A stretch of 64,000 bases of DNA from contig NZ_AP025158.1 of NCBI RefSeq assembly GCF_019974155.1, positions 434,001 through 498,000 of the forward strand. Reading direction: 5' to 3'. A program made the translations under genes and the position numbers. Source of the DNA: Thermus thermophilus (GTDB lineage: Bacteria; Deinococcota; Deinococci; Deinococcales; Thermaceae). Below, piece after piece: positions 1 through 64,000 of the stretch; position 1 is the first letter of the stretch; the number at the start of each line of letters is the position of its first letter. Below the pieces are notes generated by a model. The model was not told the DNA's origin. It did not search any database and saw nothing but the letters and a program-made list of their open reading frames with translations.

Positions 1-481
1 GCTCGTCCAGGATGGCCACCTTGGGCCTTTTGAGGAGGACCTCGGCGAGGCCCAGGCGCTGGCGCATTCCCCGGCTGAAGGCGGCGACCTTCCGGTCCCT
101 GACCTCCCAGAGCCCCATGCGCTTCAGGACCTCCTCAATCCGGGCCTCCGCCTCTTTGTCGGGAAGGCCGAGGAGCCTCGTGGTGTAGCGCAGGTTCTCC
201 CAGGCGGAAAGCTCCCCGTAGAACCCCACCTGGTCGGGCAGGTAGCCCACCCGGGACTTGACCTTGAGGGGCTCCCGCATGGGGTCAAACCCCAGGACCC
301 GGGCCTCCCCCGAGGTGGGCTCGGTGAGCCCGAGGAGCATGAGGATGGTGGTGGTCTTGCCGGAGCCGTTGGGGCCCAGGAGGCCGTAGACCTCCCCTTC
401 CCGCACCGAGAGGTTCAGGTCCTCCACGGCCACCACCCGGCCGTACCGCTTGGTGAGGCCATGGGTCTGGATGACCGTCAT
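1..481 (-). CDS. ABC transporter ATP-binding protein (partial, C-terminus outside window)
   Basis: Reading from the ATG at 481, the protein shows a Walker A motif (GPNGSGKTT) near residue 35, a Q-loop region, a signature-like segment ([16 protein letters not shown]) and the start of Walker B (VAILDE), where the window cuts it off. The family is the ABC-2 or drug/gliding type of ATPase that couples ATP hydrolysis to a membrane permease. The NEW3-domain protein lies 1 bp upstream on the same strand, so the two are co-transcribed. The permease probably lies beyond the window edge. Substrate unknown. Confidence 0.9.
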
Positions 482-482
482 C

Positions 483-1628
483 CTACCTCCGGCCGAAGCG
501 GTTCACGGCGAAGCCCAGGACGAGGACGGCCACCGCCACGAGGGCCACGCCCACGAGGCCCCAGAGGGTGGAGGTGACCACGGTGGCCCGGTAGTCCAGG
601 CTCTCGCTCACCCCTTCGTCCCCGGAGACCCTGAGGGTCACCATGTAGTCCCCCGCCACCGCCTTGGGGGAGGGCTTGATGCGGGCGGTGACCTCCTCCT
701 CCTTCCCCGGCTCCAGGACCTCCAGCTTCTCCGGCTCAAACTGCACCTCCCAGCCCGAGGGTTCAAAGGCGCTGAAGGAGAGGTTCTTGGCGGGGGCGCT
801 CCCCTCGTTTTTCACCACGAGCTTCACGGCGTTTTCCCGCCCGGCGGTGACCGAGCCGGAAAGCCGCCCCTCCTTGGTGCTGAGGCGCACCTCGGGGCGG
901 CCGGTGACCTCGAGGGTCAGGGCCAAATCCGCCCGGGCGTCCCCCGCCACCGCCCGGAGGGTCACCCCGTAGGCCCCGGCGGGCGTATCCTTGGGCAGGG
1001 AGACCTCCGCGTCCAGGTCCCGGCTCTCCCCGGCCTTGACGGGGAGGCTCGTCACCTGCTGGCTGGAGAAGGCGGGGGTGAAGGTCACCTGGAAGCCCTG
1101 GGGCGCCTGGTACTCCAGGGAAACCAGGAGATCCTGGTCGGACTCGTTCCTAAGGGTCACCCGGTAGCGGAAGGAGCTCGTGGGGGGGCCTTTGAGGATA
1201 GGGAGCTCCGCCTCGAGGGAAAGCCGTTTGGGGAGCCCCTGCCCCACCATGAGGGTGATGGGCAGGCTCGCCGTCTGGCCGAGGCCCTCGGCGCGGACGA
1301 GGAAGCGGTAAGCGCCCTCCTTGACCTCCTTGGGGGGCTGGAGGCGGAGGGTGAGGCTTACTTCCTGGTCGGGGTTCAAGTAGACGGCCCGCACCAGGCG
1401 GCCGCCCCCGGTGAGCACCGCCTGCCACCCCGCCGGGACCTCGGGCACGGAGAGGCGCACCACCCCGGGAGGGAGGCCGTAGCTTTTCAGGGTGAGGGTG
1501 AGGCTCACGCTCTCCCCGGGCTGGACCCCGATCTCGGGGTAGGCGGTGCCCAGGGCCAGACCCCGGTACTGCTGCGCCAGCGCGAGGCTCCAAAGCACCG
1601 CGAGAAGGGCCAAAACGTTCCGCATCAT
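483..1628 (-). CDS. NEW3-domain exported, membrane-anchored protein of an ABC locus
   Basis: Signal peptide at the N-terminus ([19 protein letters not shown]), a body of repeated beta-sandwich modules of the NEW3/CARDB kind (recurring PAGWQV, PQGFQV and PSGWEV segments each followed by a conserved Gly/Glu strand), and a C-terminal membrane helix (about residues 355-375) ending in Arg-rich residues. Such proteins (COG1470-like) sit on the outer face of the membrane beside ABC transporters. I chose the ATG at 1628 because GGTGGAGG lies 5 nt upstream; a GTG at 1640 would overlap that site. First gene of the operon with the ATPase. Ligand unknown. Confidence 0.8.
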
Positions 1629-1671
1629 AGACGCCTCCACCCCTCAAACTAGGGAAGGCGCATGAAGGAAA

Positions 1672-1701
1672 CATGAAAGGCCCCGGGGGGCTCCCGGGGC
1701 C
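1672..1701 (-). terminator. Intrinsic terminator after speD
   Basis: Read on the minus strand, a 9-bp perfect GC stem (GGCCCCGGG with CCCGGGGCC, loop of 5) is followed by TTTCATGTTT. It begins 15 nt after the speD stop codon. Confidence 0.7.
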
Positions 1702-1715
1702 AGAGGGGGGCGGCC

Positions 1716-2150
1716 TCAGCCCACCCGGGCTTCCAGGTACTCCCGCTCGCCCAGGACGATCTGGCGGGCGAGCTCGGGGTCCTTGGGGAACTCCTTGCCC
1801 CGGTTGATCATGTAGGTCTCGTAGCGCCGGATCTCAAAGACCTCGGCGAGCTTCTTCAGGGCCTTCGCCATGTCAAAGGCCTTGCAGGAGAAGATGTCCA
1901 CGGAAAGGAAGCGCTTCTTGGGGAAGGTGTGGATGGCGATGTGGCTTTCGGCGATGAGGACCACGCCGGTGACCCCGTCCTCGCCCCCGGGCCCGTAGCT
2001 GTAGACGAAGGGGGGAAGGACCTTGGTCATCTCCATCTCCTCAGGAAGCTCGTTGAGAACCCGGCGGATGAGCTCCGCGTCCCGCAGGCGATCGGGGTTC
2101 GCCTCGTAGCCGTCCACCATCAGGTGAGGACCGAAGCCAAAGAGTTCCAC
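1716..2150 (-). CDS. speD: S-adenosylmethionine decarboxylase proenzyme
   Basis: Makes decarboxylated SAM, the aminopropyl donor for spermidine and the long polyamines typical of Thermus. The protein self-cleaves at the Glu-Ser bond in AESHIAIHTFP (Ser about residue 69), leaving the Ser as a pyruvoyl cofactor. Downstream SCKAFD carries the conserved catalytic Cys. About 144 aa, in the range of prokaryotic class 1b enzymes. An in-frame GTG at 2159 overlaps the AAGGAGG ribosome site (2159-2165). The GTG at 2150, 8 nt downstream of that site, or the TTG at 2153, is therefore the likelier start. Single-gene unit with its own promoter and terminator. Confidence 0.93.
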   Translation of the reverse strand: MELFGFGPHLMVDGYEANPDRLRDAELIRRVLNELPEEMEMTKVLPPFVYSYGPGGEDGVTGVVLIAESHIAIHTFPKKRFLSVDIFSCKAFDMAKALKKLAEVFEIRRYETYMINRGKEFPKDPELARQIVLGEREYLEARVG

Positions 2151-2205
2151 CAAGACCACCTCCTTTCCGTGCCCCCCGGGGTATCCCCCCTACGGCACGC
2201 CCCCC

Positions 2206-2234
2206 ATTATGCCCCCCCCTCCCCCCCCTGTCAA
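2206..2234 (-). promoter_or_regulatory. Promoter of speD
   Basis: On the minus strand, consensus -35 TTGACA (2234-2229), a 17-nt spacer and -10 CATAAT (2211-2206). The leader is about 50 nt and carries the AAGGAGG site. The -35 is a perfect match, which is rare in this GC-rich window. Confidence 0.75.
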
Positions 2235-2414
2235 GACCCCGTTAGAGAGCGGGAAAGCCCGCGTGGGGCGTGGGGGGCTTTACGGGGGGTTTGCCCGGGG
2301 GCGCCTGGGGAAGGGGCGGTGGGCGTTTCTTCCCATGGGATGGGCGCTTTATACCCCCCTCCTGTAACCTGGGGTCAGGTGTGCCGGGGAATACCGAGGG
2401 GGATGAGGGAAAAG

Positions 2415-2441
2415 TGATATGATGGCCTCCGGCTGGAGGGA
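2415..2441 (+). promoter_or_regulatory. Extended -10 promoter and ribosome site of the sdh operon
   Basis: TGaTATGAT (2415-2423) is an extended -10 box with no clear -35. The ribosome site GGAGGG (2436-2441) follows just before the sdhC ATG at 2445. The rest of the speD/sdhC gap (about 2235-2410) is GC-rich and shows nothing further that I recognise. Confidence 0.6.
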
Positions 2442-2444
2442 AGC

Positions 2445-2810
2445 ATGTACAGGGGAAGCGAAGGGCAGTGGGCGTTCTACCTGCACCGCATCTCGGGGAT
2501 CGGGATCCTGGTCTTCCTCGTCCTTCACGTCCTCAACATCGCCAGCGCCATGTGGGGGCCGGAGGTGTCCAACGCCTTCATGAAGTTCTACCACCAGCCC
2601 GTGTTTCAGGTGGGGCTTCTTTTCCTCATCGCCGGGGTGCTCTACCACGGGTTTAATGGCCTCCGCATCATCCTCATGGACTTCACCTCCTGGGGGGTGC
2701 GCTACCAGCGGCAGCTCTGGTACGGGGTCTGGGTCCTTTTCGTGGTCTTCTACCTGCCCTTTTTGATCAAGATCGGGGGCGGGATTCTGGGAGGCGGCCA
2801 TGGCGATTAA
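2445..2810 (+). CDS. sdhC: Succinate dehydrogenase cytochrome b subunit
   Basis: 121 aa with three hydrophobic helices. It carries His28 in LVFLVLH and His68 in YHGFNGLR; HxxxGxR is the usual heme b ligand signature of SdhC. It anchors complex II in the membrane and binds quinone with SdhD. First gene of sdhCDAB; its 3' end overlaps sdhD by 11 bp. Confidence 0.93.
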   Translation: MYRGSEGQWAFYLHRISGIGILVFLVLHVLNIASAMWGPEVSNAFMKFYHQPVFQVGLLFLIAGVLYHGFNGLRIILMDFTSWGVRYQRQLWYGVWVLFVVFYLPFLIKIGGGILGGGHGD

Positions 2811-3195
2811 GTCCCGGCGCTACGAGGAGGCCAAGCTGGAGGCCAGCACCAACCTGGAGCTCTACTGGTGGGTTTTCATGCGCGTCTCCGGGGTGGTGCT
2901 CGTCTTCTTGCTCATCGGCCACATGTGGATGAACGCCATTCTCGTGGACCTCAACTCCATTGACTACGACTACGTGGCCAAGAGACTTTCCCAAACCACC
3001 TGGAAGGTCTACGACTGGCTGATCCTGGCCCTGGCCCTCCTCCACGGGGGGAACGGGCTGCGCTACGTGCTGGACGACTGGGTGCGGGATCCCATGAAGC
3101 GCTTCTGGACCAAGGTGGTGGTCTACAGCCTGCTGGCTTTCCTCTTCTTCCTGGGGAGCCTTTCCCTCTTTAACCACGACTTCGGGGTGAACTAG
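2800..3195 (+). CDS. sdhD: Succinate dehydrogenase membrane anchor subunit
   Basis: 131 aa with three membrane helices. HGGNGLR (His82) and His41 at the end of helix I resemble the SdhC motif and could be the second heme ligands. The start lies inside the sdhC reading frame, so translation is probably coupled. One base separates its stop from the sdhA ATG. Confidence 0.92.
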   Translation: MAIKSRRYEEAKLEASTNLELYWWVFMRVSGVVLVFLLIGHMWMNAILVDLNSIDYDYVAKRLSQTTWKVYDWLILALALLHGGNGLRYVLDDWVRDPMKRFWTKVVVYSLLAFLFFLGSLSLFNHDFGVN

Positions 3196-3196
3196 T

Positions 3197-4930
<1,734 letters not shown>

Positions 4931-4939
4931 GAGGGAAGC

Positions 4940-5638
4940 ATGCAGGTCACGCTGAAGGTCCTCCGCTTTGACCCCCAGAAGGACCAGAGGCCCCATTGGG
5001 AGACCTACCAGGTGGAGGCCGAGCCCTGGGACCGGGTCCTGGACCTCCTGCACAAGGTCAAGTGGTACCAGGACGGCTCCTTGGCCTTCCGAAGGAGCTG
5101 CGGCCACGGCATCTGCGGCTCGGACGCCATGCTCATCAACGGCAAGAACCGCCTGGCCTGCAAGACCCTGGTCCGGGATCTGGGGAACGTGATCACCGTG
5201 GAGCCCATCCGGGGCCTCCCGGTGGAGAAGGACCTCATCGTGGACATGGAGCCCTTCTTCGCCGCCTACCGGGCGGTGAAGCCCTACCTCATCAACGACG
5301 AGCCCCCGCCCCAGCGGGAAAGGCTCCAGTCCCCCGAGGAAAGGGAGCGGTTTGACCAGGGCACCAAGTGCATCCTCTGCGCGAGCTGCACCACGAGCTG
5401 CCCCGTCTTCTGGGTGAACGGCACCTACATCGGCCCTGCCGCCATCGTCCAGGCCCACCGCTTTATCTTTGACTCCCGAGACCGGGGCAAGAGGGAGCGC
5501 TTCAAGGCCCTTGGCTCGGGGAGCGGGGTGTGGCGGTGCCGCACCGCCTACAACTGCACCGAGGCCTGCCCCCGGGAGATCCCCGTGACCCAGCTCATAG
5601 AGGAGGTCAAGCGGGCGATCCTCATGGACCGCTTCTAG
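4940..5638 (+). CDS. sdhB: Succinate dehydrogenase iron-sulfur subunit
   Basis: 232 aa. The N-terminal ferredoxin-like domain has Cys54, Cys59 and Cys74 (SCGHGICGSD...C), with Asp in place of the third Cys as in many SdhB proteins, for the 2Fe-2S cluster. CILCASCTTSCP and CRTAYNCTEACP then bind the 4Fe-4S and 3Fe-4S clusters. AGGAGGGAAGC precedes the ATG. Last gene of the operon. Confidence 0.97.
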   Translation: MQVTLKVLRFDPQKDQRPHWETYQVEAEPWDRVLDLLHKVKWYQDGSLAFRRSCGHGICGSDAMLINGKNRLACKTLVRDLGNVITVEPIRGLPVEKDLIVDMEPFFAAYRAVKPYLINDEPPPQRERLQSPEERERFDQGTKCILCASCTTSCPVFWVNGTYIGPAAIVQAHRFIFDSRDRGKRERFKALGSGSGVWRCRTAYNCTEACPREIPVTQLIEEVKRAILMDRF

Positions 5639-5691
5639 GGCCGGTACCCTGTTGCCTTCCCCCCGGCTCCCTTGGGAACCCTTCGCCGGGG

Positions 5692-5721
5692 CCCCCATGC
5701 TGGCCCAAACCAGCATGGGGT
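5692..5721. repeat. 3'-end hairpin, family copy 1
   Basis: 11-bp perfect inverted repeat CCCCATGCTGG / CCAGCATGGGG with a 6-nt loop, preceded by GGGGC. It matches four other hairpins in the window (9561, 16601, 33684, 55519). It lies in the sdhB/aspS2 convergent gap, 44 bp past the aspS2 stop. Confidence 0.7.
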
Positions 5722-5735
5722 GGCGTAAAAGGGGC

Positions 5736-5766
5736 GCGCTCCGGGAAGCCCGGGGCGCTTTGCTTT
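5736..5766 (+). terminator. Intrinsic terminator after sdhB
   Basis: Stem GCGCTCCGGG / CCCGGGGCGC (10 bp, one G-T pair) with loop AAG, followed by TTTGCTTT. It ends at the stop codon of the convergent aspS2 gene and could serve both directions. Confidence 0.7.
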
Positions 5767-7033
5767 AGGGCGTGAGCCGGTGCCGGTCCCGGGGGAAGGC
5801 CCGGGCGTAGCGCACGTTGGGGAGGCCCAAAAGCTTCTGGGTGAGGCGCTCGGCCCCGATGGCGAACCCCCCGTGGGGGGGCATGCCGTACTTGAAGACC
5901 TCCAGGTACCCCTGGAAGGCCTCGGGGTCCATGCCCTTGGCCTTCAGGCTTTCCAAAAGCTCCTCGTAGCGGTGGATGCGCTGCCCCCCCGAGGTGATCT
6001 CCAGGCCGCGGAAGAGGAGGTCAAAGCTCCTCGTGGTGCCGTCCTCCTCGGGGTAGGTGTAGAAGGGACGGACGGAACGGGGGTAGCGGGTGACGAAGAG
6101 CCAGTCCGAGCCCCAGCGTTCCTTGGCGTACTTCCCCAGGAGGCGCTCCGCCTCCTCGGAGAGGTCCTGGCCCACGGGGTAGCCGAGCTCCTCCTTGAGG
6201 ACCCTTTTGGCCTCGGCGTGGGTGAGGCGGGGGATGTCCTGGGGGAAGGAGGGCCACTCTGCCCCCAGGAGGCGGATCTCGTCCCCGGCCGTGTGGAGGG
6301 CCTCCTCCAGCATCTCGGCGAGGAGGGCTTCCTCCAGCCGCATGAGGTCCTCTTCGCTTGCGATGAAGCCCATCTCCACGTCCAGGGAGAGGTACTCGTT
6401 CAGGTGGCGGCTCGTGTGGTGCTCCTCCATGCGCCACACCGGGGCCACCTCGTAGACCCGCTCAAAGACCCCCACCATGATCTGCTTGTAAAGCTGGGGG
6501 GACTGGGCGAGGTAGGCCCTTTTTTCAAAGTAGTCCACCCCGAAAAGCCCGCTTCCCCCCTCGGCCCCGGCCCGGACCACCTTGGGGGTGAAGATCTCGG
6601 TGAAGTCCTGGCGGTCCAGATAGCGGCGGAAGCCCCGCACCAGGGCGGCCTGGACCTTGAGGGGGGCGCGGGCCTTCTCCCCCCTTAGGGTGACGTAGCG
6701 GTACTCCAGGAGGGTTTCGGGGTTCGCCCGCCACTCCTCCTTGGGGATCTCCACCGGGGTGGGCTCGAGGGCCGGGGAGAGGACCTCCACCTCCTTGGCC
6801 TGGACCTCGAGGCCCCCCGGGGCTTTTGGGTTTTCCACCACCAGGCCCCGCACCCTTAGGGCGGACTCAGGTAAAGGGAGCTTGAGCCCCCCGGTGACCA
6901 CCTGGACGACGCCGCTTCGGTCCCGGAGGAGGAGGAACTGGACCTTGCCCAGGTCTCTTCGCCAGTGGAGGAAGCCCAGAAGCTCCACCTCTTGGCCCAC
7001 GTGCGCTTTGAGGTCCCGTACCAGTACCCGCAT
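5765..7033 (-). CDS. aspS2: Archaeal-type non-discriminating aspartyl-tRNA synthetase (AspRS2)
   Basis: 422 aa, class II synthetase. The N-terminal OB-fold anticodon-binding domain spans about residues 1-100. Class II motif 2 follows in PVWRMEEHHTSRHLNEY, and motif 3 is in GFAIGAERLTQKLLGLPNVR at the C-terminus. It lacks the bacterial GAD insertion domain, so it is the archaeal type. T. thermophilus is known to carry such a second AspRS, which charges tRNA-Asn with Asp for later amidation. Length and sequence agree with the HB8 protein as I remember it. AsnRS is the closest alternative; the archaeal AspRS features argue against it. Confidence 0.92.
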   Translation of the reverse strand: MRVLVRDLKAHVGQEVELLGFLHWRRDLGKVQFLLLRDRSGVVQVVTGGLKLPLPESALRVRGLVVENPKAPGGLEVQAKEVEVLSPALEPTPVEIPKEEWRANPETLLEYRYVTLRGEKARAPLKVQAALVRGFRRYLDRQDFTEIFTPKVVRAGAEGGSGLFGVDYFEKRAYLAQSPQLYKQIMVGVFERVYEVAPVWRMEEHHTSRHLNEYLSLDVEMGFIASEEDLMRLEEALLAEMLEEALHTAGDEIRLLGAEWPSFPQDIPRLTHAEAKRVLKEELGYPVGQDLSEEAERLLGKYAKERWGSDWLFVTRYPRSVRPFYTYPEEDGTTRSFDLLFRGLEITSGGQRIHRYEELLESLKAKGMDPEAFQGYLEVFKYGMPPHGGFAIGAERLTQKLLGLPNVRYARAFPRDRHRLTP

Positions 7034-7054
7034 GGCGTGCCCCCTTTCCTAAGC

Positions 7055-7092
7055 CTTGGCCCCCCCGGCCAAGGGGAGCCGGGGGGGCCAGG
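7055..7092. terminator. Strong hairpin between the 99-aa gene and aspS2
   Basis: Inverted repeat of 12 perfect bp (GGCCCCCCCGGC / GCCGGGGGGGCC, 7058-7069 with 7078-7089) extended by three weaker pairs, loop of 8. On the minus strand it lies about 60 nt after the stop of the small gene and about 20 nt before the aspS2 ATG. It could terminate the tatD operon or attenuate aspS2. There is no T tract and no T-box feature. Confidence 0.5.
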
Positions 7093-7149
7093 CCTTGCCC
7101 CCCTTAGCGCTCGTTGTTGCGAAGGCGAGGGCGCATGTTGGGCCTAAGT

Positions 7150-7449
7150 TTAGGGGTTTTCCCCCGGAGGGTCAAGCCGTTCAAAGGCGAGGACCAGATG
7201 GGGAAGCTCCTCGGGGCCCGCCACGGCGAAGAAGTTCTCCTCCACCTCCCAGCGGGCCGCCCACTGCCCCGCCACCCCGGCGAGGGCGAGGGGCCTCGCC
7301 TCCTCCTTGAGGAAGCGCTTGCGCCTCAGGCGGAGGTCCCCCTTTTCCCCGTAGAAGACCTGGTAGACCACCCCGCCCCGGCGCTTCTCCCCGTAAACGC
7401 CCCCCTCTATGGGGCTCACCTCGTAGCCCAGGGCCTTAAGGGCCTCCAT
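7150..7449 (-). CDS. Small protein of unknown function downstream of the PLD gene
   Basis: 99 aa, mixed charged and hydrophobic, no signal peptide or known motif. It has a Gly/Arg-rich stretch (GEKRRGGVVYQVFYGEKGDLR) and looks like a small alpha/beta fold. It overlaps the 3' end of the PLD gene by 14 bp and ends the tatD-PLD operon, so it is likely co-expressed with them. I do not recognise it. Confidence 0.6.
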   Translation of the reverse strand: MEALKALGYEVSPIEGGVYGEKRRGGVVYQVFYGEKGDLRLRRKRFLKEEARPLALAGVAGQWAARWEVEENFFAVAGPEELPHLVLAFERLDPPGENP

Positions 7450-8734
7450 CCACCACCTCCAGGTTCTCCGGGCCTTCCAGGACGATCTCGTAGTAGCCGG
7501 CGTAGAGGACGATCCTCCCCCGGGCCCGCACCCGCTTCCCCAGGTAGCTTTCGGGGAAGGGCTGGCGGAAGAGGCCGTAGCTCCTCGGGAAGACCACCAG
7601 GCGGAGGTCGCTTTCCCCGGGGCCGAACTTGAGGAAGGCCACCGTGCCCCGTTCCTCCACCGCCTGGATCACCCCCTCCACCGTGGCCACGCGGCCGAAG
7701 TACCGGGGGGCCTCCTGCCAGGGGATGACCCCCTCCACCGGGGGGAGGGCGAAGGGGTTTTCCGGAAGGGCCTTCTCCCAGTCCCCTTCCATCACGGAAA
7801 GGAGCCTCCTAAAGGCCTCGGGGGCCTCCCGGGCGGCGAGGCGCACGGCGAGCTCCCGGTTGGCCTGGATGGAGTTGGCGCTCAGGTTGAGGCTTCCCAA
7901 AAGGGCCTCTTCCCCGTCCCGCACCAGGACCTTGGCGTGGACGTAGGGGTCGGGGAGGAAGCGCACCAGGGCCCCCGCCTCCTTGAGCCTCAGGGCCCCC
8001 GCCAGGAAGTAGGTGTCCCCGGGCTCCTGGGGGCTTCCCAGGATCCGGACCCGCACCCCCCGGCCCAGGGCCTCCTTCAGGGCGGCCTCCACCTCGGGGT
8101 CGGCCATGGCCTGGTGCTCCAGGAAAAGCTCCCTTTGGGCCCCCCGGATGAGGGCGAGGAGGGTTTCCCGGGCGTTCCCCTCCTTCACCCCGCCCAGGAC
8201 GCGGCTTGGCGCCCAGACGAGCAGGGCTCGGGAGAGGTCCAGCCTTTGCCCCTCCCAGTCGGCCTCAAAGACCCTGGCGATCTCGGCCACCTGCTTGGGG
8301 TCGTCCAGGATGAGGGCGTACTCCCGGTTGGCGGCGAAGGAGCTTCCCGTGAGGTTCATGGTCCCCACCCAGGCCCGCTTGCGGTCCACCACCAGGCTCT
8401 TCTCGTGGACGAAGACGAAGCGGAAGGGGGTGGTGAGCCTGACCTCCACCCCTCGCGCTTTAAGGGCCTGGAAGACCTCGAGGTCCACCCGCCCCCCCGA
8501 GGGCTCCCGCTCCAGGAGGACCCGCACCCGCACCCCCCGCCTCACCGCCTCCCCCAGGGCCTCCACCACGTCCATGCGGCTTGGGGTCCAGAGGTACATC
8601 TTCACCAGGATCTCCTCCCGGGCGGAGGCGATGAGGTCCAGGAGGGGCTTGACCCCGTCCTCGGGCTCCACCACGAGGCGGGGCGCCGCCAGGGCCAGGG
8701 GGAGGAGCCAGAGCAAAAGGAGGAAACGCCTCAT
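7436..8734 (-). CDS. Exported phospholipase D-like protein (two HKD motifs)
   Basis: 432 aa. Signal peptide (MRRFLLLLWLLPLALAAP) followed by two PLD-type domains with complete HxKxxxxD motifs: HEKSLVVDRKRAWVGTMN and HAKVLVRDGEEALLGSLN. The last 100 residues resemble a beta-rich OB-like domain, possibly nucleic-acid binding. Such proteins hydrolyse phosphodiesters in phospholipids or DNA. The ATG at 8734 overlaps the tatD stop as ATGA, so translation is coupled; an upstream in-frame start at 8749 would lie inside tatD. Pairing with a TatD nuclease favours a nuclease role (inference). Confidence 0.83.
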   Translation of the reverse strand: MRRFLLLLWLLPLALAAPRLVVEPEDGVKPLLDLIASAREEILVKMYLWTPSRMDVVEALGEAVRRGVRVRVLLEREPSGGRVDLEVFQALKARGVEVRLTTPFRFVFVHEKSLVVDRKRAWVGTMNLTGSSFAANREYALILDDPKQVAEIARVFEADWEGQRLDLSRALLVWAPSRVLGGVKEGNARETLLALIRGAQRELFLEHQAMADPEVEAALKEALGRGVRVRILGSPQEPGDTYFLAGALRLKEAGALVRFLPDPYVHAKVLVRDGEEALLGSLNLSANSIQANRELAVRLAAREAPEAFRRLLSVMEGDWEKALPENPFALPPVEGVIPWQEAPRYFGRVATVEGVIQAVEERGTVAFLKFGPGESDLRLVVFPRSYGLFRQPFPESYLGKRVRARGRIVLYAGYYEIVLEGPENLEVVDGGP

Positions 8735-9486
8735 GGCCACCCAAAGCATACCCGGGCGTTCCGGTCGGTGAGGGCTTCCGCCTCGGCGAAGGCCAGGCCC
8801 CGCGCCTCCGCGAGCTTCTCCAGGGTGAAGCGCACGTAGTGGGGGCGGTTCCGCCTGCCCCGGAAGGGCTCCGGGGGGAGGAAGGGGGTGTCGGTTTCCA
8901 CCAGGAGCCTGTCCTCGGGGAGCCGGGCCGCGGCCTCGCGCAGGGCGGCGTTTTTCCTGTAGGTGAGGGGCCCGGCGAAGCTGAAGTAGGCCCCCACCTC
9001 CAGGCCCGCCGCCTCCAGGGCGGGGTGGCCCCCGTAGGCGTGGAGGACGACCCGCTTGGGCCGGTGGAGGAGGAGCCAGGCGGCCAGGTCCTCCTCGGCC
9101 TTGCCGTCCTTGCTCCGCACGTGGAGGACCAGGGGAAGGCCCATGGCCTCCGCCAGGGCCGCCTGGAAGTCCAGGGCCTTGAGCTGGGCGGCCCTGGTCT
9201 CCGGGGTCCAGTAGTAGTCCAGGCCCGTCTCCCCGATGGCCCGCACCCGCTCGCTTCGGGCGTAGTGGCGGAGGGCCTCCTCCACCTCGGGGGAGAGGAG
9301 GTGGGCGCTCGTGGGGTGGAGGCCCACCGCGGCGTAGACGTTCCCTTGGGCCAGGCTTAGGGTCTTCTCCCAGCGGGTTGGGTCCACCCCCAGGGTGAGC
9401 ACGGCCCGCAGGGTGGGGAGGTGGGCTATGGCCTCGGCGAGCTCCTCGGGTTCCAGGAAGTCCAGGTGGGCGTGGGTGTCGGTCAC
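8731..9486 (-). CDS. tatD: TatD-family metal-dependent deoxyribonuclease
   Basis: 251 aa TIM-barrel amidohydrolase-type protein. N-terminal DTHAHLDF, AIGETGLDYY with the metal Glu, LVLHVRS with a metal His, LHAYGG, and ETDTPFLPP near the C-terminus are the TatD/YcfH signatures. Members cleave DNA 3' to 5' in repair and DNA clearance. Start GTG at 9486. The sequence TATAAAGT ends 6 nt upstream, so the mRNA is probably leaderless. First gene of a three-gene unit. Confidence 0.93.
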   Translation of the reverse strand: MTDTHAHLDFLEPEELAEAIAHLPTLRAVLTLGVDPTRWEKTLSLAQGNVYAAVGLHPTSAHLLSPEVEEALRHYARSERVRAIGETGLDYYWTPETRAAQLKALDFQAALAEAMGLPLVLHVRSKDGKAEEDLAAWLLLHRPKRVVLHAYGGHPALEAAGLEVGAYFSFAGPLTYRKNAALREAAARLPEDRLLVETDTPFLPPEPFRGRRNRPHYVRFTLEKLAEARGLAFAEAEALTDRNARVCFGWP

Positions 9487-9492
9487 GGGACC

Positions 9493-9500
9493 ACTTTATA
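9493..9500 (-). promoter_or_regulatory. -10 box of tatD, leaderless
   Basis: TATAAAGT on the minus strand. Read as TAAAGT, it ends 6 nt before the GTG start. No ribosome site fits in between and no -35 is clear. Confidence 0.55.
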
Positions 9501-9560
9501 CCCTTTCTTCCCTTCGTCCGACCGGCCCAGGGAAGCTTCCTAGAGGCCTTTGGCCGGGGC

Positions 9561-9588
9561 CCCCATGCTGGCGCAAGCCGGCATAGGG
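9561..9588. repeat. 3'-end hairpin, family copy 2
   Basis: CCCCATGCTGGC-GCAA-GCCGGCATAGGG: 12 pairs with one mismatch around a GCAA tetraloop, preceded by GGGGC. It ends 5 bp past the stop of the minus-strand CoA-transferase gene. Confidence 0.75.
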
Positions 9589-9593
9589 TGGGA

Positions 9594-10928
9594 TTACGGC
9601 CTCCCGTGCTTCCCCTCCAGCCCTTTCAGGTCCACGCCGGGGTAGCCCCGGGGGAGGAGGCCCCGCTCCCAGGCGCCTTGGAGGAGGGCCTCGCGGAAGT
9701 CCGGGTGGGCGATGGCGATGAGGGCCTTGGCCCTTTCCCTTAGGGAGCGGCCGAAGAGCTCGGCCACGCCCCACTCCGTGACCACGTAGTGCACGTCCGC
9801 CCGGGTGGTGACCACCCCCGCCCCCGGCTTGAGGTAGGGGACGATGCGGCTTTGGCCCTTGGCCGTGGAGGGCAGGGCGATGATGGGCTTTCCTCCCTCG
9901 CTCCTTGCCGCCCCCCGGATGAAGTCCAGCTGGCCGCCGAAGCCGGAGTAGATTCGGGTGCCGATGGAGTCCGCCACCACCTGGCCCGTGAGGTCCACCT
10001 CAATGGCCGAGTTGATGGCCACCATCTTGCGGTTTTGGGCGATGACGAAGGGGTCGTTCACGTAGTCGGCGGGGTGGAGCTCAAAGAGGGGGTTGTCGTG
10101 GACGAAGCGGTAGAGCCGCTCCGAGCCCAGGACGAAGGTGCCCACGATCTTCCCGGGGTGGAGGGACTTCCTGGCCCCGGTGATGAGGCCCTTTTCCCAG
10201 GCCTCGAGGACCCCGTCCGAGATCATCTCCGTGTGGACCCCGAGGTCCTTGCGGCCCTCCAGGCTCGCCAGGACCGCGTCGGGGATGGCCCCGATGCCCA
10301 TCTGCAGGGTGGCCCCGTCCTCAATGAGGCCCGCCACGTGCTCCCCGATCCTCCGCTCCACCTCGCCAAACCCCTCCCGCTTGAGCTCCGGCAGCGGCCA
10401 GTCCACCTCCACGATGGCGGTGAAGCGGGAGACGTGGACGAAGGTGTCCCCCAGGGTTCTCGGCATCCTGGGGTTCACCATGGCGATAACGATGGGGGCG
10501 GTCTCCACCGCCGCCTTCGTGGCGATCACCTCCACCCCCAAGGAGCAGAAGCCGTGCTCGTCCGGAGGCGACACCTGGACGATGGCCGCGTCCAGGGGGA
10601 GGATGCCCCGCTTGAAGAGCCAGGGCACCTGGTGGAGCATGACGGGCACGTAGTCGGCCCGGCCCTGGTTCACCGCCTCCCGGTCGGCGGGGCCCACGAA
10701 GAGGGAGCGCCTTCTGAAGTGCCCCTCCATTTCCAAAGAGGCGAAGGGGTCTTCCCCCATCTGCAGGAGGTGGACGAGCTCCACGTTTTCCAGCTCGTCC
10801 TTGCGGGCGGCGAGGGCCTTGAGGAGGGGCGTGGGGGTGGCGGCGTTGCCGGAGACGAAGACCCGCATCCCGGACCGGATCAGGCCCACGGCGTCCTCGG
10901 GGGAGGTGAGCTTCTTGCGGTAGCTCAT
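9594..10928 (-). CDS. Acetyl-CoA hydrolase/CoA-transferase family protein
   Basis: 444 aa, two-domain class I CoA-transferase of the Ach1/4-hydroxybutyrate CoA-transferase type. The catalytic Glu is in GVHTEMISDG, preceded by the glycine-rich LQMGIGAIPDAV and followed by IYSGFGGQLDFIRGA. It moves CoA between acetate and an acyl acid, or hydrolyses acetyl-CoA; the acyl partner cannot be read from sequence. The ATG at 10928 overlaps the stop of the upstream alanine-dehydrogenase-like gene as ATGA. The frame stays open upstream but gives only non-coding-like residues. Confidence 0.9.
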   Translation of the reverse strand: MSYRKKLTSPEDAVGLIRSGMRVFVSGNAATPTPLLKALAARKDELENVELVHLLQMGEDPFASLEMEGHFRRRSLFVGPADREAVNQGRADYVPVMLHQVPWLFKRGILPLDAAIVQVSPPDEHGFCSLGVEVIATKAAVETAPIVIAMVNPRMPRTLGDTFVHVSRFTAIVEVDWPLPELKREGFGEVERRIGEHVAGLIEDGATLQMGIGAIPDAVLASLEGRKDLGVHTEMISDGVLEAWEKGLITGARKSLHPGKIVGTFVLGSERLYRFVHDNPLFELHPADYVNDPFVIAQNRKMVAINSAIEVDLTGQVVADSIGTRIYSGFGGQLDFIRGAARSEGGKPIIALPSTAKGQSRIVPYLKPGAGVVTTRADVHYVVTEWGVAELFGRSLRERAKALIAIAHPDFREALLQGAWERGLLPRGYPGVDLKGLEGKHGRP

Positions 10929-11962
10929 TCTAGGTGGCCTCCTTTCTCGCCGAAGAGGAGGTAGGCCCCCTGGCGGAGCTCGGGAAGGGCCAGGGGGTCG
11001 TCCGCCATCCGCAGCAGGAAGGGCAAGAGGGTGGCGGTGAGGGCGTGGCTTGCGGTGCGGGGGACGAGGGCGGGGACGTTGGGGAGGCAGAAGTGGGTGA
11101 CGCCCATCTCCTGGTAGATCCCGGGGCGGCTGGTTTCCGAGACGCCCCCCTGGTCTATGGCGAAGTCCAGGAGGACGCTTCCGGGGCGCATGCGGGCGAG
11201 GAGGCTGCGGGTGAGGAGAAGGGGGGTGCGCTCCCCGGGGACGGCCACCGCCCCCACCAGGACGTCGGCGAAGGCCACGTAGCGCTCCAGGCGGTCCTGG
11301 GTGACGAGGGCGGTGATGGCCCCCGGGGCCTCCCGGGCGGCCTCCTCCAGCGGGGGAAGGGCCCGGTCCAGGAGGTGGACCGAGGCCCCCGCGCCCAGAA
11401 AGGCCCGCGCCGCCGCCCGGCCCAAAACCCCCGCCCCCAGGACGACCACGTCCGCCGGGGGGATGCCCACCAGGCCGGAGAGGAGGATGCCCGGGCCCTG
11501 AGGGGCCTCGAGGAGCCGCCCGGCGAGCTGGGGGGCCATGCGCCCGGCGATCTCGCTCATGGCCTTTAGGACGGGGCGGCGGCCCTCCTCGCCCACCAGC
11601 TCGTAGCCGATGGCGGTGAGGCCCTTTTGGGCCATGGCTTCCACCAGGGGGCTTTCCGCCACCGCCAGGTGGAGGAAGGCCATGAGGACGGCGTTTTTGC
11701 GCATGAGCCCCACCTCCTCGAGGGTGGGGCGGGCCACCTTGAGCACCACCTGGGGGCGGCCGAAGGCCTCCTCCCGGCCCACGAGCCTGGCCCCCGCTTC
11801 CTCGTAGGCCTTGTCGGGAAAGCCCGCCCCCTCCCCCGCGCCCCGCTCCACGTAGACCCGGTGCCCCGAGGCGACGAGCTCCCGCACCCCCTGGGGCGTG
11901 AGGGGGACCCGCCTTTCCGGGATCTCCCGGCCCGACCGTTCTTTGGGCACGCCGAATTCCAT
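10925..11962 (-). CDS. Alanine dehydrogenase / PNT-alpha-like oxidoreductase
   Basis: 345 aa. The N-terminal AlaDH_PNT domain starts VPKERSGREIPERRVPLTP. A Rossmann NAD(P) site, VVLGAGVLGRAAARAF, follows at about residue 165. Family-typical LLDFAIDQGGVSETSRP comes next, then a C-terminal VPRTASHALT. It is about 25 residues shorter than classical alanine dehydrogenase, so it may be a paralogue with another amino acid substrate. A TAGGCT hexamer 6 nt before the ATG suggests a leaderless transcript covering this gene and the CoA-transferase. Confidence 0.8.
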   Translation of the reverse strand: MEFGVPKERSGREIPERRVPLTPQGVRELVASGHRVYVERGAGEGAGFPDKAYEEAGARLVGREEAFGRPQVVLKVARPTLEEVGLMRKNAVLMAFLHLAVAESPLVEAMAQKGLTAIGYELVGEEGRRPVLKAMSEIAGRMAPQLAGRLLEAPQGPGILLSGLVGIPPADVVVLGAGVLGRAAARAFLGAGASVHLLDRALPPLEEAAREAPGAITALVTQDRLERYVAFADVLVGAVAVPGERTPLLLTRSLLARMRPGSVLLDFAIDQGGVSETSRPGIYQEMGVTHFCLPNVPALVPRTASHALTATLLPFLLRMADDPLALPELRQGAYLLFGEKGGHLE

Positions 11963-11968
11963 GCCCCA

Positions 11969-11974
11969 AGCCTA
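11969..11974 (-). promoter_or_regulatory. -10 box of the alanine-dehydrogenase-like operon, leaderless
   Basis: TAGGCT on the minus strand, 6 nt before the ATG at 11962. No Shine-Dalgarno lies between. Confidence 0.55.
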
Positions 11975-12083
11975 CGCCGAAAGCCCCGGGGCGGATGTCC
12001 TTGGGGAAGAGGCCCCATGGGGTGCTTGGGCGTTCCGCGCCCTGCGTGCTTACGGCCCGGAAGCGCCCCAGGGGCCTCCCCGT

Positions 12084-13064
12084 TTAGACCCGGATGGTGA
12101 CCCGGGCTCCCGTCTCAAAGAGGTGGATGGAGTCTATGAAGCGCACCACCCGTGTGGCGTGGCCCATGACGATGGAGTGGGTCCTGGCCCCGCCCCCGAA
12201 GAAGCGCACGCCCTCTAGGATGTCCCCGTCGGTGATGCCCGTGGCGGCGAAGACGATCTCCCGCCCCGGGGCCAGGTCCTCCGTGCGGTAGACCCGGTTC
12301 TCGTCCCCGCCCATGGCCTTGAGCCGCGCCCTTTCCTCCTCGTTTTGCGGGACGAAGCGGGCCTGGATCTCCCCGCCCAGGCACTTTAAGGCGGCGGCGG
12401 CCAAGACCCCTTCCGGGGCCCCGCCGATGCCCATCACCGCGTGGACCCCCGTGCCCCGGATGGCCGCCGCCAGGGCGGCGATCACGTCCCCGTCAGAGAT
12501 GAGCTTGACCCTGGCCCCCGCCTCCCGGATCTCCCGGATGAGCCTTTCGTGCCGGGGGCGGTCCAGGACCACCACCACCAGGTCCTCCACGGAGCGCTGA
12601 AGGGCGAGGGCCAAGGCCTTGAGGTTGGCGGAGACGGGCCAGGTGAGGTCCACGAGCCCCGCGGCGGGCGGGGGGACGATGAGCTTTTCCATGTACATGT
12701 CGGGGGCGTGGAAGAGCCCGCCCTTTTCGCTGATGGCGATCACGGTCACGGCGTTGGGCAGGCCCTTGGCGGCGGTGGTGGTGCCCTCCACGGGGTCCAC
12801 GGCGATGTCCACCTCCAGCCCCCCCTGGCCCAGAACCTCCCCGATGTAGAGCATGGGGGCCTCGTCCATCTCCCCCTCGCCGATGACCACGGTGCCCCTT
12901 ATGGGGAGCTCGTTCAGCACCCGGCGCATGGCCTGGGTGCCCGCCTCGTCCACCGCCTCCTTGTCCCCCTTGCCTGCGAAGCGGCTCGCGGCCAGGGCCG
13001 CCTGCTCCGTGACCCGGACGACCTCGAGGACCAGCCGGCGTTCAATTTCCATGGCTTCCATCAT
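12084..13064 (-). CDS. glpX: Fructose-1,6-bisphosphatase class II
   Basis: About 326 aa. [15 protein letters not shown] and [12 protein letters not shown] are the metal-binding signatures of GlpX enzymes, followed by [16 protein letters not shown]. It removes the 1-phosphate from fructose 1,6-bisphosphate in gluconeogenesis. ATGs at 13064, 13061 and 13052 are all possible starts and none has a clear ribosome site. The start overlaps the end of hisIE by about 20 bp, so translation may be coupled to hisIE. Confidence 0.92.
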
Positions 13065-13686
13065 AAGGGCTTCGCGGCCGGTGCCTTTCCCAGAGGGTCT
13101 TCGCCAGGTCCTCGGGCCCAAGGCCGAGCTCCGCCAGGGTGAGGAGGAGGTGGAAGAGGAGGTCCGCCGCCTCGTGGCGGAGCTCCTCGGGGTTTTGGTT
13201 CTTGGCGGCGAGGATCACCTCCCCCGCCTCCTCCCCGATCTTCTTCAGGATCCGGTCCAGGCCCGCCCGGTGCATCCGGGCCACGTAGCTTCCCTCGGGG
13301 AGGGTCCTTAGGCGCTCCTTGATGGTGGCGTAGACCTGGCCCACCACGAAGCCGAGGTCCTTTTCCCCTTCCAGGAGGGCCCGGTGGAAGCAGGTCCTCT
13401 CCCCCGTGTGGCAGGCGGGGCCTTGGGGGAGGACGCGGTAGACCACGGCGTCCCCGTCGCAGTCCAAGAGGACCTCCACCACCTCCTGGGTGTGCCCCGA
13501 GGTCTCCCCCTTGCGCCAAAGCGCCTGGCGGCTTCGGCTGAAGAAGGTGCTCCGCCTGGTCCTTAGGGTCTCCTCCAGGGCCTCCCGGTTGGCGTAGGCC
13601 AGGGTGAGGACCTCCCCGGTGCGGGCGTCTTGGACCACCACGGGGACGAGGCCCTTTTCGTCAAAGCGGACGGCGGAAAGGTCCAT
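13042..13686 (-). CDS. hisIE: Bifunctional phosphoribosyl-AMP cyclohydrolase / phosphoribosyl-ATP pyrophosphatase
   Basis: 214 aa. Residues about 1-115 are HisI with its zinc cysteines in LLDCDGD and CHTGERTCF. The rest is HisE (MazG-like fold, [14 protein letters not shown] ... [10 protein letters not shown]). Together they perform steps 2 and 3 of histidine synthesis. It lies 4 bp downstream of hisF in the same operon. The C-terminal tail reads into the start of glpX. Confidence 0.95.
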
Positions 13687-13690
13687 GCCC

Positions 13691-14449
13691 CTAGTCTAGC
13701 CGCACGGGGAGGCCCTTTCCCGCGAGGTAGCGCTTGAGCTCGGGAATGGGGATCTCGCCGAAGTGGAAGACGCTCGCGGCCAAGGCGGCCTCGGCCCCGG
13801 CCTGGAAGGCCTCGAGGAAGTGCTCCATCCGCCCGGCCCCGCCGCTTGCGATCACCGGGACCCCCACCGCCTCGGCCACCCTGCGGGTGAGCTTAAGGTC
13901 GTACCCCTCCTTGGTCCCGTCCCGGTCCATGCTGGTGAGGAGGATCTCCCCGGCCCCAAGCTCCACCCCCTTCACCGCCCACTCCACGGCGTGGAGGCCC
14001 GTGGGCACCCGCCCCCCCGCCACATAGACCTCGGGGAAGTCCCCCCGCCACCTGGCGTCTATGGCCAGGACCACCGCCTGGGCGCCGAAGTGGTCGGCAA
14101 GCTCCCGGATGAGCTCGGGGCGCCGCACCGCCGCAGAGTTCACGCTCACCTTGTCGGCCCCTGCCAAAAGGAGCTTGCGGGCGTCCTCCAAGGAGCGCAC
14201 CCCCCCGCCCACGGTGAGGGGGATGAAGACCCTCTCCGCCACCCTCGCCACCACGTCCAGGAGGATGGCCCGTTCCTCGTGGGTGGCGGAGATGTCCAGG
14301 AAGACGAGCTCGTCCGCCCCCGCCTCATCGTAGGCTTGGGCCGCCTCCACGGGGTCCCCGGCGTCCCTTAGGTTCACGAAGTTCACCCCCTTGACCACGC
14401 GGCCCGCGTGGACGTCCAGGCAGGGGACGATGCGCTTGGCGAGGCTCAT
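13691..14449 (-). CDS. hisF: Imidazole glycerol phosphate synthase cyclase subunit
   Basis: 252 aa (beta-alpha)8 barrel. Catalytic Asp in [12 protein letters not shown] and second catalytic Asp in VLAIDAR; phosphate-binding [10 protein letters not shown] and ASGGAG loops. With HisH it makes ImGP and AICAR. The ATG overlaps the stop of the Uma2 gene as ATGA. Confidence 0.97.
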
Positions 14450-14976
14450 AGGGGGGGCTGGAAGAGGAGCTCCGCCTGGGGCAGGAGGAGGGGAGCGATC
14501 TTTTCGCCTCTGGCCACAAGGAAGCGCCGGCGGAAGCGGCCCCCCTCGGGGTCCCGGTGGACCTCGAGGCCCTCCCGGGTGAGAAGCCAGACCTCGGGGA
14601 GGCCCGCCCGGGCGTAGAGGGGAAGCTTCTTCTCCCGGTCCCAGGCCTCGGTGGAGAGGCTAACCTCCACCAGGAGGAGCACGTCCTCCGGGCCGGGATG
14701 GGCCTGGGTGTAGAAGTCCTCCCGGGGCCTGAGGAGGAGGAGGTCGGGAAGGGGAAGGCTTTCCTCGGAAAGGCGCAAGGGGCTTTGCACCCGGAGTTGG
14801 GCAAGCCCCGCCACCTTGGGGGCAAGCGCATGGAGGAGCCAGTCCAATAGCCCCGCGTGCTCGCTGGAGGGGGGAGCCATCTCGTAGACCTCGCCGTCTA
14901 GGAGTTCCAGGCGGAGTTCGGGGTGGAGCGCCCCCAAGGCCTCCACCTCCTCCACCCGGAACCGGTGCCGCACCAT
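14446..14976 (-). CDS. Uma2-family (DUF820) putative endonuclease
   Basis: About 176 aa with the PD-(D/E)XK-like core of Uma2 proteins: [49 protein letters not shown] and [16 protein letters not shown] in order. These proteins are abundant in cyanobacteria and Thermus; their biological role is unclear. Start ATG 14976 chosen because TATAAT ends 7 nt upstream (leaderless); the in-frame ATG at 14985 would overlap that box. Its fusion to the his operon by ATGA overlap with hisF is odd and may be accidental. Confidence 0.8.
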
Positions 14977-14983
14977 GGAGCTC

Positions 14984-14989
14984 ATTATA
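14984..14989 (-). promoter_or_regulatory. Consensus -10 of the Uma2-hisF-hisIE(-glpX) operon, leaderless
   Basis: TATAAT on the minus strand, 7 nt before ATG 14976. It decides between the two in-frame ATGs. Confidence 0.65.
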
Positions 14990-15010
14990 CTTTTCCAAAA
15001 GCCCTTCCGG

Positions 15011-15019
15011 TGCTACCAT
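15011..15019 (+). promoter_or_regulatory. Extended -10 of trmFO, leaderless
   Basis: TGcTACCAT ends 7 nt before ATG 15027. It lies back to back with the Uma2 box in a 50-bp divergent gap. Confidence 0.55.
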
Positions 15020-15026
15020 CTAAAGG

Positions 15027-16358
15027 ATGGAACGGGTGAACGTGGTGGGAGCGGGCCTCGCGGGGAGCGAGGCCGCCTGGACCCTCTTGCGCCTGGGCGT
15101 GCCCGTGCGCCTTTTTGAGATGCGCCCTAAGAAGATGACCCCGGCCCACGGGACGGACCGCTTCGCCGAGATCGTCTGCTCCAACTCCCTGGGCGGGGAA
15201 GGGGAGACCAACGCCAAGGGGCTTCTCCAGGCGGAGATGCGCCAGGCGGGAAGCCTCGTCATGGAGGCGGCGGAAAGGGCCCGGGTTCCCGCCGGGGGGG
15301 CCTTGGCCGTGGACCGGGAGGAGTTCAGCGGCTACATCACGAAGCGGCTCACGGGCCACCCCCTCCTGGAGGTGGTGCGGGAGGAGGTGCGGGAGATCCC
15401 CCCCGGGATCACCGTGCTCGCCACGGGGCCTTTGACCTCCGAGGCCCTGGCCGAGGCCCTGAGGCGCCGCTTCGGGGACCACTTCCTCGCCTACTACGAC
15501 GCCGCAAGCCCCATCGTCCTCTACGAGAGCATTGACCTCACGAAGTGCTTCCGCGCGGGCCGCTACGGCCAGAGCGCCGACTACCTCAACTGCCCCATGA
15601 CGGAGGAGGAGTACCGCCGCTTCCACCAGGCCCTCCTCGAGGCCCAGCGCCACACCCCCCACGACTGGGAGAAGCTGGAGTTCTTTGAGGCCTGCGTCCC
15701 CGTGGAGGAGCTCGCCCGGAGGGGCTACCAGACCCTGCTCTTTGGCCCCATGAAGCCCGTGGGGCTAAAGGACCCCCGCACGGGGAAGGAGCCCTTCGCC
15801 GTGGTCCAGCTTCGCCAGGAGGACAAGGCGGGGCGGATGTGGAGCCTGGTGGGGTTCCAGACGGGGCTTAAGTGGCCCGAGCAGAAGCGCCTCATCCAGA
15901 TGATCCCCGGCCTGGAAAACGCCGAGATTGTCCGCTACGGGGTGATGCACCGGAACACCTACCTAAACGCCCCGAGGCTCCTTCGCGAGACCCTGGAGTT
16001 CAGGGAGGCGGAGGGGCTTTACGCCGCCGGGGTGTTGGCCGGGGTGGAGGGGTATTTGGAGAGCGCCGCCACGGGCTTCCTCGCCGGGCTCAACGCCGCG
16101 CGGAAGGCCCTGGGGCTTCCCCCCGTGGTGCCCCCGGAGGAGAGCCTGCTGGGGGGGCTTGTGCGCTACCTGGCCACGGCGAACCCGGAGGGCTTCCAGC
16201 CCATGTACGCCAATTGGGGCCTGGTGCCCCCGGTGGAGGGGAGGATGGGCAAGAAGGAGAAGCGGCAGGCCATGTACCGTAGGGGCCTCGAGGCCTTCTC
16301 CGCGTGGCTTTCCCGCCTGAACCCGCCCCTTCCCCGCCCCGAGGCGGCCCTCGTTTGA
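15027..16358 (+). CDS. trmFO: Folate/FAD-dependent tRNA (uracil-54-C5)-methyltransferase
   Basis: 443 aa. N-terminal FAD fold VVGAGLAGSEAA; catalytic cysteines in VCSNSLGG (about Cys52) and FFEACVPVEELARRG (about Cys222). It uses methylenetetrahydrofolate to make m5U54 in the tRNA T-loop, a base further thiolated in Thermus for heat stability. Length agrees with characterised TrmFO. Confidence 0.97.
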   Translation: MERVNVVGAGLAGSEAAWTLLRLGVPVRLFEMRPKKMTPAHGTDRFAEIVCSNSLGGEGETNAKGLLQAEMRQAGSLVMEAAERARVPAGGALAVDREEFSGYITKRLTGHPLLEVVREEVREIPPGITVLATGPLTSEALAEALRRRFGDHFLAYYDAASPIVLYESIDLTKCFRAGRYGQSADYLNCPMTEEEYRRFHQALLEAQRHTPHDWEKLEFFEACVPVEELARRGYQTLLFGPMKPVGLKDPRTGKEPFAVVQLRQEDKAGRMWSLVGFQTGLKWPEQKRLIQMIPGLENAEIVRYGVMHRNTYLNAPRLLRETLEFREAEGLYAAGVLAGVEGYLESAATGFLAGLNAARKALGLPPVVPPEESLLGGLVRYLATANPEGFQPMYANWGLVPPVEGRMGKKEKRQAMYRRGLEAFSAWLSRLNPPLPRPEAALV

Positions 16359-16580
16359 GAGGCCTCTCCGCGCCCTCCTCTTCGCTGTGGGAGGGACGAG
16401 GAGCCGGTGGCCGCCGGCGGGGCCCCGGCCGCGTTGGTGGGGGTGATGGAGGCCGTGGCCCCCTTGGCCGCCGCCGGGTTTCTATTGGGGGCAGGCCACC
16501 CGGAAAAGGCCTTTGGGGCCGTGCTCCTCTTCGCGGCGAACGTGGCCGGCGTGGACGTGGCGGGGGTGGCCCAGCCCTGA
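16359..16580 (+). pseudogene. Remnant of a DUF389-type membrane protein (C-terminal piece)
   Basis: The trmFO frame stays open after its stop and encodes about 73 residues. The last 45 (from LVGVMEAVAPLAAAGFLLGA to AVLLFAANVAGVDVAGV) look like the final two helices of DUF389 (TIGR00341) proteins, in which VPPLA...G...GALLLFLTNL is typical. There is no ribosome site or full domain, so I read it as a gene remnant. This gap also holds a degenerate hairpin at 16601-16631. Confidence 0.45.
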
Positions 16581-16600
16581 CGCTTCCTTCGCCACGGGCG

Positions 16601-16631
16601 CCCGGGGCCCCCGGACCGGCGCAAGCCCGCG
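16601..16631. repeat. 3'-end hairpin, degenerate family copy
   Basis: GGGCCCCC followed by an imperfect stem around GGC-GCAA-GCC ending GTGGGG; several mismatches. It sits about 6 bp past the uvrA stop, the same position and orientation as the other copies. Confidence 0.4.
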
Positions 16632-16637
16632 TGGGGT

Positions 16638-19496
<2,859 letters not shown>

Positions 19497-19503
19497 CCGT
19501 GGA

Positions 19504-19509
19504 AGTATA
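19504..19509 (-). promoter_or_regulatory. -10 box of uvrA, leaderless
   Basis: TATACT on the minus strand, 7 nt before the ATG at 19496. Confidence 0.65.
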
Positions 19510-19556
19510 CCACCCCCTCGGGGGACGGGGGTAGAGCCCAGGGCGGGAATGGGCCT

Positions 19557-19565
19557 TGCTATCAT
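19557..19565 (+). promoter_or_regulatory. Extended -10 of the SIS gene, leaderless
   Basis: TGcTATCAT ends 6 nt before ATG 19572, divergent from uvrA. Confidence 0.55.
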
Positions 19566-19571
19566 GGCCCC

Positions 19572-20486
19572 ATGGCCTCTTGGACCGCGGAAGCCCCGGG
19601 GGTGGTGGAACGCCTCCTCAAGGAGAACGCGCCCGAGGTGCGAGGCCTCGCCCGCTTTCTCCGCCGCAGGAACCCGGCCCTCGTCCTGGCCGCGGCCCGG
19701 GGGCGGGGAGGCCTCGCCGCCCTCTACGCCAAGCACCTCCTCGAGGCCCGCCTCCTCTGGCCCGTCCTCCCCTTGGCCCTTCCCCTCTTCGCCCTCTACG
19801 GGGCAAGGCCCAAGGCGCCTTTTCCGAGCCTCCTCCTCGCCTACGACCTCGCCGGGGAAGGGGCGGGCGCGGCAGAACTGGTGCGGGCCTACCGGGGGGA
19901 GGGCGTCCTGACCCTGGCCTTCGTGGGCCGGGAGGAAAGCCCCTTGGCCGGGGCGGCCGAGGCGGTCCTCCCCCTCCACCTGGGCGGGGCGGAGGGCGCA
20001 GGCTTCCTTGCCGGGCTTGCGGCCACGGCCCAGCTGGCCGCCCACCTCCTGGAGGAGACCCGCCTGCGGGAGGCCCTTCCTGCCTTGCCGGAGGCCATGG
20101 CGCGGTCCCTGGAGGGGGGGGAGGGCCTGGAGGTGGGGGAGGGTCTCTTCGTTCTGGGGCCGGGCTTTGCCCATCCCGTGGCCTTGGAGGCCGCCTTGCG
20201 CCTCAAGGAGGCGGGCTTCCGCGCCGAGGGGGTGGCCGCCCTCGAGGAGCTTTTCCCCGCTGACCTCCCCCTCCTGGTCCTGGCGGGGCGGGACGGGGCC
20301 TTGGCCGGCCTCATGCCCGCCCTGGAGGGCCTAAAGGCCAAGGGGGTGCCCCTCTTCGTCCTCTCCCCCGAGCCCGAGGCCCTGGCCCTCGCCGACCTTC
20401 CCCTGCCCCTCCCCGTGGCCCTGGCGCCGGAGCTGGACCCCATTCTCCTCGGCCTGGGCTTCCACGCCCGACTCGCCGCCCGCTAA
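19572..20486 (+). CDS. SIS-domain sugar isomerase-like protein
   Basis: 304 aa. It resembles the tandem SIS half of GlmS/AgaS or bifunctional PGI/PMI proteins: a Leu-rich fold with [23 protein letters not shown] replacing the usual GRG(T/S)S loop, [20 protein letters not shown], and a second domain [23 protein letters not shown]. Likely binds a phosphosugar; substrate unknown. The usual Ser/Thr-rich phosphate loops are eroded (ARGRGG), so catalysis is uncertain. It lies alone, divergent from uvrA and convergent with comB. Confidence 0.7.
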
Positions 20487-20525
20487 GCCCACCAAAAGGG
20501 CTTCCCCCCGTGGGCGCGCTTTTGT
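20486..20525. terminator. Possible bidirectional hairpin between the SIS gene and comB
   Basis: AGCCCAC ... GTGGGCGCGCTTTT forms a 6-bp stem around a long loop that itself can pair (AAGCCC/GGGCTT), with TTTT after it on the plus strand. Weak but well placed. Confidence 0.35.
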
Positions 20526-20538
20526 GGAGCCTGGAGGC

Positions 20539-21252
20539 TCAGGCCCGCTTGAAGATGAGGGCCTCGCCCACCCGGCCCCGGAGGACGGGGACGGCGGCGC
20601 TTTTGGCCACCTGGGCGCAGAAGGGGACGTCGGCCTCGAGGCCCACCTGCTTGAGGGCTAAGGCGGCGGCGGAGAGGGAGAGGGCCTCCAGGGGGTCGGG
20701 GTGGGCCCGCTTCACCGCGAGGGCGACCCGGGCGCCGTCCTCCGGCTCCACCTCCCCCAGGAACCCCAGGTACTCGGCCAGGACCCCGGCGGTGTAGAGG
20801 TCGTCCAGGCCCGCCCGCCCCTCCTTTCCGGCGCAGAGGATGGCCACCTCCTCCGTGGCGAGCTCCCTCGCCAGGCGGGCCGCCGCGTGGGCGTTGTAGA
20901 GGGAGGCCAGGAGGACGTGCTTGGCCGTGCGGGCGGCGGCGTGCGCCGCCTTGGTGCCGTTGGTGGTGCTCATGACCACCACCCTTCCCGCCACCTGGGC
21001 CGAGAGGGCCTCCCGGGGGCTGTTGCCCAGGTCAAACCGGGGCGGCTTCAGCCCCCCCGTCTCCCCGGCCAGGACCACGTCCTCGTCCTTGAAGGCGAGG
21101 GCGCTTTCTAGGCTAGGCGTCCAGTACAAGGCCTCGGCCCCCGCCTCCAGGAAGGCCGCCGCCGTGGTGGTCGCCCGGATCACGTCCACCACCAGCACCA
21201 CGTCCGGGTAGGTGAGGTGTTCCCCTGGGATCACGTCCACGCGCAGGCGCAC
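20539..21252 (-). CDS. comB: 2-phosphosulfolactate phosphatase family protein
   Basis: 237 aa. [48 protein letters not shown] and [17 protein letters not shown] are ComB signatures. ComB dephosphorylates phosphosulfolactate in coenzyme M synthesis in archaea; in bacteria it may act on sulfolactate or another phosphate ester. GTG start with AGGAGG upstream. It follows crp by 9 bp, so it is probably in the crp operon. Confidence 0.88.
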
Positions 21253-21261
21253 CGCTTCCTC

Positions 21262-21912
21262 CTAGGCAAGCCCGAAGGCGATCTCCTCAAGAAGCGCCGC
21301 TTCCCGCACCTCCACCGTCCCGGGGCCGAGCCTGACCACCCCCTCCGCGGCCAGGGCGTGGAGAACCCGGGAGACGGTTTCCCGGCTGGTCCCCGCCAGG
21401 GCGGCGAGCTCGTGGTGGCGGAGCTGGAAACGGGGGCCAAGCCCCTGGCGGAGGAGCTTGAGGAGGGCGTAGGCCACCCGGTTCCGGGCCTCCTCAAAGG
21501 AGAGGAGGTCAAGCTCCAAGTCCGCCTCCCGGAGGCGCCGGGCGAGGAGGGCGGCCAGGTTATGGGCCACCAGGGGGAGGCGCCGGATCAGGGCCAGGTA
21601 GTCCTCGCGGAAGAGGGCGAGGAGCTCGCTGTCCTCCACGGCCACGGCGCTGGCGCTCCTCTCCCCCTCGTCCAGGAGGCTCATCTCCCCGAAAAGCTCC
21701 CCCGGCCCCAGGAGGGCTAGGGTCCTTTCCTGGCCCCCGAGGTGGGTGCGGAAGAGGCGGACCTTCCCCGAGGCCACCAAGTAGAGGGCCTGCCCCAGGT
21801 CCCCCTGGTGAAAGATGGGCTTCCCCTGGGGGTAAAGGCGCCGCTGGAAGTAGCTCAGGGCCAGGTCCACCTCCTCCGGGGCCAGGCCGTGGAACAGGGG
21901 GCTTCCCTCCAC
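21262..21912 (-). CDS. crp: CRP/FNR family regulator (cAMP receptor protein)
   Basis: 216 aa. The N-terminal cyclic-nucleotide fold (residues about 1-115) has FHQGDLGQALYLVASGKV and the phosphate cassette FGEMSLLDEGERSASAV; Glu, Arg and Ser are kept for cAMP. The C-terminal winged helix has LAALAGTSRETVSRVLHAL, the recognition helix. HB8 has a cAMP-dependent CRP of 216 aa in this gene context (from memory). A TTG at 21918 is in frame, but GTG 21912 gives 216 aa and has TAGACT exactly 7 nt upstream. Confidence 0.9.
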   Translation of the reverse strand: MEGSPLFHGLAPEEVDLALSYFQRRLYPQGKPIFHQGDLGQALYLVASGKVRLFRTHLGGQERTLALLGPGELFGEMSLLDEGERSASAVAVEDSELLALFREDYLALIRRLPLVAHNLAALLARRLREADLELDLLSFEEARNRVAYALLKLLRQGLGPRFQLRHHELAALAGTSRETVSRVLHALAAEGVVRLGPGTVEVREAALLEEIAFGLA

Positions 21913-21919
21913 CGCCAAG

Positions 21920-21925
21920 AGTCTA
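21920..21925 (-). promoter_or_regulatory. -10 box of crp-comB, leaderless
   Basis: TAGACT on the minus strand, 7 nt before GTG 21912. Supports the GTG start over the TTG. Confidence 0.6.
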
Positions 21926-21960
21926 ACGGAAACTTCATCTTCTGCCTAGAGGATGAGAGG

Positions 21961-22590
21961 GTGCGCCCGGTCCTCGAGGCTCGAGGCCTCGGCTACAGCT
22001 ACGGCAACGGCCCCCTTTTCCGCGGCCTCTCCTTCGCCCTGGGCCCGGGGGAGGCCCTCGCCCTTCTTGGGCCTTCGGGGAGCGGCAAAACCACCCTCCT
22101 CCACCTGGTGGCGGGCCTCCTCCCCTTCCAGGAGGGGGAGGTCTACTGGGAGGGAGAGGCGATCCGGGGGGTTCCTGAGGCGCGCCTCGCCCGGAGGCGG
22201 CTTTCCTTTCTGGGCCTCGTCTTCCAGCACCACTTCCTCCTCCCCGAGCTCACCGCCCTGGAGAACGTCCTCGTGCCCGGGTACCTGGCGGGCCGGGTGG
22301 ACCGAGGGCGGGCGTGGGCCCTCCTGGAGGCCCTCGGCCTTAAGGAGAAGGCCCACCTCCTGCCCCAGCGCCTTTCCGGGGGGGAGAGGCAGCGGGTGGC
22401 CGTGGCCCGGGCCCTCTACCTGAGGCCCCGGCTCCTCCTCGCCGACGAGCCCACGGCGAGCCTGGACCGCCGCCAGGCCCGGGAGGTGCTGGCCCTCCTC
22501 CGGGCCCTGGCCCGGGAGGAGGGGGCGGCCCTCCTCCTCGCCACCCACGACGAGCTCCTGGTGGAGGGTCTTCCCGCCCTCAGGCTGTAG
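21961..22590 (+). CDS. LolD-like ABC transporter ATP-binding protein
   Basis: 209 aa. Walker A GPSGSGKTT at about residue 35, Q-loop VFQHHFLLPELTALENV, signature LSGGERQRVAVARAL, Walker B LLLADEPTASLD and switch His in LLATHDE. The QHHFLLPELTALENV stretch is typical of the LolD/MacB group that handles lipoproteins or extracts substrates. No permease is adjacent. Start GTG 21961 (upstream GAGAGG); the frame is open further upstream but overlaps crp. Confidence 0.8.
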   Translation: MRPVLEARGLGYSYGNGPLFRGLSFALGPGEALALLGPSGSGKTTLLHLVAGLLPFQEGEVYWEGEAIRGVPEARLARRRLSFLGLVFQHHFLLPELTALENVLVPGYLAGRVDRGRAWALLEALGLKEKAHLLPQRLSGGERQRVAVARALYLRPRLLLADEPTASLDRRQAREVLALLRALAREEGAALLLATHDELLVEGLPALRL

Positions 22591-22602
22591 TATGTTGGCG
22601 GT

Positions 22603-23310
22603 ATGAGCCCCATCCACGTGCGCGCCCACCCCGGGGACGTGGCGGAGCGCGTCCTTCTCCCCGGGGATCCGGGCCGGGCCGAGTGGATCGCCAAGACCTT
22701 TTTGCAAAACCCCAGGCGGTACAACGACCACCGGGGGCTTTGGGGGTACACGGGCCTTTACAAGGGCGTGCCCGTCTCCGTCCAGACCACGGGGATGGGC
22801 ACCCCCTCGGCGGCCATCGTGGTGGAGGAGCTGGTCCGCCTTGGCGCCCGGGTTCTCGTCCGGGTGGGGACGGCGGGGGCCGCCTCTTCGGACCTTGCCC
22901 CGGGGGAGCTCATCGTGGCCCAGGGGGCCGTGCCCTTGGACGGCACCACCCGGCAGTACCTGGAGGGGCGCCCCTACGCCCCGGTGCCCGACCCCGAGGT
23001 CTTCCGGGCCCTCTGGCGCCGGGCAGAGGCCTTGGGCTACCCCCACCGGGTGGGGCTCGTCGCCAGCGAGGACGCCTTCTACGCCACCACCCCCGAGGAG
23101 GCCCGGGCCTGGGCCCACTACGGCGTCCTCGCCTTTGAGATGGAGGCCAGCGCCCTCTTCCTCCTCGGAAGGATGCGGGGGGTGCGGACGGGGGCCATCC
23201 TGGCCGTCTCCAACCGCATCGGCGACCCGGAGCTCGCTCCCCCTGAGGTGCTCCAAGAGGGCGTTCGGCGTATGGTGGAGGTGGCCCTCGAGGCCGTCCT
23301 GGAGGTTTGA
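22603..23310 (+). CDS. deoD: Purine nucleoside phosphorylase (hexameric type)
   Basis: 235 aa. N-terminal GDPGRAEWIAKTFL phosphate loop, TTGMGTPSAAIVVEEL, RVGTAGAASSDLAPGELIVA and the base/ribose site FEMEASALF. It splits purine nucleosides with phosphate into base and ribose-1-phosphate. TAGTAT ends 9 nt before the ATG, so the leader is very short. Confidence 0.95.
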   Translation: MSPIHVRAHPGDVAERVLLPGDPGRAEWIAKTFLQNPRRYNDHRGLWGYTGLYKGVPVSVQTTGMGTPSAAIVVEELVRLGARVLVRVGTAGAASSDLAPGELIVAQGAVPLDGTTRQYLEGRPYAPVPDPEVFRALWRRAEALGYPHRVGLVASEDAFYATTPEEARAWAHYGVLAFEMEASALFLLGRMRGVRTGAILAVSNRIGDPELAPPEVLQEGVRRMVEVALEAVLEV

Positions 23311-23313
23311 ACC

Positions 23314-24129
23314 ATGGAGCACGAGCACGAACACGAGTTCGTCCTGGAGATCCCGGAGTTTGAGCACCTCAGCTACGAGGTGGAGGAGGGCATCGCCCTG
23401 GTGACCCTGAAGCGGCCCGAGGCCCTAAACGCCCTCTCCCAGAGCCTCCTGGAGGAGCTCGCCGAGGTCCCTGAGCTGGTCCAGCAGGACCCCGAGGTCC
23501 GGGCGGTCATCTTCACGGGGGAGGGAAAGGCCTTCGCCGCGGGGGCCGACTTGAAGGAGATCGCGGCCATCAAGGACCCCTTCATGGCCCGGGAGTACGC
23601 CCTCTTCGGCCAGCGGGTCTTCGCCGAGATCGCCGCCCTCCCCGTTCCCACCATCGCCGCCATCAACGGCTACGCCCTGGGCGGGGGTCTGGAGCTCGCC
23701 CTGGCCTGCGACCTCAGGGTGGCGGCCAAGACCGCCAAGCTGGGCCTCCCCGAGGTGGGCCTCGGCCTCATCCCCGGCTTCGGAGGCACCCAGCGCCTGC
23801 CCCGCCTCATCGGCCGGGGGAGGGCTTTGGACCTCATCTTCACCGGGCGGCACGTGGACGCGGAGGAGGCCCTTTTCCTCGGGCTCGTGAACCGGGTGGC
23901 GGAGGACGCCCTGGAGGAGGCCAAGAAGCTCGCCCAAAAGATCCTGAAGAACGCCCCCATCGCCTTGGCCCTGGCCAAGGAGAGCGTGGTCCGGGGCGAG
24001 GGCCTGGACCTGGCCGAGGCCCTGGAAATAGAGGCCGACCTCTTCGGCTACGCCGCCGCCACCGAGGACATGAAGGAGGGGGTGCGGGCCTTCCTGGAGA
24101 AGCGCCCCCCGAGCTTCAAGGGCGAGTAG
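23314..24129 (+). CDS. Enoyl-CoA hydratase/isomerase (crotonase) family protein
   Basis: 271 aa. Unusual His/Glu-rich N-terminus (MEHEHEHEFVLEI) before the crotonase fold. Oxyanion-hole segments are AFAAGADLKEIAAI and YALGGGLELALACDLRVAA. Catalytic Glu lies in GLPEVGLGLIPGFGGTQRLP, with a second acid near GRALDLIFTGR. Hydrates trans-2-enoyl-CoA in beta-oxidation. Three bp after deoD, so likely co-transcribed. The acidic/His N-terminus could bind metal (inference). Confidence 0.9.
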   Translation: MEHEHEHEFVLEIPEFEHLSYEVEEGIALVTLKRPEALNALSQSLLEELAEVPELVQQDPEVRAVIFTGEGKAFAAGADLKEIAAIKDPFMAREYALFGQRVFAEIAALPVPTIAAINGYALGGGLELALACDLRVAAKTAKLGLPEVGLGLIPGFGGTQRLPRLIGRGRALDLIFTGRHVDAEEALFLGLVNRVAEDALEEAKKLAQKILKNAPIALALAKESVVRGEGLDLAEALEIEADLFGYAAATEDMKEGVRAFLEKRPPSFKGE

Positions 24130-24172
24130 GGCCGAAGCCCTCCCCTCCCGGATGGGGTAAGGTGGGCGGAGG

Positions 24173-25045
24173 ATGCAGGAGCGCGTATTCCACGTAGCGA
24201 GCCCCAAGGCCAAGCTTTACTCGGAGGCCGACCAGGCCATCCGGGAGCGCCTCAAGGACTTTCCCAAGGCCCTCAGGGCCTACGAGATGCTCGTCCAGGA
24301 CCCCGAGGCCCGCGCCGGATGGAACATGGCCAACTACCTCACCATGCGCAAGCTGGGGTACAACGACCACGGCCGGGTCCACGCCCTCCTCACCGGCGCG
24401 GCCAGCGTGGCCATCCTCGCCCTCCTCTCGGAGGCGGGGGTCCGGCTGGACACGGTGGAGTCGGGGGCCGGGGGGCTGGAGGACGCCTACGTGGTCGTGC
24501 TCCTCTCCACCATGCTCCACGACCTGGGCAACCAGGTCCATCGCTTCGGGCACGAGGCCTTCGGGGTGGTCCTCGCCCTTCCCATCCTGAACCGCATCCT
24601 GGACAAGCTCTACCCCGACCCCGAGCAGCGCACCGCCATCCGGGCCCTGATCCTCCACGGCATCTACAGCCACGACCTTTCCCCGGAGCCCCTCACCATT
24701 GAGGCGGGGATCACGGCCGTGGCGGACGGGACCGACATCACCAAAGGCCGGGGCAGGAAGGCCTTCCAGCTTGGGAGCATAGACATCCACTCCATCAGCG
24801 CCCTGGCCGTGGACGAGGTGCGGATCCTCAAGGGGGAAAAGGTGCCGGTGGAGATCCAGGTGACCATGAACAACTCCGCCGGGATTTTCCAGGTGGAGGA
24901 GACCCTCACCAAGAAGGTGCTGAAAAGCCCCTTAAGGCCTTACGTCACCGTGGTGGCCATGACGGAGGGGGAAGGGAGCCAGGACCAGCGCATCGTCCAC
25001 CGGGTGCGCCTGCACGAGACGGAGGACCGCTTCATCCTGGACTGA
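24173..25045 (+). CDS. HD-domain phosphohydrolase
   Basis: 290 aa. HD superfamily: NDHGRVHALLTGAASV, then STMLHDLGNQVHR (the HD pair), then LILHGIYSHD and a following GITAVADGTDI Asp. These match the COG3294-type metal phosphohydrolases. The C-terminal 80 residues (KVPVEIQVTMNNSAGIFQVE) form a separate alpha/beta domain. Substrate unknown; nucleotide likely. TAAGGT lies 9 nt before the ATG. Confidence 0.85.
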   Translation: MQERVFHVASPKAKLYSEADQAIRERLKDFPKALRAYEMLVQDPEARAGWNMANYLTMRKLGYNDHGRVHALLTGAASVAILALLSEAGVRLDTVESGAGGLEDAYVVVLLSTMLHDLGNQVHRFGHEAFGVVLALPILNRILDKLYPDPEQRTAIRALILHGIYSHDLSPEPLTIEAGITAVADGTDITKGRGRKAFQLGSIDIHSISALAVDEVRILKGEKVPVEIQVTMNNSAGIFQVEETLTKKVLKSPLRPYVTVVAMTEGEGSQDQRIVHRVRLHETEDRFILD

Positions 25046-25052
25046 GGCCGAA

Positions 25053-25102
25053 GCCCCCGGGGGTTTTCCGCCGGGGCATCCCCTTGGGCGGAGCCCGGGG
25101 GC
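25053..25102. terminator. Long bidirectional hairpin between two convergent genes
   Basis: Outer stem GCCCCCGGG (25053-25061) with CCCGGGGGC (25094-25102) and an inner TCCGCC/GGGCGGA pairing; GTTTAGG follows. Placed between the HD gene and the DUF2267 gene. Confidence 0.55.
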
Positions 25103-25104
25103 GT

Positions 25105-25473
25105 TTAGGCCTGGGGCCAGAGCGCCCGCAGCTCCTTGGGCAGGAGGCCCAGAATGCCCTCCAGCTCCCCTTGGGAGATCTCCCGGGAAAGGACCTTGAA
25201 GACGGCCTGGGTGGCGGCCTCTGGGTCCACGGCGGGGCCGGAAGGGGTTTTGAGCTCCTCGGCCACGTGGGCCAGGAAGGCCTCCTTGTGCCGCTCCTTC
25301 AGGGGGTTGCCCGTGGGGGTCCAGCCCTCGTAGTAGAGGCCTCGGATGAGCATGGGGAGCTGGGCGGCGAGCTGGGTTACCTCCTCCACGGTGAGCCGGT
25401 CGCGCAGGGCGTGCAGCACCGCCCTCAGGGCCAGGTAGGCCTTGTGGCGGTCTTCGGTGCCAAGCTTCTCCAT
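25105..25473 (-). CDS. DUF2267 protein
   Basis: 122 aa, all-helical. HKAYLALRAVLHALRDRLTVEEVTQLAAQLP and ILGLLPKELRALWP are the DUF2267 (COG5502) pattern. Function unknown; the family often sits near stress proteins. It lies 18 bp downstream of a decayed dodecin gene on the same strand. Confidence 0.85.
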   Translation of the reverse strand: MEKLGTEDRHKAYLALRAVLHALRDRLTVEEVTQLAAQLPMLIRGLYYEGWTPTGNPLKERHKEAFLAHVAEELKTPSGPAVDPEAATQAVFKVLSREISQGELEGILGLLPKELRALWPQA

Positions 25474-25491
25474 GATCGCCGCTAAGTCTGC

Positions 25492-25662
25492 CTACTCTTT
25501 CAAGCGGACCCCCACCTCCAGGACCACCTGGTACTCCTTCACCTCAAACCAGTCCAGGTGGCACAGGGTCTTTCGCGCCCGCGCCAAGGCGGCTTGGATG
25601 GCGGCCTCGAGGCCCTCCCCGCCCGTCCCCACGAGCCCCACCTTCTTGTAGACCTTGCCCGT
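25492..25662 (-). pseudogene. Dodecin remnant: start codon lost and internal deletion
   Basis: The frame encodes GKVYKKVGLVGTGGEGLEAA and continues with the dodecin core KTLCHLDWFEVKE, then jumps straight to YQVVLEVGVRLKE. Dodecins (about 68-70 aa flavin-storage dodecamers) have an ExRG strand and loop between these blocks. Here about 12 codons are missing, exactly where VKE (GTGAAGGAG) would be repeated in the HB8 protein as I recall it. The codon where Met is expected reads ACG (25662-25660), and a TAG lies a few codons upstream. Not translatable as a normal dodecin. Confidence 0.75.
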
Positions 25663-25671
25663 GGGGGCATT

Positions 25672-27318
25672 CTACCGCTTCGTCGCCACTTCCTTTTGCA
25701 GCTCCCGCTTGAGGATCTTCCCCACGCTGGACTTGGGGAGGCTTTCGCGGAATTGGACGATGCGGGGGACCTTGTAGGCGGCGAGGTTTTGGCGGCAGAA
25801 GGCCTCTATGTCCTTTTCCGTGACCTTGCCCCGGTACTCGGGTTTGAGGACGAGGAAGGCGGCCACGGTCTCCCCGCGGTAGGGGTCTGGGACGCCCACC
25901 ACGGCGGCTTCCTGGACGGCGGGGTGCTGGTAGAGGACTTCTTCTACTTCGCGGGGGTAGATGTTGTAGCCGCCGGCGATGATCATGTCTTTTTTGCGGT
26001 CTACGATGTAGAAGTAGCCGTCTTGGTCCATTTTGGCGAGGTCGCCGGTGAGGAGCCAGCCGTCTTTGAGGGCCTTTTGCGTCTCCTCGGGGCGGTTCCA
26101 GTAGCCTTTCATGACGTTGGGGCCTTTTATGGCGAGTTCGCCCACCTCGCCTGGGGGGAGTTCCTTGCCCTCCTCGTCCACCACCTTGGCCTCCACGCCG
26201 GGGAAGGGGAGGCCCACGCTCCCCAGGCGCCTTTCGCCGTAAAGGGGGTTGCAGTGGGTCACGGGGCTCGCCTCCGTGAGGCCGTAGCCCTCCACCAGCT
26301 TGGCCCCGGTGAGCCTCTCAAAGCGCTCCGCCACCTCCAAAGGCAAAGGGGCGGAGCCGGAGATGCAGGCCCGGACGCTCTTGAGGTTCCGCCCCTCTAT
26401 GCCGGGGAAGTTGTTGAAGGCCACGTAAAGGGTGGGGACGCCGGGGAAGAGGGTGACCCGGTGTTTTTCAATGGCCTCCACGATGGCCTTGATCTCGGGC
26501 CTGGGGAGGAGGACGAGCTTCGCCCCGCCCAGGAGGGCCAGGTTCATGGCCACGGTCATCCCGTAGACGTGGAAGAAGGGGATGGCCCCGAGGACCACCT
26601 CCTCCCCCTCCCTGAAGTCGGGGATCCAGGCCCGCACTTGGAGGGCGTTGGCGGAGAGGTTCCTGTGGGTGAGCATGGCCCCCTTGGAAAGGCCCGTGGT
26701 GCCCCCGGTGTACTGGAGGAGGGCGAGGTCGTCCAGGTCCAGGGGGACGGGGCGGGGCGTTCCGGGCCTGAGGAAGGCCCGCCAAGGGATGCCCTCGAGG
26801 GCCTTGGGGGCTTCCCCTTTCCGCCTGAGAAGGAGGGGGTAGAGGAAGTTCTTGGGGAAGGGGAGGTAGTCCCGGATCCCCGTGCGCACCACCCTCTCCA
26901 CGGGCACCTCCCCCTTCACCTCCAGGTAGCGGGGGAGGAGCTGGTCCAGGATCACCAGGAACCGGGCCCCGGCGTCCCTGAGCTGGTGGCGAAGCTCCCG
27001 TGGGGTGTACATGGGGTTGGTGTTCACCCCCACGCCCCCGGCGAGGAGGGTGCCGTAGAAGGCGATGACGAACTGGGGGGTGTTGGGGAGCATGAGGGCC
27101 ACCCGGTCCCCGGGCTTAAGCCCCGCCTCCTGTAGGCCCTTGGCGAAGGCCTCCACCTCGCGCCAGAGGGCCGCGTAGGTGAGCCTTCGCCCGAGGAACT
27201 CCAGGGCCACCTTCTTGGGGAAGCGGCGGGCCGTTTCCGCCAGGGCCTCGGGAAGGAGCCGGGGCACGGGGGCCTCCTTGGGGACCCCGGGATCGTAGTG
27301 GGCGTACCAGGGCTTCAT
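25672..27318 (-). CDS. fadD: Long-chain acyl-CoA synthetase (AMP-forming)
   Basis: 548 aa, ANL superfamily. P-loop YTGGTTGLSKGAMLTHRN (about residue 195), LVEGYGLTEASP, WLLTGDLAKMD, hinge DRKKDMIIAGGYNIYPREVE and the C-terminal catalytic Lys in SSVGKILKREL. Activates fatty acids to acyl-CoA. GGAGGT lies 6 nt before the ATG; promoter listed separately. Codons in about 25,740-26,150 (C-terminal domain) use AAA, GAA, CAA and GTA far more than the rest of the gene. Confidence 0.95.
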   Translation of the reverse strand: MKPWYAHYDPGVPKEAPVPRLLPEALAETARRFPKKVALEFLGRRLTYAALWREVEAFAKGLQEAGLKPGDRVALMLPNTPQFVIAFYGTLLAGGVGVNTNPMYTPRELRHQLRDAGARFLVILDQLLPRYLEVKGEVPVERVVRTGIRDYLPFPKNFLYPLLLRRKGEAPKALEGIPWRAFLRPGTPRPVPLDLDDLALLQYTGGTTGLSKGAMLTHRNLSANALQVRAWIPDFREGEEVVLGAIPFFHVYGMTVAMNLALLGGAKLVLLPRPEIKAIVEAIEKHRVTLFPGVPTLYVAFNNFPGIEGRNLKSVRACISGSAPLPLEVAERFERLTGAKLVEGYGLTEASPVTHCNPLYGERRLGSVGLPFPGVEAKVVDEEGKELPPGEVGELAIKGPNVMKGYWNRPEETQKALKDGWLLTGDLAKMDQDGYFYIVDRKKDMIIAGGYNIYPREVEEVLYQHPAVQEAAVVGVPDPYRGETVAAFLVLKPEYRGKVTEKDIEAFCRQNLAAYKVPRIVQFRESLPKSSVGKILKRELQKEVATKR

Positions 27319-27341
27319 GGCACCTCCTTGAACCGGGTCAA

Positions 27342-27371
27342 AGTCTACCCCCGGGGACTGCCCCGGGGCAA
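27342..27371 (-). promoter_or_regulatory. Promoter of fadD with palindromic spacer
   Basis: Minus strand -35 TTGCCC (27371-27366), 18-nt spacer, -10 TAGACT (27347-27342). The palindrome CCCCGGGG-ACTG-CCCCGGGG (27349-27368) fills the spacer. It may be an operator or a terminator of the upstream metallo-hydrolase gene. Confidence 0.5.
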
Positions 27372-27392
27372 CCCTGCCGAGGGCTAGGGGGC

Positions 27393-28346
27393 TTAGCGCC
27401 GGAAGTACCGGTAGGGCGGGCCCTCCCGCCCCACCGCCCCTTCCTCCCGGAGGTACTCCAGGTGGGCCAGGGTCTCGGCGAAGGCGAAGCGCCGGCCCGC
27501 CGGGTCCAGCTCCTGGGGGAAGAGCTGGAGGGAGAGTTCCCAGGCGGTCTTGGAGCCGTCCAGGGAGGCAAGGAGGGCCTCGAGGCGGGCCTGGTGGTGG
27601 GCCTTCAGCTCCTCCGCCCTTTGCCGCACGTCCGCGATGGGCCCGAAGTGGCCGGCGTAGGCCACCCTGGCCTCCAGTTCCGCCAGGCGGTCCAGGGAGC
27701 GGAGGAAGTCCTTGAGGGGGTTTTCCCGGGTGTAGGCCCAGAGGCCCACGTTGGGGGAGACCCTTTCCAGGAGGGCGTCCCCCGCGAGGAGCACCCCCTC
27801 TTCCTCCAGGTAGAAGGCCGCGTGCCCGTCCGCGTGCCCCGGGGTCCAGAGGACCCTAAGCCGCTTCCCCGCCACCTCCAGCGCCTCCCCGTCCCTCAGG
27901 GGGAGGGGGTTTTGCGGCGGGTGGACCCGCTCCCTCGTCTTCTCCACCGTCTCCCGGATGCCCTGGAGGGCGCTTTCCGGGGTGCCGTGGTCCAGGAAGA
28001 GCCGCCAAGAGGCCTCGGCGAAGGCCTCGGGTTCCAGCCAGAAGCGGTGGCCCCGGGCGAACTCCTCCTCGTGGAGGAAGACCCTGGCCCCCAGGCCCTC
28101 AAAGAAGCCGGAGAGGCCGTAGTGGTCGGGGTGGTGGTGGGTGAGGAGGACGGCCTTCACGTCCTGGAAGCAGAGGCCGAGCTCCGCCAGGTGGAGCTCC
28201 AAAGCCCCCCGGGCGGCCCGGGTGCCGAGGGCGGTGTCCACGAGGGCCACCTCCCCCGCCCCCTGGAGGAGGTAGAGGTTGACCGTCTTCAGGGGGTAGG
28301 GGATGGGGACGGGAAGGAGGTAGAGGCCGGGCAGGAGGGCCTTCAC
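27393..28346 (-). CDS. Metallo-beta-lactamase-fold hydrolase
   Basis: 317 aa. Zinc ligands in LLTHHHPDHYGLSG, TPGHADGHAAFYL, LAGDALLERVSPN and AYAGHFGPI; about 80 C-terminal residues form a winged-helix-like cap as in glyoxalase II/LACTB2-type proteins. Likely a thioester or phosphoester hydrolase; HB8 has a structurally solved homologue of this length. The ATG overlaps the stop of the upstream gene (ATGA). Confidence 0.88.
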   Translation of the reverse strand: MKALLPGLYLLPVPIPYPLKTVNLYLLQGAGEVALVDTALGTRAARGALELHLAELGLCFQDVKAVLLTHHHPDHYGLSGFFEGLGARVFLHEEEFARGHRFWLEPEAFAEASWRLFLDHGTPESALQGIRETVEKTRERVHPPQNPLPLRDGEALEVAGKRLRVLWTPGHADGHAAFYLEEEGVLLAGDALLERVSPNVGLWAYTRENPLKDFLRSLDRLAELEARVAYAGHFGPIADVRQRAEELKAHHQARLEALLASLDGSKTAWELSLQLFPQELDPAGRRFAFAETLAHLEYLREEGAVGREGPPYRYFRR

Positions 28347-29230
28347 AGGAGCACCCCCATGAGGAGGAGGGCGGCGAGGAAGGGGTCGGGCTCCTCCAGG
28401 TGCCAGGGGAAGCGGTAGGCCCCCTCCCCCAGGGCCTCCACCTCCCGGCCCTGGGCCGCCTCCCGGAGGCGGGCCAGGGCCTGGTCCTCGGGGAGGGCCT
28501 CCCCCCCGGGGAGGTAGACCCCGAGCCGGTCGGCGTCCCCGTCCAGGGCGAGGCCCAAGGCGGGGGGCTTGGCCTCGCGGAGGAGGAGGCGGAGGGTCCT
28601 GAGGTGCTCCGGCCTCGGGTCCGGGGCCACCCCGTAGAAGAGGGGGTGGGGGAGGGGGTGGAGCTCCCTGAGCTCCACGGGGGCCTCGAGGCGCTTCAGG
28701 ACCTGGCCCAGGATCCCGCCGCCCGCCCCGCCCATGGCGTCCAGGTAGACCACGCCCCGCTTGAGGGCGAGGCCCTGGGCGCTCTTCCGGAGGTGGTCCA
28801 GGTAGTCCCGGCGCGCCTCCAGCGGGGCGAAGGGCCCCAGGGGAGGGGGGGGTGTGGGGGCCACCTCCTTCCCGGGGAGGGGCCTCCCCGGGCCCAGGCG
28901 GAGCTTTACCCCTTGGAAGGCGAAGGGCCTGCGGCTTCCCGTGAGGTAGAGCCCTGCGGCCTCCTTCGCCCGGAGGGCGAAGCCGAAGAGGGGCAGGGGG
29001 GCGGGGCCCTGGAGGAGGTGGACCTCGAGGCCGAGCCCCCCAAGCACCCCGGCGGCGTGCTCCGCCATCTCCCGGGCGAGGAAGCGGGCGTCGTGCCCCA
29101 CCACCACCCGAAGGATCCCCTCCGCCTGGAGGCGCTTCCCGAAGCCCGCCGCCACCTCCCCCAGGGCCTGGAAGGTGAAGCCCCGGGCCATCTCCCCTAC
29201 GAAGCCGTCCTGTGTGGCCACAAGCTCCAT
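28343..29230 (-). CDS. Short phosphohexomutase-like protein with altered active site
   Basis: 295 aa. It aligns with the first three domains of phosphoglucomutase/phosphomannomutase: VVVGHDARFLAREMA, LYLTGSRRPFAFQGVKL at the phosphoserine loop (normally TASHNP; Ser99 kept, HN changed to RR), and the metal loop ALDGDADRLGVY (about residues 228-239). The C-terminal phosphate-binding domain 4 is missing; normal length is 450-550 aa. It may be a regulatory relic or a specialised enzyme. Leaderless start; first gene of a unit with the metallo-hydrolase. Confidence 0.65.
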   Translation of the reverse strand: MELVATQDGFVGEMARGFTFQALGEVAAGFGKRLQAEGILRVVVGHDARFLAREMAEHAAGVLGGLGLEVHLLQGPAPLPLFGFALRAKEAAGLYLTGSRRPFAFQGVKLRLGPGRPLPGKEVAPTPPPPLGPFAPLEARRDYLDHLRKSAQGLALKRGVVYLDAMGGAGGGILGQVLKRLEAPVELRELHPLPHPLFYGVAPDPRPEHLRTLRLLLREAKPPALGLALDGDADRLGVYLPGGEALPEDQALARLREAAQGREVEALGEGAYRFPWHLEEPDPFLAALLLMGVLL

Positions 29231-29237
29231 GCCCTAA

Positions 29238-29243
29238 AGTCTA
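29238..29243 (-). promoter_or_regulatory. -10 box of the phosphohexomutase-like gene, leaderless
   Basis: TAGACT on the minus strand, 7 nt before ATG 29230; back to back with the uvrD box. Confidence 0.6.
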
Positions 29244-29252
29244 CCCCGCGCG

Positions 29253-29261
29253 TGGTAGACT
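29253..29261 (+). promoter_or_regulatory. Extended -10 of uvrD, leaderless
   Basis: TGgTAGACT ends 6 nt before GTG 29268. Confidence 0.6.
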
Positions 29262-29267
29262 CTCCCC

Positions 29268-31346
29268 GTGAGCGACGCCCTCCTAGCCCCCCTCAACGAG
29301 GCCCAGCGCCAGGCGGTCCTCCACTTTGAGGGGCCCGCCTTGGTGGTGGCCGGGGCGGGGAGCGGGAAGACCCGCACCGTGGTCCACCGGGTGGCCTACC
29401 TCGTCGCCCGCCGGGGGGTCTTCCCCTCGGAGATCCTGGCCGTCACCTTCACCAACAAGGCCGCGGAGGAGATGCGGGAGCGCCTCCGGGGGCTGGTCCC
29501 GGGGGCGGGGGAGGTCTGGGTCTCCACCTTCCACGCCGCCGCCTTGAGGATCCTCCGCGTCTACGGGGAGCGGGTGGGCCTCAGGCCCGGCTTCGTGGTC
29601 TACGACGAGGACGACCAGACCGCCCTCCTCAAGGAGGTCCTGAAGGAGCTCGCCCTCTCGGCCCGGCCCGGCCCCATCAAGGCCCTTTTGGACCGGGCGA
29701 AGAACCGGGGCGTGGGCCTCGAGGCCCTCCTCGGCGAGCTTCCCGAGTACTACGCGGGGCTTTCCCGGGGAAGGCTTGGGGACGTCCTGGTGCGCTACCA
29801 GGAGGCCCTTAAGGCCCAGGGGGCCTTGGACTTCGGGGACATCCTCCTTTATGCCCTGAGGCTTCTAGAGGAGGACGAGGAGGTCCTCAGGCTCGTGCGC
29901 AAGCGGGCCCGCTTCATCCACGTGGACGAGTACCAGGACACGAGCCCCGTCCAGTACCGCTTCACCCGGCTTCTCGCCGGGGAGGAGGCCAACCTCATGG
30001 CCGTGGGCGACCCCGACCAGGGGATCTACTCCTTCCGGGCGGCGGACATCAAGAACATCCTGGACTTCACCCGGGACTACCCCGAGGCCCGGGTCTACCG
30101 CCTGGAGGAGAACTACCGCTCCACCGAGGCCATCCTCCGCTTCGCCAACGCCGTGATCGTGAAGAACGCCCTCCGCCTGGAGAAGGCCCTGCGCCCGGTG
30201 AAGCGGGGCGGGGAGCCCGTGCGCCTCTACCGGGCGGAGGACGCCCGGGAGGAGGCCCGCTTCGTGGCCGAGGAGATCGCCCGCCTCGGCCCCCCCTGGG
30301 ACCGGTACGCCGTCCTCTACCGCACCAACGCCCAAAGCCGCCTTCTGGAACAGGCGTTGGCGGGGCGGGGGATCCCGGCGCGGGTGGTGGGCGGCGTGGG
30401 CTTCTTTGAAAGGGCCGAGGTCAAGGACCTCCTGGCCTACGCCCGCCTCGCCCTCAACCCCCTGGACGCCGTGAGCCTGAAGCGGGTCCTGAACACCCCG
30501 CCTCGGGGCATCGGCCCGGCCACCTGGGCCAGGGTGCAGCTCCTCGCCCAGGAGAAGGGGCTTCCTCCCTGGGAGGCCCTGAAGGAGGCGGCCAGGACCT
30601 TCCCCCGCGCCGAGCCCCTGAGGCACTTCGTGGCCCTGGTGGAGGAGCTTCAGGACCTGGTCTTCGGCCCCGCCGAGGCCTTCTTCCGCCACCTCCTCGA
30701 GGCCACCGACTACCCCGCCTACCTCCGGGAGGCCTACCCCGAGGACGCCGAGGACCGCCTGGAGAACGTGGAGGAGCTCCTCAGGGCGGCCAAGGAGGCG
30801 GAGGACCTGCAGGACTTCCTGGACCGGGTGGCCCTCACCGCCAGGGCGGAGGAGCCCACCGAGGCGGAGGGGAGGGTCGCCCTCATGACCCTGCACAACG
30901 CCAAGGGGCTGGAGTTCCCCGTGGTCTTCCTCGTGGGGGTGGAGGAGGGGCTTCTGCCCCACCGCAACTCCTTAAGCACCCTCGAGGGCCTCGAGGAGGA
31001 GCGCCGCCTCTTTTACGTGGGCATCACCCGGGCCCAGGAGAGGCTCTACCTCTCCCACGCCGAGGAGCGGGAGGTCTACGGCAGGCGGGAGCCCGCCCGG
31101 CCGAGCCGCTTCCTGGAGGAGGTGGAGGAGGGGCTTTACGAGGTGTACGACCCCTACCGGCGCCCGCCCTCCCCGCCCCCCCATCGCCCGAGGCCCGGGG
31201 CCTTCCGGGGCGGGGAGCGGGTGGTCCACCCCCGCTTCGGCCCCGGCACCGTGGTGGCGGCCCAGGGGGACGAGGTCACGGTCCACTTTGAGGGGTTTGG
31301 GCTCAAGCGCCTTTCCCTCAAGTACGCGGAGCTTAAGCCGGCATGA
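29268..31346 (+). CDS. uvrD: DNA helicase UvrD/PcrA
   Basis: 692 aa SF1A helicase. Motif I VVAGAGSGKTRTV, motif II VDEYQDTS, motif III GDPDQGIYSFRAAD, motif IV LEENYRS, motif V MTLHNAKGLEFPVV, motif VI RRLFYVGITRAQERLYLS. C-terminal Tudor-like segment GERVVHPRFGPGTVVA as in UvrD. Unwinds DNA 3' to 5' in excision and mismatch repair. Start GTG 29268. Confidence 0.97.
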   Translation: MSDALLAPLNEAQRQAVLHFEGPALVVAGAGSGKTRTVVHRVAYLVARRGVFPSEILAVTFTNKAAEEMRERLRGLVPGAGEVWVSTFHAAALRILRVYGERVGLRPGFVVYDEDDQTALLKEVLKELALSARPGPIKALLDRAKNRGVGLEALLGELPEYYAGLSRGRLGDVLVRYQEALKAQGALDFGDILLYALRLLEEDEEVLRLVRKRARFIHVDEYQDTSPVQYRFTRLLAGEEANLMAVGDPDQGIYSFRAADIKNILDFTRDYPEARVYRLEENYRSTEAILRFANAVIVKNALRLEKALRPVKRGGEPVRLYRAEDAREEARFVAEEIARLGPPWDRYAVLYRTNAQSRLLEQALAGRGIPARVVGGVGFFERAEVKDLLAYARLALNPLDAVSLKRVLNTPPRGIGPATWARVQLLAQEKGLPPWEALKEAARTFPRAEPLRHFVALVEELQDLVFGPAEAFFRHLLEATDYPAYLREAYPEDAEDRLENVEELLRAAKEAEDLQDFLDRVALTARAEEPTEAEGRVALMTLHNAKGLEFPVVFLVGVEEGLLPHRNSLSTLEGLEEERRLFYVGITRAQERLYLSHAEEREVYGRREPARPSRFLEEVEEGLYEVYDPYRRPPSPPPHRPRPGAFRGGERVVHPRFGPGTVVAAQGDEVTVHFEGFGLKRLSLKYAELKPA

Positions 31347-32065
31347 GGGCGCTTGCCTCCACCCCCCGCCCCCTCCTCTACCTCCACCGTGGCGGGGGCG
31401 GCTTCTTTGACCTCCTCCTCGCCCAGGTGACCGCGGCCCGCCTGCCCCTCTTCCTCCACCCCGTGGCCATGGAGGAGGGGTGGGAGGCCTTCCTCCCCTG
31501 CCTCAGAGGGCTCGGCTTCGCTGGGGCGGTCCTGGAGGAGGCCGTTTCCGTGCCCGAGGGGGTCCGCCTCGAGGCCGAGGCCGAAAAGGCCAGGCGGGTG
31601 GACCTCCTCGTCCCCACGGGCGGGGGGCTTCTCGGCCAGTACACGGAAGGCGTGGCCCTGGAGCGGCTCCTCGCCCAGCGCTTCCCCGGGGCCCGGGCCT
31701 TGTGGCTTGGGCCCCTCCGCTTTGAGCTCGCCCCCTTCCTCCGGGGCCTCGGCGAGGTCCACGTGGCCGCCCCAAGCTACGCCGAGGGGGACGCCTTCCT
31801 CGCCCGCCTCCCCGCCCCCCTCCGGGGCCGGGTGGCCCTCCGCCCCGAGGAGGTGCGGGCCTTGGTCCTCCGGGTGGACCTCCTCCTCCTGAACACCCCT
31901 CGCCCGCCTTTGGACCTGGCCCAGCCCTACCACGCCGCCTTGGCCTTCGCCCCCGGGGCCCAGGCCGTGGCCGAGCGGGTCCAGCTCTTCCTCGGGCCGG
32001 AGGACCTTTGGAGCGGGCGGGTCTGGGCCGTCCTCGAGGGCCTGGGGCACACCCCCTTGGGCTAA
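31343..32065 (+). CDS. Unknown protein, possibly a degenerate shikimate dehydrogenase-like fold
   Basis: 240 aa. It begins at an ATGA overlap with uvrD. The order of segments recalls AroE: a start LYLHRGGGGFFDLLLAQ, LRGLGFAGAVLEEAVSVP (GfrGfNVTiP position), then KARRVDLLVPTGGGLLGQYT (position of GAVNTi...GxNTD). A Rossmann-like half ends in LLLLNTPRPPLD where AroE has INATPxGM. Catalytic Lys and the NADP loop are not evident. I cannot assign a function. It converges on thiN with a 4-bp overlap of stops. Confidence 0.55.
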   Translation: MRALASTPRPLLYLHRGGGGFFDLLLAQVTAARLPLFLHPVAMEEGWEAFLPCLRGLGFAGAVLEEAVSVPEGVRLEAEAEKARRVDLLVPTGGGLLGQYTEGVALERLLAQRFPGARALWLGPLRFELAPFLRGLGEVHVAAPSYAEGDAFLARLPAPLRGRVALRPEEVRALVLRVDLLLLNTPRPPLDLAQPYHAALAFAPGAQAVAERVQLFLGPEDLWSGRVWAVLEGLGHTPLG

Positions 32066-32673
32066 AACAGGTAGAGGAGGGCCCGGCCCGCCTCCACCCG
32101 CACCCGGATGGGCCCCAGGGCCTGGTTTTCCAGGGTGAGGGTGGTGGCCTTGAGGGGGGTGGGGGGAAGGTCCCACCGCGCCCCCTCCACCCCCAGGGCG
32201 GCCTCGGGGAAGGGGAGGAGGCTGAAGGGGGTTCCGGGCTCCAGGGAAAAGGCGTGGAGGCCCGGAAGGAGGGGGAAGGCCCGGGCGAGCCCGTCCGTGA
32301 GCTCCACCCGCACCCCCCTTTCCAGGAGGAGGAAGGCGAGCTCCAGGTGGGCCAGGGTGTGGTCCAGCCGCCCGCCCAAAGCCCCCAGGAGGAGGGCCTC
32401 CTCCGCCCCAAGCTCCAGGGCCTTCCGGAGGAGGGCCTCCCCGTCCGTGAGGTCCTTCTCCCGGGGCAGGACCTCCTTGGGCGCGGAAAGGGCTTCCTGG
32501 AGCCAGGGGGGGCTTGAGTCAAAGTCCCCAAGCCATAGCTCCGGGGAAAGCCCCAAGGCGAGGGCGTGCCGCCCGCCGGAGTCCGCCGCCAGGAGGCGGT
32601 AGCCCTTAAGCCTTTCCTTAAGGGCCTCCGTGGCCAGGAGGGGGCCGCCCAAGAGGAGGGCGAAGCGCCTCAT
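32062..32673 (-). CDS. thiN: Thiamine pyrophosphokinase
   Basis: 203 aa. N-terminal catalytic domain with AADSGGRHALALGL, LGDFDSSP, EKDLTDGEALL and GGRLDHTLAHL, then the beta-sandwich thiamine-binding domain. Converts thiamine and ATP to thiamine diphosphate and AMP. The ATG overlaps the stop of the ABC ATPase gene (ATGA), which suggests that transporter imports thiamine or a precursor. Confidence 0.92.
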   Translation of the reverse strand: MRRFALLLGGPLLATEALKERLKGYRLLAADSGGRHALALGLSPELWLGDFDSSPPWLQEALSAPKEVLPREKDLTDGEALLRKALELGAEEALLLGALGGRLDHTLAHLELAFLLLERGVRVELTDGLARAFPLLPGLHAFSLEPGTPFSLLPFPEAALGVEGARWDLPPTPLKATTLTLENQALGPIRVRVEAGRALLYLF

Positions 32674-33620
32674 CCCTCCAAGGGTACCGCCTGGGCGGGG
32701 TCCAGGCGGAGGGCTATGGGGGCGCCCTCTTCCGGGCCCTCGGGGGCCTCGAGGTAGAGCCTAACCCCCCCCACCCGCACCCAAAGCCCCACCCGGGGCC
32801 CGAAGAAGAGCCGCTCCTCCACCACCCCCTCCAGGCCTCCTCCAAGGGCGAGGGCCTTTGGGGGGAGGAGGTGGGCCTTTGGGGGAAGGCCTAGGGCCTG
32901 GCTTTCCCCGGGGGAGAGGAGGTTCTTGTGCCCCAGGAAGCGGGCGGCCCATAGGTCCTTGGGGCGGGCGTAGACCTCCTCGGGCCGGCCCACCTGGACG
33001 AGCCGCCCCTCGCGCAGAAGGGCCACCCGGTGGGCGAGGAGGAAGGCCTCCCCCTGGTCGTGGGTCACGAGGAGGGCGGTGACCCCCTCTTCCTTTAGCG
33101 TCCGGCGCAGGAAGAAGAGGAGCTCTTCCCGAAGCCTCAGGTCCAGGGCCCCTAAGGGCTCGTCCAGGAGGAGGAGCCTGGGCCTAGGGGCCAAGGCCCG
33201 GGCCAGGGCCACCCGTTGCTGCTCCCCGCCCGAAAGCTCGTGGGGGCGCTTCCGGGCGTGGGGGGTGAGCTCCATGCGCTTAAGGAGCTCCCGCACCCGG
33301 GCCTCCCTCGCCTCCCTTGGCCAGCGGGCCTCCAAAAGGCCAAAGGCCACGTTTTCCGCCACGGTGAGGTGGGGGAAGAGGGCGTAGTCCTGGAAGAGAA
33401 AGCCCACCTTCCGCCTTTCCGGGGGAAGGGGGGTGAGGTCCTCCCCGAGGAAGCGCACGAAGCCCCCATCGGGCCTAAGGAGCCCGGCGATGAGCCTGAG
33501 CAGGGTGCTCTTCCCGCTTCCCGAAGGCCCGAGGAGGGCCAGGGTCTCCCCCTCGGCCACGGAAAGCTCCACGGAGAGGCGGAACCCGGGGAAGGCCTTT
33601 TCCAAGTAGAGCTCCAGCAC
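32670..33620 (-). CDS. ABC importer ATP-binding protein with TOBE-like tail (thiamine uptake candidate)
   Basis: 316 aa from GTG 33620. Walker [11 protein letters not shown]-loop FLFQDYALFPHLTVAEN, signature LSGGEQQRVALARAL, Walker B LLLLDEPLGALD, then VTHDQGEAFLLAHRVA; the last 90 residues form a TOBE-type regulatory domain as in FbpC/ThiQ/PotA. No permease lies alongside. The thiN overlap makes thiamine the first guess, not proven. TTTAAT lies 6 nt before the GTG, so the upstream open frame is not the start. Confidence 0.82.
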   Translation of the reverse strand: MLELYLEKAFPGFRLSVELSVAEGETLALLGPSGSGKSTLLRLIAGLLRPDGGFVRFLGEDLTPLPPERRKVGFLFQDYALFPHLTVAENVAFGLLEARWPREAREARVRELLKRMELTPHARKRPHELSGGEQQRVALARALAPRPRLLLLDEPLGALDLRLREELLFFLRRTLKEEGVTALLVTHDQGEAFLLAHRVALLREGRLVQVGRPEEVYARPKDLWAARFLGHKNLLSPGESQALGLPPKAHLLPPKALALGGGLEGVVEERLFFGPRVGLWVRVGGVRLYLEAPEGPEEGAPIALRLDPAQAVPLEG

Positions 33621-33626
33621 CCTCCC

Positions 33627-33632
33627 ATTAAA
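33627..33632 (-). promoter_or_regulatory. -10 box of the ABC ATPase-thiN operon, leaderless
   Basis: TTTAAT on the minus strand, 6 nt before GTG 33620. GGGAGG lies directly between box and start, too close to the start to be a normal ribosome site. Confidence 0.5.
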
Positions 33633-33683
33633 CCGGAAGGGCCTGGGGTACTCCCCAGGCCTCGTTTTCGCTTTTACCAGGGC

Positions 33684-33711
33684 CCCCATGCCGGCGCAAG
33701 CCAGCATGGGG
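33684..33711. repeat. 3'-end hairpin, family copy 3
   Basis: CCCCATGCCGGC-GCAA-GCCAGCATGGGG: 12 pairs with one mismatch, GCAA loop, preceded by GGGC. Ends 6 bp past the cycA stop. Confidence 0.75.
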
Positions 33712-33717
33712 TGGTAT

Positions 33718-34164
33718 TTACTTCAGGCCGAGCTTCTTCCGCTCCTCCAGCACCTGCTGGGGGGTGAGCTTCTGGGCCCGGAGCTTCTTCACCTCCTCGG
33801 CGGTGAAGGGCTTGAAGCCTTTCACCTTCTTGTCGTCGCCCCAGGCGGTGGCGATGTGGTTGAGGACGGCGGCGATCTCCTCGTCCTTGAGGCCGTTGAA
33901 GGCGGACATGTTCCCGTTGTACTTCACGCCCTTCACCTCAATCTGGCCCTGGAGGCCCCAGAGGAGCACCTTGATGAGGTACTCCCGTCCCCCCTGTTTG
34001 GAGAGGATCTCCGCCACGTGGCCCGCCAGGGGCGGGAAGGCCCCGGGGATGCCCTGGCCGTTTGCCTGGTGGCACCCCGCGCACTGGGCGTAGAGCTTGG
34101 CGCCGTCCGCCTGGGCCAGGGCCAGGCCGCCGAGCAGGAAGAGAGCCATCAGGGTTCGCTTCAT
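33718..34164 (-). CDS. cycA: Cytochrome c-552 precursor
   Basis: 148 aa: 17-residue signal peptide ([17 protein letters not shown]) and a mature protein starting [21 protein letters not shown]. Heme motif CAGCH; distal Met in [19 protein letters not shown]. The long charged C-terminal helix ([20 protein letters not shown]) is the Thermus c-552 hallmark. It carries electrons to ba3 oxidase. It faces the sox cluster across a 158-bp divergent gap and may accept Sox electrons. Confidence 0.96.
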
Positions 34165-34222
34165 CTTTACCCTCCGGGGTATAGGGTAGAGGCCCGCCCT
34201 GGGCGGCGTCAAGGGGAGTGGG

Positions 34223-34237
34223 GTTAAGCGGGCCTTA
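34223..34237. promoter_or_regulatory. Candidate operator between cycA and the sox operon
   Basis: Inverted repeat TTAAG-CGGGC-CTTAA in the cycA/soxW intergenic region. Three GTAC-containing copies follow (near 34284, 34302 and 34315). No regulator gene is adjacent, so this is only a candidate. Confidence 0.3.
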
Positions 34238-34322
34238 AGGTAGGCGGCCGGGGCCCTTGAACCCCCGTGGGGGATGTGGTAAGGTACAAATGTCCTTGTG
34301 GGGTACCCTGGCGGTGTACCGT

Positions 34323-34751
34323 ATGCGGAAGATGTACACACTTCTCCTCCCGGCCCTCCTGCTTTGGGCCTGGGCCCTCCCCGACTTCGGCCGCTGGTAT
34401 CCCTACCCGGAGGCCCTCGCCCTCGCCCAGGCCCACGGGCGGATGGTGATGGTCTACTTCCACAGCGAGCACTGCCCCTACTGCCAGCAGATGAACACCT
34501 TCGTCCTCTCCGACCCTGGGGTGAGCCGCCTCCTGGAGGCCCGCTTTGTGGTGGCCTCGGTGAGCGTGGACACCCCCGAGGGCCAGGAGCTCGCCCGGCG
34601 CTTCCGGGTGCCGGGCACCCCGACCTTCGTCTTCCTCGTCCCCAAGGCGGGGGCGTGGGAAGAGGTGGGCCGGCTCTTTGGCAGCCGGCCCCGGGCGGAG
34701 TTCCTCAAGGAGCTTCGCCAGATGTGTGCCAAGGGAGGTGCGTGTGAATAG
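34323..34751 (+). CDS. Periplasmic thioredoxin of the sox cluster (SoxW-like)
   Basis: 142 aa. Signal peptide ([20 protein letters not shown]), then a thioredoxin fold with active site [11 protein letters not shown] and the cis-Pro loop VPGTPTFVF. In other Sox clusters SoxW reduces SoxY or its partners. ATG 34323 or 34332 both fit; the frame is open upstream but not coding-like. It overlaps the start of soxY by 8 bp. Confidence 0.82.
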
Positions 34752-35196
34752 GCGAGCGTTTCTGAAGGCGACCGGCGCGGCCCTTGGGGCCGTGGCCCTC
34801 TCGGGGCTTCCCGCAAGGGCCCAGGGCCTCGAGGGCGAGGACCTGGAGAACCTGGAGAAGGCGCTCAAGCAGGTCTTCGGCAAAGGCTTTAAGGACCTTA
34901 CCCCCTCGGACGCGGTGAAGCTCAACATGCCGGCCATTGCCGAAAGCGGGGCCAACGTGCCTGCCGAGGTGGAGGTGGCCCTGCCCAAGGGGCAGGTGAA
35001 GGCCATCCACCTCTTCGCCGACAAGAACCCCACCCCGCACATCTTCGCCTTCATGCCCATGGAGGCGGAGCCCTACTACGCCACCCGGGTCCGCTTGGCG
35101 GAGACCACGGCCGTCCGGGCGGTGGTGGAGACCCAGGACGGGAAGCTCCTTCTGGCTTCGGCGAGCACCCGCGTCACCGTGGGGGGCTGCGGTTAA
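34744..35196 (+). CDS. soxY: Sulfur-carrier protein SoxY
   Basis: 150 aa. Twin-arginine signal ([20 protein letters not shown]), then the SoxY fold ending in TVGGCG. The Cys two residues from the end is the swinging arm that carries sulfur substrates. GTG 34744 chosen: GGGAGG is 5 nt upstream. Partner SoxZ follows by 12 bp. Confidence 0.92.
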   Translation: MNRRAFLKATGAALGAVALSGLPARAQGLEGEDLENLEKALKQVFGKGFKDLTPSDAVKLNMPAIAESGANVPAEVEVALPKGQVKAIHLFADKNPTPHIFAFMPMEAEPYYATRVRLAETTAVRAVVETQDGKLLLASASTRVTVGGCG

Positions 35197-35208
35197 GGGA
35201 GGTGCGGC

Positions 35209-35535
35209 ATGCCTTTTAGGACCATCGCGCGCCTAAACCCCGCCAAGCCCAAGGCGGGCGAGGAGTTCCGGCTTCAGGTGGTGGCCCAGCATCCCAACGA
35301 GCCCGGCACCCGCCGGGACGCCGAGGGGAAGCTGATCCCCGCCAAGTACATCAACCTGGTGGAGGTCTACTTTGAGGGGAAAAAGGTGGCGGAGGCCCGG
35401 CCCGGGCCTTCCACCAGCGCCAACCCCCTCTACGCCTTTAAGTTCAAGGCGGAGAAGGCGGGGACCTTCACCCTCAAGCTCAAGGACACGGACGGGGACA
35501 CGGGCGAGGCTTCGGTCAAGCTGGAGCTGGCCTAA
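35209..35535 (+). CDS. soxZ: SoxZ
   Basis: 108 aa immunoglobulin-like beta-sandwich. IARLNPAKPKAGEEFRLQVV, the loop RRDAEGKLIPAKYINLVEVY, and LKDTDGDTGEASVKLEL. No own signal peptide, so it is exported bound to SoxY through the Tat system. Forms the SoxYZ carrier. Confidence 0.95.
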   Translation: MPFRTIARLNPAKPKAGEEFRLQVVAQHPNEPGTRRDAEGKLIPAKYINLVEVYFEGKKVAEARPGPSTSANPLYAFKFKAEKAGTFTLKLKDTDGDTGEASVKLELA

Positions 35536-35585
35536 AGGGGGTGCCCGGGGACCCCCGGGCACCTTATGGAAGGGAGGTTTTGGTT

Positions 35586-36365
35586 ATGCGCCAGGGCCTG
35601 GGTTTATTGCTCGCCGCCCTCCTTCTAGGGGTGGCCTTGGCCCAGGGCGACGTGGACCCTAGGGAGGAGGCCAAGCGGCAGAAGCAACTCCTCTTGGAGA
35701 CTGCGGGCATCCTCCCCACGGAGCTCATCGTGGCCCAAGGGGAGGAGCTCTTTAACCGCAAGGGCCCGAGCGGCAAGACCATGGCCGAGTGCGACTTCGG
35801 CCTGGGAAAGGGGGTCCTGGAGGGGGCGGCGGCCAGGCTTCCCCGCTACTTCCTGGACACGAACCGGGTTGAGGACCTGGACAGCCGCATCGTCACCTGC
35901 ATGACCCGGGTCCAGGGCTTCAAGCCCGAAGAGGTGAAGCGCTCCGAGGTGGTGGCCGTCGCCTTCTACATCGCCAGCAAGTCCACGGGGCACAGGATCC
36001 AAGTCCGCCTGCTTTTCCCCGAAGAGCGGGAGCTTTACGCCCTCGGGGAAAAGCTCTTTTATGCCCGGAGCGGGGCCCGGGACGTGGGGTGCGCCACCTG
36101 CCACGTGACCTACGTGGGCCGGCGCGCCGGGGTCCTGCCCTACGCCGACGTCCTGGGCAAGGACAAGTCCTGGACCCACTGGCCCGCCTACCGCTACTCC
36201 AACGACCAGGCCTGGACCATGCAGGACCGGATCCGGGCCTGCTACGGCAACATCGCCCACCCCCCGCCCGCCCTTTACTCCCGGCCCATCCTGGCCCTGG
36301 AGCTCTTCCTGGCCTACAACAACAACGGGGCCGTGGTGGAGGAGTGGCCCGCCTTTGTGCGGTGA
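35586..36365 (+). CDS. soxA: SoxA, first copy (cytochrome c)
   Basis: 259 aa. Sec signal (MRQGLGLLLAALLLGVALAQ). One heme site CATCH (Cys169-Cys172-His173). The other heme motif of diheme SoxA is lost: Cys69 and Cys105 remain and probably form a disulfide. Cys219 in IRACYG is the active-site Cys/heme ligand that links sulfur to SoxY. ATG 35586, 8 nt after GGGAGG. Pairs with SoxX downstream. Confidence 0.93.
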   Translation: MRQGLGLLLAALLLGVALAQGDVDPREEAKRQKQLLLETAGILPTELIVAQGEELFNRKGPSGKTMAECDFGLGKGVLEGAAARLPRYFLDTNRVEDLDSRIVTCMTRVQGFKPEEVKRSEVVAVAFYIASKSTGHRIQVRLLFPEERELYALGEKLFYARSGARDVGCATCHVTYVGRRAGVLPYADVLGKDKSWTHWPAYRYSNDQAWTMQDRIRACYGNIAHPPPALYSRPILALELFLAYNNNGAVVEEWPAFVR

Positions 36366-36374
36366 GGAGGGAGC

Positions 36375-36947
36375 ATGCGGAAGGTTCTCGTAGCCCTTTT
36401 TGCCTTGGCCCTGGCCTTCGCCCTGGCCCAGCGCTACTTCACCGAGGAGGAGCTGAAGCGGATTCAGGACGGGGGTAAGGCCTACGCCGAGGTCTTCGTC
36501 AACCAGCGCCCCGACCAGGCCCTCTGCTCCATCCACCGGAACCGCCTCCCCGCCGACCTCCTTCCCAAGTTCCTGGAAGAGCAGCGGGCCCTGATCAAGT
36601 ACCCCGCTTCCGGGAAGCTTATGGGGGACTGGAGGAAGGGCGGGGCCATCTTCAACAACCTGCAGAAGGCCAACTGCTTCTCCTGCCACTATGGCTCCCC
36701 CGAGCACCTGGGGGGCGACGTGGGCCCGAGCCTGGAGAAGTACGGCCTCAATCGGGGCCAGTCGGAGGCGGTGCAGCGGTACACCTACGAGGTGATCTAC
36801 AACGCCTGGGCCTACTTCCCCTGCACCGTCATGTACCGCTTCGGGGCCCAGGGCCTCCTCACCCCCGAGGAGATCGCCGACGTGGTGGCCTACCTCCTGG
36901 ACCCGGAAAGCGACTTCAACACCAAGCCGGCGGTGGGGTCTAGATGA
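36375..36947 (+). CDS. soxX: SoxX, first copy (cytochrome c)
   Basis: 190 aa. Signal peptide to about residue 18. Heme site CFSCH (Cys101-Cys104-His105) and axial Met in CTVMYRFG. The conserved KYPASGKLMGDW before the heme is the SoxX signature. Together with SoxA it forms the c-type complex that attaches thiosulfate to SoxY. Overlaps soxB by 4 bp. Confidence 0.93.
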   Translation: MRKVLVALFALALAFALAQRYFTEEELKRIQDGGKAYAEVFVNQRPDQALCSIHRNRLPADLLPKFLEEQRALIKYPASGKLMGDWRKGGAIFNNLQKANCFSCHYGSPEHLGGDVGPSLEKYGLNRGQSEAVQRYTYEVIYNAWAYFPCTVMYRFGAQGLLTPEEIADVVAYLLDPESDFNTKPAVGSR

Positions 36948-38665
36948 ACCGCAGGGAGCTCCTTCAGCTTCTTTCCGCCCTGGCGGTCCTGGGGCCTAGG
37001 GGTTGGGCCCGGGCCCTCGAGGACCCCAGGTCCCTTTACGACCTCCCCCCTTACGGGGACGCCACCCTCCTCTTCTTCTCCGACCTCCATGCCCAAGCCT
37101 TCCCCCACTACTTCATGGAGCCCCCGAACCTCATCGCCCCCAAGCCCCTCATGGGCCGCCCGGGTTACCTCACGGGAGAGGCCATCCTCCGCTACTACGG
37201 CGTGGAGCGGGGCACGCCCCTCGCCTACCTCCTCTCCCACGTGGACTTCGTGGAGCTCGCCCGCACCTTCGGGCCCATAGGGGGGATGGGCGCCCTCACC
37301 GCCCTCATCCGCGACCAGAAGGCCCGGGTGGAGGCGGAAGGGGGTAAGGCCTTGGTCCTGGACGGCGGGGACACCTGGACCAACTCCGGGCTTTCCCTCC
37401 TCACCCGGGGCGAGGCCCCGGTGCGGTGGCAGAACCTCGTGGGGGTGGACCACATGGTCTCCCACTGGGAGTGGACCCTGGGGCGGGAGCGCGTGGAGGA
37501 GCTCCTTGGGCTCTTCCAGGGAGAGTTCCTCTCCTACAACATCGTGGACGAGCTCTTCGGCGACCCCCTCTTCCCCGCCTACCGCATCCACCGGGTGGGG
37601 CCCTACGCCCTGGCGGTGGTGGGGGCGAGCTACCCCTACGTCAAGGTCTCCCACCCCGAGGCCTTTACGGAGGGCCTCTCCTTCGCCCTGGACGAGAGGC
37701 GGCTCCAGGAGGCGGTGGACCAGGCCCGCGCCGAGGGGGCGAACGCCGTGGTCCTCCTCTCCCACAACGGGATGCAGCTGGACGCCGCCTTGGCGGGGCG
37801 GATCCAGGGGATTGACCTCATCCTCTCCGGCCACACCCACGACCTCACCCCCAGGCCCTGGCGGGTGGGGAAGACCTGGATCGTGGCGGGGAGCGCCGCC
37901 GGGAAGGCCCTGATGCGGGTGGACCTGAAGCTCTGGAAGGGGGGGATCGCCAACCTCCGGGTGCGGGTGCTCCCCGTTCTCGCGGAGCACCTGCCCAAGG
38001 CCGAGGACGTGGAGGCCTTCCTCAAGGCCCAGCTCGCCCCCCATCAGGACCACCTCTTCACCCCCTTGGCCCTTTCCGAGACCCTCCTCTACAAGCGGGA
38101 CACCCTCTACTCCACCTGGGACCAGCTTGTAGGGGAGGCGGTGAGGGCCATTTACCCTGAGGTGGAGGTGGTCTTCAGCCCGGCGGTGCGCTGGGGGACC
38201 ACCATCCTGCCGGGGCAGGCCATCACCTGGGACCACCTCTACGCCTACACCGGCTTCACCTACCCCGAGCTCTACCTCTTCTACCTCCGGGGAGAGCAGA
38301 TCAAGGCGGTCCTGGAGGACATCGCCAGCAACGTCTTCACCCCGGACCCCTTCTACCAGCAGGGGGGGGACGTGAGCCGGGTCTTCGGCCTCCGCTACGT
38401 CCTGGACCCCGATGCCCCCACCGGGGCAAGGATCCGGGAGGTGGAGGTGGGGGGCAGGCCCCTGGACCCGAACCGCCGCTATTTGGTCGCCGCCTACGGG
38501 GGGAGGCTCCAGCGGGTGGGCGAGGCCAAGCCGGGGTACGAACCCAAGCCCATCTACGAGGTCCTCGCCGAGTACTTGAGGTCCGTGGGCCGGGTGCGCG
38601 TCCGGCCCGAGCCCAACGTGAAGGTCATTGGGCGCAGTTACCGCTTGCCGGAGGTGTGGGAATGA
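36944..38665 (+). CDS. soxB: SoxB thiosulfohydrolase
   Basis: 573 aa. Twin-Arg signal (NRRELLQLLSALAVLG). 5'-nucleotidase-like metal sites: FFSDLHAQ, LDGGDTWTNSG, LLSHNGMQ and LSGHTHDLTP. Uses two manganese ions to release sulfate from SoxY-bound sulfonate. T. thermophilus SoxB has a known structure of this fold. Confidence 0.96.
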   Translation: MNRRELLQLLSALAVLGPRGWARALEDPRSLYDLPPYGDATLLFFSDLHAQAFPHYFMEPPNLIAPKPLMGRPGYLTGEAILRYYGVERGTPLAYLLSHVDFVELARTFGPIGGMGALTALIRDQKARVEAEGGKALVLDGGDTWTNSGLSLLTRGEAPVRWQNLVGVDHMVSHWEWTLGRERVEELLGLFQGEFLSYNIVDELFGDPLFPAYRIHRVGPYALAVVGASYPYVKVSHPEAFTEGLSFALDERRLQEAVDQARAEGANAVVLLSHNGMQLDAALAGRIQGIDLILSGHTHDLTPRPWRVGKTWIVAGSAAGKALMRVDLKLWKGGIANLRVRVLPVLAEHLPKAEDVEAFLKAQLAPHQDHLFTPLALSETLLYKRDTLYSTWDQLVGEAVRAIYPEVEVVFSPAVRWGTTILPGQAITWDHLYAYTGFTYPELYLFYLRGEQIKAVLEDIASNVFTPDPFYQQGGDVSRVFGLRYVLDPDAPTGARIREVEVGGRPLDPNRRYLVAAYGGRLQRVGEAKPGYEPKPIYEVLAEYLRSVGRVRVRPEPNVKVIGRSYRLPEVWE

Positions 38666-39219
38666 AGGGAAAAGCGGTTTTGGCTGTAGGGGTTTTGCTC
38701 CTGGGCCTGGGGCTTTCCCAGGGGCCTTTTCGGGCCCGCCTCGAGGCCGCCATCCAGACGGGGGGCGAGGCCTTCGCCCAGGTGATGCTCTCCCAGGACA
38801 AGGCCCAGGCCCTCTGTACGCAGTACCGCGACAGGCTTCCCCCTGAACTTGTCCCGGCTTTCCTCGCGGAGCAAAGGGCCCTCATCAAGTACCCCGCCTC
38901 GGGGAAGCTCATGGGCGACTGGAAGAACGGGGAGAAGGTCTTCACCGACCCCAAGCGGGGCAACTGCTACGCCTGCCACCAAGGGGACCCCCGGGAGGTC
39001 GCCTACGGGACCATGGGGCCAAGCCTCACGGGCTACGGCGAGCGCGGCCTTTCGGAGGCGGTGGTGCGCTACACCTACGAGAAGATCTACAACGCCTGGG
39101 CCTTCGTCCCCTGTTCCCTCATGTACCGGGGCGGGGTGCACGGCCTCTTCACCCCCGAGGAGACCGCTGACCTGGTGGCCTTCCTCCTGGACCCCGAATC
39201 CCCCATCAACCGGAGGTGA
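38662..39219 (+). CDS. soxX: SoxX, second copy (cytochrome c)
   Basis: 185 aa. Signal peptide, KYPASGKLMGDWKNG before heme site CYACH, and axial Met in CSLMYRGG. Clearly a paralogue of the first SoxX (shared EQRALIKYPASGKLMGDW). ATG overlaps the soxB stop (ATGA). Followed 3 bp on by the second soxA, so the order X-A is reversed relative to the first pair. Confidence 0.9.
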   Translation: MKGKAVLAVGVLLLGLGLSQGPFRARLEAAIQTGGEAFAQVMLSQDKAQALCTQYRDRLPPELVPAFLAEQRALIKYPASGKLMGDWKNGEKVFTDPKRGNCYACHQGDPREVAYGTMGPSLTGYGERGLSEAVVRYTYEKIYNAWAFVPCSLMYRGGVHGLFTPEETADLVAFLLDPESPINRR

Positions 39220-39222
39220 GCC

Positions 39223-40029
39223 GTGAGCGTGCGGAAGAAGCGTCTGATCCTGCTGGCCGGGGTGGCCCTGGGGGCGCTTGGGGGGCTTGTGGCCTACACG
39301 CAACAAAACAAGCCCCTGGATCCCTTTGAGGAGGCCATGCGCCAGCGGGAGATGTACCTGGAGACCTTCGGCGTCCTCCCCGGCGACCTCTTCGTGGAGG
39401 AGGGGAAGGAGCTCTTTTACCGGAAAGGGCCCTCGGGCAAGACCCTGGAGGAGTGCGACTTCGGCCTGGGCAAGGGGGTTTTGGAAGGGGTCTACGCCGT
39501 CTTGCCCAAGTACTTCCCCGACACGGGCCGGGTGGAGGACCTGGAGACCAGGGTCTACACCTGCATGCAACGGGTCCAGGGCTTCAAGCCCGAGGAGATC
39601 CAGCGGGACGAGGTGCGGGCCATCACCACCTTCATCGCCTCCAAGTCCAGCAAGGCCAAGATCCAGGTGGTGCCCAAGCACCCCCAGGAGATCGCCATGT
39701 ACAACCTGGGGCGGGAGCTCTGGTACACCCGCGCCGGGCCCCGGGACATGAGCTGCGCCGTCTGCCACGAGCAGTACGCGGGCCAAAGGGTGCGGCTTTC
39801 CCCGGTGCGGAGCCCCAGGCAGGGCCTCGGCAACGAGTGGCCCGCCTACCGCTTTGAGGAGGACAAGCTCTACACCATGCAGGACCGGATTGACTTCTGC
39901 TACGAGTCCATCGGCATCCCCAAACCCGAGTTCTACTCGGAGGCCCACATCGCCCTCACCACCTACATCCTGGCCGAGGCCACCAAGGCGGGGCAGGCCT
40001 TCCTGGAGCTCCCCTTCTTCACGAGGTAG
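39223..40029 (+). CDS. soxA: SoxA, second copy (cytochrome c, membrane-anchored)
   Basis: 268 aa, GTG start. The N-terminus (RKKRLILLAGVALGALGGLVAY) looks like an uncleaved anchor, unlike the first copy. Shares RKGPSGKTLEECDFGLGKG and the Cys in YTCMQRVQGFKPEE. Heme site CAVCH; late Cys in RIDFCYES in the active-site place. Divergent enough from copy one to suggest a different role or partner. Confidence 0.9.
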   Translation: MSVRKKRLILLAGVALGALGGLVAYTQQNKPLDPFEEAMRQREMYLETFGVLPGDLFVEEGKELFYRKGPSGKTLEECDFGLGKGVLEGVYAVLPKYFPDTGRVEDLETRVYTCMQRVQGFKPEEIQRDEVRAITTFIASKSSKAKIQVVPKHPQEIAMYNLGRELWYTRAGPRDMSCAVCHEQYAGQRVRLSPVRSPRQGLGNEWPAYRFEEDKLYTMQDRIDFCYESIGIPKPEFYSEAHIALTTYILAEATKAGQAFLELPFFTR

Positions 40030-40031
40030 CC

Positions 40032-40466
40032 ATGCGCCGGCGGGACCTCTTGGCCCTCCTCCCCCTCCTCGCCCTGGCCCGGGGGCAGGGCGGGGCGGGG
40101 GAGGACTGGACCGAGGCCTTCGGCCGCTTCCTCAAGGCGGTGCCCCCGGCGGGCTACCTCGTCTACCCCACGGAGGCCTACGACCTCCTCCTCTTTGAGC
40201 CCTTCGTCCTGGACGTGCGCACCGCCGAGGAGAGGACGCGGGGTTACATTCCGGGCTCGGTGCACATCTACGCCGGGGAGGTCCCGGACCGCCTGGGGGA
40301 GCTTCCCCGGGATAAGGAGGCCCTGATCCTCGTCTACTGCAACTCGGGGAGCGTCTCCGCGGTGGTGGCGGCGTTTCTGCAGGCCAAAGGCTACAGGAAC
40401 GCCAAGAACATCGCCCACGGTTTCAAGGGCTGGCTGGACGCCGGCCTTCCGGTGGAGGGAGCATGA
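40032..40466 (+). CDS. Exported rhodanese-domain protein
   Basis: 144 aa. Signal (MRRRDLLALLPLLALARGQG; two Arg, possibly Tat). Rhodanese loop LVYCNSGSVSA with catalytic Cys, preceded by FVLDVRTAEERTRGYIPGSVHI. May move sulfane sulfur between SoxYZ and other carriers. Overlaps the DUF302 gene by 4 bp. Confidence 0.85.
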   Translation: MRRRDLLALLPLLALARGQGGAGEDWTEAFGRFLKAVPPAGYLVYPTEAYDLLLFEPFVLDVRTAEERTRGYIPGSVHIYAGEVPDRLGELPRDKEALILVYCNSGSVSAVVAAFLQAKGYRNAKNIAHGFKGWLDAGLPVEGA

Positions 40467-41317
40467 AAAGGATCCTGGTGGCCGTTCTCGCGGCGCTGGG
40501 CCTGGCCTTGGCCCAGGCCCTGGTGGTGGAGGTGGAGGGTTCCTTGGAGGACGTGGAGGCGAGGGCCCTTAAGGCCCTCGAGGCGGCGGGCCTGCAGGTG
40601 GACCGGGTCTTGAACCTGGGCGAGCAGGTGCGCCAGGTGACGGGCCCGGGCTTCCCCGAGTACCGGCTCATCGTCCTGAAGCCGGAGAAGGGGAGTGTGG
40701 CCGCCGTGAGCAAGAACCCCATGGCGGCCATCGTCCTCCCGCCCACCGTCTTCCTGACGGGGGAGGGGGAGCGCTACCTGGTGGGCACCTTTGACCCCCA
40801 CCTCCTTTTCGGGATGCTCGGGGTCTACGAGGGGGCGGTGCGGGACCTCGGCCTCAGGCTCCAGGCGGCCTTGGGGAGGCTCGGCCTGGTGCGCCGCGTG
40901 GCCCCCGCCGCGATGCCGGACCCGCAAAGCGGCCTGATGCCCGCCCTCCTCTACCGGGTCCCCCAGGCCAGCGTGGAGGAGGTGGTCCTCCTGGTGGAGA
41001 CGGAGCTCACCTCGAGGGGCCTGAACCTCCTGCCCCACGTGCGGGTGGGCCCGGTCACGGTGATCATGCCCTGCAAGAGCGAGTGGGCCCGCATCATGTT
41101 CCTCACCCAGCCCGCCGGGGGGTTCGCCGCCCCTTGCCGCTTCTTCGCCATGTCCATGGGGGAGGACGTCCTGGTGGGGGCCATTGAACCCATGCTCATG
41201 ACCATCATGCCCGGCGTCCCGGGCTCGGAGGCGGTGGGGATGCTCCAGGAGGCCCGGCAGGTGATGGGCGAGGTGCTGGAGTCCGTGGGCGGGAAGCCTT
41301 ACCGCCCTGGGCAATAA
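40463..41317 (+). CDS. Exported DUF302 protein (two DUF302 modules)
   Basis: 284 aa. Signal (MKRILVAVLAALGLALAQA). Two DUF302-like modules: EYRLIVLKPEKGSVAAVSKN ... FLTGEGERYLVGTFDP and PVTVIMPCKSEWARIMFLTQ. DUF302 function is unknown; it recurs beside rhodanese and sulfur-oxidation genes. Two Cys (PCKSEW, APCRFF) may handle sulfur (inference). Confidence 0.75.
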   Translation: MKRILVAVLAALGLALAQALVVEVEGSLEDVEARALKALEAAGLQVDRVLNLGEQVRQVTGPGFPEYRLIVLKPEKGSVAAVSKNPMAAIVLPPTVFLTGEGERYLVGTFDPHLLFGMLGVYEGAVRDLGLRLQAALGRLGLVRRVAPAAMPDPQSGLMPALLYRVPQASVEEVVLLVETELTSRGLNLLPHVRVGPVTVIMPCKSEWARIMFLTQPAGGFAAPCRFFAMSMGEDVLVGAIEPMLMTIMPGVPGSEAVGMLQEARQVMGEVLESVGGKPYRPGQ

Positions 41318-41332
41318 GTAAGGAGGTGAGGT

Positions 41333-42620
41333 ATGGCGAAGGTGAAGCGCAGGGACCTGTTGAAGGCGGGGGCCGCCTTGGCGGCGGCCGGCACCCTGGG
41401 CAAGGGCTTCGCCCAGGAGTTCTACGCGAGCCCTCCCACCCTCCTCCCCCGCTCCCGGGCCCCCCGGGTGGTGGTGGTGGGGGGCGGCTGGGGCGGGACC
41501 ACGGTGGCCCGCAAGGTCAAGCAGCAGAACCCCGGGGTGGAGGTGGTGCTCGTGGAGCAGAAGCCCATCTTCATGTCCTGCCCCATGTCCAACCTCTTCC
41601 TCGCCGGGGTGAAGCCTTTGGAGTGGCTCGTCTTTGACTACACCAACGTGGTCAAGGACGGGGTCATCTTCGTCCAGGAGAAGGTCCTGGAGATCAACCG
41701 GGAGCGCCGCCTGGTGCGCACCACGGGGGGGTACCTGGCCTACGACTTCCTGGTCCTCGCCCCCGGCATTGACTACATGTACGAGGCCATCCCCGGCTAC
41801 GAGGAGGCCAAGCCCTTCCTGCCCGTGGGCTTCAAGCCCTTTGAGCACGTCGCCCTCCGCCGCATGCTGGACCAGTTTGACGAGACCGGGGGTGAGCTCG
41901 TCATGTACATTCCCCCGCCCCCCCTACCGCTGCCCCCCTGGGCCTTACGAGCGGGCGGCCATGCTGGCCTGGCGGCTCAAGACCAAGGGGGTGAAGGGGA
42001 AGGTCATCGTCCTGGACGCTAACCCCCAGCCCCTCTCCAAGGCCCCCGGGTTCCTCGCCGCCTACAACGAGCTTTACAAGGACTACCTGGAGTATGTCCC
42101 CAACACCCGCATCACCGGCCTGGACTACGAGAAGAAGGTGGTGAAGACCGAGCTCGGGGATGTTCCCTTCACCCTGGCCAACGTCATCCCCCCCATGAAG
42201 GCGGCGGAGATCGTGCGCCAGGCGGGGCTTGGGGAGCGGTGGGCCAACGTCCGCATCCCCTACTTCCTCTCCGAGGCCGACGACCGGATCTATCTGGTCG
42301 GGGACATCACCGGGAACACCCCCTACCCCAAAAGCGGCATGATCGCCTACGTCTCCGGCACCATCGTGGCCCGCCACCTCACGGAGAGGCTCAAGGGGAA
42401 GCCCCTCGCCGAGATCCCGCCGGAGCTTCCCACCAACATCTGCTACTCCTTCGTGGACTCCGAGGAGGCCATCTGGGTCTCCGCCAACTACTCCTGGGAC
42501 GAGGCGGAGAAGCGCATCCAGGCGCAAAGCCAGGTGGACAACCAGCGCTCCAAGGCGAACGGCGAGGCGGCCATCGGCTGGGCCTTGGGCCTCTGGAACG
42601 ACATGTTCGGCCCGGCCTAA
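41333..42620 (+). CDS. soxF: SoxF-type flavoprotein (flavocytochrome c sulfide dehydrogenase), frameshifted
   Basis: About 428 aa once corrected. Tat-like KRRDLLKAGAALAAAGTL signal, FAD loop VVVVGGGWGGTTVARKV, redox Cys in IFMSCPMSNLFL, then APGIDYMYEAIPGYEE. At 41918-41924 a run of seven C shifts the frame. Six C would restore PPPPYRCPPGPYERAAMLAW, the family motif. The second half continues in frame to 42620 with LVGDITGNTPYPKSG and CYSFVDSEEAIWV. Either an assembly slip, a recent inactivation, or phase variation. AAGGAGGTGAGGT precedes the ATG. Confidence 0.85.
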
Positions 42621-42630
42621 GGGCTTTTTA

Positions 42631-42654
42631 CCCCCGCCCCTTTAGGGGCGGGGG
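42631..42654 (+). terminator. Intrinsic terminator after soxF
   Basis: Perfect 10-bp stem CCCCCGCCCC-TTTA-GGGGCGGGGG, followed by GTTCCCTTG. Separates the sox operon from soxCD. Confidence 0.75.
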
Positions 42655-42668
42655 GTTCCCTTGCGGGA

Positions 42669-42686
42669 ATAGAATACGCTAGGAGG
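42669..42686 (+). promoter_or_regulatory. Promoter and ribosome site of soxC
   Basis: TAGAAT (42669-42674) as -10 and TAGGAGG (42680-42686) before ATG 42691. Shows soxCD can be expressed independently. Confidence 0.5.
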
Positions 42687-42690
42687 GTAT

Positions 42691-43983
42691 ATGGACCGAA
42701 GGAGGTTTTTCCGGATTCTGGGCGCAGGGGGGCTTTTGGGCCTCTTCAAGGCCAAGGCCCAGGGGCTTCCCTGGACGGAGGAGACCTTCGCCCCCACCAA
42801 GACCCTGGGGGCGCCCCTCGCCGAATACGGGGAGCGGAGCCCCTTTGAGGCCGGGGTGGTGCGCTACATCTCCCCCAACCTCCGCACCCGCCACTCGGGG
42901 GCGAGCTTCGCCCCCCTGGAGCGGCTGGAGGGGGTCATCACCCCGAACGGCCTCCACTTTGAGCGCCACCACGCCGGGGCCCCGCAGGTGGACCCCAAGC
43001 ACTACCGCCTGGTGATCCACGGGATGGTGGAGCGGCCTTTGGTCCTCACCCTGGAGGACCTGAAGCGCTTCCCCTCCGTGACCCGCACCTACTTCATTGA
43101 GTGCGCCGGGAACGGGCAAAACGGCTACCGCAACCCCCCGGACCCCGAGCTCACCGCCACCCGCAGCCGCGGCCTCGCCTCCAACGCCAGCTGGACCGGG
43201 GTGCCCCTGGCCCTCCTCCTCAAGGAGGCGGGGGTGAAGCCTGGGGCCAGGTGGCTCATCCCCGAGGGGATGGACGCCGCCATGTACACCCGTTCCCTCC
43301 CTCTGGAGAAGGCCATGGAGGACGTCCTCGTGGCCTACGCGCAAAACGGGGAAGCGCTTCGGCCTGAGCAGGGCTATCCCGTGCGTTTGGTGGTGCCGGG
43401 GTGGGAGGGGAGCATCCAGGTGAAGTGGCTGAGGCGCATCCTGGTCACGGACCTGCCCGCCATGGCCAAGGACGAGACCAGCGAATACACGGACGTCATG
43501 GCGGACGGGCGGGTCCTCGCCTTCACTTGGGTCATGGAGCCCCAGTCCATCATCACCTACCCCTCCGGGGGCCAGCGGGTCCAGCCCGGCTTCCACGAGA
43601 TCCGGGGCCTGGCCTGGAGCGGCTTCGGCCGCATCGCCAAGGTGGAGGTTTCCTTTGACGAGGGCAAGACCTGGCGGCAGGCCACCCTCGAGCCTCCCGT
43701 GGAGCCCTACGCCTTCGTCCGCTTTAAGCTCCCCTGGTACTGGGACGGCAAGGAGGTGGTCCTCTGGAGCCGGGCCTGGGACGAGAAGGGCAACACCCAG
43801 CCCACCCGGGAGGAGTTCTTCCGCCGCTGGAGCCGGAACAACCGCTACCACTACAACGCCATCCAGGCTTGGCGGATCCTGCCGGACGGCCGGGTGGTGA
43901 ACGGCGACCGCCCCCTGGGCCAAGGGGCCTTCGCCCCGGTCGGCCCCGTGGGGGGGTGCGATGGGGAGGTGTTGGATGTTTAG
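42691..43983 (+). CDS. soxC: Sulfane dehydrogenase molybdopterin subunit SoxC
   Basis: 430 aa. Tat signal (DRRRFFRILGAGGLLGL). Sulfite oxidase fold: the molybdenum ligand Cys138 in YFIECAGNGQNG, and C-terminal dimerisation beta-domain (YPSGGQRVQPGFHEIRGLAW, VSFDEGKTWRQA). Oxidises the sulfane sulfur on SoxY, giving six electrons to SoxD. Its end overlaps soxD by 8 bp. Confidence 0.94.
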   Translation: MDRRRFFRILGAGGLLGLFKAKAQGLPWTEETFAPTKTLGAPLAEYGERSPFEAGVVRYISPNLRTRHSGASFAPLERLEGVITPNGLHFERHHAGAPQVDPKHYRLVIHGMVERPLVLTLEDLKRFPSVTRTYFIECAGNGQNGYRNPPDPELTATRSRGLASNASWTGVPLALLLKEAGVKPGARWLIPEGMDAAMYTRSLPLEKAMEDVLVAYAQNGEALRPEQGYPVRLVVPGWEGSIQVKWLRRILVTDLPAMAKDETSEYTDVMADGRVLAFTWVMEPQSIITYPSGGQRVQPGFHEIRGLAWSGFGRIAKVEVSFDEGKTWRQATLEPPVEPYAFVRFKLPWYWDGKEVVLWSRAWDEKGNTQPTREEFFRRWSRNNRYHYNAIQAWRILPDGRVVNGDRPLGQGAFAPVGPVGGCDGEVLDV

Positions 43984-44533
43984 GCGCGCCCTCGCTTGGG
44001 GGGCCCTCCTCGCCGCCTTGGGCCTCGCCTTGGCCGCGCGTTACGGCCTGGGCACGCCCATCTCCGAGGAGCTCGCCCGCCAGTACGACCTTAGGCCCGT
44101 GGTTCTGCCCGACGGCCGCGGCCTTCCTCCCGGGGAGGGGAGGGTGGAGGAGGGCCAAAGGATCTACGCCCAGAAGTGCGCTTCCTGCCACGGGGAGAAC
44201 GGGGAGGGGTATCCCTTCAACCGCCTGGTCTCCGAGCCTTTCCCCATCACCCCGGACACGGAGCCCGTGGAGTACGCCATCGGCAACTACTGGCCCTACG
44301 CTACCACGCTCTTTGACTACATCCGCCGGGCCATGCCCTTCGGCCAGGCGGGGACGCTGACGGACGAGGAGGTCTACCACCTCGTGGCCTTCCTCCTCTA
44401 CATGAACGGGATCATTGACGCCGGCACCCCCGTGAACCAGAAGACCCTCTCCGAGATCCGGATGCCCGCCCGGGAGCTTCTGGAGCTGGACCCCGAGACC
44501 AAGCGCCGCTTCCCCTGGCTCACCCTGCCTTAG
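43976..44533 (+). CDS. soxD: SoxD-like monoheme cytochrome c
   Basis: 185 aa. Signal or anchor (MFRRALAWGALLAALGLALAARYG), heme site CASCHGENGEG and Met ligand in RRAMPFGQAG. Classical SoxD has two hemes; this has one, with the C-terminal half absent. Accepts SoxC electrons and passes them to c-552. Confidence 0.88.
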   Translation: MFRRALAWGALLAALGLALAARYGLGTPISEELARQYDLRPVVLPDGRGLPPGEGRVEEGQRIYAQKCASCHGENGEGYPFNRLVSEPFPITPDTEPVEYAIGNYWPYATTLFDYIRRAMPFGQAGTLTDEEVYHLVAFLLYMNGIIDAGTPVNQKTLSEIRMPARELLELDPETKRRFPWLTLP

Positions 44534-44543
44534 GATGGGGGGT

Positions 44544-45212
44544 ATGACGCTTTCCTTGACGGCGGCCTTTTTGGCGGGGGTGCTCTCCTTCCTCTCCCCC
44601 TGCGTCTTGCCCCTCGTTCCCACCTACCTCTTCTACCTGGGGGGGGAGAGGGGGCGCCCCCTCTTCAACGCCTTCTTCTTCATCCTGGGCTTTGGGGCGG
44701 TCTTCTTTCTCCTGGGCCTGCCCTTCACCCTCCTCGGGGGGCTCCTCTTTGAACACCGCCAGACCCTGGCCCGGGTGGGGGGGGCGGTGCTCATCCTCTT
44801 CGGCCTTTACATGCTGGGCCTGAGGCCCAGGTGGGGGGTGGCCCTCCGCTACGAGGGGGAGACGGGCCGCCCCTTGGGGGCCTTCCTCCTTGGGGCCACC
44901 CTGGCCCTGGGCTGGACCCCGTGCATCGGCCCTATCCTTGGGGCCATCCTGACCCTTACCGCCGTGGGGGGCGGGGTGGGGTTCCTCCTGGCCTACATCC
45001 TGGGCCTGGCGGTGCCCTTCCTCCTGGTGGCCCTTTTCGCCGAGCGGCTCAAGGGCTGGCTCAGGCGGGCCGGGCGGCTTTCCCACTACGTGGAGGTCTT
45101 CGCGGGGGTGGTCCTCATCGCCGTGGGGGTGCTCCTCCTCACCGACACCTTCACCGCCCTCAACACCTTCTTCCTCCGGATTACCCCGGAGTGGTTGCAG
45201 AAGTACCTGTGA
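44544..45212 (+). CDS. ccdA: Cytochrome c biogenesis membrane protein CcdA
   Basis: 222 aa, six membrane helices. FLSPCVLPLVPTYLFYLGG and LALGWTPCIGPILGAIL hold the paired redox cysteines. It carries thiol reducing power from cytoplasmic thioredoxin to periplasmic partners such as CcmG and the SoxW-like protein. ATG 44535 is an in-frame alternative; 44544 follows a GGGGGG run. Confidence 0.92.
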   Translation: MTLSLTAAFLAGVLSFLSPCVLPLVPTYLFYLGGERGRPLFNAFFFILGFGAVFFLLGLPFTLLGGLLFEHRQTLARVGGAVLILFGLYMLGLRPRWGVALRYEGETGRPLGAFLLGATLALGWTPCIGPILGAILTLTAVGGGVGFLLAYILGLAVPFLLVALFAERLKGWLRRAGRLSHYVEVFAGVVLIAVGVLLLTDTFTALNTFFLRITPEWLQKYL

Positions 45213-45238
45213 ACCCCTTGCCCTAAACTGGGGTAGGC

Positions 45239-45808
45239 ATGCTCCTTCGCCTCGAGGCCGTTTCCAAGCGCTTTGGCCGCGACTGGGTCTTCCGCGATCT
45301 GAACCTTGCCCTAAAGCGGGGAGAGGTGGTGGCCCTCCTGGGCCCGAACGGCTCGGGCAAGACCACCCTCCTCCGCCTCATGGCGGGGCTTATAAGGCCC
45401 ACCCGGGGCCGGGTGGAGCGAAGGGGAAGGCCCCTCTTCCTCCCCAACCCCCCCGCCTTCCACCGCCACCTCACCGCCCGGGAGCACCTCCTCTTTGACC
45501 TGGGCTTCCACGGGGCAGCGGGGGACTGGGAGGGGGCCTTGGCCCGCTTCGCCCTCCCCCCGGACCTTCCCCTCGCCGCCTTCTCCAGCGGGATGAAAAA
45601 GCGCCTCGCCCTCGCCCGCCTTCTCCTCCTGAGGCCCGACCTCTGGCTTTTGGACGAGCCGGAGACGGCCTTGGACCAAGAGGGGCGGAGGCTTCTTCTG
45701 GAGGTCTTGGAGGAGGCCCGTAAGGGCGCCGGGGTGGTCCTCGCCACCCACGACCGGGCCCTGGCCGAGGCGGTGGCCGACCGGGCGGTGTGGCTGGGGG
45801 CGGCGTGA
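45239..45808 (+). CDS. ccmA: Heme exporter ATP-binding protein CcmA
   Basis: 189 aa, short ABC protein. Walker [10 protein letters not shown], signature FSSGMKKRLALARLLLL, Walker B LWLLDEPETALD, LATHDRALAEAV. With CcmB and CcmC it releases heme-loaded CcmE. TAAACT lies 9 nt before ATG. First ccm gene; overlaps ccmB by GTGA. Confidence 0.92.
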   Translation: MLLRLEAVSKRFGRDWVFRDLNLALKRGEVVALLGPNGSGKTTLLRLMAGLIRPTRGRVERRGRPLFLPNPPAFHRHLTAREHLLFDLGFHGAAGDWEGALARFALPPDLPLAAFSSGMKKRLALARLLLLRPDLWLLDEPETALDQEGRRLLLEVLEEARKGAGVVLATHDRALAEAVADRAVWLGAA

Positions 45809-46470
45809 GGCGGATCTGGCTTCTGGCCCTTAGGGACCTCCGCCTCGAGGTCCGGGACCGCCTCGGGGTCCTCTCGGCCCTGGCCTTTCTCTTCGTCAAC
45901 CTCTTCGTCATGGCCCTGGCCCTGGGCCCGGAGGAGGGGACACTGCGCCGGGCGGCCCCCGGGGTCCTCTGGGTGGCCCTGGCCTTCCTCTCCACCCTCC
46001 TCGCCACCCGGGCCTTCGGCCGGGAGACGGAGGAGGGAACGCTGGACGACCTCCTTCTCGTTCCCGGGAGCAAGGAGTGGGTCTACTTCGGCAAGCTTCT
46101 CTTCCAGCTCCTCGTCCTCCTGCCCTTGGCCCTCCTCGCCCTCTTTGGGGCCGCGGGGTTCTTCCACGTCCCCTTGGAACGCGGGGGGGCTCTCTTCCTC
46201 ACCCTCGCCTTAGGAAGCCTGGGCTACGCCAGCGTGGCCACCTTCTACGCCGGGCTTTTGAGCCGCCTGAGGGGGCGGGAGGTCCTTCTTCCCCTTCTCC
46301 TCTTCTCCCTGGTGGTCCCCGTGGTCCTGGCCTCGGTGCGGGCCACGGCGGGGGTCGCCGAGGGGCTTCCCTTGGGGGAGGTGGCCCCTTGGTGGCAGCT
46401 GCTCCTCGTCTTTGACCTGGTCTACGTCACCGCGAGCGCCCTCCTCTTCCCCCTGGTCATGGAGGGGTAG
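45805..46470 (+). CDS. ccmB: Heme exporter permease CcmB
   Basis: 221 aa, six helices. RRIWLLALRDLRLEVRDR at the N-terminus, then FGRETEEGTLDDLLLVPGS (the conserved cytoplasmic loop) match CcmB. Start GTG 45805 overlaps the ccmA stop. Confidence 0.92.
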   Translation: MRRIWLLALRDLRLEVRDRLGVLSALAFLFVNLFVMALALGPEEGTLRRAAPGVLWVALAFLSTLLATRAFGRETEEGTLDDLLLVPGSKEWVYFGKLLFQLLVLLPLALLALFGAAGFFHVPLERGGALFLTLALGSLGYASVATFYAGLLSRLRGREVLLPLLLFSLVVPVVLASVRATAGVAEGLPLGEVAPWWQLLLVFDLVYVTASALLFPLVMEG

Positions 46471-46531
46471 GGGGGTTTACAGAAACCTCACCTTCCCTCG
46501 GCTATCCTAGGTGCTGAAGGAGGTTTGACCG

Positions 46532-47218
46532 ATGCAGAAGACCGCGTCGCTTTCCCGTCCCGACGGCCTCACCTGGGCCTTCCTGGCCCTTGGGGTGTTG
46601 CTCCTTCCCCTGGGGCTTTACCTCGCCCTCGCCGCGCCCCCGGACGCCAACCAGGGGTATTTGGTCCGGATCATGTACCTGCACGTTCCCACCGCCTGGG
46701 TGGGGTACCTGGCCTTTTTCGTCACCTTCCTCTACTCCCTCCTCTACCTCTTCCGCCAGGACCCGCGGCACGACCGGATCGCCGCCGCGAGCGCCGAGAT
46801 CGGCCTTGTCTTCATGGGCCTTGCCCTGGTGACGGGGATGCTCTGGGCCCGGCCCACCTGGGGGGTCTACTGGACCTGGGAGCCCAGGCTCACCACCACG
46901 GCCATCCTCTTCGCCGTCTACGTGGGCTACTTCCTCCTCCGGGGGGCCATTGAGGACCCCGAGCTTCGCCGCAAAGCGGCGGCGGCCGTGGGCGTTTTGG
47001 GCTTCCTCAACGTGCCCATCAGCTACATGTCGGTGAAGTGGTGGCGGAGCCTGCACCAGACCCAGTCCATTGACCTCACCACGGGTAAGATCCACATGGC
47101 CCCGGAGATGCTTCAGGTCCTCCTCTTCCACCTCGCCGTCTTCACGCTTCTGTACCTGGGCTTCGTCCGCTTCCGCGGCCTCGTGGCGGCCCTGGAGGAA
47201 GCGAAGGAGGAGGCGTGA
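46532..47218 (+). CDS. ccmC: Heme exporter protein CcmC
   Basis: 228 aa, six helices. Heme-handling WWD-type loop WGVYWTWEPRLTTTAIL with flanking His in YLHVPTAWV and WRSLHQTQSI. Passes heme to CcmE. AAGGAGGT precedes the ATG, with TATCCT at 46503 as a weak -10, so it may have its own promoter. Confidence 0.94.
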   Translation: MQKTASLSRPDGLTWAFLALGVLLLPLGLYLALAAPPDANQGYLVRIMYLHVPTAWVGYLAFFVTFLYSLLYLFRQDPRHDRIAAASAEIGLVFMGLALVTGMLWARPTWGVYWTWEPRLTTTAILFAVYVGYFLLRGAIEDPELRRKAAAAVGVLGFLNVPISYMSVKWWRSLHQTQSIDLTTGKIHMAPEMLQVLLFHLAVFTLLYLGFVRFRGLVAALEEAKEEA

Positions 47219-47313
47219 TGGGGGTCTTCGTCACCTGGGTCTACGTCCTCACCTACCTCGCCGTCTTCGGCTACCTGGCCTACCTCTTCTGGCGGTACGG
47301 GAGGGCGCGGTGA
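47218..47313 (+). CDS. ccmD: CcmD small membrane protein
   Basis: 31 aa, one membrane helix: starts MGVFVTWVYVLTYLAV and ends YLFWRYGRAR. Too short for most gene callers. Overlaps the ccmC stop (TGATG) and the ccmE start (GTGA). Fits CcmD in size, topology and place; it joins CcmABC to release holo-CcmE. Confidence 0.85.
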   Translation: MGVFVTWVYVLTYLAVFGYLAYLFWRYGRAR

Positions 47314-47738
47314 AGGGGAAGCACCTCCTCGGCCTCCTGGTCATCCTGGGCGCTTTGGGGTACATGGTCTTCGGGGGGCTTGGGCGGAACCTGGTCTACT
47401 TCCTCACCCCTTCGGAGTACCTCCAGGACCAGGCCCGCTACCAGAACCGCCCCGTGCGCCTCGGGGGGCTCGTGAAGCCCGGAACCGTCCAGTACGATAA
47501 GGACCGCTTGGAGCTCCGCTTCGTCCTCACGGACGGGGTGGCCGAGGTGCCCGTCCTCCACAAGGGCACCCCTCCGGGCATGTTCAAGGAGGGCCAGGGG
47601 GTGGTGGTGGAGGGCCGCTTCCAGGGAGGGGTCTTCCAGGGCACCAACCTCCTGGTGAAGCACTCGGAGACCTACCAGCCTCCCAGGGAAGGCTGGACCC
47701 CGGAGGAGGTGCGCAAGCTGATTGAGGAGGCCAAATGA
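47310..47738 (+). CDS. ccmE: Heme chaperone CcmE
   Basis: 142 aa. One N-terminal helix, then an OB fold: YFLTPSEYL, RLGGLVKPGTVQYD, RFVLTDGVAEVPVLHKGTPP. The covalent heme His118 in LLVKHSETYQPP with Tyr122. Start GTG 47310 overlaps ccmD. The frame is open upstream across ccmD, but that is out of register with a real N-terminus. Confidence 0.93.
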   Translation: MKGKHLLGLLVILGALGYMVFGGLGRNLVYFLTPSEYLQDQARYQNRPVRLGGLVKPGTVQYDKDRLELRFVLTDGVAEVPVLHKGTPPGMFKEGQGVVVEGRFQGGVFQGTNLLVKHSETYQPPREGWTPEEVRKLIEEAK

Positions 47739-49666
47739 CCCCGGCCCTTCTCGGCAACCTAAGCGTGAGCCTGGCCCTGGCCTTTAGCCTCCTGGGCCTG
47801 GGCCTCGCCCTCCTCGCCTACCTCCAGGGGGACGGGCGCTTCCTAAGGGGGGCGAGGGCCCTCGTGCTCCCCGCCTTCCTCGCCGCCCTTGCCGCCTTCC
47901 TCGCCCTGGAGTGGGCCCTCCTCGCCCATGACTTCAGCCTGGCCTACGTGGCGAGGAACCACTCCACCAAAGACCCCCTCTGGGTGACCCTGGTGACCCC
48001 CTGGGCGGCCCTCGAGGGGAGCCTCCTCCTCTGGGGCCTCCTCCAGACCCTCTACACCCTCCTCGCCAGCCGCAAGCCTCTGGACCCCTGGCGGGCCTCT
48101 TTGGTCCTCGCCGTGCTCTTCGGCATCCAGGCCTTCTTCTTCGGGGTCATGGCCACCATCGCGAGCCCCTTTGAGACCCTGCCCGACCCCCCTCCCGACG
48201 GCGTGGGCCCGAACCCCCTCCTCCAGAACCACTGGATGATGGCCGTCCACCCCGTCCTCATGTACCTGGGCTTCGTGGGCCTGAGCGTGCCCTACGCCTA
48301 CGCGGTGGCGGCCATGGTCGCCCGGCGCTACCAGACCTGGGTGGAGGAAACCCGTTGGTGGACCCTCATCGCCTGGGGCTTCCTCACCGCGGGGAAGGTG
48401 GCGGGGATGTGGTGGAGCTACGAGGTCCTGGGCTGGGGCGGGTACTGGGCCTGGGACCCGGTGGAAAACGCCAGCTTCATCCCCTGGCTCCTCGCCACCG
48501 CCTTCCTCCACACCGCCTTCGTCCAGCAGACCCGGGGGGCCTTCAAGACCTGGAACTTCGCCTTCGTGACCCTGGCCTTCGCCGCCACCGTCCTCGGCAC
48601 CTTCCTCACCCGAAGCGGGGTCATCCAGTCGGTCCACGCCTTCGCCGAGGGCCCCGTGGGGCCTGCCTTCCTCGGCTTCTTCCTCCTCGCCACGGGCCTT
48701 GGCCTCGGCCTCCTCTCCCGAGTCTCCCGGGAGGTGCGGGACACCGCCCTTTTCCACCCCCTCTCCCGGGAGGGGGCGCTTCTCCTCGGGGCCTTCTTCT
48801 TCGCGGGCTGGGCCCTCGTGGTCGTCCTCGGCACCTTCTACCCCCTTCTCGTGGAGGCCTTCACCGGGGCCAAGGTGAGCGTGGGGGCCCCCTTCTTCAA
48901 CCAGGTCTCGGCCCCCCTGGGGGCGGGGATCCTCCTCCTCATGGGGGTGGGGCCCCTCCTCCCCTGGCGCAGGGCCCGGCGGGAGGTCTTGCGGAACCTC
49001 CTCGTCCTTCTCCTCGCCCTCGCCTTGGGGACCCTATTCGGCCTCCTCCGGGGCTACGCCTTGGGGGCCTCCTTCGCTTTGGGACTTTTCCTCTACAACG
49101 CCGCCGCCATCTACCTTCTGGCGCGGGAAGGGGTCTTGGCCCGGGTGCGGGCGGGGCTTTCCCCCTGGGGCTTTTTGGCGAACCGGAGGCGGGTGGGGAG
49201 CCTCGTGGTCCACTTCGCCGTGGCCCTCATGGGGCTTGCCATCGCCTTCAGCCAGACCTACCGCCTGGAGAGCGAGAAGACCCTCTACCGGGGAGAGGCC
49301 TGGGAGGTGGGGGGCGTGCGCATGACCTTCCAGGGGGTGCGGGCCTTGGACGAGGGGCGGCGCTTCGCCGTGGAGGCCCTTCTTGGGACGGACCGCTTCG
49401 GGGAGGTGAGGCCCAGGCTCCACTTCTACCCCCAGATGAATAGCCCCCTTCCCGCCCCCGAGGTCATTTACACCCCGGGGAACGACTACTACTTCCTCCT
49501 CATGGACTTTGACCGGGAAAAGGGAGAGTGGGCCTCCATCCGCCTCATCGTCACGCCTTTGGTCTTCTGGATTTGGGTGGCAGGGGCGCTCATGGCCCTG
49601 GGCACCCTCTACATCCTCTGGCCCGCGGGCCGGGCCGAGGAGGCTAGGGGGGTGAGCCCGGCGTGA
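47735..49666 (+). CDS. ccmF: Cytochrome c heme lyase CcmF
   Basis: 643 aa, about 14 helices. WWD signature MWWSYEVLGWGGYWAWDPVE and flanking His in QNHWMMAVHPVLMYLG and LHTAFVQQ. Ligates heme to apocytochromes. ATG overlaps ccmE (ATGA). Confidence 0.96.
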   Translation: MTPALLGNLSVSLALAFSLLGLGLALLAYLQGDGRFLRGARALVLPAFLAALAAFLALEWALLAHDFSLAYVARNHSTKDPLWVTLVTPWAALEGSLLLWGLLQTLYTLLASRKPLDPWRASLVLAVLFGIQAFFFGVMATIASPFETLPDPPPDGVGPNPLLQNHWMMAVHPVLMYLGFVGLSVPYAYAVAAMVARRYQTWVEETRWWTLIAWGFLTAGKVAGMWWSYEVLGWGGYWAWDPVENASFIPWLLATAFLHTAFVQQTRGAFKTWNFAFVTLAFAATVLGTFLTRSGVIQSVHAFAEGPVGPAFLGFFLLATGLGLGLLSRVSREVRDTALFHPLSREGALLLGAFFFAGWALVVVLGTFYPLLVEAFTGAKVSVGAPFFNQVSAPLGAGILLLMGVGPLLPWRRARREVLRNLLVLLLALALGTLFGLLRGYALGASFALGLFLYNAAAIYLLAREGVLARVRAGLSPWGFLANRRRVGSLVVHFAVALMGLAIAFSQTYRLESEKTLYRGEAWEVGGVRMTFQGVRALDEGRRFAVEALLGTDRFGEVRPRLHFYPQMNSPLPAPEVIYTPGNDYYFLLMDFDREKGEWASIRLIVTPLVFWIWVAGALMALGTLYILWPAGRAEEARGVSPA

Positions 49667-50199
49667 GGGGGTGGCTCTGGCTCCTCCTGCTCCTGGCCCT
49701 TGGGGGCCTCTTCTTTTGGGGGATGCAGCGGAACCCCAAGGAGCTTCCCTCCGTCCTCGCCAAGGAGCGGAGGCCCGCCCCCGACTTCACCCTCCCCCTC
49801 CTTTCCCCCTACCGGGCGGAGTGGGGGGAGGCCTTCCGCCTCGCCGACCACCTGGGCAAGAGGCCCATCGTCCTCAACTTCTGGGCCAGCTGGTGCTACC
49901 CCGCCTGCTACGAGGAGGCGCCCATCTTGGAGGCCTCCTGGCGCCGCCACCGGGGGGAGGTCCTCTTCGTGGGGGTGAACACCCAGGACAAGGAGGAGGA
50001 GGCCCTAAGGTTCATCGCCCAGTTCGGCCTCACCTTCCCCCAGGTCTACGACCCCCGGGGCCGGGTGGGGGTGGACTACGGGATGTACGGGGTGCCCGAG
50101 ACCTTCTTCATAGACCGGGAGGGCCGGGTCCTCGCCCGGCACGCCGGGGCCATTGACGAGGCCACCTTAGCGCGTTACCTAGAGGAGGCCTTGCGATGA
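49663..50199 (+). CDS. ccmG: Thiol:disulfide oxidoreductase CcmG/DsbE with CxxxC active site
   Basis: 178 aa. Membrane-anchored thioredoxin fold with NFWASWCYPACYEEAP; Cys78 and Cys82 are four apart (CxxxC) rather than the usual three (WCxxC). YGVPETFFIDREG holds the cis-Pro (PET) loop. Reduces apocytochrome thiols before heme ligation; fed by CcdA. GTG start at an overlap with ccmF. Confidence 0.92.
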   Translation: MRGWLWLLLLLALGGLFFWGMQRNPKELPSVLAKERRPAPDFTLPLLSPYRAEWGEAFRLADHLGKRPIVLNFWASWCYPACYEEAPILEASWRRHRGEVLFVGVNTQDKEEEALRFIAQFGLTFPQVYDPRGRVGVDYGMYGVPETFFIDREGRVLARHAGAIDEATLARYLEEALR

Positions 50200-50615
50200 G
50201 GTGGGTTGTCCTGCTCTTGGCCTTTCTCCTTCCCGCCCTGGCCCAGGAGGCGCCGCCCCCAGACCTCTCCCCGGAGGTCTTCCGCATCGCCCGGGAGCTC
50301 CGCTGCCCCGTCTGCCAGGGGGAGTCGGCGGCGGAGAGCAACTCGGGGGTGGCGGCGGAGATGCGGAGGATCATCGCCGAGATGCTTCAGGAGGGGAAGA
50401 CGGAAGAGGAGATCAAGGCCTTCTTCGTGGAGCGGTACGGGGAGTGGATCCTCTACGCGCCCCCGAGGCGGGGGGTGACCCTTTGGGTCTGGGTGCTCCC
50501 CGTCTTGGGGCTTCTCCTCCTCGGCCTTGGCCTCTTCGCCTACTTCCGGCCCAAGCCGCTTCCCAAGGAGCTTTTGGAGGAGGCGGAGCGCCGCCTTAAG
50601 GAGCCCCCGAGATGA
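50196..50615 (+). CDS. ccmH: Cytochrome c biogenesis thioreductase CcmH
   Basis: 139 aa. Signal (MRWVVLLLAFLLPALA), LRCPVCQGESAAESNS with redox CxxC, three-helix fold (RYGEWILYAPPRRG) and one C-terminal membrane helix. Presents reduced apocytochrome to CcmF. Confidence 0.95.
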   Translation: MRWVVLLLAFLLPALAQEAPPPDLSPEVFRIARELRCPVCQGESAAESNSGVAAEMRRIIAEMLQEGKTEEEIKAFFVERYGEWILYAPPRRGVTLWVWVLPVLGLLLLGLGLFAYFRPKPLPKELLEEAERRLKEPPR

Positions 50616-51592
50616 CGGCCACCCTGCTCTTTCTCGCCCTCTTCCTCCTCGGCCTCCTCCTCGCCCTAAGGCCCCTCCTCGGCCCCAGGGAGCCCTTCCC
50701 CGAGCCGCCTAGGCGGGAGGAGCTTCTGCGGGAGCTGGAGGTCCTCAAGGAGGAGGTGGAGGCCCTGGAGGGGGAGGAAAGGAAGCGGGCCCTCGCCCGC
50801 ATGGTGGAGGTGGAAAGGCTTTTGGAGGGCTACCGCCCCCCCGCTCCCCGCCCCTTCAACCCCTGGCCCGTGGCCCTGGTCCTGGGGGCCGTGGTCCTCC
50901 TCGGGGTAGGCCTTTGGCGCTACACCCTCCCCCGCCTCCCCGGGGAGACCACGGTGACCCAGCGCCAGGAGGCCCGGGAGCTCAAGGCCCTGGCGGACAA
51001 GGCCAAGCGCACGGGGGAGGTGGAAGACCTTTTGGCTTGGGGGCGGAAGGCCTACGAGCTCCAGGCCCTTGACCAGGCTGCCGAGGCCTACCTGGAGGTC
51101 CTCAAGAAGGACCCCAGGAACGTGGAGGCGGTGCGCCGGGTGGGGATCCTCCTCTTCATGGGGGGAAGGCCGGAGGAGGCGAGGATTTTCCTGGAGATCG
51201 CCCAGCACGCCGACCCCAAGGCCGCGGAGGGGTGGCTTTTCCTGGGGAACCTCTACTTCCAGGAGGGGAGGATGCAGGAGGCCATCGCCGCCTGGGAGAG
51301 GTACCTGGAGGCCGGGGGCGAGGCCAAGGAGCGGGTGGAGGCCCTCATCGCCATGGCCAAAGCCCAAGCCCAAGGGGGAAAGGACGGGAAGAGCGTCTAC
51401 GAGGCCCGCTGCGCCGCCTGCCACGGCCTCCAGGGGGAAGGGGGCGTGGGCCCGAGGCTTAAGGGGAACCCCATCCTAAAGGCCCCGGAGGCGGTGCGGG
51501 AGATCGTCTTAAAGGGCCGGGGGACGATGCCCGCCGTTCCCCTCTCCGAGGAGGAGCTTGGGGCCCTCTTGGACTACCTGGGAAGCCTCTAG
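50612..51592 (+). CDS. ccmI: CcmI-like TPR protein fused to a cytochrome c domain
   Basis: 326 aa. Two membrane helices (about 1-20 and 86-103) separated by a coiled coil (REELLRELEVLKEEVEALEG), then TPR repeats (about 130-245), as in CcmI. After about residue 255 comes a complete c-type domain: heme site CAACH (Cys267-His271) and likely Met ligand in GTMPAVPLSEEELGALLDYL. CcmI holds apocytochrome c during maturation; here it carries its own cytochrome. Confidence 0.87.
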   Translation: MTATLLFLALFLLGLLLALRPLLGPREPFPEPPRREELLRELEVLKEEVEALEGEERKRALARMVEVERLLEGYRPPAPRPFNPWPVALVLGAVVLLGVGLWRYTLPRLPGETTVTQRQEARELKALADKAKRTGEVEDLLAWGRKAYELQALDQAAEAYLEVLKKDPRNVEAVRRVGILLFMGGRPEEARIFLEIAQHADPKAAEGWLFLGNLYFQEGRMQEAIAAWERYLEAGGEAKERVEALIAMAKAQAQGGKDGKSVYEARCAACHGLQGEGGVGPRLKGNPILKAPEAVREIVLKGRGTMPAVPLSEEELGALLDYLGSL

Positions 51593-51594
51593 CC

Positions 51595-52149
51595 ATGAAG
51601 CGGCGCGACCTCTTCTTCTACCTTCCCGTGGCGGTGGCCGGGGGGTTTTTCGCCTGGTTCGGGGTGCGCACCTACAACCTCCGCTTCCGCCCCCGGCCCG
51701 AGGTGGGGGCGCCCACCTGGAAGGCGGGGCCCAAGGTGGCCGTGGCCCGGCTTGGGGAGCTTGGGGTGTGGCAGGCGAAGCCCTTCCTCTACCCCCTTCC
51801 CTTGGGGGAGCTTAAGGCCTTCCTCCTCCGCCTGCCCGAGCCCGCCCCCGGGGGGCTTTCCGTGGGGGAGGAGCACTACCTGGCCTTAAGCCGCATCTGC
51901 ACCCACCAGGGGTGCACGGTGAACCTCGTCCCCGACCCCGAGGCGGCCTCCCTCCTCTACAACTTCCGCTACGAGCGGCCCTTTCTGGGCTGTCCTTGCC
52001 ACTTCGGGGCCTTTGACCCCCTGCTTGGGGGGAAGGCCGTCTACGGCCCCCCTCGGTTTCCCTTGCCCCGCCTGCGCCTCGAGGCGGAAGGGGAGACCCT
52101 CTACGCCACCGGGCACGAGGTGCCCCTAAGGCCCATGGAAGGCGGGTGA
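51595..52149 (+). CDS. Rieske iron-sulfur protein
   Basis: 184 aa. N-terminal KRRDLFFYLPVAVAGGFFAW, likely Tat anchor. Rieske boxes ICTHQGCTVN (Cys102, His104) and CPCHFGAFDPLLGG (Cys135, His136). It lies 2 bp after ccmI. It resembles the Rieske subunit of a quinol:cytochrome c oxidoreductase or of an arsenite oxidase-like enzyme; no cytochrome b gene is beside it. Confidence 0.9.
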   Translation: MKRRDLFFYLPVAVAGGFFAWFGVRTYNLRFRPRPEVGAPTWKAGPKVAVARLGELGVWQAKPFLYPLPLGELKAFLLRLPEPAPGGLSVGEEHYLALSRICTHQGCTVNLVPDPEAASLLYNFRYERPFLGCPCHFGAFDPLLGGKAVYGPPRFPLPRLRLEAEGETLYATGHEVPLRPMEGG

Positions 52150-52164
52150 AGACAAAGCCAAGGT

Positions 52165-52185
52165 CCCGCCCCAAGCTTGGGCGGG
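52165..52185. terminator. Terminator hairpin after the Rieske gene
   Basis: CCCGCCC-CAAGCTT-GGGCGGG, 7-bp stem, 15 nt past the stop; no T tract. Confidence 0.5.
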
Positions 52186-52203
52186 GCCCTCAGGAGGGGC
52201 CCA

Positions 52204-52624
52204 TTAGTAGGGCTCGCCCTCCAGCATCTTCCGCTCCTGATCCACGGAGACCAGGGCCAGCTCAATGGGGTAGTGGGGCTCGTTCACCCCAGGGTGGGCT
52301 CCCGAGGGGATGAGGTTCACGTGGTTAATGCAGGTGATCCCCAGGGCCCTCAGGGTCTTCGTGCCGATGTCCACGTACTTCTGGCTCTCGTTACCGGGTT
52401 CCCCGCCCTTTCGTAGGCGAGGAAAGGGTCTTCAGGCAGGGTGCTCGGGTCCACGTAGAGGGTGCCGAGGCCGGAGATGAAGTTGGGGAGCGCCCCCTTC
52501 AGGGCCTCGCTCACGTTCACGTAGGGGGCCGAAGGGGGGCCTTCCGCACCTAGAGTATCTGGGCCAGGTCCAGGCCAAAGGCCACCGCCAAAGAGACCAT
52601 CACGAGCGCTTTCGCCTTCCTCAT
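52204..52624 (-). pseudogene. Decayed secreted protein gene beside the ECF sigma locus
   Basis: ATG 52624 begins a signal peptide (MRKAKALVMVSLAVAFGLDL). A TAG at 52552-52550 and a frame change interrupt it at once. A second frame gives GLGTLYVDPSTLPEDPFLAYER; another shift near 52,400 leads to GTKTLRALGITCINHVNLIP, then GAHPGVNEPHYPIELALVSV, with TAA at 52204. At least two lesions. The GHPGxxEPHY-type motif resembles small secreted proteins of the DUF5602/TTHB210 kind, which in HB8 are under a sigma-E/anti-sigma pair (from memory). Confidence 0.7.
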
Positions 52625-52654
52625 ATGTCTGCCTCTCTTAGGAGCCCTCTGGAG

Positions 52655-52735
52655 CTCCACCCTACCCTGCGGCCGGAGGGGGGTGGTGGATGAGGCCAAA
52701 CCGGACGGGCTTTCTGCCCGTATGGTAGGGTGGAG
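52655..52735. promoter_or_regulatory. Paired inverted repeats between the secreted-protein gene and the ECF sigma gene
   Basis: CTCCACCCTACC (52655-52666) and its exact complement GGTAGGGTGGAG (52724-52735), 57 nt apart. Each half lies in the same orientation just upstream of one of the two divergent genes, as a shared promoter element or operator would. Confidence 0.55.
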
Positions 52736-52739
52736 GCGG

Positions 52740-53303
52740 ATGGGCTTGCCCGCCGATTCCCTCTCCGACGAGGCCCTCCTCGCTTTGGTGGCCCGCGGGG
52801 ACGAGGAGGCCTTCCGCGCCCTTTTCCGACGCTACGCGGGAAGCTTTCTCGCCTTGGCGCGCAGGATGGGCCTGGATGGGGCGGGGGCCGAGGATGTGGT
52901 GCAGGAGGCGATGATAAGGGTCTGGCAGAAGGCCAAGGAGTTTGACCCCAGGCGCGGGAGCGCCCGGGCGTTCCTCCTCACCTTGGGGCACCACGCGGCG
53001 GTGGACGAGGTGCGCAGGCGAGCCGCGAGGCCCCTTCCCCTGGAGCCCGATCCCGAGAGGGATGAGGAGGCTTTTGACCTTCCGGGTCCCGGGCTGGACG
53101 AGGAGGGCCACTTGGACCGTACCCGCCTTGGCCGGGCACTGAAGGCCCTGTCTCCGGAGGAGCAGCGGGTGATTGAGGTCCTCTACTACCAGGGCTACAC
53201 CCACCGGGAGGCGGCAAGGCTTCTTGGTGTTCCCTTGGGAACCCTCAAAACCTGGGCCAGGAAGGCCCTCTTGAAGCTCAAGGAGGTGCTCCGTGAGCCC
53301 TGA
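52740..53303 (+). CDS. ECF-type RNA polymerase sigma factor
   Basis: 187 aa. Region 2: EEAFRALFRRYAGSFLALAR, AEDVVQEAMIRVWQKA, AFLLTLGHHAAVDEVRRR. Region 4: LSPEEQRVIEVLYYQGYTHR and EAARLLGVPLGTLKTWARKAL. Start ATG 52740 has GGAGG 4 nt upstream; ATG 52722 is in frame but falls in the repeat. Overlaps the anti-sigma gene by 11 bp. Probably the T. thermophilus sigma-E group. Confidence 0.92.
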   Translation: MGLPADSLSDEALLALVARGDEEAFRALFRRYAGSFLALARRMGLDGAGAEDVVQEAMIRVWQKAKEFDPRRGSARAFLLTLGHHAAVDEVRRRAARPLPLEPDPERDEEAFDLPGPGLDEEGHLDRTRLGRALKALSPEEQRVIEVLYYQGYTHREAARLLGVPLGTLKTWARKALLKLKEVLREP

Positions 53304-53910
53304 AGAGGTCCGGGAACTCCTCCCCCTTTACGCCTTGGGGGCCCTCACCCCCGAGGAGCGGGCCCGGGTGGAGGAGGCCCTAAAGCGCTACCCCGAGCTC
53401 TGGACCGAGGCCAAGGCCCTTCTGGAGACGGCGGCGGAGCTCGCCGCGGGCCTTCCTCAGGAACCTTTGCCCTCAGGGCTCGAGGAGCGGGTCCTCCGCC
53501 GCATCCGCCCAAGGCGCCTTTCCCTTCTCCCCCTCCTCGCCCGGGCAGCCGCGGTCCTGGCCTTCCTCCTCGTGGGCTACGGGGCCTACTTCGGCCTCTC
53601 CTGGACCTTGAGCCTAGGGGCGCCCGCCACCCGGGTCTACGCCCTGGTGGGCCCCCAAGGGGGGGTGGTGGGGCATGCGGTGGTGCGCCAGGACGGGCGG
53701 GCCCTGGTGGTCCTGGGGGCCCTGCCCCCCCAAGGGCGGGTTTACCAAGCCTGGGGATTGGGGAAGGGCGATCCTGTACCCTTGCCCACCTTTCGCCTCC
53801 CCCTTAAGGTGGTGCGCTTGCCCGAGGGGGCCCAGGCCCTGGCGGTTTCCCTCGAGCCCCCGGGGGGAAGCCAAAGGCCCACGGAGATCCTAGGCTTGCC
53901 CAAGCTCTAG
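53293..53910 (+). CDS. Membrane anti-sigma factor (RskA-like)
   Basis: 205 aa. N-terminal zinc-less anti-sigma domain (SPEEVRELLPLYALGALTPE, EERARVEEALKRYPEL), one membrane helix (about 80-100) and an external beta domain with GRVYQAWGLGKGDPVPLPTF, typical of RskA. Holds the ECF factor at the membrane. GTG start inside the sigma gene gives coupled synthesis. Its stop overlaps the decayed ferritin-like gene. Confidence 0.88.
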   Translation: MSPEEVRELLPLYALGALTPEERARVEEALKRYPELWTEAKALLETAAELAAGLPQEPLPSGLEERVLRRIRPRRLSLLPLLARAAAVLAFLLVGYGAYFGLSWTLSLGAPATRVYALVGPQGGVVGHAVVRQDGRALVVLGALPPQGRVYQAWGLGKGDPVPLPTFRLPLKVVRLPEGAQALAVSLEPPGGSQRPTEILGLPKL

Positions 53911-54174
53911 GGCAGGTAGGGCTTCAGGGCTTCCTGGGCCTCTTGGGGGAGGAGTGCCCGCTCCAGGGCCCGGTCGTTGGCCACAAAGGGAGGGCGGAGC
54001 AGGGGGTCTTGGAACGCTAGGCGGGCCTGGCGCACCAGGACGCGGTGCCCCGCCTCCACCCCCAAGATGGCCCCCGCCAGACGCAAGGCTTCGCCTTCTA
54101 AAAAGGGCAAAGCCCCTAGGTAGGCGCCTACGAAGGCCTCCTCCAGGGTTTCCAGGAGGCGGAGAACTGAGCTC
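53907..54174 (-). pseudogene. Ferritin-like gene, C-terminal fragment cut off by an insertion sequence
   Basis: Minus strand encodes LLETLEEAFVGAYLGALPFL, then AGAILGVEAGHRVLVRQARL, ending QEALKPYLP. It matches the intact ferritin-like protein at 56850 (ALEDAFVGAYLGALPLIQ, AGAILGNEAAHRATVRAS). The frame ends at the left edge of the insertion. Confidence 0.85.
54169..54174. repeat. Target-site duplication, left copy
   Basis: GAGCTC, repeated at 55333-55338 on the far side of the insertion. The site is a palindrome, so it also extends the terminal inverted repeats. Confidence 0.65.
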
Positions 54175-55332
54175 TCATCACTTTGAGGGCTGGGGCTTGA
54201 CAAGGGAAGAGAAGAGGGGGGTAAGTAAGGTGTGCCGCCCACCACCCCCCTTTCCCAAGTTATCACCCTCTGGGTCCATAAGGTCTTCGCCTCCCTCAGG
54301 AAAACCATCCGCTCCAACCTCGCCCTCTTCCTGTCCACCCTCCTCACTACCCCCCTGGACCCCACCCTCTCCGACCTCGCCCGCAGAACCCCCCTCCCCA
54401 CCCTGGCCCAAAGCCGCCTCAATCGCCTCTGGCGCTTCCTCCATCACCCCACCCTGCAAGACCCCTGGGCCCTCACCGAAGCCCTCCTCCCCCTCCTCGT
54501 CCCTCGTTTCCCCAAAGACCGCCCCCTCCCCCTCATCGTGGACTGGACCTTCACAGAGGACGGTAGGCACCAAGCCCTGGTGGCCGCCCTTCCCCTCAAG
54601 GGAAGGGCCCTGGTGGTGGCCTTCGCTCTTCACCCCCTCTCCCCTTTCCCCAGTCAAAACCGGGTGGAGGAGGAGTTCCTCCACCGCCTGGGCCGCGCCG
54701 TCCAGGACCTGGGATATACCCCCCTCTTCCTCCTGGACCGCGGCTTTGACCGGGTCTCCCTGATGCGAAAGCTCCAGGGGTGGGGCATGGGCTTCCTCAT
54801 CCGCCTGCGGCAGAACCGGGAGGTGGAACCCCAAGGGGGGAAGCGCCTTCCCCTGAAGGAGGGCTACCGGCGTGTGGTCCACCCCCTGCGGGAGGAGGTC
54901 CGCCTTTTCGGACACGGTGGGGAGGGGGTAGAAGTCACCCTCCTGGTGTACCCAGGGGGTCGGGATCCCTGGTATCTGGCCTATTCGGGCCCTTTTGGGG
55001 GGGAGCCGCCCTATGGGTGGCGGATGTGGATTGAAGAGGGGTTTAGGGACCTGAAGGGGCAGGGGTTTGGGCTGGACCGCCATCGGCTGCGGACGGGGGC
55101 GAGCCTCAGGGGGTGGTTATGGCTTCTGGCCTTGGGGATGGCGCTCTTGGTCCTTCTGGGGGCGCGCTTGCAGGGCAGGGAATGGCTTCCCCGGCTTCTG
55201 GCCCATCCCGAGCGGCAAAGCCTCTTCCGTCTGGGCCGGATCGCCCTGGCCCAGGGGCCCCCGCCTTGGAGGGAAGCAGTGGTGGAGGAGCTGGTCAGGT
55301 TGCTTCAGGAACTGGGGGGAGGAAAGTGATGA
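54175..55332 (+). mobile_element. IS4-type insertion sequence
   Basis: 1158 bp between inverted ends TCATCACTTT (54175-54184) and AAAGTGATGA (55323-55332), flanked by GAGCTC duplications. Carries one transposase gene whose stop lies in the right end. TTGACA at 54197 and TAAGTA at 54222 may be its promoter. Confidence 0.85.
54232..55329 (+). CDS. IS4-family transposase
   Basis: 365 aa, DDE type. First acid in PLIVDWTFTEDGR, second in LFLLDRGFDRVSL, Glu in WRMWIEEGFRDLKGQGFGLD (the Y/W..R..E..K signature of IS4 proteins). Complete, GTG start 54232. Its third-position use is less extreme than that of the host genes. Confidence 0.9.
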   Translation: MPPTTPLSQVITLWVHKVFASLRKTIRSNLALFLSTLLTTPLDPTLSDLARRTPLPTLAQSRLNRLWRFLHHPTLQDPWALTEALLPLLVPRFPKDRPLPLIVDWTFTEDGRHQALVAALPLKGRALVVAFALHPLSPFPSQNRVEEEFLHRLGRAVQDLGYTPLFLLDRGFDRVSLMRKLQGWGMGFLIRLRQNREVEPQGGKRLPLKEGYRRVVHPLREEVRLFGHGGEGVEVTLLVYPGGRDPWYLAYSGPFGGEPPYGWRMWIEEGFRDLKGQGFGLDRHRLRTGASLRGWLWLLALGMALLVLLGARLQGREWLPRLLAHPERQSLFRLGRIALAQGPPPWREAVVEELVRLLQELGGGK

Positions 55333-55452
55333 GAGCTCAGGGCGGAGAAGGGGGATGGGGCTTTGGAACACCTCGGGCAACCGGAACCTAAGGGTGGGCC
55401 TTCGGCCTAGGGCTTCCCGAAGGCGGCGCACGTGCTCTTCTTCCTGGGCTAA
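55333..55452 (-). pseudogene. Ferritin-like gene, middle fragment right of the insertion
   Basis: Minus strand reads LAQEEEHVRRLREALGRRPT and FRLPEVFQSPIPLLRPELS, which joins to the fragment at 53907-54174 and matches LAQEEAHVKALRDTLSALGV of the intact paralogue. Upstream of Leu (55452) no ferritin-like N-terminus is found, so this gene had lost its 5' end independently. 55453-55518 holds no gene I can support. Confidence 0.75.
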
Positions 55453-55518
55453 GTGGCTGCACGTTGATTTCGCAACACGGGTCGCCCGAAATAAGGCTTG
55501 GGAAGGTCCTTTTGGGGC

Positions 55519-55546
55519 CCCCACCGCGGCGAAAGCCGCGGTGGGG
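55519..55546. repeat. 3'-end hairpin, family copy 4
   Basis: CCCCACCGCGGC-GAAA-GCCGCGGTGGGG: 12 perfect pairs, GAAA loop. Both arms differ from the other copies by paired changes. Ends 3 bp past the stop of the peroxiredoxin fusion gene. Confidence 0.75.
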
Positions 55547-55549
55547 TAC

Positions 55550-56737
55550 TTAGGAGGAAACGCCGGTAGGGCCCGATTGCGCCCATGCCCTCACCTCCTC
55601 AAGGGGTAGCCGGTCGGCCCCGTTTTTCCCGTAATGGGCCCGGGCGATGCGCAGGTCTTCGCCGATGAGGAACTCGGCGGGCATCCGAAAGAGCTCCCCG
55701 TCCGTGGAACCGTGGGGAATACCTAGGCGGAGGCCCTCGAGGTAATAGGGAAGGGCCTTTGGGTCCAATAGCCCCCACAGGGAGTTGCGGGTGCGGTAGA
55801 GGGCGTGCACCCGATCGTCCGGGTCGGCCAGGATGGGGAAGGGGGGATGCTGCCGCCCCACCCGCGTTCTTAGGGTTTCTAGGGGGGAGCCGAAGATCCC
55901 CACCACTTCCACCCCTAGGGCCCGAAGCTCGGGGTAGAGGGCTTTAAGCTCGTGCACCCGGCGGTTGCAAAAAGGGCATCCCCCGTGGCGGAAGAAGGCC
56001 AAGAGGGTTTTTTGGCCCCGCCTCTCCCCCAGGCTAAAAATCCTGCCGTCCAGGGCCTCCAGGGTAAAGGGGGGGGCGGGGTCCCCCGGGCGGAGAGCGG
56101 GCCCAGGACGGAAGGCCTCCCCCAGAAGTCCCAGGGCCTCCAAGGCCCGCACCCGGGGCACGAAGGCGCCCCAGGGGTAAAGTCCCCGGACTGCGGCTAG
56201 GGCGAGGGGCGTGCCGGTGGCGAAAAGGCCTAGGAAGCGCAGCTCCTCCGGCTCCAGGGACAAAAGCCGGCCGCCCGCAGGGCCCAGGTCCTCCGGGATG
56301 GCGAAGCGGGCCAGGGGGTCCATGGGGGGGCCCGGGGGATGGGCGTGGGCTTCTATCTCCTCCAGGAGGCGGCCTAAGCGGGGACCCAAGGGGGGAAGGT
56401 CCAGGGGGCGGAAGCTAAAGGAGGTGGGGCGGTCCCAGAAGGGGCTTAAGGCCACGAGGAAGCGGAGCCGCTGCGCCTCCTCCCCCCCGGGCAGGGCGGA
56501 GAGGCGGGCGCCTTGGGCGAGCGCCCCGGCGAGGGCCTGAAGCCCAAGGGCCTCGAGGACCCGCCCCACCCGGGGTACCAGGGGCCCGCCCAAAGCGACA
56601 AGCCTTCCCTCGGCAAGCTCCAGGGTGAGGCCGAGCCCCGGGGCAAAGTGCAGGGTAAGCCGGCCGGCATGCCGGTGGCGGGCGAAAAAGGAGAGGAGCT
56701 CCCTCGGCGTGGTTTCCCGAGTCAAGGTCCGGACCAT
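55550..56737 (-). CDS. DUF4388-like domain fused to a peroxiredoxin (AhpC/TSA) domain
   Basis: 395 aa. N-terminal residues about 1-190 resemble DUF4388 (ELLSFFARHRHAGRLTLHFA, LELAEGRLVALGG). A helical linker follows. From about 245 a thioredoxin-like AhpC/TSA fold: LRPGDPAPPFTLEALDGRIF, LLAFFRHGGCPFCNRRVHEL with CxxC, FPILADPDDRVHALYRTRNS. Redox protein, likely thiol peroxidase-like or BCP-like. Start ATG 56737; upstream open frame is not convincing. Similar DUF4388 protein at 62010. Confidence 0.78.
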   Translation of the reverse strand: MVRTLTRETTPRELLSFFARHRHAGRLTLHFAPGLGLTLELAEGRLVALGGPLVPRVGRVLEALGLQALAGALAQGARLSALPGGEEAQRLRFLVALSPFWDRPTSFSFRPLDLPPLGPRLGRLLEEIEAHAHPPGPPMDPLARFAIPEDLGPAGGRLLSLEPEELRFLGLFATGTPLALAAVRGLYPWGAFVPRVRALEALGLLGEAFRPGPALRPGDPAPPFTLEALDGRIFSLGERRGQKTLLAFFRHGGCPFCNRRVHELKALYPELRALGVEVVGIFGSPLETLRTRVGRQHPPFPILADPDDRVHALYRTRNSLWGLLDPKALPYYLEGLRLGIPHGSTDGELFRMPAEFLIGEDLRIARAHYGKNGADRLPLEEVRAWAQSGPTGVSS

Positions 56738-56808
56738 CCTGTCCTTCTGTACGCAGAGGGGGAAGGTTCCGGATGAGGAAATCCAACCCCACCCCTTCTG
56801 CCGTAAGG

Positions 56809-56844
56809 AAGGGTGAGGGGGAGACCCCTCACCCTTGAAGGAGG
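56809..56844 (+). promoter_or_regulatory. Hairpin directly before the ribosome site of the ferritin-like gene
   Basis: AAGGGTGAGGGG-GAGA-CCCCTCACCCTT, 12 perfect pairs with a GAGA loop (56809-56836). One base later comes AAGGAGG (56838-56844), then ATG 56850. No T tract follows, so I read it as a 5'-UTR element affecting stability or translation. Confidence 0.55.
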
Positions 56845-56849
56845 TGGTT

Positions 56850-57470
56850 ATGGAGCGGATTCTGGCGCGCAGGCAGTTCATGCGGGTGCTCACGGCCACC
56901 GGGCTCTCCGCGGCCTTCGCGGGAAGCCTCCTGGACCGGGCCTCGGCGGCCCGCGGGGGGCCCTCGGACGCGGACATCCTCCAGCTTGCCCTCACGGCCG
57001 AGTACCTGGCGGCGGACGCCTACACCAAGAGCCTCTTCGGCGGCTTCCAGGGCCTGGTGAAGGACTACCTCGAGGCCGCCCTGGCCCAGGAGGAGGCCCA
57101 TGTGAAGGCCCTGCGGGACACCTTGAGCGCCCTCGGGGTGAGGCCCGTGGAGAAGCCCAGCTTCGCCTACCCCGTGGAGTTCCTCCCCCGGAACCAGCTC
57201 GCCATCCTAAGGCTTTTGAACGCCCTGGAGGACGCCTTCGTGGGGGCCTACCTCGGGGCCCTGCCCCTCATCCAGAGCAAGGACGTCCTCAAGGCCGCCG
57301 GGGCCATCCTGGGGAACGAGGCGGCCCACCGGGCCACGGTGCGGGCCTCGCGGATCCTCCTCGGGGACCAGGAGCTCCCCGGGCCCCGCTCCCCCGCGGA
57401 CCGGGCCTTTGAGGTGGCCATCACCCCGGAGGAGGCGCAGAAGGCGGTTTCGGGATTTATCCGGAAGTGA
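56850..57470 (+). CDS. Exported ferritin-like protein
   Basis: 206 aa. Twin-Arg signal (ARRQFMRVLTATGLSAAFAG), then a four-helix ferritin-like (Ferritin_2) bundle: TAEYLAADAYTKSLFG, AALAQEEAHVKALRDTL, NALEDAFVGAYLGALP and AILGNEAAHRATVRAS supply the Glu/His metal ligands. Role unknown; may store or oxidise iron or protect from peroxide outside the membrane. Paralogue of the disrupted gene at 53907. Confidence 0.85.
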   Translation: MERILARRQFMRVLTATGLSAAFAGSLLDRASAARGGPSDADILQLALTAEYLAADAYTKSLFGGFQGLVKDYLEAALAQEEAHVKALRDTLSALGVRPVEKPSFAYPVEFLPRNQLAILRLLNALEDAFVGAYLGALPLIQSKDVLKAAGAILGNEAAHRATVRASRILLGDQELPGPRSPADRAFEVAITPEEAQKAVSGFIRK

Positions 57471-57484
57471 GCCTGCTTGGGAGA

Positions 57485-57508
57485 GGCCCCGGGGGAGGCC
57501 CCGGGGCC
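57485..57508 (+). terminator. Intrinsic hairpin after the first ferritin-like gene
   Basis: GGCCCCGGGG-GAGG-CCCCGGGGCC: 10 perfect pairs, followed by TT only. Confidence 0.6.
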
Positions 57509-57588
57509 TTCGCCACATCCAAACCCGGGGGTTGGGCCGTAGGGAAGGACGAGGGGGAAGAACCCAAGCCCCTCGGGGGAGGTTAGGT

Positions 57589-58467
57589 ATGCGCAAGACG
57601 GTTTTGGAGGCGCGCTTGAGCCGTAGGGAGGCCCTGAGGCGGGCCGGGGCTCTGGGGGCGGGGGCGGTTTTGGGCGGGGCGGTCACCGCCTGCACCACCA
57701 CCGCCCAGACCCCCAACCTGGACGTGGCTGTCCTCAACTTTGCCCTGAACCTGGAGTACCTGGAGGGCCTCTTCTACCTGGCGGCCACCGGCCGGCTAAG
57801 CGAGCTCAACCAGGTGGGGGGCAACGCCCAGATCGTCCTTCCCCCGGGCTTTGACGGCACGAGCCCGGTTCCGGGGCTTACGGGGGACCTCCTGGCCCTG
57901 GCCAACGAGATCGCCGACGACGAGAAGGCCCACGTCCTCTTCCTCCGCCAGGCCCTGGGCAGCCAGGCGGTGAACCGGCCCGTCATTGACTTCTACAACT
58001 CCTTCAACGCCATCAGGAGCGGCTTCAACCCCTTCAACGACCCCATCTCCTTCTTCGTGGGGGCCTTTGTCTTTGAGGACGTGGGGGTCACCGCCTACAA
58101 CGGGGCCGCGCCCCTCATCACCGACAAGCAGAACGTCCTGGCCCCTGCGGCGGGGATCCTGGCCACGGAGGCCTACCACGCCGGGGCCATCCGCCGCTAC
58201 CTCATTGAGGTCCGCAACCAGCCCGTCCCGGGCACGGGCCTCACGGTGGAGCAGCTGGCCAACGCCATCAGCAACGCCCGGAACACCCTGGCGGGCGGCG
58301 GCGACCAGGGCCTCACCGTGATGGGCACCCCCAACAACGTGGCTGCGGACCAAAACGGCGTGGCCTTCAGCCGCACCACGGACGGGGTCCTGAAGATCGT
58401 TTACCTCAACGCCCAGAAGCAGCCCGGCGGCTTCTTCCCTCAGGGCCTGAACGGGCAGATCAAGTAG
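57589..58467 (+). CDS. Ferritin-like (desiccation-associated type) lipoprotein
   Basis: 292 aa. SRREALRRAGALGAGAVLGG then AVTACTTT: Tat signal with a lipobox-like Cys. Ferritin_2 bundle: LNFALNLEYLEGLFYLAATG, IADDEKAHVLFLRQALG, FVGAFVFEDVGVTAYNGAAP, GILATEAYHAGAIRRYLIEV. The C-terminal 60 residues are Asn/Gly-rich. Strong GGGGGAGG before ATG 57589. Its larger size and domain order resemble plant pcC13-62-like proteins. Confidence 0.85.
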   Translation: MRKTVLEARLSRREALRRAGALGAGAVLGGAVTACTTTAQTPNLDVAVLNFALNLEYLEGLFYLAATGRLSELNQVGGNAQIVLPPGFDGTSPVPGLTGDLLALANEIADDEKAHVLFLRQALGSQAVNRPVIDFYNSFNAIRSGFNPFNDPISFFVGAFVFEDVGVTAYNGAAPLITDKQNVLAPAAGILATEAYHAGAIRRYLIEVRNQPVPGTGLTVEQLANAISNARNTLAGGGDQGLTVMGTPNNVAADQNGVAFSRTTDGVLKIVYLNAQKQPGGFFPQGLNGQIK

Positions 58468-58480
58468 CCCTTCCGGCCTT

Positions 58481-58510
58481 GGGCCCCCCGGCCGGGGGGC
58501 CCTTTATACT
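58481..58510 (+). terminator. Terminator whose T-rich tail is also the next gene's -10
   Basis: Perfect palindrome GGGCCCCCCGG/CCGGGGGGCCC (58481-58502) followed by TTTATACTT. TATACT at 58505-58510 sits 6 nt before the next ATG (58517). Confidence 0.65.
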
Positions 58511-58516
58511 TGGGCC

Positions 58517-59005
58517 ATGGGGGAGACCGAACGGGAGATCGTGGAAGAGCTGGGCTTCGGGATGGTGCCCAACGCCTTCGCCTGGGCCCGCGAGGTGCCG
58601 GAGGTCCAGACCGCCCTCTGGAAGGCCTTTCGCCACGTGGTCCTAAAGGGGATTCTCCCGAGGACGGTCAAGGAGATGATGGGGGTGGTGGCCTCGAGGC
58701 GGGCGGGCTCCGAGTACGCGGCCCGGGTCCACCTGCACGCCCTCATGGTCCAGGGGGTGGAGGCCCCCCTCCTCGAGGCCCTGGAGCGGGGAGAGGTCCC
58801 GGAGGGCCTCCCCCCCAAGGTGGCCGCCCTCCTCCGCTTCGCCCACGAGGCGGCCTTGGACCCCGGGAGGCCCGAGCTTCTCCGGCCCCTCCGGGAGGCC
58901 GGGCTCAGCGAGGCCGAGGTGAAGGAGGCCGTGGCCACCTTGGCCCTTTTCCGGATGGTGAACGCGTGGACCGACCTTCTGGCCATTCCGGTGGACGGGG
59001 TGTAG
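58517..59005 (+). CDS. AhpD-like (carboxymuconolactone decarboxylase family) protein without the redox Cys pair
   Basis: 162 aa. Helical CMD/AhpD fold: PRTVKEMMGVVASRRAGSEY then AARVHLHALMVQ. The usual CxxC is replaced by Ser and Ala (GSEYAARVH), so it cannot be a normal peroxidase partner. DLLAIPVDGV is the typical C-terminus. Leaderless start at ATG 58517. Confidence 0.8.
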   Translation: MGETEREIVEELGFGMVPNAFAWAREVPEVQTALWKAFRHVVLKGILPRTVKEMMGVVASRRAGSEYAARVHLHALMVQGVEAPLLEALERGEVPEGLPPKVAALLRFAHEAALDPGRPELLRPLREAGLSEAEVKEAVATLALFRMVNAWTDLLAIPVDGV

Positions 59006-59009
59006 GCCC

Positions 59010-59025
59010 GGCCCCTCCGGGGGCC
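59010..59025 (+). terminator. Hairpin after the AhpD-like gene
   Basis: GGCCCC-TCCG-GGGGCC, 6 bp, directly after the stop. Confidence 0.45.
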
Positions 59026-59059
59026 AGTAGGGGCGCCCTCTAGGGGAAAGGGTGGGGGT

Positions 59060-61523
<2,464 letters not shown>

Positions 61524-61534
<11 letters not shown>

Positions 61535-61553
61535 GCGCAGGGTGTGCTACACT
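61524..61553 (+). promoter_or_regulatory. Promoter of rpsT-thx
   Basis: -35 TTGCCC (61524-61529), 18-nt spacer, extended -10 TGcTACACT (61545-61553). The leader holds a short GC hairpin (GCCCCC/GGGGGC) and GGGGAG before ATG 61595. Unlike its neighbours it has a true leader. Confidence 0.55.
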
Positions 61554-61594
61554 GGGCCCTGGTTTGCCCCCGAGGGGGGCCAAAGGGGAGAACG

Positions 61595-61915
61595 ATGGCG
61601 CAGAAAAAGCCTAAGAGGAACCTTTCCGCCCTTAAGCGGCACCGGCAGTCCCTGAAGCGCCGGCTCCGCAACAAGGCCAAGAAGTCGGCCATCAAGACCC
61701 TCAGCAAGAAGGCCGTCCAGCTGGCCCAGGAGGGCAAGGCGGAAGAGGCCCTGAAGATCATGCGCAAGGCCGAAAGCCTCATTGACAAGGCGGCGAAGGG
61801 CTCCACCCTCCACAAGAACGCCGCCGCCCGCAGGAAGTCCCGGCTGATGCGCAAGGTCCGTCAGCTGCTCGAGGCCGCGGGGGCACCTCTCGCCGGCGGC
61901 GGCCTCAGCGCCTAA
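61595..61915 (+). CDS. rpsT: 30S ribosomal protein S20
   Basis: 106 aa, very basic: [20 protein letters not shown], then [20 protein letters not shown] and [11 protein letters not shown]. Matches T. thermophilus S20 in length. Binds 16S rRNA early in 30S assembly. Confidence 0.97.
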
Positions 61916-61924
61916 GGAGGGCGT

Positions 61925-62008
61925 ATGGGCAAGGGCGACCGCAGGACCCGGCGCGGCAAGATCTGGCGCGGCACCTACGGCAAGTACCGGCCCCGGAAGA
62001 AGAAGTAG
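61925..62008 (+). CDS. rpsU-like thx: 30S ribosomal protein Thx (bTHX)
   Basis: 27 aa: begins [19 protein letters not shown] and ends PRKKK. This short basic peptide is the Thermus-specific protein that fills a pocket in the 30S head. AGGAGGGC precedes the ATG, 9 bp after rpsT. Too short for most gene callers. Confidence 0.95.
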
Positions 62009-62009
62009 G

Positions 62010-62750
62010 CTATTCGGCCTCCTTCTCGGCTTCCCAAAGCAGGTCCCTGAGGAGCCACCCCCGTCCTGGGGGGGTTAGCTCTTCCTGGGCCAGGGCCCGG
62101 ATGAGGTAGCGGCGCACCAGGCCGAGGGGGACCCCTTCGGCCACGATCTCCCCCAGGTTACGGGAGCCGTCCAGGAGGGCGGCGAGGTGGCCGAACTCCT
62201 CCAGGGTCTTGGGCTTCTTCCCCACGTGCCGGATGCGGAGGGCGAACCAGCTGTAGCGGCGAAGGGGGTAGAGGTCGCCTTCCCGCACCCCCATGTAGGC
62301 CCGCTCCATGGCGATGATGAGGGGGACGCCCCAGGCCTTGGCCGCCCCCCGCACGCTCTTTCCCCCCTGGAAGACCTCCAGGGGAGGCTTGGGGCGGATG
62401 GCTTCCAGCACCCGGCTCGGGGAGTCTAGGAGGGTGCGGAACCGGTCCCACTCGTCGTTCACCCGGGCCCACTCCCCGAGGAGGACGGAAAAGGGCATCA
62501 GGGCCTGGGCTGCCTCCGGAGGCCTCGTGGGCACGAAGCGGAAGGTTCCCTCCTCCGGGTGGAGGGGGAAGGTGAAGAGGGCGTCCAGCCCTTCCCAGTC
62601 CAGGATGCTCGCCCCCACCACCTCCCCCAGGGCGAAGCGGAGGGTGAGGGGAAGGGCTCCGGCGCGCACCTCCAGGACCCCGGAGCGCCTGTGGGCGTGG
62701 ACCAGCTCCAGAACCTCGGTCAGGGGGATGGCCTTCAGGTCTCCTTCCAA
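62010..62750 (-). CDS. DUF4388-domain protein
   Basis: 246 aa. N-terminal DUF4388: AIPLTEVLELVHAHRRSGVL, then ALPLTLRFALGEVVGAS and EEGTFRFVP. Helical C-terminal part (LIIAMERAYMGVREGDLYPL). DUF4388/PATAN-like domains occur in regulators of gliding and signalling; role here unknown. TTG start 62750 with GGGGAGGG 6 nt upstream, overlapping thrB by 16 bp. Confidence 0.82.
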   Translation of the reverse strand: MEGDLKAIPLTEVLELVHAHRRSGVLEVRAGALPLTLRFALGEVVGASILDWEGLDALFTFPLHPEEGTFRFVPTRPPEAAQALMPFSVLLGEWARVNDEWDRFRTLLDSPSRVLEAIRPKPPLEVFQGGKSVRGAAKAWGVPLIIAMERAYMGVREGDLYPLRRYSWFALRIRHVGKKPKTLEEFGHLAALLDGSRNLGEIVAEGVPLGLVRRYLIRALAQEELTPPGRGWLLRDLLWEAEKEAE

Positions 62751-63616
62751 AAGTATCCCTCCCCTATGCCCAATACTAGCGTGCGCCCTTCCGGACCCCG
62801 GTAAGCGGAAAGGGCCCGGATCACGGGGGCCTCCTCCCCGGCGCGCGCCAGGGCGGCCAGGGTGGGGCCCGCCCCGCCCACGAAGGCCGCCAGGGCCCCG
62901 GCTTTTAGCGCCCTTTCAATCGCCTCCAGGACCCCGGGCATCAGGGGGGCCCGGTGGGGCTGGTGGAGCCGGTCGCGGCAGGCCTCCCTTAGGGCCTCGA
63001 GCCTTCCCGAGGAAAGCGCCGCGGGCCAGAGGGCGCTTCGGGCCAGGTTGTAGACCGCGTCTTCCAGGGGCACCTTCCGAGGCAGGGCCTCCCGGGCGAG
63101 GGGGGTGGGGACCTCGTAGGGGGGGACGGCGAGGACGAAGCGCACCCCTTCGGGCCTCGGCAGGGGGATGGCCAGGGGAGGGGTGCTCAGGGCCGCCACG
63201 AACCCCCCGTAGACCGCCGGGGCCACGTTGTCGGGGTGGCCCTCGAGCCCCGCCGCCACCCGGAAGACCCCCTCCCGCCCAAGCCTTCCCCCGGAGAACC
63301 GGTCCGCCAGGGCCACCCCGGCCACTAAGGCGGCGGAGGAGCTCCCCATGCCCCGGGCCAGGGGGATGGGGTTGAAGGCCCGCACCCACAGGGGCCGGGG
63401 CTCAAGCCCCAGGGCCCGCATGCCCGCGCGGTACCCCTCGTGGATGAGGTTGTCCGTGCCCTCCACGTGGCCTTCCCCCTCGTAGAGGAAGGCGTCCTCC
63501 GGGGCGGGGTGGGCCTCCACCTCGAGGTAGAGGTCCAGGGCCACGCCCAAGGCGTCAAAGCCCGAGCCCAGGTTGGCCAGGGTGGCGGGGACATAGAGGC
63601 GGAAAAGGGGCTCCAT
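62735..63616 (-). CDS. thrB: Homoserine kinase
   Basis: 293 aa GHMP kinase. VPATLANLGSGFDALGVALD at the N-terminus, ATP loop PLARGMGSSSAALVAGVALA, C-terminal AFVGGAGPTLAALAR. Phosphorylates homoserine for threonine synthesis. ATG 63616 chosen because the family starts MEPLFxLYVPAT; the longer open frame adds a non-family tail. TATGCT at 63634-63629 may be its -10. Confidence 0.95.
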   Translation of the reverse strand: MEPLFRLYVPATLANLGSGFDALGVALDLYLEVEAHPAPEDAFLYEGEGHVEGTDNLIHEGYRAGMRALGLEPRPLWVRAFNPIPLARGMGSSSAALVAGVALADRFSGGRLGREGVFRVAAGLEGHPDNVAPAVYGGFVAALSTPPLAIPLPRPEGVRFVLAVPPYEVPTPLAREALPRKVPLEDAVYNLARSALWPAALSSGRLEALREACRDRLHQPHRAPLMPGVLEAIERALKAGALAAFVGGAGPTLAALARAGEEAPVIRALSAYRGPEGRTLVLGIGEGYFWKET

Positions 63617-63654
63617 AGGTCCCGCCCTAGCATACCAGGACTTTCCCTGGGGCC

Positions 63655-63688
63655 TTGACAAGAAGAAGCCCTATTTTAGGGGTGGAGG
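63655..63688 (+). promoter_or_regulatory. Possible promoter and ribosome site of the Cys-rich peptide gene
   Basis: Perfect -35 TTGACA (63655-63660); a weak -10 (TAGGGG, 63677) at 16 nt. GGAGG at 63684-63688 before ATG 63696. Confidence 0.35.
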
Positions 63689-63695
63689 TGGTACA

Positions 63696-63869
63696 ATGAA
63701 GCTGGCTACGCCGGGAGGGCTTGTGTTTATGGTCTTGGGTTTGCCGGTGGCCATGGCTCAGGCCGTGCCCTTCCCTCAAGAAGGGCCTTCTTGCCCATTG
63801 CCGGCCGATGCTTGTAGTGTTGTCGTCTTCAACGAGTGCAAAAAGCAGTGCGAGCCAGTATGTCGGTAA
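63696..63869 (+). CDS. Small secreted Cys-rich peptide
   Basis: 57 aa. Signal peptide (MKLATPGGLVFMVLGLPVAM, cut after AQA), mature part of about 36 residues ending NECKKQCEPVCR with five Cys in all (CPLPADACS, ECKKQCEPVC). I do not recognise it. Codons here end in T or A often, unlike the host. GGAGG is 7 nt upstream. Confidence 0.65.
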   Translation: MKLATPGGLVFMVLGLPVAMAQAVPFPQEGPSCPLPADACSVVVFNECKKQCEPVCR

Positions 63870-63884
63870 AGGGAGGATGTGGCC

Positions 63885-64000
63885 ATGCTCCTTTTAAACA
63901 GAGAAGTTCTGAGAAAAGCCCTGAAAGGCCTGTTCTCGCTTGGCGCGTTCCTGGTTTTTGCGGTTCTTGCCTACCTCTTTGAGCAGTGGAGCCTATGGAG
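63885..64000 (+). CDS. Membrane protein of unknown function (partial, cut by window end)
   Basis: Only 38 residues visible: starts MLLLNREVLRKALKGLF, then a membrane helix LGAFLVFAVLAYLFEQWS. GGGAGG lies 8 nt before ATG 63885. Starts 15 bp after the Cys-rich peptide gene, so likely co-transcribed. AT-richer than the rest of the window. Confidence 0.6.
   Translation, partial: MLLLNREVLRKALKGLFSLGAFLVFAVLAYLFEQWSLW

Follow-up and report, generated by a model that had tools for sequence, protein, structure and literature searches.

A dodecin gene with a lost start codon and an internal deletion in Thermus thermophilus TMY

The dodecin locus of Thermus thermophilus TMY is very probably a genuine pseudogene, produced by ordinary mutation and a repeat-mediated deletion. 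The locus was examined within the window, the whole 64,000-nucleotide stretch of DNA analyzed here, by comparison with intact orthologues at the same position in related genomes. The gene has lost its start codon and 36 bp of its interior, so that the two independent lesions claimed in the initial annotation are indeed present. That annotation overlooked a second deletion of 130 bp just downstream, which truncates the neighboring DUF2267 gene. The features of the locus are as follows.

25495 to 25662, minus strand: dodecin remnant of 56 codons, in frame, with no usable start (PF07311, PDB 2cz8, orthologue alignment)
25492 to 25494, minus strand: stop codon of the dodecin remnant
25660 to 25662, minus strand: ACG at the start position, ATG in 10 of 10 intact Thermus orthologues (orthologue sequences)
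25534 to 25542, minus strand: lone GTGAAGGAG at the junction of the 36-bp deletion (alignment with T. parvatiensis, T. composti and G042)
25480 to 25481, minus strand: junction of the second, 130-bp deletion (alignment with G021, G014 and G042)
25105 to 25473, minus strand: body of the DUF2267 gene, truncated at its 5′ end, with a frame that opens at an internal Met (PF10025)
25672 to 27318, minus strand: intact fadD-type acyl-CoA synthetase gene upstream of dodecin (PF00501 and PF13193)

The minus-strand translation of 25492–25662 has the form T-GKVYKKVGLVGTGGEGLEAAIQAALARARKTLCHLDWFEVKE-YQVVLEVGVRLKE-stop and reads in full TGKVYKKVGLVGTGGEGLEAAIQAALARARKTLCHLDWFEVKEYQVVLEVGVRLKE before the stop. 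It matched the Pfam Dodecin profile PF07311 over profile positions 1–47 of 64 with 51.6 bits (E = 1.2e-13), where the gathering cut-off is 22.5 bits, and its best solved structure was the T. thermophilus HB8 dodecin TTHA1431 (PDB 2cz8, E = 1.4e-23). The position of the start codon lies 9 nt past the fadD stop. The order fadD-dodecin-DUF2267 is the same in the relatives, where dodecin directly follows fadD, in most of them also at a distance of 9 nt and with no apparent promoter of its own. The relatives used in the alignments were T. parvatiensis (G021), T. composti (G014) and G042. A search of the whole TMY genome for another dodecin, as suggested initially, found no second copy at E ≤ 0.001. 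An origin through copy number or a plasmid was rejected, as the plasmid search returned only fadD-type matches.

The codon where Met is expected is ACG, as had been noted from the sequence, and a usable dodecin start codon is thus lacking. The next in-frame start-type codon is a GTG at codon 8 (25639–25641), the use of which would drop the first strand of the protein. The dodecin of Mycobacterium bovis BCG Moreau (BCG_M1530c) carries the identical T-to-C change from ATG to ACG, and yet the native protein is still detected and initiation at ACG has been suggested (PMC8044443). Therefore, loss of the start codon alone is no proof of a dead gene. The BCG gene is otherwise intact, however, whereas the TMY gene has also suffered an internal deletion and several amino acid replacements.

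The internal deletion spans exactly 36 bp, or 12 codons, and corresponds to residues 44–55 (I44–E55) of the HB8 protein in the alignment with orthologues. Lost with it are the E-x-R-G strand and the turn preceding YQVV; as residues 44–55 are absent relative to all ten Thermus orthologues, the remnant does not encode a complete β-α-β-β chain of about 68 residues. When aligned with HB8, it forms two blocks that meet at VKE, which bears out the statement in the initial annotation that VKE stands on both sides in the HB8 protein. The intact Thermus orthologues have the arrangement GTGAAGGAG-(27 bases)-GTGAAGGAG or close variants of it, and T. parvatiensis, T. composti and G042 have two GTGAAGGAG 9-mers placed 36 bp apart, while TMY retains one. 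The deletion between short repeats is thus as had been described, and the exact junction together with the repeats supports slippage or short-homology recombination between the GTGAAGGAG copies as the probable mechanism, in keeping with the recombination envisaged originally.

The deletion preserves the reading frame, and no stop codon interrupts what remains of the gene, as though coding constraint had persisted to some degree. These features, together with the retention of W38 and the YQVV block and the suggested ACG initiation in BCG, would be expected if a shortened dodecin were still made, either with the ACG as its start codon or through translational coupling to fadD, and had kept some function. 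We consider this very unlikely. The loss of residues 44–55 removes R45 along with the strand and turn ahead of YQVV, which would leave the β-α-β-β fold of dodecins (PMC7414021) one strand short, and six more replacements have accumulated, several of them at the invariant positions E9, S14, R34 and F64.

The dodecin of HB8, known from several structures (PDB 2CZ8, 2UX9, 2V18, 2V21), is identical to the TMY remnant over most of residues 2–43 and 56–68. Alignment with this protein confirmed the lesions in TMY and showed the HB8 dodecin to be intact. Over the 56 positions in common, TMY differs by M1T, E9G, S14G, E15G, R34C, F64V and E67K, and E9, S14, R34 and F64 are invariant among the ten Thermus orthologues. 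In a four-sequence alignment, the codon changes unique to TMY were 6 nonsynonymous to 1 synonymous, compared with 3:8 in the three relatives (Fisher p = 0.05, with small numbers). The dN/dS of the TMY dodecin was 0.61 against G042 and 0.48 against T. parvatiensis, its nearest two relatives, compared with 0.05–0.09 among the relatives. Selection on the remnant is relaxed, as these small but concordant numbers indicate. The loss appears confined to TMY or its lineage, since HB8 keeps an intact protein, and calling it recent is right only on the scale of the species. It is not brand new, because the six replacements relative to HB8 indicate that decay of the remnant has gone on for some time within the species.

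The possibility that the lesions reflect errors in sequencing or assembly was considered, as an older PacBio-only assembly of TMY contained many frameshift errors (PMC8601142). The present assembly is a later hybrid of nanopore and short reads that was polished with Pilon (PMC8601142), which makes such an error unlikely. Its plasmid matches the older pTMY record with 100% identity. Moreover, errors of this kind are single-base indels; they would not produce deletions of 36 and 130 bp together with several transitions while preserving the reading frame. The majority of other genes in the window are undamaged, with dN/dS values of about 0.1–0.3 relative to T. parvatiensis, and the assembly is therefore not error-ridden. 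We regard an artifact as having next to no chance of being the explanation.

The 130 bp missing just 3′ of the dodecin remnant are present in T. parvatiensis, T. composti and G042, where they contain the promoter-like hexamers TTGACA and TACCCT, GGGAGGTGA, and the start and about 25 codons of DUF2267. TMY has therefore lost the promoter-like sequence, the ribosome site, the start codon and about 25 N-terminal codons of this gene, which encodes about 147 amino acids in the relatives. The remaining body still matched PF10025 over profile positions 9–122 with 124.7 bits. Relaxed selection was not seen in this body, with unique changes of 3:4 nonsynonymous to synonymous compared with 12:21 in the relatives (p = 1), and decay beyond the truncation was rejected on the same counts. 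The truncation may therefore have occurred later, or the shortened protein may have remained functional. A repeat origin of the 130-bp deletion was also rejected: G042 has GCTCAA at either end, but at a spacing of 126 rather than 130 bp, and the junction is not exactly explained by it. DUF2267 is independently damaged elsewhere in Thermus, by a 5′ deletion in G012 as in TMY, by loss of the 3′ half in G002, by an internal deletion with a change of frame in G017 and by a single TAG in G024; it is absent from five genomes. Some of these are drafts in which a contig ends close to the locus, and absence is less certain in them. Altogether it is broken or missing, by visibly different lesions, in 10 of 27 Thermus genomes.

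We propose the following course of events for the TMY locus, in which the order of the lesions is reconstructed from the HB8 protein and the DNA of sister species. A T-to-C transition in the TMY lineage would have turned ATG into ACG, and two GTGAAGGAG copies would have mediated, by slippage or short-homology recombination, the in-frame loss of 12 codons, with the ExRG strand and the turn that follows. The remainder, freed from selection, would then have gained its six further replacements relative to HB8. In a separate event, 130 bp just downstream would have been deleted, and with them the promoter and N-terminal part of DUF2267. A functional dodecin would not be expected from this locus, and the protein is presumably absent from TMY. 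The loss of flavin storage suggested in the initial annotation would be a predicted functional consequence. The HB8 dodecin reportedly binds CoA as well.

Other observations were made in the window. Two fadD paralogues lie about 30 kb from each other and are 100% identical along 487 bp of their 3′ part (25712–26198; G000:C1:429867–431501), against about 60–90% elsewhere. Across six Thermus genomes, codons 401–500 of the fadD copies are 98–100% identical within a genome and differ by about 6–13% between genomes, and, in agreement with this, the N-terminal and C-terminal parts yield conflicting trees. There is recurrent gene conversion in fadD, confined to its 3′ part. A segment of about 10 kb (34240–44241) is missing at the corresponding site of the T. 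parvatiensis chromosome; its ORFs, named by eye, resemble a sox (thiosulfate-oxidation) cluster with c-type cytochromes, a SoxB-like hydrolase and a SoxC-like molybdoprotein. For another stretch of about 7.7 kb (52153–59838), the syntenic region of T. parvatiensis gave no match. An apparent stop in the gene at 32065–32784 was rejected as a lesion, as the true start of that gene is likely to be further downstream.

Wide conservation of the family, assumed initially, does not hold within the genus. Dodecin is present in 10 of 26 other Thermus species genomes and absent from 16. In 6 of the 16 (G020, G009, G016, G011, G019 and G001), fadD and DUF2267 lie side by side, and nothing resembling dodecin intervenes. 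These genomes resemble TMY in having both neighbors and no working dodecin, but they hold no recognizable dodecin sequence there, whereas TMY is caught midway. When mapped on the tree of a single 691-residue gene, the pattern of presence amounts to about four changes, including that in TMY. Since dodecin is found in part of the order's other families, and since the fadD-dodecin-DUF2267 arrangement is also that of the deep-branching G003, repeated loss in Thermus is likelier than repeated gain.

Such losses could also stem from instability of the fadD-dodecin-DUF2267 tail across Thermus, perhaps through the fadD gene-conversion tract, rather than from a lost need for dodecin. The varied DUF2267 lesions in ten genomes and the exchange of sequence between fadD copies right next door are compatible with such a hot spot. 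However, no observation ties the gene conversion to the deletions, and the absence of dodecin is clustered in clades and therefore fits few old losses, so that a hot spot seems unlikely. It is likewise doubtful that the tail has been dismantled repeatedly and independently across Thermus. If it has, dodecin and DUF2267 would share a conditionally useful role, namely cofactor buffering beside fatty-acid activation, and would be lost jointly on a change of niche.

Ordinary decay of the dodecin gene in TMY, the reading we favor, leaves general knowledge of dodecins and of gene decay unchanged. The remnant nevertheless documents an intermediate stage in the loss of dodecin, in a species that supplies a structural reference for this protein, and it corrects the view that dodecin is fixed in Thermus. 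For comparisons, TMY would serve as a natural dodecin-minus strain.
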